From positions 248,001 to 312,000 of the forward strand of contig CAMPDV010000380.1 of the NCBI GenBank assembly GCA_946699065.1: a stretch of DNA of 64,000 nucleotides, given 5' to 3'. Origin of the DNA: Loxodes magnus (Eukaryota; Ciliophora; Karyorelictea; Loxodida; Loxodidae). A model generated the notes under the pieces. It made no database searches, had not been told where the DNA came from, and saw only the letters and a list, made by a program, of their open reading frames with translations. Within the stretch, counting starts at the first letter, position 1. Every line of letters starts with the position of its first letter. This document shows, piece by piece, positions 1 to 64,000 of the stretch. The translations under genes were made by a program, and so were the position numbers.

Positions 1-1685
1 ATTCTTTTTATCTATAATAAAAATATTTAATTTCTTATTATATATTAAAATAATATATTTTTAATATTTTACAAAATAGTTTTAATTAATTTTTCATTAA
101 ACTTTAGCAAAATCTTTATAAATTAAAAAATATTTAGATATCAAATTTAAAATATTTAATTTGTAAAATGATTAAAAATGTAATAAAACTATAATATTAT
201 TTTAAGCTATAATTAGAAATTAAAGAAATTATAAAATTTATGTATCCTATTTAAAAATGATAGTTACATCTTACTTAATTTTAAACTAGAATTTACAATA
301 ACTGCTAATTTTTTATTATTATAATTATCTATATTATAAAATAAATATAAATTATATTAGCTTTATTATATTAATAAAAATACAAAAAAATGAGTGAGGA
401 AATAAAGTAAATCTTAGTATTAAAAAAGAAGATATTAATAAGATTTAAATTATTATATTTAATTAATTTTAATTTTATATTACTTTATTATAGTATAAAT
501 ATATAAAATTAATTCTTTTTACCATTAAAGATAATTAACTTTAATTTTTAACTATATGCAATATATCACAAATATTATATATATATACACTTTATATTCA
601 TAAACAAAAATAATTTATTTAAAAATTATAGTTTATAAATGTTATAATACTTTATCACTTTTAATTATATTATATTTAAAATACAATGTTTCATAGATTA
701 AATGGAATGTAAATTTAATAATCATTAATATAATTTGCCTTTTTATTTAAAAGTAAAAGTTTATTTGTTAGTTTAATTATTTACCCTTCTAACTGTTTTA
801 CCTGTCTTATAGTTAATCTTTCAACTTATTTCTTTCTCCAGTTTTATTTAAAGATTAATGAAAGAAAAAATAAATATGCTAGTATATAAAAATTATTTGA
901 TTATTATGCTAAAACAAAGATACTTAACCTAGAAATAATATATTGCTTTATATTATATGATAATTAAATTATAGTCAGATTTAATTAATTTTACATTTAA
1001 AAAAATTAACACTTTTTTAATTTAGACTCATAAATTTAAAATTAAAATAAAAGTTAAAAGACTAATTTTGATTAATTAGTTATCTATCTTGTTATTAATT
1101 AAACTACTAATAAAACATATTAATAGAACTAGTAACTTTCTTCTAAATAATTAATATTTATATAATAATTCTATAATTTTTAAACCGCAATTTATAATAT
1201 CTTTTGAACGAATTAAAGTAATTAAATATTATATTATAAATGATTTAAATATAATATCAAATCATAAAATACTTTTATAAATATTAAAGTAAATATTAAT
1301 ATTTTTCAGTTTTTAATTATTTTAAATCCTCACTAGCTTTATTTTATTATTTTCTTTATTTATTCTATCATCTTGTTAAAAGGCTTAAGTTATCTTTTTT
1401 TATATTTTAATTAATTATCTCTACTTTTTAAGATAAGAGAACTTTGAGTGATATATCTTAACTAAATATATTTATTAAAATTAAGTAAAATAGAATTTAA
1501 TTTTTTGATCTTGTAAAAATGAATTTAATCCTTTCCTCTTCTAATTACTTATTTGCTCAATTTAACCTGTATTTTCGACTAGGATTAATAGTTCATTTTT
1601 GAGATTATAGGCAGATTTGACTGACAATTCGCTTATTTAAAGTTTTTTATTATTTTTTATATAAAAAATCTTACAATTTTTGTTC
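1..1685. other. AT-rich intergenic DNA
   Basis: Over 80% A+T with short runs of A and T and no frame showing a normal mix of acidic, basic and hydrophobic residues under either the standard or a ciliate code. I see no recognisable gene, tRNA or regulatory site. Confidence 0.5.
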
Positions 1686-2984
1686 AATTAAGTCAAAAAT
1701 TTTAAATTTATATCCTAAGACAGTCATAACATCAATTTCACTTTCTTATCCTCAAAATTATCGGGATTTAATTTATCTTTCTTATCCATCTCTGATAACA
1801 ATCTAATTTACCGAATTCATTTATTTACATCAAAATTGATCTTCATTCAAGCTTTGCTTAATTCTAAAAAAGATAATTTCTATAAGAACTGAGATGTTTA
1901 ATCTTATTATGATCTAAGCTATCATTACCTCAAGAATTTCCTTCATTTACTATTTTAAATGTTTTTCTACTTTCATTAAGCCAATTATATTTTTAAGTTT
2001 GAGCTAGTATACTACTCAAGAAATATGAATAATAAAACATAAAAATATCTGTAAGCTGCTTCAAAACTTACACAGTCTTTTCTGCTTATAAAATATTTCG
2101 ATTATGGAAAGAATTAGTATTATGATGTATTAGTGACTATAGCAATTTATTATTAAATAACAAAAAAGTTTGATTCATTTTGCCTTATAATAGCATCTTG
2201 ATTGAAAAACAAAGGTTTTTTTTCAAATCCATGAGATCAACTTATCTTATTTAAAATATAAGGTTAAATCTCTAGAAATTGACCTCTAAAGGAAAAATTT
2301 GTCCAACTTATTTCTACCTTTCTTCAAATTGAAAACGCAAGAAATAAACTTTAGGCAGGAAATCTAATAGAACGGCATTCTATTTTGCAATAAATCGGTT
2401 TTAACGCAATTAAGTGCCTATTTAGGTAAAAAACTCTATGATATCTTATCAGACTAATAATCTAAAAAATGTAATTAGAACTTAGAATGGGTTAATTAGA
2501 GCAGCTTCAAAATTAGACTCACTTTTCATTAAAGGTTGGTAAATCTGTAAAATTAATTGGCTAAAGCTGCTAAAAGGTACCGATAAAAGCTGCAATCACA
2601 AGAAAATTCGATTCTTTACTTAAAAAATTTTTCTTGTAATAAAGTAGGAAACTTAAACCAAGAATAAATGATGAAGTTTTAAAGACTATGATATGCGGAT
2701 CTGAGAGAAAGAGGTATATTATGAGATGTAAGTACTTAAAGACAAGGCTCAAACTTAGAAAGGAAAAATTATCTGATTTTTACAGCCATTTTATCTTAGT
2801 TATTTTAAAAGAGAAATAAAATCAATGCGTAAGATATGTTACTCAATTAAACTATATAATATATTAATAAACTCTATATCTAATTTAGATAAAGCTTTCA
2901 AAAAGCCATAAAATATTAAAGCTGTGTAAATAAATAAACTTAAGCTTAATTTAATCCCGCCTAAATTAGTTCCTGTCGTCATGA
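1686..2984 (+). CDS. Unidentified protein, long frame with internal TGA
   Basis: With TAA/TAG as Gln this frame stays coherent for about 430 codons. I do not recognise the family. The N-terminal half is hydrophobic (Leu, Phe, Tyr, Ser). The middle has helical stretches such as KFVQLISTFLQIENARNKL. The C-terminal third is strongly basic (residues like SERKRYIMRCKYLKTRLKLR near 2690-2750), ending at a TGA at 2982-2984. In-frame TGA also occurs at 1890, 2199, 2232, 2280 and 2439, in contexts that suit Trp (SNP-x-DQ, SRN-x-PLKEKF, TL-x-YLIRL). No frameshift is needed. The start is not fixed; the first in-frame ATG I am sure of is at 1959, but the frame looks coding upstream of it. A short ATG ORF on the opposite strand here (2570-2752) is a shadow. 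Confidence 0.5.
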
Positions 2985-4260
2985 TTTAATAGTTTTTAAA
3001 TTTAAAATAATATTATTAACTAAACTAAGCTTTTTTAACTATTTTTCCTTCCTTTTATATCTACTTTAACACTTAATTGTCATGTTTCTGATTTTTTTTA
3101 ATTAAAAAGATTCTTTCTGTTAAATGTAAAATCCTTAGACAATTTTAAGGAATAGATTCTTAAATCTATTTTTATCCCAATTCTCTATTTATTCAATCTG
3201 ATTATTCATTACAATTAAGTAGCAATGATTTGCTTTAATATGCTAGTATGTTTAGTGAAAAGATTTAAAGTGAATAATAAAGAATAGGGATTAGAGAGTT
3301 ATATATAGGTGTGATACAGATGATAAGTGTATGCTAACCTTTTAGTAATAGTTAAAAGGTATGAAAATGGATATTGAGTTGTGTAAAAGCAAACTACTAT
3401 TTTACTTTAAATCATTCTTTATCATACTAACATTTTCATATCATTTTTGCCCTTTAACTTAAGCTCATCTAATTATCTAATAATTATTCTAAGAAAAGTG
3501 GAAATAAACTAATTTTTGGCTGTAATGGTTGCCTAATAAAAGAAAGTTTAAAATAATATTGTAGCTTAAGTTTTAGTTAATAGATATATAGAGATAATTA
3601 ATTACTTTTTATTAATTCTATTATATAGCATTATAATTCTAAACATCATTACTTATACTCATTACTTTCATTATTTATCAACTTACCATTTTATCTATTA
3701 TTACTATCATCTACTAAGATATTTTCCTTCTATCTCATTCAGCTTCTCAGTTTCTATATATTAAACTCTAAGTTATTCTAAAGTAAATAAAAACTAATTT
3801 AATCTACCTAATAAGCACTAATTCTTATAGCTTATGAACTAGTACATTATTAAATTTAATATATCTACTACCAATCATCTACAATCCTACTTCTTTCAAT
3901 CTATTTATCATTTCTGTATTATCAACGTTTTAACTATACCCTTTAATAATAAATTTATTAATTATCATATTTAAGCTTTCAATCAACATTCTCTTATATT
4001 AATTTAATATAAATCTAATTCTTTTTAAGCATTGTTATAAAGATGCTATAAACATTCTTATTAATCATTCTTATTTTCTCTTACATTTTAAAATTCCTTT
4101 CTCTTTAATTTACATTACCTAAGTTAGTCCAATACTCTTTTTACTTTATATTAACTCTAGTTTTAAAATATAAGAGACTCCTTCTAAAATTATCAAATTA
4201 GGAGTTAATATTTGTAATTATATCCTATTAATCACTGAGACTATTACTCACTTCCTAGCA
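2985..4260. other. Intergenic DNA
   Basis: AT-rich, with a pyrimidine-rich plus strand from about 3600 to 4200 (many TATTA/CTTT words). No frame has convincing composition and I recognise nothing here. Confidence 0.4.
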
Positions 4261-7200
4261 GCATTCGAGAAATTTTCTTAGAGAGTAATTAGATTAAACT
4301 CTGCTCTACTAAGATTCCTTAAAATCTTGAGGTGCTTTATCTCAGAATAGCAAGTTAACTTTTATCCTTCTAATAAGTTTGATTTCAGACTCACTTATTA
4401 GGCTGTAAATGAACTTAATCTGATTTATTTATTTAGACAAAGCCCATTAATTTTGAAAGTTTTAAAAGCCGTAATTCGATATAATTTAAAGTGATAACTA
4501 GATAGACCAGCTCAAAGATTTTAGTCAGATGAAGTTATTTAATGAATTGCAATGATTTAAGTAGTAAAGAGAGCATATCCTAATTATTACCAAGACTAGA
4601 TAGCTTAGAGATTTTAATATAAATTGGAATTAACTGTCTTAGCTGTAACTGCCTAAGGCTTTAAGTCTTAAAATTTTGATCAAACAATGTGAGCCATCTG
4701 GAGTTTTAGTAAAAGGCTATAGATCTTACTGTCCAATCTGAGAAGGAGAACTGCTTGAAGAAGATGAATTGAATAGGAAATGTCACAAACCTAGTAAGTA
4801 CAAACTTAATAGAAGATTAATATAATAGATAGATAATGCCTGATCATTTTTTAGTAGACAGCAAAGGTAAAAATATCGCATATCTGAATATATGAGATAG
4901 ATATCTAATAATGCTATTTTCTAACTTTGCAGAATCTCAACTTAAATCAAAATCACATCTAAGATTTCCCATTATCAACTCCAAGAAGCTGATAAAACTG
5001 ATAGTTAGACAAAACTAAATCTTTAAAGTTTCTTGAAATGCTGATTTCTTAAAGTTGTCAGAAATTGAATTTTCCTTAAACTAATTAAAAATTCTGAAAA
5101 ATTTGGATAGTTATACTTAGTTGTAGTGCTTGAGGTTTCATATTATAAAAGTGAATCTTAAGAGAAAGAGCCCATTAAGATGTAAAGTTTGACTTTCCTT
5201 GAAAATATATACTTATGATAAAATCAATTTGATTGTAAGTATTACCAATTTTAAAGTAGATGCTAAAGCTCTTAAAATAGAAAGTCAGCTAAGAGACAGT
5301 AAAATTAGAAAAACACGAGTAACAAAATAAAAATTAGAGTTTTAATCAATCTAGTTTAAGAACAAGTTAGAGTAACTAAATTATAATATAGTATGAAAGG
5401 ATTAAAACCTTAGATTAGGATTAAATAGATGAAAATAAAAACAAGAACTTAAATTTATGGCTGGGAATCTTGCTGATCTACTAAGTGAGAAAATTAAAAT
5501 AGCAAGCTATTAAGAAAATTCTTAGTAAAAGTTAAATAACTTAAAGTGTGCTAATTAGTAGCTTTTAAAAGACTAATATCACTTATAGTTGAAAATTAGA
5601 CTAATTCCAAGAGATGGGTAAGATTCTTTTAAATCCTTTTTGAAAGCTAAGATCCGTTTCACCTAAGAAGATCTTCATTTCATCCATACTTCTTAAGAAA
5701 TTAAAAAGACTAAGGATTTTTAAAGCTTCATGGTTATCAAAATTTAGCACTATCATAACTGAAAGCACAACTGAATAGACTTAAGATTGGAATGAAATAG
5801 TAGCTCTAAAATATAAAGAAGAACTCAATGAAATAAAGCTAAATTCCATTAGATATTTGTTTAAAAGCATCAAAGAGACATATTCAGAAAAATCTAAGTC
5901 TTATTCTCAACAAGCAAGTTAGAATACTATTGGTATGTAATGTGATGCAGCTTGATCATCAAAGATATAAACTGAAGATTTACAACTTAAGTTTATCATT
6001 AGGAAGATTTTCTAAAATGTTTTCAACAGAGCATTTTAAGAATAAATAAGGTTTAACCAATCTTGAAAGATAAAATTAAACTAATCAGTAGATATAGAAA
6101 AATTTAGTGAGGTAAAGCAGCTAGATATAGACAAATTAAGCTCTGATATCCCGGAAGAACTAAGTAAAAGAAAATTTAAAAAATTTATAAAATTTACGAG
6201 TTCCAAAATAATTAAACTAAAAAGAGTAATAATAGAGAAGTAGTCAACGTTTGTAATTAGAAGCATTATGAGGATAAGACAGAATATTTTTAAATTTTTC
6301 TTTACTATCTCCAGATCTACTTGGAGATATTAATTAAAGTAAAGCAATAAATTTAGAAAAAATAATGATAATCAAAATATAAGCGACAGGTTGAATAGTA
6401 AATGAAGATATGATAAAAAATAATAAAATTTAAAGAATCAAAAAGTTATGTTGTTTCAGAGTGTTTCAGTAATAAGCTCTCAGATTCAGTTAAATTTAGA
6501 AAGCCATTTAAATTCTTATTAGATATACTAGTATAAAAAACTCCTTAAGTTTTATAAAGCCTATAACAATATTAGAGCGAAAAGGGATTCAATTTATGCT
6601 ATATGATTAAATAGTTCAGAAAAAATCAGTCTATTCTATTAACTTAAGCTAAACATCCAAGAAGTTAGGGATATATAGAAAGTTAACGAATGCTAAGATA
6701 AAAGAAATGATAATAAAAAAGAGGTAAAGAAGCATACTTTGGCTTAAGGATACAATATCAATAAGAATGTCTTGTATGAAAAGTTCCTCGTCTACCTTGT
6801 TCAAATAGAACCTTGAAAAAAAAGCTAAAAAGTAATAGCAAATGACTTTAAAAGAAACTTCAGTATCTAGAAAAAATATCAAAGTATATTGGTTGAATTA
6901 AAAAAGTAAGGATTTATGCATAAAATACTAAGAAAATCTAAAATTATCAAAGTAAAATAATAAATAGCTGTTTATTAAAGAAAGAAAATTGAGATATCTA
7001 CTAAGGAAAAAAGGAAATAAAAGGAAAAAGAGCTTTCTAGATTGTAGAGATATATGAAGTAGAAGTTTAAATTCACAGATCATTAGATTATTGATTTAGC
7101 ACTTTAAGATGTTCTAAACTGTTTGAAATAAAAATAGATTGATGAGTACTAAAAGCTAATTTGTTTAGATAAAAAGAGCCTAAAAAGTTTTTAAATTCAG

Positions 7201-7650
7201 AGAAGGTCTTGAATAAAGATGCTAGTTGTTAATTAAAAAAATGAAGTGATAGTCATCAAACACGATCAAATAGTAGATTTACTCGTCTAATTAAAAGAAC
7301 TAAAGAAGACATATTTTCTGAATCAAAATATGTTTATATTACAAGGTAAATTTCTGCCTTTAAAAGATTTAGAAGTGAAGCAATATAAATTGAACAGTAG
7401 ATAACTCACAGGCAAAGACTTTATACATATTCTCTTTCAATAATTTTTTCAATCGAGCTGTTAAAGCTTGCTGAGAATTAACGTCATTTTGGTATGTATG
7501 GTAAATTTTTTATATGTAAGATTAAGAAATTATAAGAACTTTATCAACGATATCACCAAGAAAGTTTTAAATATGAGTAATTTAATATTTTATTGTATAG
7601 GTAAAATAGCAAAGAATTGAATGATACTCAGTCTTTAAAGTATTTAATTA
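4261..7650 (+). CDS. Large unidentified protein-coding locus
   Basis: Best supported part: the frame from ATG 5215 to about 7440 (740 codons) keeps a balanced, acidic and lysine-rich composition with no frameshift, for example DWNEIVALKYKEELNEIKL near 5790 and DIDKLSSDIPEELSKRKFKK near 6130. TGA occurs in frame at 5230, 5590, 5641, 5953, 6064, 6403, 6604, 6814 and 7210; TGG occurs at 5458 and a few other places. From about 7450 a different frame looks better, so one frame change or a gene boundary lies there. Upstream, 4261-5214, two or three frames look protein-like and I cannot choose; one contains FLVDSKGKNIAYLN, which resembles a PAS-domain strand, but this is weak. Long helical Lys/Gln/Glu stretches suggest coiled coil. 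The family is not recognised. Confidence 0.5.
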
Positions 7651-7783
7651 TAAAATAAAGCTTAGCAGGGTAAACAAAGCTTACACCTATAAATTATATG
7701 AACTGATTAACATAAATGCTAACTGAATTTTGCTTCTGTTTACGAAAATTTCAGAATATTTGAGCAAATAATAAACTCTTAAT

Positions 7784-8449
7784 ATGGATTCAACGTTTCA
7801 CAGAAGCCCCTTGTTCTACGATAGCTTAAAGCAAATTAAAGAAGCAAGTATAGCAGAAAGACATAAACCTAAACTAATTTTCTTTGGCAAAGAAATAGTA
7901 AATTCTTTCATTGAAGTATTTACTAGAAATCTTGTCTGGAAACATGAGAAAATGAACTACTAAGCTTCAATAATTGTAAAGAGCAAGAAATATATAACCT
8001 TCATTGAGAAAATTTTTCTTCCAGACTGCTAAATCTATTTTCTTTTCCAACAAAGAGAGTTAACCCAGTTTTCTATTCTTAAATCTGATTAGCATGGCAA
8101 GCTCTAAACAAATGGACATTCTTCTTATATATCAACTTAAGCACTTTCTATAATACTCTTCTTTGTTATGGGTTTAAAATAATTAAATTATTTTCATATG
8201 TTTATAATTTACTTGGCAAATAAGGTTCTGACTTGTCCTCAGTCGCTTTCTTAGGATAAAGATAAATTAAAAGGGAAAAATTTTAATTTTTATGGGATTG
8301 CCAGTTACTCAAGTAAAGGTTAATCAAGATCAACAACCTTGAAGTGAAAATGTTTTTAAGTTCTAGAGTAGTGCATAGGCCTTTTTACTAAAGTAAAGCA
8401 TTCTCTTAGTTTATTGAACTAGAATTATGAGACAATTAGTAGTGCTTGA
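7784..8449 (+). CDS. Unidentified protein, possibly the end of the preceding gene
   Basis: From ATG 7784 the frame is free of TGA for 187 codons, to 8345, then has TGA again at 8447. Composition is normal (FHRSPLFYDSLKQIKEAS, KPKLIFFGKEIVNSF, then a hydrophobic segment near residues 130-155 that could span a membrane). It lies about 130 bases after the frame change in the 4.3-7.65 kb locus, on the same strand, so it may be its C-terminal part rather than a separate gene. The true stop is either of the two TGA codons. No family recognised. Confidence 0.45.
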
Positions 8450-8489
8450 ATAACTTGTATTTTTCGAGTATCAATTAATGATTAAATTT

Positions 8490-9379
8490 CTTCTTTTTAA
8501 TTACTTAATATTAATACAGCTTTATCATAGTTAAGACACCCTAGGTTTAAGTATAGATACTAGCTATCTAATTACTATTGAATATTAAAATAGGAAGTAA
8601 TAAAAATTGCTGATTATTAGTATCCTACTAATAACTGTAATATAACTGAAATAAGCTTTATACTAGTAATTGATAAGCTAATAATTAGCATCTACTTTGA
8701 ACAAATAGCTTTAAATATTGATAAGCTTACTTAAAGAATGTACATTTAGGTTTTAAATTAAACAAATAAAGGCATAAGTTATTAGTGTCCTAGTTATTAC
8801 TTATATTTATATAATATCTTTTAGATAATTTTTCAATCTATTATTTCAAAGTATCTTTAGCTAATTAATGTAACAATTTTAGACTTATAAAAGCTAATTA
8901 AATTCCATAAGAGAACTAAACTATTACATTCAAGCTTTCAAAAGGGAATAGTATTTCTCTTGGTGTTTTGCTTAAATGAATTAGAACATTAGAAGGATTA
9001 ATAATTTACTCATTCACTATTCTTAAAATATTCCTTTAGTTATTTACTAACATATAATAACTAACCTATCAAGCACCTCCAACATTATAAACAAGTTTCA
9101 GTAAGTAACGTTTCTATTAAGCATAACTGTCTTTTAAAAAGATTATATTATGGGAGATCTTAAGATAAACATATCTAAGGAGATTGAGAATATAAAATAG
9201 ATTTTTTAGAGCTTGAGATTAAATAACTAAATGCTAATATTAGCATTACTAGATTAGCTATAAGAACAATCTTTAAATTGTAGTCCTAACACTATTAATA
9301 TTAACCTTATTTGCTATAAAGCTATTTAATCCTAATAATACTTCTATTGCTTATTAATATTTTACCTCTAATATCATTC
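8490..9379. other. Intergenic DNA
   Basis: AT-rich, mostly without convincing coding composition. An ATG at 9151 opens a TGA-free stretch of moderate quality, but the frame that looks coding from 9380 is a different one, so I do not call a gene here. Confidence 0.35.
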
Positions 9380-9965
9380 TTTTATATTTAACATTAAATA
9401 TATACCAGTCTAAGTTTTTACTCTCATTTCAATAGTAATCAATCAAGCTTCTAACAAACTTACACAAAAAGGCTAAACTCTAATCTAAATTTTTACCTGC
9501 TTTTGAAGAATATTACAAAGAGAATAAATCTTAATAGTAAAGTAGAGTGTCTAAGATAATTGCTGAAACTAAATTAACTAATGTTATTTAAATAAAGCTT
9601 CAAAACATTATTAAGAGATTAAAGATCTTAGATTAAATTCAGTCCCTCTATGATACATAAAATGTATAATAAGTAGAATAAATACATTAAAAAGGATTAA
9701 ATAGAAGTTGATAGAAAGTTGAAGTTTTGTAATGTAAAGTAGATTCAATTAGATAACTGCTAGAGAGTCAAAAGATGGGAGTGATTAAGATTATAAATAA
9801 ATCTAAAACCTTAGTATTAAACTGTAGTTAAATAAGAGATTATTTTTGGAGAGCGGAGGGTCTTAAAAGGTATATATTTATCAAATAAGGTAATATGACT
9901 AAATTATACTCCTATAAACAGTATTTTAGAACTAGTATATTGAACTGCCTTACTCTACTCCTGTA
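9380..9965 (+). CDS. Coiled-coil protein fragment
   Basis: One frame reads as a helical, acidic and Gln-rich protein: FLPAFEEYYKENKSQQQ, then IIAETKLTNVIQIKLQNIIK and KVEVLQCKVDSIRQLLESQK, with a single internal TGA (NRS-x-QKVEV). It looks like the C-terminal part of a coiled-coil protein. The frame runs convergently into the 3' end of the minus-strand beta-helix gene. No family is recognised, and start and stop are not defined. Confidence 0.4.
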
Positions 9966-12420
9966 TTTTTAGTAAATATGCGATGATAAAAGACGAGAAC
10001 TCCATCGCTCGTTTTAGCAATAGTATCTCCAAACTGAGCCTTATTGCTATAGAACGTAGAGTTGTGGATTTCAGTGTAATTGATTTGGTATAATATAATA
10101 GCACCACCATATTAAGTGGTACTTGTACCTTTACTACCAAGTACGAGTTCTTTACTATAAAGCTAACTTATTTGTTCTTAGTTTGTATGCAAGCTGCACT
10201 AATCGCGCTGTTATCTGAACAATATAAGTTTTCTATTAGAATAGTGTTGAGAGAGTCTAAATAGATCCCAGCAGATATTTAATTTACTTTATTGCTTTAA
10301 ATTGTGGTATTACCAAAGATAATATTTGAGGCTTAATCACTAAAAACGCAACAAAAATACAACCATTTCCAGAGTAAATTTAAGCTCGTCCTCTATCAAA
10401 TTGATTGAATCCGTTTCCAGAAACCACCTCCCCTATTGTTAAGGATTTAGCAGCGATATAAAAAGATTACGGGAGTAATTATTCTTTGACTAAATTAAAT
10501 ATCCATTGCATATACGATACTTCCTAAATCCTGAGAAGAGACTATAATATTCTTCTAAAATTCGCTGTTCATCAAGCATAAGAAAGTGAAACCCTGCATT
10601 CCTTCTACATTTATCAGATAAACTCTTTACTGAAACTATTTTTTTATTACCTTTAAAGGTTACTTTATCAAAGATCAGAACACCTTTATAAGACAGATTG
10701 AGTAAATACTAACTATAGTTAATATAGCTAATTATCGTATTTTTAAGGATCACCTTTGAAATTTAATTAGCTATTTCTTTAGATTTGGTCGATTTACTAT
10801 CTGAAGTCGCTTAATTGTAATCCGTTATAATATGTTAGTCAACTTCAAGAAACTGCTATAAAAGTCATTGAAGATGCAGCTATTTATTACCAGGTAAGTC
10901 AACTAGATATTGTTATCTATGCTAGATAAGAAGATTAGCCTTCCTTTAATTAACCAGTTCAAGTTGAAAAAAGAATTGACCATTTAAATATTTTTATTAG
11001 TTTGAGTTTAATTTAGAGTCAGTAAAGAGAGAATGCCAGCTTCTGATGCTTAATATTTAACTAGGGTTGGTAATGATATAGAAGGTATCTATAAGTACAT
11101 TGTCATTAGTTGCAAATATTATAGCTTAATATTCATCTGTATTACTAGAAAAAATAGAATTGAAAATACTGAGAGAAATGCCAAAGTCTAGTTAAATAAT
11201 TGATGGACCTTAGCCAATGCTTGAATGTCAGAGAATATCGTAATTTATATGATAACAGTTTTAAAATATTGGAGATATAGTAACGAAGCATTATTCTGAT
11301 AGCCATTTATATAATTTTGGGAGAATTAGCTTTCCTTTATATATAGTAGTATGCTAGGAATTGATTATCAAAAGGAGAACACATCTTAGGAATTTTATTA
11401 TTATTAAGGCTATCTATTATCAAAGTATTAAAGCCTTGAAAGGTAAAGACCTGCAGTCATATAACTCCTAAGAAAATCTTGTTATCGCCATAGAGAGAAG
11501 TTCCGTTACAAGTCTATTTCCTACGCTAGATTCTAGATATCTATATTTAAAAAGAAGAAAGCTCGCTTTTTGAGAGATGATCTAGGAAATATTAATTACC
11601 ATCTGGCTAATAGTTTAATGAGACTTCAAAATACTTGGCAAATTTTTAAGTTTCGAAGTAAGAATTACCCTTGGATTTTACCTGAAGTAGAGATATTTGC
11701 AAGTAGTTTTCAATGCTGATAACTGTGGAGCATAAGTTGGAAATAAAGAAGGCATTCTGAATGAGTAACTTTTTATCTAAGTTAAATTTAGATCAGGAAT
11801 CACCTTACCACTTACCTCCTTATTGATTATTTTACTATTATGAAAATCCGAACAGAAGAATATAATTAATGTTTTGGATTTAATTCGTTTACTACATGAA
11901 GCAAGTGTTTTCCTTGAAGGTTGAGTTCTTTACATTAACATTTGGAATAATAGAGTCTGAGCTAGTTTATAAGGAAATAATGCATCTTGAGCTCTGATCT
12001 TTGTATCCACCGAAATTATTAGTAAATGAACAATTCTCGACATTTACAGTCAGATCTAAAGTTTGCTTTGTAAGAACGTACTAATAAATATAATCTCCCG
12101 TTCCATGCCAAGTTACTACCAAAGATACAATCCTTGAATAATATTCTAGTTACATAATATTAATAAATAAAAGCTTGATCACTACAACATTAATCATTTT
12201 AGAAGCGATTTACGATCTTATTTTTATCAAAAGTTACTTAGGAGATAGTAATATCATTAGCAAAATAAGTGAAAAGAAAGCCATTTTAAGATAGTAGAAG
12301 GCTCTAATTCTTTTAGGTATTAAGGTTGTAATCTTATGATTTGCGTTATAAATCATGAAAAAAATTAAGATCAGTTACTGTTCCTTAGTATCATTAAAAG
12401 GTTTATATTTTATTACTTCT
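9940..12420 (-). CDS. Parallel beta-helix repeat protein (surface/secreted type)
   Basis: The minus strand encodes repeated beta-helix signatures: TVNVENCSFTNNFGG and VNVKNSTFKENTC near 11.95-12.05 kb, LNTILIENLYCSDNSAIS near 10.23 kb, and YGGAIILYQINYTEIHNSTF near 10.07 kb. The N-x-S/T-F ... GGA-I pattern is typical of pectate-lyase-like right-handed beta-helices found in large ciliate surface proteins. The last full repeat is near 9.96 kb; the N-terminus lies near 12.4 kb. At least one frame change is needed (near 10.14 kb, between NSYLVVK and SKGTSTTQYGG), so the copy is either decayed or carries an assembly indel. I see no signal peptide that I trust. Base composition is less AT-rich than the flanks, as expected for coding DNA. 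Function probably adhesion or cell-surface structure; this is inference from fold only. Confidence 0.65.
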
Positions 12421-12661
12421 TAATATAGTTTGGAGTTAAAAGCACATTAAACTTTTTTATTTTTTTTTAATTAAATTTCATATTTTATTAAAGTTAATTT
12501 AAAAAATATTAATTTAAAATAATTCTATAAAAATAATTATATTATAATATTTTCTTTATATTCATCTTTTATTTTATTCATATTATTATTATTTAACGTA
12601 TATATACGTGGATTTTGTTTAAAAGGAAAAGTTTTTTTAAAAATTAATAATATAATCTGAA
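12421..12661. promoter_or_regulatory. AT-rich intergenic region between divergent genes
   Basis: About 240 bases of nearly pure A+T separating the 5' end of the minus-strand beta-helix gene from the plus-strand RING gene. It must hold both promoters if both are expressed, but no specific element can be named. Confidence 0.35.
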
Positions 12662-14596
12662 ATGTCCTAGACTGCTAAATGTCTTTAGTGTCATGGAGAT
12701 TTTAATGGGTAGATTAAAATACCAATGTTGCTACCTTGCAATCACAGCATATGCTATACCTGTGTCCAGGATTAGTTTTAGAAAAATTAGGCAATCACAT
12801 GTGTTTTCTAAAATTGCTAAAAAGTTCATAAAATTCATCCAGTAAAACTTCAGGAAGACACTTAGTTACTCAAGCGTCTTGAGCAAAAGAACCTCATGGA
12901 CAATATAACGATGCTATAGAATCAATCATCAAGAGTTCGTCAAGCTTAAACTTAATTATCCAAGGTCTAAATCAATTTCATCTAGTAGTTGATAAAGCAC
13001 GTGAGTACTTATTTGTTTAAGGAGAATATCAGCTTACAGAGACAGTTGGTTCTGCAGGATAAGTAAATCTAATAATAGTTGAAGTTTTTTAAAATCTAGA
13101 AATAGATGATGGACAAAAAAGAAAGTAGTTAGTAGTAGATCATTTGTTAAGAATTTTCATAGAATGAGCAATAAGTTTCCAAGTTGATAGCTGATGTTTA
13201 AAGAATCATCTAGAAGAGCAATCAGGTATCGGTTAAAGTTTTTGAGGAACTAGACTCTTGCAAGTTTAATCTAACTTAAGTGACATAGGAAAATAGTTAC
13301 TTGAAGAATGAGATCTAAAACTTGAGTAGTTAAATCTAAAGTCAATAATAGCAGTTATCATCTATGCAAGTTCAGTTAAGCACATAGTAACAAGCAAAGC
13401 CTTAAGTGATATAGCCTAAGCAAATTCAATAACCTCAAAATATCCCTGCTAAGCTATAGGACATCTAGATAACTATTGTATCGCCAAACAATAGAACGGT
13501 ATCGTTATCAGTAAAATAAGAGACTACTATCGGTTAGATAAAGCAATAGATCTAAGCTTAAACTAAGTTAATATCTGACGGTTTGAGTATCGTTAAGAAT
13601 AAGGTTATCTTGGATGACGGTTAAACAGTAGCGAGTTAGAAGTTATTGAATGGTGAGAGGTTGCAAATGGAATTTAGTAAGTTCAAATTTAATTTTCTTA
13701 AATAATAATATAGACTGTAAATAGATTTTATAACTTTAATAAAGAGAAAGGTGAGTTTAAGATTTACTATATTTAAAAGGATGTAAGTCTTAAATAATTT
13801 CAATAATAGGGAGTAAGGATTAATTATAATATTTAGATGGTAAGTTAGTATTTAATAACAATTTAGAATGTAAGTTTCATTTTAAATGTTTCGCGATAAG
13901 ATTGTAAGTATCGGTTTTAATAAATTACGATTAAAGGGAGTAAGTTTCATTTTAATAATTAACACTTAATTTAGGTAAGTTTCATTTTAATAATTATTAC
14001 TTAATTTAGGTAAGTTTCATTTTAATAATTAACACTTAAGTTGGTAAGTTAAAGTTTAAGGTGAAAATGAAGGGAGTAAGTTAAAGTTTAAGGTGAAAAT
14101 GAAGCATGTAAGTTAAAGTTTAAGGTGAAAATGAAGCATGTAAGTTAAAGTTTAAGGTGAAAATGAAGTGAGTAAGTTAAAGTTTAAGGTGAAAATGAAG
14201 ATTGTAAGTTAAAGTTTAAGGTGAAAATGAAGTGAGTAAGTTAAAGTTTAAGGTGAAAATGAAGATTGTAAGTTAAAGTTTAAGGTGAAAATGAAGTGAG
14301 TAAGTTAAAGTTTAAGGTGAAAATGAAGATGGTAAGTTAAAGTTTAATGTGAAAATGAAGTGAGTAAGTTAAAGTTTAAGGTTACATTTAGAACGTAATG
14401 TTCTATTTTAGTATGTAAGTATTTTTTTTATAGTTTATTTTTCAGATTGTAATGTGTTTAAAATTGATTTAGGTGGTAAGTGTAATTTAATTTTTAATAT
14501 AGAATGTAAGTTATTTTTAGCATTATAAGGGGGTAATGAGGTTTTTAAGTAATATTTAGGATGTAAGAGCTAATTCTATGTTATGTAGTGTTTTGA
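12662..14596 (+). CDS. RING finger, coiled-coil, ubiquitin-like protein with micro-exon 3' end
   Basis: Exon 1 (12662-13676) is open for 338 codons with TAA/TAG as Gln and has no TGA. Residues 7-52 form a RING-type zinc finger: C7-x2-C10, C26-x-H28, C31-x2-C34, C47-x4-C52 (last pair spaced wider than usual). Residues about 60-250 are a Gln-rich coiled coil, and about 270-338 a ubiquitin-like fold (ITIVSPNNRTVSLSV, then GQIKQQIQ, ILDDGQTVASQKLL, GERLQMEF aligning with the last ubiquitin strand). Known RING proteins act as E3 ubiquitin ligases; that role is inferred. At 13677 a GTAAG site opens a run of intron-like units (separate entry). If all are removed, about 29 more codons join in frame and end at TGA 14594-14596. 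ATG 12662 is the first in frame after an AT-rich leader. Confidence 0.75.
13677..14588 (+). repeat. Ladder of about 29 GTAAG...AG intron-like units separated by 3-nt exons
   Basis: Each unit begins GTAAG, GTAATG or a close variant (GTGAG at 13751, GTAAA at 13717) and ends AG. Unit starts: 13677, 13717, 13751, 13783, 13813, 13840, 13870, 13904, 13940, 13975, 14010, then ten at exact 32-base spacing 14044-14332, then 14364, 14395, 14415, 14449, 14476, 14506, 14533, 14563. Unit lengths are 17-37 nt (29 nt in the central array). Of the 28 gaps, 25 are exactly 3 nt, one is 6 nt (13745-13750) and two are 0 (before 13975 and 14010). Central-array spacers read GGA, CAT, CAT, TGA, ATT, TGA, ATT, TGA, ATG, TGA. 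Constant intron-like sequence with a variable triplet at a fixed place is what a chain of tiny introns and one-codon exons would look like. Confidence 0.8.
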
Positions 14597-14599
14597 GAG

Positions 14600-17500
14600 T
14601 GAAGGACTTTACGAACAAATTAAAACTTTACTTAATTAAGAATTAAAAAATATCTATATTTATTATTATTTTCTTTTAAAGGTTAAGTGGGAAGTATACT
14701 TTAGTGTAGTTATATATGTATTTATAAGTTTACTCTATAAATATATTCTATAAGTATGTGTTTTTTAAGATATAATAATATATATAATATTACAAGTACA
14801 AGATAGTTTCTAAGTATTTGGATATTATGTTATTATATATTTGATTAAAATCCAGAAGTAGGTTAAATCTTAATAAGAGGTTGTTAAAGATTAATATAGA
14901 GAGTTAGAGTAATAAATAAATATTGTAAAATGGCTGTGAAGTGGGTGAGTATAGGTGGATAAAGTTTGAATTTGAATATTATTAAAAGTGTATAATTTAG
15001 TTTTTAAAATTTAATTTATTTCTTAAGGTTTTAGGTAAGTATATAATATGTAAATAATTTTAGTTTGAAGTATTTTATATATTTTAGAATGTGAGTATTT
15101 AAGTAAAATTAATATTAAAAGAGTTTTTAGAATTTAATTGTAAAAATTTTTTTGGGAGTATTAGGCATATAAATAATTTCCAATTGTAAATTTTTAAGTT
15201 ATAATGTTTTTTCATTTTTATTTAGTCGATTAAATTTTTTTTTTTTTTTTAGAATTAAGTTTAAATTTTTTTTTTTTCTATGAATTAATTCTGAATTTTT
15301 TTAAAGTTATTTCGAATTTTTTAGAAATTTTTTTAATTTTTTAGATTTAGAAATTTTTTTTTAGATTTCGTTCAATTAGAAAGTTTTTTTTTATTTTAGT
15401 AGCATGTTAGAAAAGTAAAAAGGTAAATTTTTAAAGTGTCTGAGTATATTTTTTTAGTATTATGTTAGTTTTTTGGTATTATGTTAATTTTTTTTAATTG
15501 CATTTGTTTCTTTTATATTATTTTTATTCTTTGAATTTCTGTTTTAAGTATCCAAATTTTCAAAAATTTTATTTTTGTTTTTTTGCTCAGCTTTTTACAC
15601 TGCAAGAGATTTTCAGGAAGGAATAAATCTTTTTCAAAAATTTTTATGTCTATAAATATTCTTATCTAAGAAAATCATTTAAAATTTAAATTTTTTTTAG
15701 AAAAGATGAAAAATAAAGATTTTTTTTTATCGTTTTAAATTTCTTACTTGTTTTTTTTACAAACAACTTAAAAGATAAAAAAAATATTTAGAAGGTTGAT
15801 AAATATTAACAAAAAATGCAATTTTTAGCATAATCATCTTAAAAAACATCTAGAATAATGTTCAATGAGTTTTAAATTTACATAAAATATATTTTGCTTA
15901 CCTAATTTTAAAAAAAATTCGAATGAGAAATAATAATATTCTTAGATTTTTTATTTATTTTTTTTAAATAAATTAAGATCTAGTTTAAAAAAAATACGCA
16001 CTCTGCTTTTGAAAATAAAAAAAAATAAAAATTTATAAATTTTAAAAGATTTAATAATTAAGTAAATAGAAAAAACAGTATCTGAAAAAGAAGTTAAAAA
16101 CTAAAGCATAAAAAATCTGAACCTATCTAAAATAAAAATATTGCTCTTACTTAATTTAAATTGAAAATATTCAGAATTAAATACAAAAAGAACTTTATAT
16201 CGAAAATAAAAAATAAAACAAAATTAGAATCTTAGTTGAAGTAAAAATAAAGACATTAGTTGTTATATATATAGCTATTTAAAAATAAGATTTTGATAAT
16301 CTTTAAAAACCCTTAGAACATTTTAGATATAGTTACCTTAAAAAAATAGTTTTTTAAATTCGTTATAAAAAAATTAACATTTAACTATAAACCACTAAGT
16401 TAAAGGTAAAAAATCTAAACGCCCTGAATTTAATTGAAATTTTTCATTAAAATATAATGTATCTTAATTAAATCTATTATATCTAATATATTATAAAACA
16501 TCTCTAAAGATTTAAATTTACTTAATTCTCAAAATAAATAAATAACTTAATAAAATGTACTAAGTTTCTTATAATGGACTTAGATGAGAGTAACATATTA
16601 AAAATCCTAAATGTAATAGAAACTATTGATTTAATCATAGTTTAAGCAAAAAACTATTTTAATTTAATCTTTCATAAAAAATCATATATCTATTTTTGAT
16701 AAAGGTAGATTAATAGAAGAAAATTAGTTCACAGTTAAATTATCTAAGGCAAATATTTAATAATCTTTTTATCTTTTAATCAAGATTCTTATGTACTAAA
16801 TTTTTACAATTTAAATATTTGACTGAAATATAAATTCCAATTTATTTATAAAAGTCTTACTCTACTACTGTAATGTTTTAAAACTTAATAGGGACATATA
16901 ATTAAAAAAATTATCAAATAAAATCTTTAAATTCATTATAAAACTTTAAACTATAATTAAAAAAGAGGCAATTAATGAATATTCATAGGAAATTTTATTA
17001 ACATTTAATTAATCAGAAGTAAATTTTTTATAATAATCATTTATGTATTCTTTTTATAGAATTACAGAAATATTAATAATGAAAACATAACCTCGAAAAG
17101 TATTTTCTCATATTAATTTTATAAATTTATTTAAAATAGCTATAAATAAATATTATTAAATCATAAATAAAACATTTAATTAATACTATCTAAAATATTA
17201 TTAAACTCTATTTAAATAAATTTAATAATAGTAATAACAAATAATATAAAAGCGGTCTCTAAATAAATAGTATATTAAAAATAATTTTCGAACCAAATTC
17301 ATCAAAATTAAATGAAATTATAAAAAAAGAGTATTTAACAAAATTTTGATAAATTATTAAAAAATAAATTATATTTTGATCAGAATTTATAGAATTAATT
17401 TTAAGTAAAACTAAGATCAATTTTTATTTAAATCTATAACTTAAAATCTTAATCTAATTTAAAACTTCGTTTTAATATATAAACTAATTTAATAAAAAAA

Positions 17501-20500
17501 GCAAAAATTCTTTATTGCAAATAATAAAAATTAAATTATCCTAATTATTTAATAAACTGATGATAGAAAATAATTTTCTTTATCTTAGATAAGAAAAATA
17601 AATTTCAGAAAAAATTAGTATCTAAAATTAGTTGAAGAAGATAAAAAAAAGTAAACGAAAAAAAAAATTATCAAAAAAATTACATAAATTTAATAAAATT
17701 TTCCTTTGTGTATGTACTTTTTTTTAATTATAATAAAATACTGCTATTTTTTCTAAATAAATTATTTTTGACATGCTCGTACCTTTTAAATTTTATAAAT
17801 ATTATTAAAAAATTTTAATAATTTTTAACTTTTTTCTACATAGGTAAATTTTAGACGTTCCGACCTCTTTCACTTTTTAGATATTTGTAAAAATGTTTAC
17901 AGATTAAAATAAACATTTTTGTTCTGCTTTCTATTTATACAGTTTATCTAAAGATCAATTTAAAATTAAAAAAATTATTACATCATAATTTTTCTTCTGA
18001 AATTAGTCTATAAATAATCAAACTTCTTAATTAATAAAGAAAATATCGACATCATGTATATTTTTTTAAAATAATATCGAAAAGGAGCAATAAAAATTAT
18101 TTGTATAGTATTTGTTACAGAAAAGGAAAACAAAGTAGGTTAAGAGTTAAAAAAACTGTAAAAGCATACAAAATTATAAAATATATATTTCTTTTTTATT
18201 GTAAAAAATTTAATAAAAAAATTTTCAAATTCTCGAGAAAGTAAGAATAGTTTGCTTTTAAGTTTATTTTTAAGTTTTACTCCTAAAGATAGCAGAATAC
18301 TATTTTAGGGACATTGATTTATAAAATATTTTGTTTGAGCCTTATTAGTTCATATTATTTATTCAAACTAGCAAATTCTTCTTGCGAAGAAAACAATAAT
18401 ATTAAATATTTAAAGAGAAGATGAAAATTTTTGATTTTTGATTGCAAATTATCTAAAATTAGTTAAAAGAAAAAATTATTTGTATAGGCAAGAGAATGCG
18501 AAAATTCGAATGTCTCATTTAAACTGTTTGATTTTATTTTTCTGTGCTAGATAGCATCTTTAGTTCATGAAAATTTTAAAGTACACTTCAAAGAGACTAA
18601 AAAATATGTGTGAATGTTTTTGAAGAAAGTGTATTAAAAAACTTTTTTTCGAAAATATATTTGCTTATAGCAGCTCTTGTAAAAAACTAGTTTAAGCTAT
18701 TTTCAAAATTGTGTATTAAAGTTTTTTAAAAAATGCGTGCTGAAAAATTTGAAATAAACGTAAAATTAATCATAACAAGAAATTCGCATTTATTTAAGGA
18801 AAAAAAAAGCAGAAGAAGAACTGATAATTTAAAAGTGATCAGTTCTATAATTATAATGAGCAAGCTTGTTAAATTTCACTTTTTATATGAATCATTTAGA
18901 TGAAAGGATACGTTTAAATAATTTATTTTTATTTATATAATTTCTTTTATTATTTAACTTTTTTGAAAATTGTTTATTTATCAAATAAAAAGTTACAGAC
19001 ATATATTATTTTAGATTTAATTTTTTTATAATATTTTTTAATGCTTCTGATCTCTTATTTTTAAAGAGATACGTTTATACTTAAAAGGAGATGTTTTTCG
19101 ATTTATTTTTAATTTTAATCTGCAATTTTTTTAATATTTTTTTATTAATGGAGTATATTGAAATTTGATAAAATGACTTTAAATTTCTTATTAGATTTAT
19201 TCTTTCATATTTTCATCTTTTTTAGATAATAAACTTTTAATTTCTATTCATTATTATTTTAAAAAGTTCTATTTTTTTAATTTTTAATCTTAATTAAAAT
19301 AAAAAAATTATATAAAAGTTAATTTTGATTACACACGCAACTTTTTATATAAATTTTTTAAAAGATAAAAAAAATTTCGTAAAATCAAGTTTAAATAATA
19401 AAATTTGTTGCCATATCTTTTTTATATAATATCTTTTTTAATTTGTATCTTTTTAATAATAAGGAAGTTTATATTTCAACCTTTAAAAAATTATAAATAA
19501 TTATTTTTTAAAATGGTAATCTGCTATTTATAAAGATAATTTTTATGAATAGAAAAAGAAAATACTAGCAATAAATAAAAATAGATAAAAAATTAATTCT
19601 TATATTTCATGAAAATGAAACTTCTTAAAAAAGAATTAAAAAAATATAGTTAGAATTATATTTAGGGAACTTATCTATATTATTAATTTAAGAGGTTATA
19701 TTTTTTAAGTAAGTATAAAAGCTATGTATTAAAATTATTTTTACTAATTATTTTCTCTAAGCTTTATTTTAGTTTTTATAAATTTTTATATTTTTTAGAA
19801 AAAAAAATAAATAATTTTATTGTAATAACTTATGAATCAAACAAAAAGAACTAAATTTTAATAATTTTAAAAAAAAATAGCATTTTTTTGTTTTTCAAAA
19901 TTTAAAACGAACATTTTTAAGAATAAGCTCTTTGTTCTTTATTTCTTTATTTATAATGATTATATTCTACTTTGAAAAAACGAAATTAAGAATATTTTCA
20001 AATTCATAAAAATTACAAAAAAATTTTTTAAAGAATATATTTGAATTGTATATTTTTAATACAAATATTGCTTAAAAAGATTAAATTAATTTTAGGAAAG
20101 ATAGTTAAAAAATAAAATAATGCTTTTAAATTAAAAAACATTTAGATCTTTAAATTGATATTAGAGTTTTCTTTAAAAATTAATTTAATCATTTTTAATT
20201 ATATTAAGTAAGTTTAAATATAAATCATTTAAAATTTAAGAAATTCATTTTTTTATTTTTATCTCTAAATTTTATCTTTATATTAAAAATCAAAAAAAGA
20301 ATAATTAAAATTAAATCTAAAACTTATAAATTTAAAAAATTAAATTTATTTATAATAAATATTTTAGTTATTTTAATATCATTTAAGATTCTTATTTACA
20401 CTTTATTTAAACTTAAAATGAGAAAAAGCATTTTTATCTTTGATAGTAACAAAAATTCTAATAGGTAATTCTTAATCTCTTTTTTCATCTTGAGAAATTA

Positions 20501-22690
20501 ATAATTACAAATTTAGAAAAAAATTATTTTAAAAAATAAATGCTTCCTAATTTTTATTTGATATAAATGCAAAATTATTTTTATAAAATTTCTTGTATTT
20601 TGATAAATTATTTCTTTAATTATCGAACTTTTAAATTAAAAAATACAGTAAATAAAATTAATGAATTACTTTTATTTAAATCCAATTAAAAGAGATTTTA
20701 AATAACTTAAATTAAAAGAATAAAAATTTTATTTTTTTAAACAAATAAATACATTATTTTCACAATATTTTTATGTAATAAAAAACATATTAATATTTAT
20801 AAATAATAAGAAAAGTATTTTTTAAACAAACAATTACAAATGTTTAACAAAATCTTAAATATGGAATAACAAAAAAGTTTATCTTAGTTTAATTATTTAT
20901 AAATCTTTTTCCAATTTTTATAAAATTTGAAAAACATATTTAAAATGTGAAATTTTTTAAATTTAAAGAAAAATAATCATCATTTTAATTTTTATTAAAT
21001 TATTTTTAATGATTAAAGAAATCTTATTAAGCAATAATTATAAAAATTATAATTTATCACTAAGATAGAAAAATACTGAAAATTAAAAAAAGCATTAAAA
21101 AAAAATTAAAAAAACATAAAAATTTATAAATAAAAATGTAAGAAAATATTGAAGGATGAATATTTTAACCTGAATATTCTTTAGTTATTTTTATAAAATT
21201 TATAAGCAAAAGATATTTCATAAATAATTTTTACGTTGTCGTAGATTTCCTGGTTTAATGCCAATAATTAACACTTATTTCTTAATATTTAAATATTTAA
21301 TATCTTATAGTTTATTATTATACCTTATTATTTAAACTTTTAAATAGTGAGATAGAAAATTAAAATATCAATTTTAATAAATCAAAATAATTTATTTTAA
21401 TAATTAATATTTATTTCTTAATTTTTAATTTAAATGTGTGAATTTTTACTATAATTGTTTATCTATATATAAATTATTAAAATGATAGAAGAATTAGATT
21501 TATTCTTCTTGCATTTATAATATTGAGGGATTTTTTAGTTAAAATATGTTTTTAAATATAAGAAATAAAGTAATTTAATTTTCGTTAAATATTTAATTTA
21601 AGTATAATTTTCCGATTATTAGCAATTTAATTATAATTGCTTATTTAAATTTCTTTAACTGACAATGATAAAATAATTAATTTTGCATAATTATAATTAT
21701 AATAAGTTTAATTAAATTTTTATGTATAAATTAATAATTTATACTTAACTTTAAAATATAATAAAAGTTAGTTAAGATTATTATTATAATTACTTATATT
21801 ATTTAGATCTAAAACTTATACATTCAAAAATTTTATATTATTTATAATACTTTATTAATTTTATTTTATACAGTTATCTCTAAAGATATGTTTCACTATA
21901 TTTACTTTTTAATTCACTAAATTATTGTTTTAATTATGGTAGTCATTAATTATCAATGTGAACCTTTTTATTTTATAATCTAGTAATCAAATGCTTTTGT
22001 TAACCAATTATTAAAAATTCATATCAAAATTATGAAAAGCTTCCTTTTTATTAATTTTCAATTGATACAAAGATAATTAATTCTAGCTAAACATATAATT
22101 ATTATATAATTTTATATTTTTGATATAGTATTTTTAATATTAATATCTTACTATTATAAAGTATTATTTTAATTATATTTTGTTACCATTTAGAATTTTA
22201 TATTATTAAAGTCATAAAGCTAATGTTTCGTTTGCTTTACTTAGAACTTCAATTCCTTTTAGATATTTCTTCCTTTATATTATCTATGTTTTATTAATTA
22301 TAGTTAAATAAAGAGTTCTATAAATGGCTTTATTAGCAATTTAATTAGTTTTTAGAATTTAAATTTTAATATTTATTTATAAAAATAAATGGTATAAATT
22401 AAAGCTATTTATTAATAATATTTCACTTTAATAAAAGAGTTATTGTAAGAAACTGTTTATTTATATTTAAAATAAAAAAATTTTGACATCTATTACTGCA
22501 AGAATTGCTTCCTTCAATGAGACTCTAATAAATGTTTTTAATGTTTTTTAATAATAATCTTGATCTCATCAATTTTTAATTATTCTTGTTTCAGTCTCTC
22601 TTTTATGTCTTCTTTTTTACTTTTTCCATTTCATATAAATCTAAACTTTTTGACAAGTGAAAACGATTTTTAAAAGTAAAAGGAGGTTTA
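14600..22690. other. Gene-free, extremely AT-rich region with homopolymer runs
   Basis: About 8 kb at roughly 85% A+T, with many A and T runs of 7-12 bases (for example near 15.24, 15.27 and 17.64 kb). From 15.0 to 15.1 kb there are a few further degenerate GTAAG...TTTAG units. I see no frame with convincing composition, no inverted repeats and no RNA gene. Confidence 0.55.
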
Positions 22691-22699
22691 TAAGTTTTT

Positions 22700-23640
22700 G
22701 TTGGAGTTTTATTTGGAATTTCTGATCGGAAAAGGCAGAAATGGGAGGAGTAGGCAATGACAAGTGAAAACAATTTTTAGTTTAAAATATTTCATCAAGA
22801 TTAAGGTTTTTTTATTGAAGTATGCTTCTTTTTTTCACGCTTTTTAATTTTTTAATTTTAGATTTTTTTCAATTACATATTCAGATTTTTTTAATCTTTT
22901 TTTTTCTTATAATACTGTCTCATATCTCTTGCAGCTTACTTTCAACATATTTTTTTAGCCCTTTATTTTTTTATTGGCTTTGTTTTCTGATTAGTTTTTT
23001 CATAAATTTTTCCGATTTTTAAACTTTTAAGACATATAGCTTTTTTTGATTTTAAATTTTTTTCTCTTTGTGTTTTTAAGCGCTAATGAGTAAGTACTTC
23101 TTTTCTTTAAAGTAATTAATTAATTTATTTGAGTACTAACTTTTTTTTTAATTTTAAATCGATTTCTCTCTTCCTTCGTGACTACTGAAATAACTTTTAT
23201 TTAAATACATTTTAGGGTTTTACTTCTATTTCTTCTTCGTTTTTTTTAATCTTTCTCTGTTCATTTAAGTGTTTATCTTTTTTATTAAATCCTTTATCGC
23301 AGAAACTTTTTTCTCTTTTTTTCTCAGTTGCCTTTTTTTCCTCCTTATTCTTATGTTATTTTTCTTTTTCTTTTGTACTTATTTGATCATAGAATTTTTT
23401 GCAGTTTCTTCACTCAGATTTCTTTCGAATCGCGAAAGTATCATTTCTTCACTTTTTTTTTTGTTTTATCTTCTTTTTCTTTTACTTATTTTTTTTATAG
23501 AATGTTACTTTCTGCGCTTGTCTAGATTCTTTTTAGTTTTTCCAGTCTATTTTTTTGATCTTTTTGTTTTTTAGCTAGTTGTTTTTTTGCGAATTTTTTA
23601 TTATGTTTTTTAATTTTTTTTCATAATAGTCTTAGTTCTC
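22700..23640 (-). CDS. Basic Lys/Gln-rich coiled-coil stretch downstream of the NACHT gene
   Basis: The minus strand reads as a very basic helical segment (REKSFCDKGFNKK, KEKEKQHKNKEEKKATEKK) and, nearer the NACHT gene, as HQAEVRKLRKDSEKRMVKL then LEKENQDYYEKKLKNII. The short plus-strand ATG frames here (22822-23022, 23269-23574) are shadows of this A-rich minus-strand sequence. It probably forms the C-terminal tail of the NACHT protein, but two frame changes separate them and low complexity makes the frame hard to fix. Confidence 0.35.
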
Positions 23641-23649
23641 TTTCTCAAG

Positions 23650-26600
23650 TCATAAGATCGATTCTATTTCTTCCGCTAGGCTGAGTTTTACCATTCGCTT
23701 CTCACTATCCTTTCTCAGTTTCCTAACCTCTGCTTGGTGGTTTATCACTATTTAAGCAGCCACTCCAAGCTCATCTGGCTAGAATTTATAATTTCGGACA
23801 CACATATACCCGATAGATTCAAAGACGTAAATTAGTAATCCATGCAATTCAATATCGTTATATTATTAGTTGCCGCTATTTATAAAGAAACCTTAGTACT
23901 GGATATTCTCACTATCTCCAATAGATTTTATTACACACTTGAATTATTATTTGCAGAATTTGAATTATAAATCTCTCTCACAAACTATAGTATCTCCAGA
24001 TTGTCCACTATCAAATATTTATTTATATTGTGAACCTCTATTGCTTATGCCTTAGCGGATGAAACTAAATCTATAATATTCTTTGCCACATAATAATCTC
24101 TTACCGACGCATGAATAAACTCAAACCTCTTTTTATTATTCTATTCTTTGTCTATATCAGACACCCTATATGGTTTTAGTCGTCCGTAAACTACTCTATC
24201 CACTTTTGATTCACTTCATCAAAGCTTGATATCTCCACCGAACCCTGTAACATCTTCCATGCCGCATTCTTTTAGATACTTTCAAACAACTTTATTTACT
24301 AGTTGAGCACCTTACTTTTTAAACCCTGATTTTACAATTTTTCTTAGGTTCTTTTGTTTCACTAAACTATGAAAATCTCATATATTCTAGACTTTTAAAC
24401 TACTTAACCACTTTTTAAATAATCTAATATCTCTTCCTCACTCAAACAAATATATAGCAGAAAGGGATTACTGATAATTTCTTTCAGACCAGGTATTCTC
24501 TAGATTAATGCCATCATCTCTTATATTTAAGATGCTTCCACTTGACTTGAAACTTGACTTGCACTTTATTATTACTGGTTCTTCTTAACTAGGACTTTTT
24601 CTATATATTTTTCTATCTAAACGATATCGAATGGCTTTATATACAGTTCCTATAACTCTTATAATTAGACTCTTTCGCTACTGTATGGTGAAAAATAATG
24701 TTGGTAATTTTTTCTTTTAATGCATAATTTACTCTACATGTTATTATATATTTTGCCTGAGGATACTTTTGCTTTAATTTATTACTACTGATAATACCCT
24801 TGTATTCTCCCAACTCATCATACGCGTCAAATAAGAACAGAATCTTTCTAAATTTCAATGTCTCATTTCTTTCTATTTAATAATTATCTAAAGCAGATTC
24901 TATTAATTTGTCTTCGAATGCTTTTATAGTTGGGAGATACACATATATGGATAAGTTTTCATGTTTCTAGTCTAGATATTTTAAGGCTAAAATCGTCAGG
25001 AACAAGGACTTTCCAGAACCGGAATCTCCCAGAAGTAATAATCCTATCTTAGTATCATTTTCTAAAAATTACAAAATTTCAAGGTCAAGATCATCCTCAG
25101 CTTATGAATTAGGATTAGGAGCGCAAAGTAAGCTTACGTAATATTCTTGCTTCTCCGAAACCTCTTCTTTTAAAGTCCTTATCATATTTTAATATATACT
25201 ACTGCTAATGCTCTTAAGTGCCAATCAATTCTCTTCTATTGTTTAAGTAAATAAAACAAAATGCTCTGGATCCATTAATAATTCTAGAATTATCTAACGC
25301 TCTTTTACATTCTTGCTTAAGTTCTCTTTTTTTAACTTAAATATTCTTTCCTTATAAGTGCAAGCTATTTGGTTCTTTTCTAAAGTCAATTCCAAAAATG
25401 TCTTCATTGCCTAGTACCTTATCTACCAATCCTTGTCGTCACATAGTTTTTCTAAAAGCTTACATGAGTCTTCTACCAATTCTGCACTAGCTTACGGGTT
25501 TTTTATCATGTGTTTTAGAAGATAGCATGCTCTAAATCTTAAGTCTATTTTTTCTTTCAAAAACAATATCTCAAAATTGGTAACAATTTTATTTTGAGTA
25601 TTGTCTAACTAAATCACATGCAAGAGCATCTAAGACTCGTAATCTAATAATCTTTTTATAATTGAGCTTCTAATTTACCCAACCTTTTCCTCATAAGAAA
25701 AACTCCTTTATAATAGAGATCGCTTCTGACCCTATAACTCCAACACCAAACGTCAATGCAATTATTCATTAAGCAACTTTTAAAATCTTACATAGAATTC
25801 CAAAATATTCGGTTTCTTTGCTATCTGGAATATTCTCCAGAATCATCAAACTAAATCTTAAGTAAAAATCTAGTTCTTGACCTCTAATACTATTTTTATT
25901 TTTATTTACTAACTTTAAGCTATCATTTATTTTTAAAATGAGCTCTTCTTTTGTTTTTTCATTTATAAAGGAGTTTTACTCGTTCTTCTAAAGCAACATA
26001 GCCAATAACTCAGGAAGATTTCGTACAAGCTACTCTTTCAAAAGCAAAGACCATTCTTCAGCATACTTATGGGAAATAATTTCAATGAATTGATTTATAA
26101 GAACTAATTTATCATTGATATTGGCAAACTTATTCTTTTGAATTGTTTGAATTCCTTGTAGAACTTTATCCATCTTTTATTCATTCAAGCCTTCTTTTAC
26201 GAGCTGCAATCCTTCTTGATAAATCTTTTGTTCCTTATTACCAAAAACTTGTTCATTTTCTTGATATTTCTAACTTTTATCATTGCTTAACCCTTATTTT
26301 GATACTGGCTAATTACTCTACTTATCTTTATTTTTTTAATCTTTAAATTTTTTATCCTGAGAACCACAAAAATCTCTCCTTTTAGCTTCATTCTTTTCTA
26401 AATATTTAGCTTATCTCTCTTATTAGAAATAAGCTTAATTTTTTAATCTATAAGATTCATTTAATTATTCTAGCACTTTGTAATTGCATGCCTTTTTGAA
26501 TCAGCAAAATAAGAAATGTTTTGAAGGAAGTTATAATATTCAAATTGTTGAGATTACTATAAAGAGATCTTTATCTAATTATTTGGAACTTGTTCATCTT

Positions 26601-26721
26601 ATGAATCTATGAAAGTTTAACTCTCTCTATGATTCTTGTATTCATATTCATTCATTTAATTACTTGTAGTTTAGCGTTCATTCTTTACTAGTATCTTTTG
26701 ATTGTTATTAATAGTTTTCAT
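23650..26721 (-). CDS. HEAT-like/NACHT-domain NTPase (NLR-like), frame interrupted
   Basis: From ATG 26721 the protein starts with a Gln/Glu/Lys-rich region, then alpha-helical repeats (NLPELLAMLLQKNEQNS; DKDWQIRYQAMKTFLELTLE) that look HEAT/ARM-like. A NACHT NTPase follows: Walker A GDSGSGKS at 25029-25006, Walker B LFLFDAYDE at about 24840-24814, and a sensor-like KYIITCRVNYAL. Next is a helical/winged-helix region (NPFLLYICLSEEEILDYL; KKRFEFIHASVRDYYVAKNI), then LNLSGI, the usual lead-in to pentapeptide or WD40 repeats in ciliate NACHT proteins. Such proteins are signal-transduction ATPases of the STAND class. About four single-base frame changes are needed (near 26.50, 25.81, 24.67 and 24.37 kb). 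TGA falls at Trp-like places (FIVQ-x-NKRTQEKL, NKVV-x-KYLKE, IEEN-x-LALKS). Possibly decayed, or carrying assembly indels. Confidence 0.65.
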
Positions 26722-26769
26722 AAAGAAAGGAAAACCAAATCGGATTAAAAGAACATTTGACTTAAAGAA

Positions 26770-28300
26770 TTCATTTGTCTGGCTTTATTACTGAAAGCCT
26801 TGATAGTTTCTCAGAACTTAACTGAAAAGATAGCAATTCGAATTGCAAATTTCAGTAAACATTTTATTATCTTAAAGACTAAATTCTCTTAAATACCTTA
26901 AATTATATAAAACATTAAATAAAATCAATTAATATTAGCTTTATCATCTATAACTGTAAAAGCTAATTGTCTAAATAATAAATAATAAAATCATTTTATA
27001 TTCTAACTCTATAAACCTAAAACTAATTAAAATCAGTTAGCTTTAAATTAAGTCTATTAAATAGATTTAATTCTTAAATATAGAAAAAAGAAAAAGAATC
27101 TAATGAATCACAATTAAAAAGCTAATAAATAGATAAGTAACAAAGTATCAAATTGAAAAACAGCTAATTTATACATGGTAAGCATTAAATTTATTAATTT
27201 AATAGGCTTTGCTGATAGCATCTTATTTGATATCCAAGTAACTTATAAAATAGCCAGATATTTGCTTATTTTTGACATAGCTTAAAATAAATCTAATAAT
27301 TAAGTCTAAAAGCTTTTATTTTTTATTTAACTGAGAGTATTTTAAGTTTCTAACTGAAAAATATAATTAAGATACTAATTGAAGAGATTCTACATAATTA
27401 AAAATAAATAATTAGTTTCAAAACAGATTCTTCCCTAAAAAAGAAAAATCTGAAGAAGACAGTCTTTTATTAAGCTCAAAAAATAGATTTAAAATTAAAA
27501 AAGCTTTTTATTAGTTAAAGAAGGAAAATGATTACTATTTAATATATTCATTTCACTAAAATTTCTTAATCATAAAAATTAAATAAATAAGCAAAAGAAA
27601 CTTATTATTCTAATAAAATAAGCTTTAAATAAAGCTTTTAATAATAGTAGAATCATATATCTAATATCATAAAATATAATAATTTCTATAATTAAGGTAA
27701 TAATAATTAAGATTATATATATTATATTTAATAAAAAGTAAAGCATAAGATAAAAGAAAAACTTATTTTAACTAGTTAACTTTATTTAAATTGTTTTAGA
27801 TGTATTATCTAATTTCTATTAATCAGATACTCACTAAATTTAGTAATTATAATAAAATGTCTTAATGAACTAAAGAAAAATTAAGTTTCCAATTATTTTG
27901 ATAAATCTATTTGAAACTAAAATTAAGACAAGCTCTAATAACTATAAAGAGACTAGCTTATATAATAAGAATAAAATAAAGCTAAAAAATTATTAATCAA
28001 AAATGTTATAATTTATCTGAATTAATTATAAGCCTTTAGCTTTAACTTAGTTACATTTCTTTAGGATTTTAAGTCTAAAAATTATCTTTATTTATAAGGT
28101 ATTTTAGTAGATAAAATTAAGGCTAAATTTTTAATAATGCTAGATGTTGCTGCTAGAAAATAAAATTGAAGTTAGTTAAAATTATTCAAGATAAGCTAGC
28201 AGGACTAATATGATTAAAAACTAGATGATAATCTTAATTCCTAAAATCTAATAAAATGAGGAATTCGTTAAATCGACCAAAATAAATTATACCTAAAAAA
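26770..28300. other. Intergenic DNA
   Basis: AT-rich with many TAAAA/TTAAT words. No convincing coding frame, repeat or RNA gene seen. Confidence 0.4.
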
Positions 28301-28309
28301 TTCAAGCAA

Positions 28310-28790
28310 AGTAAAAATATTTAAGTTAAAGCTGAAATTTGAGAATGCAATTCTGAAGAAATTGCCTTCAAAAGCTGAGAAGTTATATGAAGAAACTAAT
28401 TAATAATTAAATTTAGGAAAGATAAATGCTACAAAATTAAAAGAATGCATAAATCTATTGAAAAAGTTATTCTGTATAATTTTTCAGCTAGATAGCAGCG
28501 CTAAAAGAAGAAAGAAATTTTAAATGATGAATATTAACATGACTATGAATAGAAAACTAGAAAAAAAGGCTGAAAAACCTCAAAATCAAGTAATACAAGT
28601 TTAAAATGAGTAGAACAAGCATTCATTATATTGCTGTAGAAATTCGCAGTAAATAAATTAGCACAGGAATTAGCTCTATTTGCGACTTCTAAAGAAGTTA
28701 TGATAATTTTGAGTGCACTTCTTTGGTTTATTTAAGCTTTTAGCGTTTTTCAAACCTAAATTTTAATTTAATTTTTCCTTTTTTTATCAA
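28310..28790 (+). CDS. Unidentified protein with a C-terminal membrane segment
   Basis: One frame reads KIKRMHKSIEKVILYNFSAR, then a charged stretch (KKKEILNDEYQHDYEQKTRKK), then VEQAFIILLQKFAVNKLAQE and a hydrophobic segment VMIILSALLWFIQAF at about 28.70-28.75 kb that could cross a membrane. TGA occurs several times, for example just before VEQAF. No ATG or stop can be assigned, so this is a fragment call. No family is recognised. Confidence 0.35.
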
Positions 28791-29575
28791 AAAAGCTAAT
28801 TATGCATTTCTTTAATTCTTAAGTGCTTCTCTTTCCTATTTGTACATTTTCATAGTTCTTCTATTTCTTAACATTATAAGTTTTACATTAAAAAATTCCA
28901 AAAGCTGAAGAAATATAATATCTAAGAATAACTCTTAAGATATTAATATTTGTGGGTCAATGAAGACTAAATTAAATAAATAGTTTATCATCTTCGAGTA
29001 CCTATAGATATTTATTTACTTACTTAAAATTTTGAAAATTCAGTTTTCTCTGATTTATTATAAACTTTAATCTCTTTATTAAAACTTTCTTAAATTGATG
29101 GATTCATTAGTTTTACTATCTTAGCAATTAAGATTCTAATTAGCTTTATGCTCTAATTTTTCTAAATTTATAAATACTTACTCTTTTATTATTTGAAGAA
29201 TCATGCTATATAGATTATCTTTCATCTTTTTTATACTTTTTATATTGTTCCACCTTTCATAAATTTTATTCTTCATTTTAGCTCTAATAGGATATTTCTA
29301 TAGGAATGCTTAGTTGTATAGGTAAATATTCAGTCTAAATTCTTTTTGGAAAATAAAGTCTTCAAATATCTATTTTCTGCTTACTTGAAAAGCTTAAACC
29401 ACCCCATTAAATTTTTAATAAATTAAGATTTCACTGTAATGAAGGTTACTTATGAACTCTTTTTCTAAGCTCTATTTTAATAAATAAACACTTACATTTT
29501 TTTAATTTTTAAATTAAATTAATTAAAAAAGAAAAAAGAAAAAAAAGGAAAAGCTGAACCTTAACTTATAAAAGC

Positions 29576-30079
29576 ATGGTAAATAATTATCTTCTTAATA
29601 AAACTTACTAAACGATCTTATTAGCTGTAGAGAATAAATGTTATTATAAGAGAGCTATAGAATCAGTTAAGTCTTCTATTTTTTGTGATATTATATTCAA
29701 AAGCAAGTTGTGACAGTTAGTTTATAAGATTGAAAAAAGAGATTTAGTTCTTAATAGAATAATATAAACATTAGAAGTAACAAGTGAAGATTAAGATAAG
29801 AACACTTTAATACCCTTAATATGTGCCTTTATAACCTAATTGAAAAGAAACTTAAAGGCATAAATTTCAAGCTCCTCTTAGGATTCTTTACATGGTATCA
29901 TGATGAAAATTGACCCTTAAAAATAACAGGAATTAATTTGAAAGTTTTAAATTAAATTCAAGGATTTTATAATTGTGAAATCTAAATAGGCCGGAATATC
30001 AAGAACTCAAAAATTAAAAATAACTAAAAGGGAGTAGAAGTGGAAAAAGGAAAAGTTTAAGATCATAATATAGATATGA
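29576..30079 (+). CDS. Small unidentified protein (about 167 codons)
   Basis: ATG 29576 begins MVNNYLLNKTYQTILLAVEN and the frame stays well balanced to a TGA at 30077-30079, with helical acidic segments (KIEKRDLVLNRIIQTLEVTS; DQDKNTLIPLICAFITQLKR) and a basic C-terminus (KLKITKREQKWKKEKFK). TGA also occurs in frame at 29711 (SKL-x-QLVYKI) and 29939 (QELI-x-KFQIKF), both in contexts that would suit Trp; TGG is used at one further Trp. No frameshift is needed. It lies just upstream of the copy-A duplicated unit, same strand. No recognised domain. Confidence 0.5.
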
Positions 30080-30449
30080 AATAATGTCTTAAGCTTACAA
30101 GTTAAATTTGATTTATCTAATAATTTTTTAATTTATTTAATTATTTAGAATAAGATCATTAGCTTGCTTGATTATCTTTCAAACATTATTTAAATTTAAA
30201 TCTTCTAACCATAAACATTAGATTCAAATACTAGTATCATCTTAATATAAATAAGGGGTTTATTAAAATAATAATAATGAGACTAAAGTTTAGATAAAGA
30301 GAGTTAGTATAATTTAAGGATAAGGAAAATAATAATTAATAGGTTATTAAACTAAAAGTACTTCTATTAATAATATATTAATATATCTTTCATTTAATAT
30401 ACATCTTAATTAAATAAAAGAAAACTTCTTATTTCACTTTAATTAAAAA

Positions 30450-31250
30450 ATAAAAGACTTAACAGGGAGCGATCAAAGTTTGAATGCCTTAGAAATTTTA
30501 ATTAAAATCTTATCTACCTCTAAAATAACTGAGAAACTATTCCAAAATTAGAATTGGCGACTTAGCTTATTAAATAAGAATGATTATGATAATTTACAAA
30601 TAAGAAAGTTTAAGGCATAAATCTAAAAGAAATTAGCAGATATTACAAAATTAAAATCTTAAGGCTTTAAGGATTTACTGAAGTAATTGAAACTATTTTT
30701 ATTTGAAAGAGAAAAAAGATTAATTGAGCAGAATAAGTATAAAGCACTAAGAATATTTGCTAAAAGCAAAATCAAGAAATATAAAATAAAAAAGAAGAAA
30801 ATATTATAATCAGGTTAAATTTCATTTAGAGATTCAGAAAAATCTTCACAAAAAGAAAGAAATGCCTCCTTAAATAATTACAAAAGTGACAAAAATAGAT
30901 AAGAAAAATAATTTAAGACCATAAAAATGAGCTGCAGCTTTCAATTCTATAAATGGAAAGAGAAAAATAGAATTAAGAGAGATATTTATTGTAATAAAAG
31001 ATAAGAAATAAGACATAGATAAAGACAACTAATATGAAATCAATCTAGAGAGCCAATTTTAATTTTCTCTAGTAAAATTTTGTTAATCTGTACTGATAGA
31101 AAGCGAATGAGGGATTTTTAGCAACTATTTCACAAAATTATTTAAGATATCTTAAGTTTAAATTAGGATTATAAAACTTACCTTTGTATCTTGCAAAAAC
31201 TGAAGAAATGTAAAAAAGATAAATGCCATAATATAAATTTTTAATTTAAC
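30450..31250 (+). CDS. Copy A gene 1, unidentified helical basic protein
   Basis: The frame contains LEILIKILSTSKITEKLF near 30.49-30.54 kb, then LKSQGFKDLLKQLKLFLFER and RLIEQNKYKALRIFAKSKIK, all helical and basic. Later segments include SCSFQFYKWKEKNRIKRD and RDFQQLFHKIIQDILSLN. One in-frame TGA lies at 31035 (QLI-x-NQSREP). Copy B encodes the related LEILIKILFASKLTEKLF and ELIEQNKYKALKIFDKSKI, so the protein sequence is conserved between copies and this frame is real. The start codon is not identified; the 3' limit is set by loss of composition. Function unknown. Confidence 0.55.
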
Positions 31251-32170
31251 TATATTTAATTATTATTCTTAGCAATCTTTAAAATATAAACTTTATAAAT
31301 AATAGATAGAAACACTAAAATAATCTATAACTACTAAATACATTTAATTATAAGGAAATGTCTATAGCTAAAATAATAAAGTATTATAACTAAATAAAGG
31401 AAATTAATAATAAAATTAAAGTTAAAAATAATAGCATTGGTAAGCTTATATATGTAAATTAACTAAAGCTAAATAACTAATACTAAGAAGCTTAGTATTT
31501 TAAAATTAACTAATAAATTAAATATTCCTTTCTTAAGTTAATCTTAATCAACAGATATCTTATATTACTATCATTACTATTTATTTTAATATTATATTAT
31601 TTATTTTTACTTATTAAACCACAGTTTCATTAAAATACTTGAATGAACTACATTAGCTGAAAACTATCTTAAAATATTAGAAAGATACTAAAGATTTTAA
31701 AATAAAATATATGAAATACTATGCATGTGCAAGTTAGAATAATTTAATATAAGATTAAGATATTATCACTAATATAACAAACTATTATAAATTCTTTTAC
31801 CTCTAGTATTTAAATAGAGTCTTAATTTTGGATATAAGATTTATTAATAGAATATACAGTTAAGCCTTAATTATTTTGTGGTTAACTCATAAGAAAGAAT
31901 TTAAATAAAAATAAGAAATACTTATAAATTTAGAATAACAAACACAAAAATAAAACTTAGAATATTAAAACTAGAATGGTAATTATTATTTCTATAGAGC
32001 TAAGATTTTTCTTTAATTTTAAGATTCTTTTTTATTTAAATATATTGATATATTTAAATAACTTTAATTATCTCTTAACTTTAATTCTACTCTAAAAATT
32101 TGTTTTAGATGTAATCTAGCTTAATAACTTTTTTAATTCTAGTTAATTTTAAAATTTGAAATAAAATAAA

Positions 32171-34400
32171 ATGGATAATATTCAAATTACAACATAGAAA
32201 TACTAATCTATATCAAAAAATAAAGATTAGCAACCAATTAGAAAATAAAGAAGAGATGAAAGATTGATCTTTCTATTTAAAATAACTAAATTGATAGAAG
32301 ATTCTAATTCTATAGCCTATCTGATACTTTTACACTGAAAAAATACTAGGAAAGTTTAATCTAAGTTAAAGAGCAAAAGCTAAAATAGAATTAGGAAATC
32401 TAGAGACTTCTTCAGTGTATTTTTTTCTAATTGATCAAAGATTAAGTTAGCTTTGATCTCCAAGAAAAAAAGGCATCTCCTTAAAAGTATATTATTTATA
32501 GTATTAAAGATTAGGAAAGCAAATAGATTGGAACTATCTTTCGATCAAAAAATACTTAAAGGCAAAAGGTGATAAGGCCTGAAAATTTTAATAGGAGTAG
32601 AATTAAGTTAAGGACTTTAAGATGAGTTAATCTTAGCAAACATTGAAAGAGTCAAATGTTTTGTCAAACTTTGAGACATTTTAGAAGAGTCTGGATTTTC
32701 CATAGCAATTAAAATTCTGAAAACCACTAAAACTTCCTGTTGATACTAAATTAAACTGAATCTCATTAAGTTCATAAAAAGTAGAGTTTATGCATATCTT
32801 ATAGCAAATAAAGAATACTGTAAGTATTATTTATTTAGATGCTTCTTGAACTTGCCAAGCTTTTTGATCTTAAAAGTTAAAGAGGCTTAGTTTTATAAAA
32901 GCTGAAAAAATAGCAGTTATAAAATCTAAAAGCAATTAAGAGCTGAAAACGGATTCTAAGAGATAATTTATAGCTTAGAAGTAAAATTTAAATAAATTTA
33001 AATAAATTTAAAGAGATATTAGAAAAGCAATTTTTTTTTAACAAGCTAGACTTCAAGTGTTCTTAATTCCTCACAAGTAGTTTTGGAATTTTAAAGATAA
33101 TTTATAAAGTACAGATTTAATTAATAAAGTAGAGAAAGCCTAGTAAAGATAGAGATATTAAAGCTTGACAGGAAAAATTGTAAGCACAAGTGAAACTTGT
33201 AAGTTTCTTTGTAACTTCTAGAGAATTAAGAAAAGCAGATTCTTGAGTCTGAGTGCGAGGGATAGAATTGATAGGTTGTAATTACTTTAGAACATTTGCC
33301 GAATGTAAATATTCCCTTTATAAATAAGAAGAAGAAAACTCTGTTGTTTCTTTAATAAGCTTTAGAAAAATCTGGATTATGTATTTAGTATAAAAAATAA
33401 AATTTCCCTTGTAAAAATATGGAATAGTCAGTAGCTTTAAAAAAGCACCCGAAGATTAAATTAAACTAAATTGGAGCTTTTAACATTCAAACTCAAACGT
33501 GCGCTAATTTTATGCAATTTAATTCTAAGAAATTTTGATTGACATTCCTTAGAAATAAAAGTACAAAAAAAGAAAGCAATTGATTACTCTAAATAATTTA
33601 GTAAGGCTTGAGAGCTTATATATTAAAAGATATCTGAAGTTTTACTCAAAAATGACATAAATAACAAAAAATTTCACTAAGAGGAAAGTGTATGGTTTCT
33701 AGCATATCCTGCTAGAAAATCTAAGCAAGTGCTCAGTTTACTATAAGAATATTATAGCATTATAAACGATGACAATTAGGACAAATTTAATAAAGGCTGC
33801 AGAAAAAAACTACTTATCAAAGAATTTAGAAACGACAAATTGAGAGATTTTTAAATGACTGCAACTAAAATAGAGACCTAATTACTAGGAGTGGAAAAAA
33901 ATTAGCCGCTAACTTTATAAAATATTTGAAGAACTCAAGAAGATTAGTAGTCATTAAATCCAATCAAAAGCGTAAAAAATAAATCCTATGAAATAATAAG
34001 ATCAATTATCCTGGTGCTTCGGTTTTTTAGGGAACTCAGGAATACTTTAGAAAAATTTTTCAAGAAATTAACGAAGCGTAGTATTTAATCAAATAGATCT
34101 TATCAAATATTTTGATTATTTCTGCCTAGCTTAAATTAAATCAAGGCTAAAAATGCAAAATTAGTTTATCATTTTGATTGAATAAAGCTACAAAAAATAG
34201 TAATCTTAACAAAATTCTTAAAAATAATTTTTAAAGTTGCTTGAGAATTTCTCAAAAGAGTCATTGAAAGGAATTTTTGGCTTTTGCTAACATTTAGAAT
34301 CAATTTCTGGATAAATTAATACGAGTATATCAAAACATATAATAAAATCTTGATTAGCTATTAATGATAAATGAATAATTCTATCTTTGCTTATTATTTA
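32171..34400 (+). CDS. Copy A gene 2, large unidentified protein
   Basis: From ATG 32171 a single frame stays protein-like for about 740 codons without a frameshift. It begins MDNIQITTQKYQSI. Segments matched in copy B include RRDERLIFLFKITKLIEDS (near 32.25 kb), DELILANIE (near 32.63 kb), ITLEHLP...N.P.IN.KKTL (near 33.28-33.34 kb) and KISLR.K then ISCQKI (33.67-33.71 kb). Agreement at the protein level between two diverged copies shows selection on this frame. About 16 in-frame TGA codons occur, among them 32672, 33269, 33635 and 33653; those at 32672 (KL-x-DI) and 33635 (KDI-x) are also TGA in copy B, while the copy-B equivalent of 33653 is AGA. Very few TGG are used. I recognise no catalytic motif. 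The end is approximate. Confidence 0.6.
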
Positions 34401-36690
34401 AGCTAAAGTATTACATAATTTTAAATTATAGACTGATTGAGTTATAATAGATGGGTTACATTTGGTAATTTGATTAGTTAAATATTACTTAATTGGTAGA
34501 TTTAAAGTATTTCTATTAATGATTTGTGATAATAAAAATAAAGTTAATATTTAGTTAATTACTTCTAACTATGACTAAGATTGCTTATTAATGTATGTAC
34601 TAAATTAGATTCTAAACATAGAAGTCTATAACTATTTTACTTACTGATTTAATTAAATTAATTCATATAAATCTAAGATTTATTTGATATTAGTAGCTTT
34701 ATCTTGGTATTTAAATAATTCCAGTCTAATATTAAAGATATAATTGGTATATTTGTAAGATAATTTCTAGTTAGTAAGATAAATTAACTTAAGATATTAT
34801 AAAGCTACTTATCAAATATACCTTAAAAGAAATAACTATAATAATAACTAACTACTAAAATACTACAGTCATTCTTTTAAATTTATCTATTATCTTCCTA
34901 ATACAAACATACCCTTTTTATACTTTATTTAAGCAGTTCATTAATTAGATTTATAATAGTATCTTTATAGATTTAACTAGAATAAGCTTTATTAAGTTTG
35001 TATGTAAATTCTATATCATAAACTAATAAAAAAGTAAATAAGTATTATTTAATTTAGTTTCTAAAAAATAATCCTAAAATCAGAAAATTTTCATCAAGCT
35101 AAGATTAAAAAATCAATGATGCTAAAGCGAATAATTTGAACATTTGTAAGCAAAAAAGATGTGAATTAGTTACTAAAATAAATAGACTATAATGCAAAAG
35201 AAAGAATGATTCACTAAAAATGGTTATAGTTTATTAGTCTTAAATTCCATTCTACTTTATGCTTAAAAATAGAAGCTAAATGGATATAAGAAATTTTAGA
35301 AATAGGGAATAATAAATGTTAGCAAAAAGAGTTGAATTAGATGAAGAGTAGATAGGAGAGTATTATTCTTTTGGAATGAATGAAAATTGATTAAGATTAA
35401 AGAATAAATAAAGAGGTGTATTATGATAAAGGTATATTTAGGTTTGATTTACTTTAGGTTTATTTATGGTAATAAATTAGAATATCTATCTATTGAATAA
35501 TAAAATAGTTGTTAATGATATTAGCTGTTTAACAATTTCCCCTTGATCTTTTGATTTTTGTTTAAGGTAATATTTAATTTAAATAACATACTAATAGAAG
35601 ATAATTTTTAACTTAAGTAACTTCTTTCTTGTTAATATTAATCCTTCATTATAGCTTTATTACTTCTTAACTTCTCCTCAAATTTCTAAGATTAAGATTT
35701 ATTAATATAAGTGCTAAATTCTTTAGAATCATCCTTAATTTACTTCAAACAAATCTAGATAAACTTTTATTTGTTTCCAAGATATTACAAAGCATGCTTA
35801 ATAGAAAAGAATTAATAATTATTAAGGGCGAAAATAATAAAATAGTCGATGGATATAAAAGTTATAATAGGTAATATGCAATTATCTTTGTGGATTTATA
35901 AACCCAACTAGAAATTACAACCTAAACATTGTAAGTCCATTTTATTACATTCTATTTAAGATTCTAGTATTCTCACAATAATACTAGTAAATTTGCATCT
36001 ATTTGACTAAGACTTTGACTCTTATCTTTCTCTAATAATATTGTGATATTGATATTTTCTTAAAAGGTTAGTAAATATTTTCTTTATACAATACTATTTT
36101 TAATGTAAGTTATTGCTATTAATTAATTTTAAATAATCTTATAGTTTGCTTAGTATTAATTTTAGATAAAACTTATTAAAATTTTACTAATTATATAGAT
36201 CCTCTACATAATATTATTAACTCTTTTATATCTAACAATCATATTATATAAAAGCCATATAACTAGTTATTAAATCAACAGCGCTAATCAATTTATTATT
36301 ATTATATCAACATATCTTTAATATTCTAGTATACTTAAATATATCCAATTTTATTTATTCTCTAATTATTCCATAACTTCCAGCTATATCAACTATACCA
36401 ATTATTCAAATTATCTTCAAAACTAAATCTATATGGCTTATTAATAATGCTTCTTAATTATACTTATAACAACATTACAGTTCATCATTTACTAGTCTCT
36501 ATTTATTATACATATTTATTCCTTATTTCAATCATTACTTCCTAACTAACCTTACTCAAACTAACCTTAACACTCAAATTTCAATTCAGTAGTACCTACT
36601 ATTATTACTACCTTTTTAATCTATTTTCAAATTATCAAAACAAACTTATTTTATGCTAATTGTAAAACAAATATCATAAACATATGAAAA
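34400..36690. other. Intergenic DNA
   Basis: AT-rich (over 80%). A short stretch at 35.05-35.40 kb is slightly richer in purines but no frame is convincing. Nothing else recognised. Confidence 0.4.
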
Positions 36691-36699
36691 GATTCAACT

Positions 36700-38690
36700 C
36701 AAAGATTAACTTTATTGTATAGCAAGCATTCATCATTAAGATTTAGAATATAACAGACTCTTGTTACATAATTTATATATAAGAAATTAGTTAAAAAGAG
36801 GTAAACTACAAGGGAATATTTATCAAAAATGCTATTGCTATACTTATTAGAAGATTTCAGTCTGATCTAAGAAAATAACTGGAGAGCTAACCATTTAGAG
36901 ATTCTAAATTTTACTTCAAGACTAGTGCTAATAATATAGAAATCAAGAAATTTGGAAAACCTTAAAGCTTTGTTTATTGGCTATATTTATCTGATAAACT
37001 GCTAGAATTTTCAGTATTCTTTCTGGTTGTTCATTTTTTAATAATAGGAAATCAATTTTTTGCAAACTAATCATTAGTAAAATTATCAAGTATATTTATA
37101 GGCTGAGTTTTGAATGCATTAGGCTTTTTTAGACAATCTTAGTGTATTTCTTAGAATAGCTAAAATTATTTTAGCTGAATTTTTTCAACAATAATTACGA
37201 TAATCCAAAATTTAAGCCTATTTTAGTATTTCCTTCAAGAACTCTCTACTATTAAAACTGTATGTTACTGCTATTTTACCTAAAAGCTTTCTTACTTTAT
37301 ATGACTCTTTATCTAAGCTTTTTAGTCTTTATTCCAGCTAGGATTTTTAAAAGAAAAAGATAATTCAGTAGTGTTAGTGTCAAAATTTCTCTTTGCTTAT
37401 CAAATTCTTCTACAATACTTAATGACAGATAATAGTCGATCAAATTTAGCTAATTTTATAAATCAGCAGGCAGAAGTCTTATTATAAAATGTAGAGCTGA
37501 ATGAACAAGTTTACTAATATTTTAACTTCTAATGCATCTAGTTTTGTTAAATGGAATATTTCTTCTCTTTTTGTTATTAAGCTAAAATAGTTTCTATTAT
37601 TTGGTGAATTCACTAATCACTGAATTCTTCAAGGCGGTTTCTTCTACCCAGTTGCATTGTTAGAAACTTACTTCACGATAGGATAAGCAAAGTGACATTT
37701 AGAGTAGTATTGTTTCAAGACAGCGACCTCTCTCTATTTCTTCTACGTCTCTTTACACGTCAGACAAAAATCAAACTCAATAGAGTCTTCTTTCCCTGCT
37801 GATCATGCCAAATTCGTTCCCTTGCCGGTTGAGACATTTTAATTTCTTGCATATTCTTAGTAATAAATCTAAGCTAAAATAATCAAAGTTCTTAATGCTT
37901 CTTAGCATTCTAAAACATTTGGAACTTCTATAAAAGTACCTAAAAGAGCTAGCAGTTGATCATATATTAGATTTTTATTATTAGATTGAGTCAGTTCAAA
38001 TTTCTTTTAGAGCTTAAATATTTCCAATTTAAAATAGTACTTAGAAAGAATACCTTTGATCACTTATTTTATAACATATTCGTTACAAAAAGACTAGATT
38101 TCTCTAAACTTCATCTTTAAGTAAAAATTTAGAAGCTTCTAGCGTAAGCTGAGATTTTTCATTTTTAGTTACCAAACTTCTATATTAATTAGAAACCATT
38201 TTAGCTTATCTAACCTTATTATTATATATTTAGACTATTTTAAAATTAGTTAGAATCTTTCTTTATCCAAAATCCTTATTGTAAAGAATCCTTTTATAAG
38301 AAAATAATTTTCCATTTTATTTGGAATAAGAGAAGCAAAGCAACAGTTAATCAAAGGCTTGAGAAACTTAAAATGAAGATACTTGTTTATTAATTCTATT
38401 GCTATTGCTATTTCCATTTCTATTCTGTAGCATGACATATCACTTTTTTATTTCAGAAGAAAAAATCCCAGATAAATCTTGTCCAAAGTTTTTTAGAATC
38501 TAGAAATCTATTAATTCTAATGATTTAATTTTCTCTTCTCTTGCACTTCTAAGCATTTACCAAGTATTTAGTATATCTGTATAAAGATTTTTTTAGGCTT
38601 AAGTTGATATTTCAATTTATTTAGTTACAATTTAAAAATTAGCTTTAATTTTTAGTAGCGTTTTGCTTAATACCTTCACTAATAGTCACT
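36700..38690 (-). CDS. Unidentified protein with a Cys-rich segment
   Basis: The minus strand at 37.60-37.80 kb is the least AT-rich part and encodes EDSIEFDFCLTCKETQKK followed by QYYSKCHFAYPIVKQV: a C-x2-C and later C-x-H pair that could bind zinc. Downstream it reads YFSLITKREEIFHLTKLDAL then a hydrophobic helix VKILVNLFIQLYILQQ, possibly membrane spanning. TGA appears at several places in this frame, some close together (KPP-x-RIQ-x-LVN), which fits Trp but could equally mark decay. A frame change is needed upstream of EDSIEF. A short ATG ORF at 38250-38438 lies in the N-terminal region but is not clearly the right frame. Family not recognised; ends approximate. Confidence 0.4.
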
Positions 38691-39429
38691 AATTAATAAA
38701 TTAAAAAAGTAGCTACATAGTAAATAATTTGAACACATTGAGTTAAGAATTTTAAATAGATTTAGCATATATAGATATATAATACTACCTATAACTAAAC
38801 ACAGTACCTAACTAATTATATTATTACTTCATTCCTTAATATCTTTATACATACACCCTTCTTATTACATTATTATATACTACTATATTACAAATTACAA
38901 TCTATCATAAACTTAAGATTAACACATCTTTATTATACTGCTCTCATTATCATCTAGAATCTTACCAATACATTATAAATCTCTAAGTCTTCAAAATGAC
39001 ATATATTAAAATATTAAAAGGTATAGATAGTTTAATTATTGTAAGCTTACTATTATGAAGCTATTATTTTGCTTATTTACATTTCTTTCTAAAATTAAGA
39101 TTTCTATTTGTGCTTCTTAGTTCAACTTATATCATTAAGATTTATACCTCTTCGTAGTATAGAGAGATTACCTACTAAGATAACTCTAGACTGTATATCA
39201 TAGTGATAGAATGTCTTAATGATAGATTGAGAAAGAAATTTGTCTAGTTTTAGGCAAAAACTATCTTCATTTAATGAGGTAATTATAAAGAAGATAAAAG
39301 AAACGTTTCAATTCCTTAGATCTATCATTACGTTATAAGGATAATAAATTCTAATATGAATATTCCTTGAACTTAAAGTAAGTTCTTATCTCGGCTACAG
39401 AAAATAAGACAATGTTAAAGTGATCTTAA
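38691..39429. other. Intergenic DNA
   Basis: AT-rich spacer between oppositely oriented genes, with C-rich short words from 38.8 to 38.95 kb. No feature recognised. Confidence 0.35.
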
Positions 39430-41620
39430 ATATAATGTGTAATAATTTAACTGGAGTTTCTAAAGAAATACAGACTAATTACTAAAACATAGTAAATCCA
39501 GCTAATGTCTTTATAAAGTTTATTTTTCAGACGATTGATATGAGACCTTAAAATAAAAATAAACTAATATGACGTTATAATTATTTTCTAAGGAATATAG
39601 CTTCTTAAGTAACTACTACATTAGGAAAAATAGGAAAATAAATTATGTATTTTTAATAGGACACATTTGCAAAACTAGTCAATTTAGAATTAACTTTATA
39701 TTAATCCAAAACGAACATTATCATCTTAAAAGTTTAAAAAATTGAGTAAAAGTTTAGAAGATCTTTTTAAGACTCTGGAACTGAGGAAAAGATAAATCAG
39801 TTCTCATAGAATAGAAAGGATGAAATATACAAGGTGAGCAAATAAATTAACATCTTAAAACGTAAAAAATAAAAGTTTATACAAATTATCTAGGAATAAA
39901 TTCTTTACATCATTTCAATAAAGTACACTTCTTAAAAGATCTTCTTAAAATGGAATTCCACTTATAGGATTTTTGCTACGACAAGAATCTCTGAGTAGCC
40001 TTTATAAGTTAAAAAATATTAAAAATATTTAGAAAACTTAATAAATGTAAATAAAACCTTTTAATTGCTAGAAAAATGCGATTCTAATTAACGATGAATT
40101 TAGAGAAAAGAATAAATTCTAAAAAGCAAAACGCAGAAATTATGAGGAGAACTCTGAACTATATTTCAATAATACGCTGCATTGATACTAAACTGAATAT
40201 TGAATCAAATGCTGGCTTAAATTCTTTCAAAGCTGATTAATTAAGACGAAATTAATAATGATAAATAATTAACAAGGCTCCGAAAATTAGTTCTTTCTAG
40301 CTGTAAAAGAGGAGTGATGGTATACCAGCCAATATTACAAATATTTCAAGTGCAAATTATAGAAACTTTTCCCTATTCTAAAGCAGAAAGAGCAATCTTT
40401 AATAATATTAGCAAAACTTTCTAAATCCTTAGAAGAAGAGTTAATTTTCCTGAAAATTTGCTTTACAAATAGAAAGAAAATTTTCAGGAAAATAAATAGA
40501 TTATTTTAAGATTACAATAACATTTTTTGATCGTACTACTAAAGAATGTAACCTAATGCATTCTCTCCTTAAGGTAACAAGTAGCAAATCACAGTAATTC
40601 AAATTTAGACCTTAATAAATTAAAAGTCTCACAATAGCGAAGGAATTGAAGAATTAAGGGAAAAACAAACTTACTTAGAAAGAACATTTAAAGTAATCCT
40701 CTACAAATATCTTCAAATTATCCTTACTCGGAATTAACTAATCATAAGCGAGAAAAAGATATTTACTAAAAAAATGCCATCAGAATAAGAGAATCCGTAA
40801 TTACTCTTTATGAAGTCAGGACAATTGTAAAATCTAATCTTGGCAATCTTTATCAGCAAGCATAAAGCATTCACCCTTTGAATAATTATTTTAGACTCAA
40901 TTAAATAAGATTCTTTTAGGAAGAAAAGAATATAGAAGGTTATAGTCAATTCCAATAGATTTCTCTTAATACGACATGCAACTAGATTCAGATACTATTG
41001 AGATCTTTAGTGACTAATTAGTAATTTAAAACATTATAGCCTATTTTAAACTAGGCTATTAGTAAACTTGAACGAGGTCTTGCTTATGGGATACTTAAGA
41101 AAGTGAAATTTATCGCAGCAACTAAGTATAGTGTAAAGAGTATTTTAAATGTCTAGAAGAAAAAGAAGGTAACTTGTCTAATAATAAGATTTCCAAACTA
41201 TCTTTTGTGCTGTGAAAATGATAAAGTACAAGGAAGCGGGGAAATAATTAGAGATTTGCTGAAGTAAATCAAATACTCTTAAAGAAACAGAAGCACTTCA
41301 AGAAATGGCTATTTATATTCTACAAAGTAGCTAAATAAATCTAGCATTGAAATTTCTTCAGATAAAGAAAAAGAGTAAATATTACAGTAGAGACGACCTA
41401 AAGAGTAAACTTTCTTTATTTTTCTTATTCATTTTATAAAATCGATTAAAGATATTCTCCAACTAAAATGGTTAAACATGAAAAGACACTATAATAAAAT
41501 AAGTTTAGAGGATTTGAAGTGACTAACTTTAACTAAATTCGTATCAAAAGTATTTTATGTCGTTACACCTTAACTGTGAAGATTCTTTAATATTTGATTT
41601 ATATTTAATATTCTTTGTCT
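39430..41620 (+). CDS. Large unidentified plus-strand protein
   Basis: Two good frames. The first, near ATG 39436 (MCNNLTGVSKEIQTNYQ) to about 40090, has one TGA (NKLI-x-RYNYFLRN) and ends with KYLENLINVNKTFQLLEK. After a frame change near 40.08 kb the protein continues NDEFREKNKFQKAKRR. The second main frame, about 40750-41510, is free of TGA for 250 codons: REKDIYQKNAIRIRESVITL, then YEVRTIVKSNLGNLYQQAQS, SKLERGLAYGILKKVKFIAA, LIIRFPNYLLCCENDKVQGS and the acidic SSIEISSDKEKEQILQQRRP. The short minus-strand ORF 40734-40955 is its shadow. No domain is recognised. The TGA at about 41514 (EDLK-x-LTLTKF) could be the stop or Trp. Confidence 0.5.
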
Positions 41621-42639
41621 CATTATTGAATTATATTACTAAGTAATCTTTCTAACTTTAATATCTTCGATATTAACCCTTCACCTAGTTAAGTATTTTA
41701 GCTTGTCCTATAGTTAGATTTCATTTTTACAATAAAATAATTCGTTATCATTTAACTGTCATTAATACATAATAAAATAAGTAAGTCAATTTAAATAAAA
41801 AGATCTAAGTGACGCTTTATATATTTAGGACTGACTTTACAACACTAGTATCTCTATTATACTCTTAAATAATTAAAAAATATTGTATTTATAAAATAGA
41901 CACTTTAGTATATTAAAACTTATTTTCAATGAAGAGATCTTTAATTTATCTTAGTATTATTAATATCCATCTTGTGTATGTTTAATAATAATCTACTTAT
42001 TTAAAAAGACTTAGAAAGTTATATTTCATATATTAGCATTTATTAACTTAATTACTTCTATTATATATAATTAAACTAACTCTTATCTTATTAACATTTA
42101 CAGCTTGTAGATTTATGATCATTATTTATAGATATTCATTATCAATATTTGCTTACCAAGTAATTATAGAGCAGTTTTAATAAATTGATATCATCTTTAA
42201 ATAAAATATTACTTCTCTAACTTCTTCAATTGCTAGCCTAAAAAATCAATATTCTATCATCTAAATTGAAATACCCTAAGGTATTAAGACTATCAATTTA
42301 ACTACCTTAGACTTTTCTTTCAGATTCGATAGAAGGTTGTAAATATAAGATATAATGAGTAGTGTGATATATTTATTAATATGTTCTACTATTGATACTG
42401 AAACTGGTAAATATGCTGCAATTTAAATACTAAAAGTTTTTAAACATAAGATACATGCTAAGAAGCTCTTAAAAGTAGAAAGATATTAAGATTTATTAAG
42501 CATAGAAACATATTAGTACTGTTCTGATATTAAACTATCTTAAGACAAGGAATTAGCAGATTTCTATCTATTAATGTTTTAGTTAACTTAGTGAGAATAG
42601 ATATAGATTATTATTAATCATGATAACTAGCCAATAATT

Positions 42640-44825
42640 GATTATAATAATTTGATATTCTCGTGATGTTATCAAAAGGAATTAGTCCTAAAGTTTTAAA
42701 GCCAATAGATGTTCTCAAGCAATTTTAAAGATTTTATTTAAGAATTTTTGGCATGATATTATATCTTTTAAAGCTTTTGCTTTATTCAATTAAAATTATA
42801 AACTTAATTTTATATTCTTCACCCCTTGATTAATTTAAGTTATGACTTAAATTAAATCAAGATATTTTTTAAGGTCTATTTAATTAAGTGACTATATCTC
42901 CTTATTTTTTTGAAGAACTTTTTCAAAAATATCCCTGAGTTCTCATGGGTAACTAGGCACTAATAATTAAAAAATCTTATTATTTCATGTGATTTGTTTT
43001 CTACTCTTGCTTATTATATTTATTTATTTCTAATATTCTTGAATCCTCCAAATATTTTAAGGAGTTGGTTTCTAATTTTTTTCAATTCCTACCAATTTAG
43101 TCTTTATTTTATTTGCAGGGGTTTAAAAATCGCTAAAACAGTTTATTATTATTTTTTTGCTTCAATTTAGCAAATTTTTCTGCAATACTTATTAAATTTG
43201 CACTAATTGGCACGCATCCACCTAGCCAGAATATTCTTATAGTAAGCTGAGTATTTGTTTTAGATTTTTTAGCAAGATATATTAGGAACTGTGAATTTTT
43301 CTTTAAGTGAAATTTTGTAGATATTTATGTCTCTTCCTAATATAGTTTCAGATATCTTTTATCAGATTAACTCCCAAGCCCAACTAAGTTATTTAAAGTA
43401 GTTTTCTACAATTTTTCTTAATTTTATTTCTCAATAATCTGAAATCAAAGCTTCTAAGAATTCCATAAACTTAATTTTCATTTAAGTTTGAATCCTAAAA
43501 GTTCCAATTCAGTCTACTTTAATTTTTGGGTGCTCAATTAGAGCTACTGATTACTCAATATTATTCAGGAGAAGTTAATTTTTTATGCTAAATAAATAAT
43601 CCAGATGCTTCTAAAGTTTATTTAGGAAACTATAGGGTCTTCTTCATATTTATATAAGGACTATTTTCAGTCGGTAAATGTTCTAAAGTAATCAATCTAA
43701 CTTTTTAAAAACTATCGCTATTCTTTCTAGAACTCAGTTCCGTGAATCTGCTTTTTTAATTCTTCAGAATTGACTAAGAAACTTATGATTTTCACTTAAG
43801 CTTATAATTTTCCTTTCAAGCATTACTATCTCTAGTACTTGTTAAGCTTCTCTCTTTTATTAATTAGAGCTGGACTCTATATATTATCTTACAAATTCTA
43901 AAATTAATTGTGAGGAATTAAGAACACTTGAAGTCGAGCCTGTTAAAAGAAAAAGCTTCATTTCTAATATCTATTTATAGGTACTTAAAATTTAGCTGCC
44001 AAGTAATAATTATCTCTTAGAATCTGCTTTAAAGCTCATAATTGCTTTTTAGATTGAATAGCTGCTATTTTTTTCAGCTTGCTATAGAGCTAAGTCATTT
44101 GAACTTTTAAGATCTAAAAGCTTGGCATGTTCTATAATAAAAAGGGATTTTTCTAGCGTCTAAATAAATAATACTTACAGTATTCTTTTGTTATAAGATA
44201 TACATGAACTCTTCTTTTTAAGAACTAAATGTGACTCAGTTTAATTTAGTATTTGTGAGAAACCTTAGTTTTTTTTCGAAATTTTGACTGTTATGAAAAA
44301 TTCAGACTCTTCTAAAAATGTCTCAAAGCTTGATAAAATTTTAGGCATTTTCAATGTTTGCTAAGATTAACTCATCTTTTTGTCACTGAACTATTTCTGC
44401 TCATATTAGAAGTTTCAGATCTTATCCTTTTTACCTATTCTTATTTTTTGATTGAAATATAGTTCCAGAATTAATGTCTTTTGCTACTCTTTATTGCTAT
44501 AAATATTATAATTTTAAGGAGATTCCTTTTTTTCTTGGAGATCAAAGGTAATTTAATCTTTTATTAATCAAAAGCAAATATGCTGAAAACATCTCTTGAT
44601 TTCCTAATTCTATTTTAGCTCCAGCTCTTTTTACTTAGATTGGGTCTTTCTAATATATTTAATTGCAAAGCTATCAGATGACTATAGAATAAGAATCCTC
44701 TATCAATTTAGTTATTTTAAATAGAAAGATTAATCTTTCATCTCTTCTTTATTTTCTAAATATTTGCTAGTCTTTATTTTTTCTGTGGATTAGTGTTTCT
44801 ATGTTGTAATTTGAATAATATCCAT
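42640..44825 (-). pseudogene. Copy B gene 2, frameshifted relative of the 32171 gene
   Basis: Begins MDIIQITTQKHQS at 44825, matching MDNIQITTQKYQS of copy A. An extra base near 44.77 kb shifts the frame before RRDERLIFLFKITKLIEDS. Later conserved segments are DELILANIE, ITLEHLPTENSPYINMKKTL, LEASGLFIQHKK and KISLKEKF...ISCQKI, each needing another frame change to connect. With three or more shifts it is probably not translated whole, although some could be assembly errors. Protein-level similarity to copy A is good evidence that this was a coding unit. Confidence 0.55.
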
Positions 44826-45699
44826 TTTATTTGATTTTCGAATTTTAAAATTAACTAAAACTAAAAAAGTTATTAAGTTAGCTTACATCTAAAGCAAATT
44901 TTTAGAGTAATATTAAAGTTAAGAGATAATTAAAGTTATTTAGTTGAATTACTATATATTTGAATAAAAAAGAATCTTAAAATTAAAGGAAGATCTTAGC
45001 TTTATAGAAATAATAATCACCAATCTAGTTTTAATATTCTAAGTTTTATTTTTGTGTTTTTTATTCTAAATTTATAGTATTTCTTATTTTTATTTAAGTT
45101 CTTTCTTATGAGTCAACCACATAAATAATTAGGCTTAACTGTAGATTCTATTAATCAATCTTATATCCGAATTTAAGACACTATTTAAATACTATAGGTA
45201 ATAAATTTTCGTTGTTTGTAATATTAGTAATTATATCTATCATTATTTCATTTAATTATTCTAATTGTGTATCAAGCATAGTGTTTCATATATTTTATTT
45301 TAAAATCTTTAGTATCTTTATAATATTTTAAGATATTTATCAGCTAATGTAGTTCATTCAATTATTTTAATGGAAATATAGTTTATAAGTAAAATATAAT
45401 ATGGTAATAAAATAAATAGTAATAATAGTGATATAAGATATCTATTGATTAAGATTAACTTAAGAAAGGAATATTTAATTTATTAGTTACTTTTAAAATA
45501 CTAAGCTTCTTAATAATAGTTATTTAGTTTTAGCTAAATTACATATATAAGCTTACTAATGCTATTATTTTTAACTTTAATTTTATTATTAATTTCCTTT
45601 ATTTAGTTATAATACTTTATTATTTAAGCCATAGACATTTCCTTATAATTAAATGTATCTAGTAGTTATATATTATTTAGACTTCTTTTATCTATTATT

Positions 45700-46500
45700 T
45701 ATAAAGCTTATATTTTAAAGATTGTAAAGAATAATAATTTAAATATAGTTAAAAATTTATATTCTAGCTTTATCTTTTTTAAATTTCTTCAGCTTTTTGC
45801 AAGATCCAAAGGTAATTTTTATAATCCTAATTTAAACTTAAGATATCTTAAATAATTTAGTGAAATCATTGTTAAAATTCCCTCAGGCACTTTCTATGAG
45901 TAGATGCTAACAGGATTTTACTAGAGAAAATTAAAATTGGCTTTCTAGATTGATTTCATTTAGCTGTCTTTTTCTATGTCTTATTTCCTATATTTTTTCT
46001 TACATTAAATATCTTTCTTTAAATTCTATTTTTTCTTTCTATTTATAAAATTGAAGGTTTTAGTTCATTTTATGGTCTTAAGTTAGCTTAATTTATTTAT
46101 TTTTGCTAATTTTTTAAATTATTTAATGAATTATTTCTTTTCTTTTTATGATGATTCCTTTGGATCTCTAATTAAAATTCAAAATATTTGTAACACTTTC
46201 TATTTGTTTATTTATACATCTTAGATTTTGCTTTTATCGAATATTTTTAGTGCTTTATATTTATTCTGCTCAATTAATTCCTTTTTTCTTTCAAATTAAA
46301 ATAGCTTCCAATACCTTCAGTAAATCCTTAAAGTCTTAAGATTTTAACTTTCTAATATCTATTAATTTCTTTTAGCTATATGACTTAAACTTTCTTTTTC
46401 CGAATAGTTTCTCAGTTAGTTTAGATGCAAATAAGATTTTAATTAAAATTTCTAAGATATTAAAACTTAGATTACTCCCAATAAATGATTTGTAATTAAA
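45700..46500 (-). pseudogene. Copy B gene 1, truncated relative of the 30450 gene
   Basis: Encodes NILEILIKILFASKLTEKLF and, after an internal loss of about 20 codons compared with copy A, KLKSQDFKDLLK, then a frame change before ELIEQNKYKALKIFDKSK. Same order and orientation relative to gene 2 as in copy A. Probably decayed. Confidence 0.45.
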
Positions 46501-46699
46501 GTAAAATAGTAAGTTTAGTTTAATTTAATTAAGATATATATTAAATTAAAGATATATTAATATTCTAATAATAGAAATACTTTTAGTTTAATAGTCTACT
46601 AATTATTATCTTCTTTATTATTTAATAATACTAACTCTCTTTATCTAAACTTAAGTCTCATTATTATTATTTTAATCAAACCTTTATTTTTAAATATAT

Positions 46700-47920
46700 C
46701 TTTATTTAAAATACTTCAACAAAGATACAGAACAATATCAAAAATTAGAACATTATAATTATAATGAAACAATGAGCAAGCATTAGAGGGAAGCTAATAA
46801 AAATGATAAACAAGAAATACTTCAAAATTAATATTTTAAACTATACTTTAAATTCTTAGTAATTTTAGTAATTATGGATAAGTTACGAAATTTTAAGATC
46901 TTTAAAATATTTGAAGGTTATATAGTATTTGTTTAGTCAATCTGCGACTAATAATAAATTTTTAATGTTTTAGAAATGTGTTAAACATTTTTTTAATCCC
47001 TGTATTTTTAGTAATCTTCTATAGCACTTTAGTTTGAAAAGATCTTGAATTGTAAAAAAATCCCTATATAAACATAAACTATGAAAGACAAATTTTAAAT
47101 ATCAACTCGTTGTTAAGGTATAGATTCTTCGCAAAGGTTTATAAATCCTTTTTTATATAAGTCTTTTCTAAAATATGAGGTTCAATTTTCAGAACAATGT
47201 ACTTGCACAATGTTTAAGTTTTAGATTTGTATAGACAATAATAACAATTTTTATTAATATCATTTATTTATAAATATTATTTCTTATTCTTCATTTGTGG
47301 GTAATCCATATACTTTTGGCTAGTTTAACTTCGTTCTTTTACTTTTAAAAATAAATAATTTAATTTTAAACTTCTATGATAGCACTTATTCCCTTTATAT
47401 ATTATATGTAGTATTTTCAATACTGTTATCATATAATCTATATTTTAGATAAATGTCTAGTCTTTGTTTATTTAGTAATCCTTTTATAAAAAATAACTTC
47501 TGCCTTATTTTATACATTATTCAAACTTTTATTGTCGTTATAACTTTAAAAATTTGATCTCAAACTACTTCTGTATCAATAGATTAATTTGAGATTACTT
47601 TGTTAATATCTTGCATTCAATTAAATGGGTACTAAGAGCAAGCTGCTTTTATTGCAGAGCCTATACAAATGAAAAAAGTCAAGTGCTAATGAGTTGTATT
47701 ATAGCTAATTTTCAATCATATTTTTAAATTAACTTTAACTAGTAAAGATTATCTTTCAGAGGATTAATAGCTTACTAGAACTTTGTCTTAAATTATTTGA
47801 TGTATTTATCTTTGCTCTTATTAAATATCTATGTATTCACAGATTTTAAACCAAATTTATGTATTGCTCCTTTTATAATAATAATATTAATTTTAAGTTT
47901 TCCGTTTTAGGGATTTCCAA
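46700..47920. other. Intergenic DNA
   Basis: AT-rich and mixed. If the Gag-like ORF upstream (minus strand) belonged to a full retroelement, an endonuclease/RT ORF would be expected here; I do not see one. Confidence 0.35.
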
Positions 47921-47929
47921 CCCCGTCAG

Positions 47930-48700
47930 GAAGACAGCAATTCATACTCCCTGCTGTTAAATAAAAGAGTTCGGGTCGCCCAATTTTAGCAAGATTGGGA
48001 ACTCGGATTTTTCCAGGTTTTCCCTTCTTTAACTCGCCTTGGTTCCATCTTAATCTTGTATATTGAACCATCCGGGTTGCAATACATTCTTTTCATTCTT
48101 GCTTCTTCTTTTTTCTTCTTTTGTTGTTCTTTAATCCAATAGTTTCTTTATTTCTATTAGAATTTCTAACACTTCCGATAAAAATGTCATACGCTTCCAC
48201 AGCAGAAACATTTCTTTTTTATTTTGAATTATTTTCCTTAATTTTTTTGCTCTTTCTAGGCTTCGATTTCCATTTGTATAGCTCCAGTTTCGCTTTACTC
48301 TTTCTTAAAAGTTTATAATTTCTCTTCTGCTTTTACGAGTCTGTTATCCAGTTCAGTCTGTTTCTAAAGCTAGTTTTAGGATTCGTTAATCTGACTTTGT
48401 GAGATATTCCAAAAGGCGTTAAGATCTCTTTCCTTATTGCTCCTTTTATTTAATATTTTTTACATATTTGTTATTTCTAACTTTAACATTAAGTTTATTA
48501 AATAGCTTAAAATGTTTTCTTGATCTAGCATATAAATAGCAATAGATTCATGTATTTTAGTTATTTTTATAATTTCCTTGCTAATAAGTTTTTCTTTTGT
48601 ATAAAACGAATTAGCATCTTTATAATATCAATCACTTAACTTTATTATGTTAATTTATCTTTAGTATCTTAAAGGTAATCACTATTTAATAGATTTTTTA
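47930..48700 (-). CDS. Gag-like ORF with a CCHC zinc knuckle
   Basis: The minus strand encodes a helical N-terminal part (ITKIHESIAIYMLDQENILS; KQTELDNRLVKAEEKLQTFK), a CCHC zinc knuckle at 48210-48169 (C-x2-C-x4-H-x4-C: CFCCGSV-x-HFYRKC), then a basic region (RNYWIKEQQKKKKEEARMKR) and MYCNPDGSIYKIKMEPRRVK at 48.05-48.10 kb. This order is typical of the nucleic-acid-binding ORF1/Gag of retrotransposons. The residue before the knuckle His is TGA; the family usually has Gly there. The region 47.93-48.10 kb is much richer in G+C than its flanks and can fold into hairpins (for example 47979-47999). The plus-strand ORF 48121-48318 is a shadow. Start not defined. Confidence 0.5.
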
Positions 48701-49539
48701 TTAAAATTGTATATATTAATAATAATAAAAAATAGCGATAAACTATTTTTATCCTTGCCTTTACTTTTAAAATAACTAAAATGATTGAATTATACTTTAA
48801 TTGCTTGATTAAGATTAACCCTTCTTAAAAGAATTAGGATAGCTTTATTATTAATGCCTATCAATTATAAGTAAGTAATTACTTATAGATATTTTTATTC
48901 TAAATGGTTGCTTTTTAATATATCTTTCTATAGCTGTCTATTAAGCTATTTTTGATTTAATCTTTTTCTCTAAGATAATATTTAGTTGCTTTTAGGTGGC
49001 TAAACACAATGCTTTCTTTCACCTAAAACTTTTATCTTCTATTTTCCAAATTTATAGCTTTAATTTCCTTCCAAATTATACAACTTAAATTTTAAAATAA
49101 TGATATTTCATTAGCATAAACATAGAAGCCTCTTTTTATAGACAAATTAAAAGAAATAGCTTCTTTTATTAAGATAAATGCATATTTATTATGAATATAG
49201 TAACTTGAAAGGTTTGTATAATAATACTTATTAAGCTTTCAATTATAATTTAGGTAGTTTAATCAATTACTTTTACAATCTCTTAATTGAATTTAAGAGT
49301 TATAAGCAATTAGATCTTTAGTAAACTTAGACTCTTTACTAAGGTTATTTCTGTCTATAGAACTATAAATTGCTTTTAATTTTAAAATGCTTATGGTTTT
49401 ACTACTCAAAGACTTTAATTATCTAGTTCAAAATAGTAGAATCATGTCTTTACTATGAGATTATGGGTTAATAATATTCACATAGAGTAGTCCTTAATAA
49501 AAAATCGGATATATAGATACTGAGTTGTCTTAAGTGAAT

Positions 49540-50740
49540 GAGGATCAAATCATTATTGAAGCAAGAGGAATTGATCTGAGTTAGAATTTGGATATATAAA
49601 GAAATAACCCTTTAAGCAGAAGATTTATATCATCATATAAAGAAATCGTTTTAGTTTAATACTTAAATCTCTAGCTTTGCTTCCTTAAGTAGTTTTTGGC
49701 TTGCTTTCAGAGTGAACAACAAATGAATTAAAGAAAATTTGAGAATCAAATATGTAAAGCATAATATTTCTAGGCATTAAGAGATTTGTCTTAGCTAAAA
49801 TACTAAGTTAGAGATAATAAGACAAATCAGATCTTAAGTACATTTTGAATGAGAATAATTTTAGAAGTTCTAAGTCAGTCTATGAGATTTTAAACTTAAA
49901 TCAGCAAAAACAAAATCACTACCAGAACTTTTTAATTAGATTAAAAATGTTTGAGCGCATTTAAAAGGAGAAATAGGGATTTAAGTTCTAGTAACAGTAA
50001 TTTTAAGTAATTTGAAGTGCAAAATTAAGAAGGATAAATTTTATCTAGCAGAGTTAAAAGAAGTTTGACATAGGTAGGCATTTTATAAAAATTAACCAAT
50101 TTATTTATCAATTTATTTGCGTTTCTGTCTGCTAAATCTTCTAATAACTAGAGTAAGAAGAAATAACTCTTTAGATCTATTTATAAAAAACAGAGATAGG
50201 CTTTAAGAATCTCCTCAGGCTTGCTTGAATTAATTGAAAATCTAGAAGATAACTTACTGAAGAAATGATAAAAAACATATGAAAATGTAGAATTAAGTTC
50301 TTTAAGGAAAGAGAGTTATTCACACTTAAAACTATGAGTTTTTTACATAGTATCTTATATACCTTCTGACAATTATCAGAAATTAAAATATTAAGATATA
50401 AAGGAAAGCACTTAATAAAATGAAAAAGAGTAATTCTTCAGAATAATAGCTTCAATGAACATTTTAAGAATGAGAATGTTCTTAAGAACAAGATTCTAAA
50501 GCTACTTCAAATTAAAGAAATTTCTAGTCATAAGATAAAAAATGAAGCTAAAAAATCTTAGCTATTTTTAGAAAATTGAAGCTAGCATTTTAAAAGCTAA
50601 TGCATTTTAAAGAATTCAGCTTTGTAACATCATAAGCAAACTTTTGAGTAATTAGACAGCAAATCTGCCATTTCTATTATCAAGTAATCAGAAAAATTGG
50701 ATATGAAGTTAAATTTTAAAAAATTAGTCAAAAAAGTGGA
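49540..50740 (+). CDS. Unidentified helical protein
   Basis: One frame is protein-like for about 390 codons with no frameshift required: EDQIIIEARGIDLSQNLDIQ, YKEIVLVQYLNLQLCFLK, KSSNNQSKKKQLFRSIYK, LRISSGLLELIENLEDNLLK, then FYIVSYIPSDNYQKLKYQ and FFRIIASMNILRMRMFLRTR. In-frame TGA codons at 50266 and two later sites sit at KK-x-QKTYENVELSS, LKL-x-VFYIV and NWI-x-S, contexts that accept Trp. The middle (49.86-49.98 kb) is less certain because a second frame also looks plausible. No domain recognised. Confidence 0.45.
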
Positions 50741-50759
50741 GCTAGTATAAGCTTAATAA

Positions 50760-51950
50760 AGGTTATTAAGTTATTCAACTTATCTTGTTTTATCTATCTC
50801 CCTTCACTACTTTTTAACGAAATTCTTTATTCTGCTTCAAAAATTATCGTCACTTTCTTATCTTTAACTACAAATCTTTTTAGTTAATAGAATTAAGGCT
50901 TATGGTCTATACTTTTCATTACTTACTATAATAAAATTTCATTTTCTTTTTGATTTTATTTCTCTGCTTCATTAAATAAGCAAGAGTTTGGTGTATAAGC
51001 TCTATTTTTTATAGTTTCTGCTTTTAATAATCAACTAATAATATCATAGAGCTTTTCATAATTTTTAAAAATATAATCATTTTGGAAATTTTGTAAGAAT
51101 TAGCTTTCTTTTTCTATCTTAACAGAAATTTAGCAACACCAAGATTTTAGTTTCTACAGCTATAGTTTTTGATTTCCAAGAGAAGATAATAGATTTTTAG
51201 CTTAGTAAAGAAAATAAAGATTTGATTTATTTAATATTAATAACTCTTTAAACAGTCAATAAACTTGTTAAAATAATAATATACTAAGCAATAAGATAAT
51301 AAGCAAACGCTATTCAACTTAATACAATAGAGATTAGTTAATTAATAAACTTTAAACTCTTAATATCAATATGATAAAAGGGCTTTATTACTTTAATAAT
51401 AGCTTTAGTAATAGATAGTAAATAGTAGTATTATAGATATGTTTAGAGTAATCATTTTAATAATAATAACTTTAACTAAAGCTACTACTTATTTAAATAT
51501 AATAGCTATTAATATTAATTATCATAACAGATCATATTACATTAGATTAAGTTACTTACTTGATTTACTTTTAATCTAGTTTAACAAATCTTTTACCTAG
51601 TTTTATTTTTAAGCTGTTCTATTGTAAATAAAAGGTTAAGTGGCTCTTTAATTTACTGTCTCTTTAATTCGATCTTTAAAGAACATTTATAAATAATTAA
51701 AAGGTTTGATAATAACTCTATCTTAAGCTTTTGAAAGATTATTATTATTAGTTTCATTAGTTATAAAATCCAGGATAAATTAACTTTTAATATTATTAGG
51801 AATTAAGCTATATTTAGTTAACCATTTTTTAAATAGTAACTTAAGTTCCTTTGCTTATATTAGCTTAGTTTACTTCAATTATTAATTTATATCTTTTGCC
51901 AAATATCTTATGTTGATTCTTATAAAATACTGAAGTTATTAATTTAAAGT
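50760..51950. other. Intergenic DNA
   Basis: AT-rich. 50.77-51.2 kb is pyrimidine-rich on the plus strand and could hide minus-strand coding, but I could not settle a frame. Nothing recognised from 51.2 to 51.95 kb. Confidence 0.3.
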
Positions 51951-51959
51951 TGTAATGAT

Positions 51960-53330
51960 GATAGATGAATATCATATGATTTTAACTTCAGAAAGTGTGA
52001 AGTTAATCAAGGATCTTTTAGTATTTTCTTGACATTCGGTCGTTTGCTAGAGTTTAATACAAGCATTCTATTTATAATAGCCTTTGAAATTTCGATCAAG
52101 TATTCTCCTAATGTAAAATCACCTTTGATAATCTAACTGTAAAGCTCTTTGCCGTTTTTCCTCTGAAAGAGATAAAATCCATTAAAGCTGACAAAAATAA
52201 GTACTCTAATCGCTCAAATATATTCTTGTAAGCCGCTATGCTCTTTATCTCCAATTACTTAAGGTGACATATAACTAAAAGGGCATCAAAACATTTCTAC
52301 CTTCTAACCAGGTGGAATTTTTGTTGAAAAGCCAAAGTTAATAAGTTTGACGCCTAACTAATAATCCGATTTATTGTTCTAAAGCAGAAAATTTCCTAGT
52401 TTAATATCTCTATGCGCAATGTTTAAATCATAGCAATAATCCAGAGCTTATAGCAGCTACTTAATTATCATTTTTGCGATTTCTTCTGGAATCTGCGTTT
52501 AGTTTGTTTTTGAGAAATGAATACAATTCAGGTCCATCCATATATTTAGTTACCAGATTATTTGCTTATTTTAACTAACTACCTCTTATAGCTTCGCTAT
52601 GTTAGGATACTTTAGCTTTTGTAGTACTAAAATTTCTCATTTACTGATTTCATTCTATGTGTATCCATAAGCTTAAACTTTTCATATACTTTTATAGCCA
52701 CTTTTTGTTCACTGTACTTGTTTTTTCCATAAATCAGAGACGCATAAGCACCACGTCCAATTAATTTCCCTAGGCAGTAGTTATTTAGTGAGATTTTTCT
52801 CCCTGTAAAATTGCTGAAGGATTTAGAATCAGCTTATATAACTTATTTATCAGCTGGTTTTTCTTTCTCTACTTCATTGTTCTGAGCAAAATTTAACTGC
52901 CTCATATTGTATATTCCTGGATTATTTTTTCTTTTATTATCTTCTTCTAATTTTGAACAAAATACTTTGCTTAGATTTAATTTGTTGTATTTGATAGGAG
53001 ACATTTTTGTTATTTATGGAATAAGAAAAGACCTGAAACTGGTATCAGAAGTAAAAGATGGGAATTAACGATATAGATTTCACTCTGAGCCTAAGCGGCT
53101 GATGTTATTTTCTGCTTTCCTATGTAATTAGCTCTGAAAGCCTAGTTTATTGAATGTAATTTAAGGCAGCTGCTTGATTTCCTCACTGTTATTCTCTTCT
53201 TTGGCAGTCTATATTGGAGTAGCTCTTATTTCCTCTTAGCTTTCCTTTATACTCTCTAATATATTCTCAAAGTAATTATATTCTACTTAACTTCTTTATA
53301 CTTCTTCGGAATTCGTTAGAGACTTGTTTC
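51960..53330 (-). pseudogene. Protein kinase-like gene, frame interrupted and lacking the DFG aspartate
   Basis: The frame from ATG 53004 (MSPIKYNKLNLSKVF) leads into a kinase domain: glycine loop GKLIGRGAYASLIYG, VAIKVYEKF with the ATP-binding Lys, then LVLQKLKYPNIAKL, catalytic-loop AHRDIKLGNFLL (HRD at 52414-52406), INFGFST in place of DFG (52342-52331), SYMSPQVI in place of APE, and RMLVLNSSKRPNVKKIL. The invariant magnesium-binding Asp is Asn, so catalysis is unlikely. At least three single-base frame changes separate the blocks. In-frame TGA lies at the conserved Trp of subdomain IX (plus-strand 52214-52216) and at the HPW-like Trp (52007-52009). A further acidic N-terminal extension reads upstream to about 53330. 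Architecture resembles CAMK/SNF1-type kinases. Confidence 0.7.
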
Positions 53331-53399
53331 CTTTTCATTATTTTTGGAATTTGATACTTCTGCTTCTTTGGTGATTTCATTATATCTAAAAAAATATGT

Positions 53400-54340
53400 T
53401 AAATTAAGTACTTAGCTAAGTTGCCTTGATAATTACAAAGGTATTCTTTAACTATGTACCAGATAAAGGACATTACTAAGCTTTTTGCCTCTGTTTGAAA
53501 ATCTATTTGCTAGGTATAATTTACTATGGTTAAAACGAGACAATCTTGTTGATATGTTTAAGATAATATTCTTTCCTCTTCACAGTCCTAGAATTAGACT
53601 TTTAAATATCTACTAGAAATTAAGGAATTAAGTATACCTCTTCATTGAATTTTAAATTTTTCCCTACAGTTTATTTAAGAGCAGTCTTATTAGAAGGCAA
53701 GCTACTTCTAACTCCTATTCCGTTTCCATTATTTACAATAAATAATCTTTATGGTAGTAAGTTGTTGAACTGTCATAGCAGAGAGTTGTTTTATGTCTTA
53801 TTTTTTTGAATGTGATAAGTAAATGATTCTAGAAGTTAGAGTTGAATGTAGATAATTATTTACTATTTTATCTCTAGTTTAATATTTAATTACCTAAATA
53901 GAAGAATTAAGTGATAGATGTAGATTTTATTTTCTAATTATTATAATTGCTCTTCAATTCCATTTTTTTAATAGATTTGTTTTTTATATTTAATATTGCA
54001 TGAAAAATTACGACTGTTGCATTAAGTGTATTTGTATTTTCTTTCTTTATTCTTGTATTGCTACTAGATACTAGATATAAAGGCTATCCTTCAAATTTAT
54101 ATCCTTCTTATTGCTAATTTTGCACTGTATTTGAATTCGTTTTGCAAGTATTTAGTTTAAGAACTTGAATTTTCTATTTGAATATTCTACAGTTAATATT
54201 CAAATAAGTAATGCTTAATTAATAAGGCTATATAAATATAAGCTATATACATTGATCTCACTTTAACTTTATTTTCTATATAAGATTTTATATTTAAGCT
54301 AAAACTATTTAGCTTCATTCTTTTACCCCTTTCCTGTCTT
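53400..54340. other. Intergenic or unassigned DNA
   Basis: No frame of convincing composition found on either strand. The region separates two minus-strand genes. Confidence 0.3.
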
Positions 54341-54349
54341 AAGCTTTTA

Positions 54350-55066
54350 ACTGTACCTTATCACTAGAATTAATAATAAAAATAGAAAAAGAAAATAAGT
54401 GAATCTTAAGTCTAGAATATGGCTAAGTTTCATGCTTCTTTAAAAATCTACAGAGAAGCAATTTATCACCAAGAGTATGCTTAATTTAGGCTATTTGAAT
54501 TCTCAGCACTTCTTCCTTGTCTTCCTACTTCGGATTCGAATTGTAGAAAGTATATCTGAACTTCAAATGATTCACTATTGATTGATTAGACGAATTCATA
54601 CAAAACTAATATGAATTCTTTAGATATTCCTGACATCCTTTTCGCCAAAATAAATCTTTCTAGCTTTTATTTTATCTGAATTGTTATATATTTTTCCTTG
54701 GTGATTAAGTTATTCTGGGATTCTTTATCAATTCATTGTAGTGATTACCATTGTTTTTTCGAGTTCAATTTTCATCCTTTACGTAAACTCTAAAAGTGCT
54801 TCTAGTTGAAAGATACAAATTTTGGGGCTTGAACAAAGGGTTTTGCATGTCTTTTAGTAATTGTTGCTGTATATGGCATAGTCTACATATTCCCTTTTAA
54901 CTAATAAATTTACTTATTTTGCTAAATTTCTACTTCTAATCTCTAAGAAATCTCTAATGCCATTCTCTAAAGCTAGCATATTAAGCATATCCACAGTCTT
55001 CAGAGTTCTAGATCTGTATTCAATTTTATATACAGTCAGTCTCTTGATTCTAGAGACTGTGAACAT
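54350..55066 (-). CDS. ENTH/epsin-like domain protein
   Basis: From ATG 55066 (MFTVSRIKRLTVYK) the protein reads RSRTLKTVDMLNMLALENGI, RDFLEIRSRNLAKQVNLLVK, EYVDYAIYSNNYQKTCKTL and FQLEALLEFTQRMKIELEK. The run of leucine-rich helices, an 'NG' turn, an E-x-R-S-R motif and 'EY-x-D' resembles the ENTH domain (membrane-phospholipid binding and clathrin adaptor function in epsins). A single frame change near 54.73 kb connects to ELIKNPRITQSPRKN and a C-terminal helix KEEVLRIQIAQIKHTLGDKL. The first ENTH helix is weak, so the true start may lie further upstream or the domain may be truncated. Assignment rests on pattern recognition only. Confidence 0.5.
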
Positions 55067-55599
55067 TTATCGACTTTTAGGTTGATTCAAATACGAGTAA
55101 GTTATAAAAACTTCATTTGGTTATTTGCGTTAAAATTCCTAGTTTCAGTTTAAATACGATGGCTTAGAATTAACTAGTCTTTCTCGACATTTTTTTCTTA
55201 GTTAAATGCTTTTATAAATTGCAGTTTCCTAGCTATTCGTAAGGGCTTTTTTATTAATCCCGAATTCCTTAGTGTTATTAAGACAAACACTAAGGAAAAG
55301 TTCTAAAGTTCAGGTTCTATTAGTTAGAACGTTTCTAGATGAATGGTAAGAAATGTTTATAGGTTATTGATTTCTAATGGCTTATGTTCTAATACATTTC
55401 TGTTCATTAAGGACTTTACTATTTTAATCTCATTCGTTTTTATAAATTTAAAAACGATTGAAATGGTAGATAGTAATCTTTCTAGTGAATATAAAACACT
55501 CAGATTGGAAAATAAATTAAATGCCTGAGCAGGAAAATTGCATATATTAAATCCTCTTTATTACATTTATTGGTCCTTCTATATCAAATATTAATTGTA

Positions 55600-56010
55600 A
55601 ATACTGTAATTAACCATTATAATAGCATTGGTAGTTCAATACCTAGAGAGTAATAATTTGAGAGTCAGTTTAATGGATGTATGCAGCCATTAAATGTTAG
55701 CCAATAATCTTGAGCAGAAATATGTCTGCAATGACGGATTGGACGCTAGGGTTCATGCTAGCGCAATCCTATATAGTCTAACTCAGCTACCTGCAGGATA
55801 GATTTGACTCCACAAGATAATCGTAGCTTTACCAGTGTACTTATCCACAAGGCATAGGAAATATATAGGCTATGATAGGTGTTCTATGGGGTACGGTCGA
55901 GTAACATCTTTCCCATACCAGACTAATACAGGGATAAGTGTAGTTACACAAAAGATATATTAGTAGTATTATCCAAAAATGGCTGGTTTCCCCAAATTTG
56001 TATTGGAAAT
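55600..56010 (+). ncRNA. Candidate structured non-coding RNA
   Basis: A block of roughly 40% G+C in a 22% G+C setting, with no convincing frame on either strand. It is dense in perfect hairpins: 55669-55694 (8 bp), 55714-55729 (5 bp), 55736-55769 (6 bp + 2-nt bulge + 6 bp around an 8-nt loop), 55938-55949 (4 bp), and a possible distant pairing of 55922-55927 with 55959-55964. The hairpins are all read in the plus orientation but strand cannot be proven because stems are symmetric. I could not match it to telomerase RNA, SRP RNA, RNase P, U snRNAs or rRNA by known conserved words. Confidence 0.5.
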
Positions 56011-56534
56011 TTTCAGTTTAACTCATAAGGAAAATCTTTCAATACATTTATTGATGCTTCTATATGAATTATAAATTACACACACATTTTCTTTATTATT
56101 TTATTTTTCCATATTACTTTTGGTATATTAAAAATCTAAGTATTCGTCAAACTTAAAAAAAAAATTTTTAATAAAGCATATTATAAAAAATCATGGAGTA
56201 ATGTAGCAAAATTATGATAATTGTTTGATATTTATTGTTAATGTTTAAAAATTCAGAAATAAGGACTATAAAGATTTATAGTTTCGATTTAAAAATGGGA
56301 ATTTTAATGAATCTAAACTTTTCGAATTTATAAAATTTCTTGGTTATTTTTAATGACTTTTAAATTTCATTTGTGAATACAATAAAAGAAAGCAGGGAAA
56401 TTAAATGATAGATTTTGTTGCTATTTTTCCATTAAGTTAATAAACTATCGTTAGATTTAAATGAAATTTAAAGAAATTTTTTGTTTCCATTATCTTCTCA
56501 TAACCAAATTAAATTTCGGAACCAAATCCTAGAA

Positions 56535-57300
56535 ATGCAGACACCAAAAGAAAGAATTAATTCTGTTATAAGTTAAATTCACAAGGCAGAATTGAAAAGT
56601 TTTAGTACTTCATTATTCGTGCATTCCATAAAATCGCCAGAATATCTTAAATTTAACACATAGCTTGTCCATCCAAGGATAAATCCACTATCAAACAAAA
56701 AGATGACTAGTAAAAAGGTTCATAAAGACAATCGTTTATTGAACCATAGACATAGTAAACTAATCTATTGTAGAGCGTTGAGTATGAAAAATACGATAAA
56801 CCATGACTTTATTTTATTTGTCACATCTTTGTAATTTTCATAATCATTCCAATAATCAAAAGTTACAGTAAAGCACTTATAGTTATAAGAAAGAACTACA
56901 ATACTTAGTATCTTGAAACAACATTCACAAGTATCAGTACTGAGGATATGATTTTAATTACTTATAATCAACTTATTGTAGGACGTTTATTAATCTACTA
57001 CTATTGGCTTTAAGCTTCTTCGTCAACAGAAGTCAATGGCTGAGAAGACATTTTGATTATATTTATAAGAAATATAAAGATGTGAAGTTTATCATTAGTT
57101 ATTTGAATATAAAATTGGTTAAGGAAATTTAGGAAATTAGTATTCTTTATTATGACGCTTGTAACAAAGAATCAATAAAACGTAGATAGATAGAAGACAG
57201 AAGAACAAGAGATATTGAAGAAGAAAATGATGAAGATATGGAACTAATAAGAGAAGAATTTTTATTACCTGAAGGCTTACTTGAAGAAATAGACATTTAT
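56535..57300 (+). pseudogene. Unidentified broken ORF
   Basis: ATG 56535 opens a TGA-free frame to 56949 (MQTPKERINSVISQIHKAE; NKKMTSKKVHKDNRLLNHRH). Around 56.80-57.03 kb another frame reads better (YLETTFTSISTEDMILITYN, QLIVGRLLIYYYWLQASSST). The last part, 57030-57300, is in a third frame: FDYIYKKYKDVKFIISYLN, then an acidic end RRTRDIEEENDEDMELIREE ending at TGA 57298-57300. So at least two frame changes are needed. Possibly a decayed transposon gene, but I found no catalytic motif that I trust. Confidence 0.35.
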
Positions 57301-57315
57301 TGAAACATTTATTAA

Positions 57316-57348
57316 AGAGCTGCGCACCAACAAGGTGCTACGCGCTCT
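57316..57348 (+). other. Strong GC-rich hairpin just after an ORF end
   Basis: AGAGC pairs with GCTCT, GCG with CGC, and CACC with GGTG, around a 5-nt AACAA loop; one mismatched or bulged position lies on each side. It starts 16 bases after the TGA at 57298-57300. In this AT-rich DNA a stem with about 9 G:C pairs is unlikely by chance; it could be a 3' UTR processing or stability element. Confidence 0.5.
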
Positions 57349-57359
57349 ATAATCAAATT

Positions 57360-59535
57360 TATTTATTTATTTATATAAAAATATAAAATGGATATCTGAC
57401 TAATATTTTATTAAAGCAATTAAACTAAATTTTTTGTACTTGAGATATTTTTATTTTTACAATTCATTTTATATAATTTTGTTCTAGTAAATTTTGAATT
57501 TTGCCTTTAAATAGACCAATAATTTATGAGGAAACTATAGATAATTTTATTTATCAAAGCGTAAATAAAATGATGAAAGTCATCCTTGAGAATTTATTTA
57601 TACTTAATGTCTAGCAATCATATTGAGTAATATTATGGAAAAATTTATATTTCTCATTATTATTTTGGTTGCTAGCATATGTTTCTAAAGGATTAATAAC
57701 TTTGTTATGAGATAAAGATCTAGCAACCATATTAGAGCTATAAAATAGTTATTAGGCTTAGTTAACAACTAAATATTAATAAAGACTCCTTAGACTCCTA
57801 TATCAGCAAATGCACTAATCGATCATTATCTTAAATAGCAACCAATCATCCAATTCTTCCATTTCAATCCCCATATTAAAAAAATCAAAATTCCCTTAAA
57901 CCACATACTATTATTTCTATCTTAACTAGATAACACTAAGAGAATTTTAAATATTACAATGCAGAGAGTTAATTAAAAATAAAGTAACTAAATCATAATT
58001 TAATATTAGAAAGTAAATCATAAGACTTTACTGCTATTACAATACTTAACTCTACTTTCTTATTAACTTTTCATTCTTTTAGCCATTCAATCATATCTGA
58101 GAACATTAAGTAAGTATGATAATGAAAGTACCTTAACTATTAAAGGGTCATCAAGAAAGGGTTTTTTTACATTATCTCTTATTTGAAACTTAAATAGACC
58201 AATTAACTCAAATAAATAGTAAAAAACTAAATTTTAGGGATAGAAATAATAGATTGATGAAAAGATATATTCTTAATTCTTAATTATCTTCTTAAGCAGA
58301 GTGAATGCATAGGATAATGCAAGATTAATTCTAAGTTTAAGTATTAAAAAAGATACACAATTAAAAACACTGGAAATGATAAATATGAATACTATAATGC
58401 AGAATTATAAATACTTTATAGACTTTTTTATTATATAGTAAGATATTTTTCTGGTAGGGTGTGAGGATGAGGCTGAATAACTAAAAAATCACAAAATTAA
58501 ATTGATCTCTATTTTTATTATAATAATAATATCATTAATTAATAGAATATCAAGCAATATTATAAGATCAATAAAGATATAAATGATAAATATTAAAATA
58601 TTTAGATACCTATACAACTTTGAAATAGTCTCTCGATTACCAACGTGCCGCCAAAATTTAGTTGAGGACTATTTGGATAAGCACTCATGGACGTGTAAAA
58701 GCTAATATTATGAAGTAATAAAAAGATCAAACTACAATAATTAAATTTTTTAAATATTCCCATAATTTGCGTATGTAGGAAAAAGAAGTAAGGAGTTGCT
58801 GGATAAAAAAAATGGCATAGGAGATGTGCAAAAAGATGAAGTAATTAAGTAATTTCTCTAATATTTAAGACGAAAATACGAATAGTGCATTAAAATAATT
58901 AAACTGCTTCCTTGTAGAATTATCAATATCTTTTCAATAATAATAATCAATCGAGAATTCGCCTAAATAAAAGAATGACAATAAAAGATGTAATCTAAAC
59001 TCGCTGAGAAAAGAAAGTTCTAATAGTTTTAAGGTATCATTAAGAATTATCCATTACATTGGAAATTCGATATAGACACTTGTTTGAGTTAAATAGAGTT
59101 GAATCTATAGCATTTTGGAGCAATAAAGCAGACGGATATACAAATTGTAAAATAAGCAACGTGAGTGAATGGAAATATATCCACATAATTAGAGCTACGT
59201 AATGAAGAGAATTAAAAAAATCTCAAGGGAATTAATTTTAGAAGGATGGATTACTAAAATAAGTCATCCAACTATTTTAAATATGAAGCATGCCAAATAT
59301 CTGGACTCAAACAAAATAAAGCAGAAGGAATGAAGCTATAATAGACATATTCAAAAAGGCCGAAAATTTTTAAATGAAAACTTTTCAATAAGTAAATAGA
59401 AAAGATGCTTCCTCTAAAAATAGTGAGAATTTGGAAAATATAGAAGATGGAAATAATGTGAAAGTAATGAGAAAATAGCATAATAATAAAAGGTAAATTT
59501 AAGCAATAAAAAGTAAGAATAAGTTCAATATATAT
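57360..59535. other. Mostly intergenic DNA
   Basis: AT-rich. From about 58.6 kb the plus strand becomes purine-rich and could hold the beginning of the retroelement ORF1; the minus-strand ORF 59272-59481 is probably its shadow. I could not define a frame. Confidence 0.3.
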
Positions 59536-59539
59536 TGAA

Positions 59540-59890
59540 CCTATTCACAGACAAATATTATCTTTTGGGAGCGCGAAAATTCATTTAAATGAACAAGATA
59601 AGAAAACATGGACTTTCTTAAGAAGATGCAAAACATGAAGTAAAACATAGTATTAAAATAAGGTAGAAAAAACAAGAATATAATGAAGAATAGAAATTTT
59701 TTAATAGAATAAAGATCGTTACCAAGAATAGACACAAATAAAGTATAATGGCAAAAAAGAGAAAAATAGTTATGCAATTAAAAAACATGACACAATAGAA
59801 ACCAGAAACGCTAGAAGATTTTGGATTTTGTAACTCAAAATAAACTGGATAAAAAAAGAAGAAATCTAAAATAAAGAAATAATAAATTAG
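59540..59890 (+). CDS. Probable ORF1-type remnant of a non-LTR retrotransposon
   Basis: Purine-rich plus-strand sequence with Lys/Gln/Asn-rich, helical translations in more than one frame (for example ENMDFLKKMQNMKQNIVLKQ or HGLSQEDAKHEVKHSIK), leading directly into the endonuclease frame. The position just 5' of the endonuclease is where ORF1 or the ORF2 leader would lie. No zinc knuckle seen. The minus-strand ORF 59541-59777 is a shadow. Confidence 0.3.
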
Positions 59891-60540
59891 ACATAAGCAA
59901 GCATGATATTTTTAAATCAACTAAAATTAGGAACAGCAAACGTAAGAGGAATCAAGTCAAACAAAATATAACTAAGTAAATTCTTCCAAGACAAAGAAAT
60001 AGATTAAATAGCGATTTTAGAAATTTTTTGTGAATAAATATCGAAATACCAAAGATCTTTGGTTATCAGGCAATAAAAAAACAGGATAGATAAACACAGT
60101 AAGGGAGTAACCTTTTATAAAAAGAGCAAATTATAAAAAGAATAAAAGAATGAGATGCAGTTGGACTTAATCAAGCTGAAATCATTTAGGGAGGAAGAAT
60201 AATATGCTTGTGAGAGGATAATAGGATAGCAATAATAAATTCATACACGCCCACAAAACAGAGCTGGAATAGTTAAATCCTTTTTATGTGGATTAAGACA
60301 ATTTATACGCATGACAATTAGTCAAGGATTATAGACATTAATTCAAGGTGATTTTAATGCGCATATTCTGTAATTCTTACCTTATGAATTAAATCTAGCA
60401 GGATAACAATTATCGGATTTAACGAGAGAATTTAAACTCAAATGCAAAGATCCAACTTTCCTCGATACATAAAGAAAAATAAAATTAAAAATCTCTACTT
60501 TCTAACTGATCAATTTGTTACTCTGTAAATAATTAGTACT
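59890..60540 (+). mobile_element. Non-LTR retrotransposon: APE-type endonuclease fragment
   Basis: Shows the order of motifs of an apurinic-type endonuclease domain: LGTANVRGI near 59.93 kb (the N-x-x-G start), AILEIF near 60.02 kb (catalytic Glu region), RIAIINSYTPTKQSW near 60.23 kb and IQGDFNAHI at about 60.34-60.37 kb (the GDFN catalytic Asp/Asn). The RIAIINSYTPT block is in a different frame from the motifs on either side, so the copy carries at least two frame changes. The domain stops near 60.54 kb; no reverse transcriptase (Y-x-D-D) follows. It is a 3'-truncated, decayed copy of a REP-like or similar element of the kind known from ciliate germline DNA. Confidence 0.65.
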
Positions 60541-61680
60541 AAATTTTACCAAAGAAGGGTTTATTTGCTTAAATAGTCGAAGATCTATGATTTTTAGAAT
60601 GTGATTAAAATTGATTTCGACCTATTGTTCTTAGGATATTCTATGTTTCATTTTTTTGGAAGCAGCACTATATAAGATTCTTTAAGTTGTTACGGCATTT
60701 TCTCCGATTGTAAAATTTTCTGTATTTTTTTTGTTGCTAAATTTAAAAGATTTTCACCACCTGCTTATATTTAGTCTGATTCAGCAGCCTTTCATTTACT
60801 TAGTTTATTTATATAATTTATTATGTTTTTTATCTGAATCTTTATTTTAGTTTTATTTTTAAATTGATCTGGTAATCTGCTTTCACCTTTCTTGTATAGT
60901 TCTTTTCAGTAATTTTATAAATTTCTAAATGTTTTCTTCGTTTAGTAGTATTCAGAAAGCATATTTTGTTTATTTGAACCACTTTTATATATTTTTAGAA
61001 GTATCATTTAGGCTTCCTTGATTTCCCTTATCAAGAAAAATATTGAATTAATTTCTTCTGTTTTTTTTTTCTTAAATTCTGTATCTACTTCTTTCTTCTT
61101 GTCTCAATTTTATTTACCGATCTATGTAAAAGTTTTCTTATCTTATCAACCTTTTAACCTGCTTCTCTTACTTTCTAAATTTTTTTGGTCTTATTGTTTC
61201 TATAGAATATTTTATTTTCTCATTGTGTATGCTATATATCCACATGTTTCTTAGATTCTTCCTTACTTTTTTTCCTATCATTTCTAATAGAAATGTTTGC
61301 TGTCTAGATTTAAAAAATCTTAAATTCTATCTTTTCTGCTCATTTTTTTAATTTTTTCTGAACTTTTTGTCGTTTTAATCCTTAGCCTTTTAAATTTTGC
61401 GTTTTACCTGCTTTTCACAATAGTTTATATTTAATTACTGTTTACTATTAAATTTTATATAATTTTTTCTTTAGGGATATTTTAGATCAAGTTATTGATC
61501 AATTTTCTTGCTTACTTTCTATTTTTCCTTTTTTTATTCTATTTTTTCTATTTTTTCTTTTTAGTTATTAAATATTTGTTTCTTAATTGGAAATGCTTAA
61601 GATTTTTGAGACTATTTTCTTAAACTTATTAAGTATTTATATATAAATTAGATTATTCATTTTACTTTTTAACAAGTTTA
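60490..61680 (-). CDS. Unidentified basic helical ORF, possibly retroelement-derived
   Basis: On the minus strand one frame reads for about 390 codons without frameshift: a Lys/Gln/Glu-rich N-terminus, then RFFKSRQQTFLLEMIGKKVR, NLRNMWIYSIHNEKIKYSIE, DTSKNIQKWFKQTKYAF, ILLNEENIQKFIKLLKRTIQ, and near the end ENFTIGENAVTTQRILYSAA and KIIDLRLFKQINPSL. TGA occurs at AF-x-ILL and QER-x-KQI, both Trp-like, and more often near the C-terminus. It overlaps the 3' end of the plus-strand endonuclease fragment by about 50 bases, so the two belong to different insertions or the junction is rearranged. The plus-strand ORF 61018-61254 is its shadow. No motif recognised. Confidence 0.4.
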
Positions 61681-61689
61681 CCAAGGGAG

Positions 61690-62930
61690 AAACTATTTCT
61701 TAGGTGATTTTTATTGCAATTATTTAATAAAAAACAAAAAAATAGAAATAATAAGAAATAATAAGCTTTTAAGCGGAATTGGAAAAAGATCAAAATTAAT
61801 CATAAATCAATTCTTAAAAAAGCTAAATTTAAGAAATGTAGAACTTTTATACTAATAATTGATACTTTGAGCGAAAGGTTTTTTCTAAAATTCTAGTAAG
61901 TAAAATAAGATCCAAAATCTCGAAAAAGGAAATAAAATTTTGCTAAAAGATTAAAGGTTTGCAGAACAAAAGTAAGTTGTTAAACTATTATCCTAAGCCA
62001 AAATAAAAAAAAGTGTTATAAAGTAAATTTTTCAGTAATTTATGCAACATTGATAGAGCTAAAAGAAATAGCAACTCCTTTTAAAAAGTAACAATTATCA
62101 TTGATTTCCAAAATTCAACATGCATTATAGAGATTTTAAGAAGTTAGAAAATAATAGACATAAATTAACAAATTTTGAATGAAATAGAAATAAGAAATTA
62201 GATAGATAAATTATTACATTTTATAGATTAAAAAGAGAATATAAAATTCTAAATATTCTTAATAATTTAATTTATGCATATATTATTTTTTAATCAAAAT
62301 AATTACTAAAAAACTTTTTTTATTTAATATTTAATAAAATAAAAGCTAAAAGTATTAAAAGGATAATTAAATAAAAATAAAAATTTATATATAAATAAGA
62401 ATTGAAAATGATATCTATGTAATATTTTACATATCATTAAATAAGGGCGTAAAAATAAAAAAAATTTATCTTATAAAAAGACTTTTTAATTAAAATAAAA
62501 TAAACTAACAATACAAAAAAGAAAAGAAATTAGTGTAAAAAGAATACAAATTCTATGAAAAGATTTTTGAAAGAAATAAATAAGATAAGAAGCACGTAGT
62601 AACATAATTGAACGAAATTTAAATAAAAATTTTGAAAGTTAAAAAATTCATTATGAAGTTTTACACTATGATAGCGTTTTTTTGAGATTTGTCTGATAAT
62701 AAATATGATCGAAAAAAATAAAAGAATAAAATCTCAGGAAATGTTAATTAAGAACGCGATTTTTTATCTATTAAGTCTATGTCTATTTAGTTAGATCCAA
62801 AAATTTCTCATTTGATTCTTTGAATATTGGAAATTGCAGATGCTGAATTAAAGTAATACTCAGTTATGATTAGAAACTGTCGATATATTTAAACAAAATA
62901 GCTATAAAAAGAAATTTATATGGTAAAAAA
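61690..62930. other. AT-rich intergenic DNA
   Basis: No coding frame, RNA gene or repeat unit recognised; leads into the terminal satellite. Confidence 0.4.
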
Positions 62931-62939
62931 ATACAAAAA

Positions 62940-64000
62940 TAAATTTAATTTAAATAAATTTAAATTTAAGTAAAACTGATTATAATATTAATAAAAATAA
63001 ATTTAAGTAAAACTGATTTTTATATTAATAAAATAAAATTTAAGTAAAACTTATTTTAATATAAATAAAAATAAAATTTAAGTAAAACTGATTTTAATAT
63101 TAATAAAAATAAAATTTAAGTAAAACTGATTTACATATTAACAAAAATAAAATTTAAGTAAAACTGATTTTTATATTAATAAAATAAAATTTAAGTAAAA
63201 CTGATTTTAATATTAATAAAAATAATCTTAAGAAAAACTGATTTTAATATTATTAAAATAAAAATTAAGTAAAACTGATTTTTATATTAATAAAATAAAA
63301 TTTAAGTAAAACTGATTTTTATATTAATAAAATAAAATTTAAGTAAAACTGATTTTAATATTAATAAAAATAATCTTAAGAAAAACTGATTTTAATATTA
63401 TTAAAATAAAAATTAAGTAAAATTGATTTTAATATTAATAAAATCAAAATTTAAGTAAAACTGATTTTTTTATTAATAAAATAAATTGAGTAGGACTGAT
63501 TTTAATTTAAATAAAAATAAATTTAAGCAAAGACTGATTATAATATTAATAAAAATAAAATTTAAGTAAAAATGATTTTAATTTAAATAAAATTAAATTT
63601 AAGTAAAACTGATTTTAATTTAAATAAAATTAAATTTAAGTAAAACTGATTTTAATTTAAATAAAATTGAATTTAAGTAATACTGATTTTAATATTAATA
63701 AATTAAATTTAAGTAAAACTGATTTTAATATTAATAAATTAAATTTAAGTAAAACTGATTTTAATATTAATAAATTAAAATTTAAGTAAAACTGATTTTA
63801 ATATCAATAAAATATTAATTTGTGTAAAACTGATTTAGATTAAAATAAAATTAAATTTAAGTAAAAATGATTTTAATTTAAATAAAAATAAAATTTAAGA
63901 AAAACTGATTTTTATATTAATAAAATAAAATTTAAGTAAAACTGATTTTAATATTATTAAAATAAAATTTAAGTAAAACTGATTTTAATATTAATAAAAA
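62940..64000. repeat. Tandem satellite, 36-38 bp unit, continuing past the window
   Basis: About 28 imperfect copies of a unit containing TTTAAGTAAAACTGATTTTA followed by an ATTAATAAAAT-type segment, for example unit starts near 63005 and 63042. Differences are mostly in the number of A and T residues, in TTTAAAT versus ATTAAT variants, and in a few ATCTTAAG copies. The array is still running at base 64000, so its full length is unknown. Confidence 0.9.

Follow-up and report, generated by a model that had tools for sequence, protein, structure and literature searches.

Tandem intron-like units with 3-nt spacers at the 3' end of a RING-like and ubiquitin-like gene family in Loxodes magnus: probable chains of one-codon exons

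The window, a 64,000-nt stretch of the genome of the karyorelict ciliate Loxodes magnus, contains an exon with predicted RING finger and ubiquitin-like (UBL) domains that runs directly into a long chain of GT...AG units separated by very short spacers. The features of this locus are listed below, where spacers are given as the putative micro-exons that they would form under the reading favoured here.

12662..13676, forward strand: exon 1, 338 codons plus one base, with a predicted RING finger (residues 7-47), a Q-rich middle and a predicted ubiquitin-like domain (residues 270-335), based on Pfam, PDB and genome matches
13677..13713, forward strand: unit 1, intron-like, 37 nt, followed by the putative micro-exon ACT (13714-13716)
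13717..13744, forward strand: unit 2, intron-like (GTAAAT...AAAG, 28 nt, three possible AGs), followed by the putative 6-nt micro-exon AGAAAG (13745-13750)
13751..13939, forward strand: units 3-8, with putative micro-exons GAT GGA ATG AAT ATT GGA, the recurrent head of the array
13940..14043, forward strand: units 9-11, three related units (35, 35 and 31 nt) with two spacer-less AG/GTAAG joints, followed by the putative micro-exon TTG
14044..14363, forward strand: units 12-21, the 29-nt block (GTAAGTTAAAGTTTAAGGTGAAAATGAAG, with a single-base difference in unit 21), carrying the hypervariable triplets GGA CAT CAT TGA ATT TGA ATT TGA ATG TGA
14364..14588, forward strand: units 22-29, with putative micro-exons AAC TAT ATT GTG AAT GGG GAT, the recurrent C-terminal end of the array
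14589..14596, forward strand: start of the putative last exon and its TGA stop (14594-14596), in the phase of exon 1; a phase-1 TGA closes 36 of 36 complete-ended copies
14597..14660, forward strand: conserved 3' untranslated region, non-coding, with 1-nt indels between copies and including the conserved GAGAGTGAAGG

All 29 GT...AG units that the initial annotation had placed at 13677-14588 were recovered with the ends it described and with lengths of 17-37 nt, and its count of spacers measuring exactly 3 nt (25 of 28) was reproduced. Units 9/10 and 10/11 abut with no spacer between them, and the spacer after unit 2 measures 6, 4 or 0 nt, depending on the AG that is chosen. This choice bears on the earlier statement that exon 1 joined to the spacers stays open as far as the TGA at 14594-14596, which holds with the 6-nt option, giving the product NQKGWNEYWIGTSLNLNLNVKLYCEWGLF, but fails with the 0-nt option, under which the tail ends after one residue. 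Joints of the form AG-NNN-GTRAN make up chains of 6 and 18 in the array, against a longest chain of 3 in 400 strands of first-order Markov shuffles. Likewise, a splice-border chain model trained on the units of the window scored the array at 264.5, compared with a maximum of 15.8 over single strands of 12 shuffled windows and 13.3 at the next best site of the window. A chance origin of the chain is excluded. The interiors of the 16 distinct units are barely more alike than shuffles (3 of 120 pairs above the 99th percentile), and recent tandem copying therefore fails to explain the constant 3-nt spacing of these units, while the ten tandem 29-nt units look recent. The open frame proves little by itself, because 6,413 of 20,000 random orders of the window triplets also stay open, and because TGA can mean Trp: karyorelicts use code table 27, in which TGA is Trp or stop (as set out in the available part of PMC11441545).

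Exon 1 matches the Pfam families zf-RING_UBOX (E 4.4e-5, 23.8 bits) and ubiquitin (E 2.9e-4, 21 bits) just under their curated cut-offs of 25.2 and 25.4, respectively, and its best PDB match is a ubiquitin chain (E 9.7e-6). No homologues of exon 1 at E values up to 0.001 were found in the protein database searched. The exon had been described as stopping one base into a codon at 13676, which we confirm, and the same boundary, a final A one base into the codon and directly at GTAAG, is found in 41 of 41 parsed copies. With a mean dN of 0.073, a mean dS of 0.204 and a median dN/dS of 0.36 across 702 copy pairs, exon 1 is under purifying selection.

The gene belongs to a large family. The 29-nt unit occurs exactly 6,078 times in the 705,730,643-base assembly (4,312 forward and 1,766 reverse copies), and the reversed unit, used as a control, occurs 0 times. 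Exon 1, used as a protein query against its own genome, gave 119 scored matches among 3,650 first-look candidates, with E values between 1.3e-175 and 4.7e-115. Coverage reaches 337 or more of the 338 residues in 113 of these matches (rows counted by eye), and six carry one internal TGA each, the remainder none. From the 6,078 units, and from 397 exact units in 38 copies, roughly 580 arrays may be present genome-wide, an estimate drawn from a sample biased toward the window copy. Among 13 regions fetched around units, 12 contain exon 1 followed by an array; the remaining one (L022) holds a single lone unit, and exon 1 was not found in it. The family copies are embedded in longer homologous stretches: for five of the nine copies tested, matches to the window extend over the whole locus retrieved, as much as 7.5 kb. 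Another copy of the RING-UBL exon lies on the same contig about 22 kb upstream of the window (225676-226689).

Forty-one copies drawn from the 119 matches, the window copy included, were parsed into units. The rows left out were L015 (the same place as L048), L022, L046 and L047 (with the array of L045) and L023 (7 units parsed); C-terminal counts are without L017 and L024, which reach a contig end and a locus end, respectively. The parser requires GT and AG and rewards 3-nt spacers, other lengths costing less than the score of one unit. With these settings, the 1,267 joints comprise 1,172 of 3 nt, 68 of zero length, 22 of 6 nt and five odd ones (8, 11, 14, 15 and 15 nt), so that 1,262 measure 0, 3 or 6 nt, and 8, 11 and 14 are the only three lengths that are not multiples of three. 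As we read them, one of the odd joints would be a 2-nt spacer, and the other four would be units with a damaged distal AG. The 36 complete copies have 24-45 spacers each, opening with a recurrent order of head triplets (GAT, GGA/GGG, ATG, CAT/AAT, ATT, GGA) and closing with a recurrent order of end triplets (TAT, ATC, GTG, AAT, GGG, GAT).

Between these borders, the middle block combines constant introns with hypervariable triplets. Across 524 middle units from 38 copies, the intron is identical in 397 (mean mismatch 0.32 of 29), and the pairwise difference per site is 0.022 (2.2%) in the intron versus 0.655 (65.5%) in the triplet, whose three positions carry 1.76, 1.54 and 1.75 bits of information. 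CAT, AAT, GGA, ATG, ATT, TGA, ATC, TTG, AAA and TTT account for 502 of the 524 triplets, or letters. Adjacent units with consensus introns differ in their triplets in 236 of 293 pairs, and the last base of a letter is independent of the first base of the next (mutual information 0.012, null 0.014). TGA triplets showed no depletion near the array end (p 0.31). Between copies, the order of the triplets looks random: the longest common letter subsequences are near shuffle level in every distance class above 1% (0.44 vs 0.41 shuffled for the 21 pairs at 1-6% exon 1 distance; 0.52 vs 0.45 for the closest pair, 2.7% apart), and four- and five-letter words are shared at shuffle level (four-letter words common to 21 copy pairs, 18.5 expected). 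Repeats of words within a copy are in excess (7 vs 1.5), which indicates that local duplication occurs. The three copies without measurable difference in exon 1 (L045, L046 and L047, on three contigs, with exon 1 of L045 and L047 exactly identical) have the entire array in common; they are perhaps haplotype or assembly duplicates, and their identity suggests that the letters are stable over short times. Variation is not spread evenly over the repeat, as it would be in a simple minisatellite; the middle block is a true minisatellite with high turnover, in which variation is almost confined to the triplet.

At 14 of 15 positions in the borders of the arrays, orthologous introns come in more than one length (at unit 2 partly via its ambiguous end), whereas border spacers are 3 nt long in 474 of 474 cases, as counted by a parser that favours 3 nt. 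Unit 1 occurs in six lengths (35-42 nt) among 37 copies, with a GTAAGT start and an ATAG end in 36 of 36. In the unit 2 region, compared among 13 copies, length differences are not all multiples of three, and the AGNAAG hexamer is variable. The ninth-position joint has zero length in 21 of 36 copies, the window copy among them. GT and AG bound 29 of 29 units in the window and the border introns of the 36 copies, where the parser imposes them. For seven C-terminal introns, GTA is the opening trinucleotide in all 36 of 36 copies, against differences of 0.03-0.23 in the interiors.

The last three triplets of the arrays differ by 0.036, 0.037 and 0.056 per site, compared with 0.209, 0.140 and 0.109 in the adjoining introns. 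Without L020, a copy whose row is shifted through the lack of one end triplet, the values become 0.019, 0.000 and 0.000 against 0.202, 0.136 and 0.091. The first GAT is also more conserved than its intron (0.018 vs 0.062), and GTG and ATC/ATT are about level with theirs (0.090 and 0.086 vs 0.076 and 0.073). Several observations count against reading the spacers as exons: the remaining border triplets are more variable than their own introns, positions -3 and -4 of the C-terminal introns have no extra conservation (0.154 and 0.184 vs 0.136 in the interior), and avoidance of internal AG was not seen in the units. The introns of L. magnus measured by RNA-seq have a mean length of 19.3 bp and a mode of 17 bp, with 93% up to 25 bp and multiples of three depleted (PMC11441545); only 4 of the 29 units in the window are within 25 nt, and 8 of the 16 distinct units are multiples of three. 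That L. magnus has tiny introns at all (PMC11441545) counts in favour of the exon reading; ciliate intron sizes are also treated in the available parts of PMC5014332 and PMC3341644. A stretch of joined, unit-less sequence would read TATATCGTGAATGGGGATTGATGA, and four joined patterns had 0 matches in the fetched loci, which amount to little sequence.

Downstream of the TGA, the conserved region is consistent with the 3' UTRs of L. magnus, which average 53 bp (PMC11441545). A coding continuation past the array (CFESEGLYEQIK...) was allowed by codon scores and was rejected in favour of a 3' UTR on account of the 1-nt indels between copies. A downstream G-over-C skew of 0.69, which exceeded all 440 AT-rich comparison windows, was considered as a sign of a decayed array and dropped, because other windows come near it with -0.66 and have no array.

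The remainder of the window is of mixed content. A 16.4-kb segment (30246-46692) carries an inverted repeat whose arms measure about 4 kb and are 60-94% identical when compared in 180-base stretches. The arms look decayed, with numerous small indels and without codon periodicity. A tandem satellite with a 37-bp unit in about 28 copies (62944-63999) reaches the window end, and a LINE-type endonuclease-like fragment lies at 59903-60604 (Exo_endo_phos_2, E 0.001, below cut-off). On the minus strand, NACHT/HEAT-type gene fragments with shifting frames occupy 24300-26200 (NACHT just under cut-off), and 51900-53060 holds a protein-kinase-like gene that carries about three frameshifts; the piece scanned had no match in Pfam. 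The gene is presumably a kinase, judging from motifs that we also take to mark its Trp positions, and the TGA codons at those positions suggest the karyorelict code. Being frameshifted, the kinase and NACHT fragments yield no usable introns. The Tetrahymena chromosome-breakage motif was not above chance in the window, and no tRNA or Rfam matches were found there.

Removal of the units would lead from exon 1 into phase 1. Among 1,182 array codons, TGA occurs 7 times in the phase of exon 1 (phase 1), versus 48 and 126 times in the other two. If a 6-nt exon follows unit 2, the frame reaches the common stop in 31 of 34 tails, which have 27-47 residues; L020, L021 and L044 contain an internal TGA in phase 1 and end earlier, and L031 and L037, whose spacers break the frame, were left out of the translated tails. 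N-x-x-G-W opens the phase-1 tails (N 97%, G 97%, W 100%) and L-Y-R-E-W-G-L closes them (75-100%); in the middle, Tyr, Trp, Gln, Asn and Asp are abundant (92, 73, 66, 57 and 54 residues in 34 tails, five of them cut early). In phase 0, the border residues are at least as conserved (head T 92%, K 97%, D 97%, G 97%; end I, N, G, D 97-100%), and of the single-base changes between border haplotypes, 11 of 23 are synonymous, versus 2 of 22 in phase 1; on both counts phase 0 is favoured. In phase 0, a TGA follows straight after the last triplet in 33 of 36 copies. This phase would, however, introduce 44 TGA letters into the tails, of which 33 lie no more than 18 triplets from the array end, a region where coding TGA is avoided in L. 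magnus (about 20 codons ahead of the stop; PMC11441545). No GT-AG join carrying exon 1 into phase 0 was found. Phase 1 appears likelier than phase 0, although the phase is contested, and the restricted letter set is accounted for by neither.

Taken from sequence comparison within the family, the array probably forms the 3' part, split and hypervariable, of a gene that belongs to a large RING-UBL family, and consists of spliced introns and one-codon-sized exons that encode a variable protein tail. The units would be spliceosomal introns, mostly of 17-44 nt, taken out by intron definition. The simplest order of removal would run from 5' to 3', because after each removal an ordinary upstream exon lies before the next 5' splice site; every removal would lengthen the upstream exon in the manner of a zipper, akin to recursive splicing, and under this order the zero-length joints would act as ratchet points. 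Every 3-nt exon would contribute one codon's worth, split 1+2 across introns (phase 1), and the product would resemble an E3 ligase and carry a tail of about 27-47 residues, laid out as a conserved start (N-x-x-G-W), a hypervariable middle (Tyr, Trp, Gln, Asn, Asp) and a conserved end (L-Y-R-E-W-G-L). The middle may be diversified between gene copies through fast turnover of 32-nt cassettes with about ten triplet letters, whose renewal would fit block exchange among hundreds of copies together with local duplication.

The micro-exons may also be real but used combinatorially, alternative splicing taking some, all or none of them; this is compatible with the chain of one-codon exons, and as an account of the array we think it unlikely. 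Spacer lengths being multiples of three, a tail that omits every triplet would be MF and end at the same TGA, and 14,486 of 20,000 random subsets of the window triplets reach the common TGA, but the conserved last triplets are probably included.

That the array is neither spliced nor translated, and is a minisatellite whose triplets are DNA or RNA barcodes or the product of a mutation hotspot, also seems improbable. All 36 copies with a complete end keep the stop, exon 1 has an open frame under selection, the 3-nt spacing stays where unit length varies, and the last three triplets are kept within diverged introns, none of which such a minisatellite would lead one to expect, although it would accommodate the near-identity and high copy number of the middle units, the random-looking triplet order and the border triplets that are mostly no more conserved than their own introns. 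The letters also act as nucleotide words (GGA 68, GGG/GGT 0; TGA 44, TGG 0), which speaks for it. The initial annotation had posed one-codon exons and a splice-bordered minisatellite as alternatives; border lengths, last triplets and selection on exon 1 across the family favour exons, and the minisatellite is also partly right, for the middle block.

We consider it quite unlikely that the main-block intron is only 17 nt long (GTAAGTTAAAGTTTAAG) and that the 15-nt exon then left (GTGAAAATGAAG plus the triplet) encodes a five-residue repeat with one variable residue. This division would use an inner AG that is present in 9 of the 10 main-block units of the window, and it matches the commonest intron length of L. 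magnus, 17 nt (PMC11441545). Also in its favour, four copies (L031, L035, L037 and L051) each have one unit without a usable distal AG, at which the parser used the inner AG, in our reading of the odd spacers. Against it, 9 of 162 units have a G at position 17 and hence no inner AG, unit 21 of the window lacks it as well, and position 17 is among those with higher variant counts (12 of 524); outside the main block, 13 of 19 units in the window have a single AG beyond ten bases in.

Ciliates are known to remove short DNA segments precisely, which counts for the idea that the units are internally eliminated segments (IESs) lost from the somatic genome and not introns. This possibility, raised at the outset, is very remote, as the unit ends are GT...AG and not the TA...TA of ciliate IESs, the units are present in the 705,730,643-base assembly, which in size matches the published macronuclear assembly of L. 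magnus (706 Mbp), and L. magnus is without classical IESs according to the available part of PMC11441545.

In the main articles of the open-licence literature searched, no like description of tandem micro-exon or 3-nt exon arrays was found for ciliates or elsewhere. TAL effector repeats combine a constant repeat with a short variable element of small alphabet, the order of which varies between genes. The arrays described here likewise pair a constant repeat with a small-alphabet variable element, but the constant part is coding and DNA-binding in TAL effectors and intronic by appearance here. Six pattern matches were obtained in viral_contigs, five of them without a chain of three joints and one a short tandem repeat. 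The words RING, ubiquitin, microexon and hypervariable do not occur in the main text of PMC11441545.

Schistosoma micro-exon genes, as described in the available part of PMC10526429, resemble these arrays in having many tiny exons (3-81 bp), and the joints reported here (1,262 of 1,267 measuring 0, 3 or 6 nt) conform to the runs of tiny exons in multiples of three that characterize such genes. In Schistosoma, however, introns reach 5 kbp and exon sizes are unequal, whereas the introns of these arrays mostly measure 17-44 nt, almost every array exon would be 3 nt, and diversity sits between many gene copies. Tetrahymena LRR genes, which carry arrays of exons of exactly 90 bp, likewise combine uniform exon length and intron phase in a rapidly expanding ciliate family (PMC6564038, in part), but those exons encode LRRs and are separated by phase 2 introns, while the exons here would be of 3 nt, probably in phase 1, and belong to a RING-UBL protein. 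Recursive splicing at ratchet points (PMC8605326, in part) shares adjoining acceptor and donor sites with the zero-length joints found here, and stepwise removal with the order proposed for the units; the cases described there concern long introns, whereas tens of steps would here fit into about 1 kb. Natural splicing of a 3-nt exon is exemplified by Drosophila homothorax (PMC7392893, in part), though with one 3-bp exon compared with uninterrupted runs of 24-45 spacers in the 36 complete copies. Further related literature includes PMC3274533 and PMC5182062, again in part.

Extending the reading as a chain of one-codon exons to function, we tentatively suggest, and regard as doubtful, that L. 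magnus may possess several hundred ubiquitin-ligase-like receptors whose random-looking, aromatic-rich putative binding tails, flanked by conserved borders, would be joined in RNA from dozens of 3-nt exons. Fast cassette shuffling might maintain the repertoire, with a logic like that of variable receptor loops, and the receptors might tag invaders, transposon products or non-self partners for degradation. If the arrays are spliced as read here, the limit on exon size and density would move, and 24-45 consecutive tiny exons would require an intron-definition spliceosome working in ordered steps. The family would then be a microbial variable gene family with variability confined to one-codon exons between constant introns. 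Exons of 3 nt are likely to be missed by ordinary RNA-seq mapping, and such genes may consequently be overlooked in other genomes. Two questions, how tiny introns are recognized and how a hypervariable repertoire is generated and maintained, would thereby become testable in one organism.
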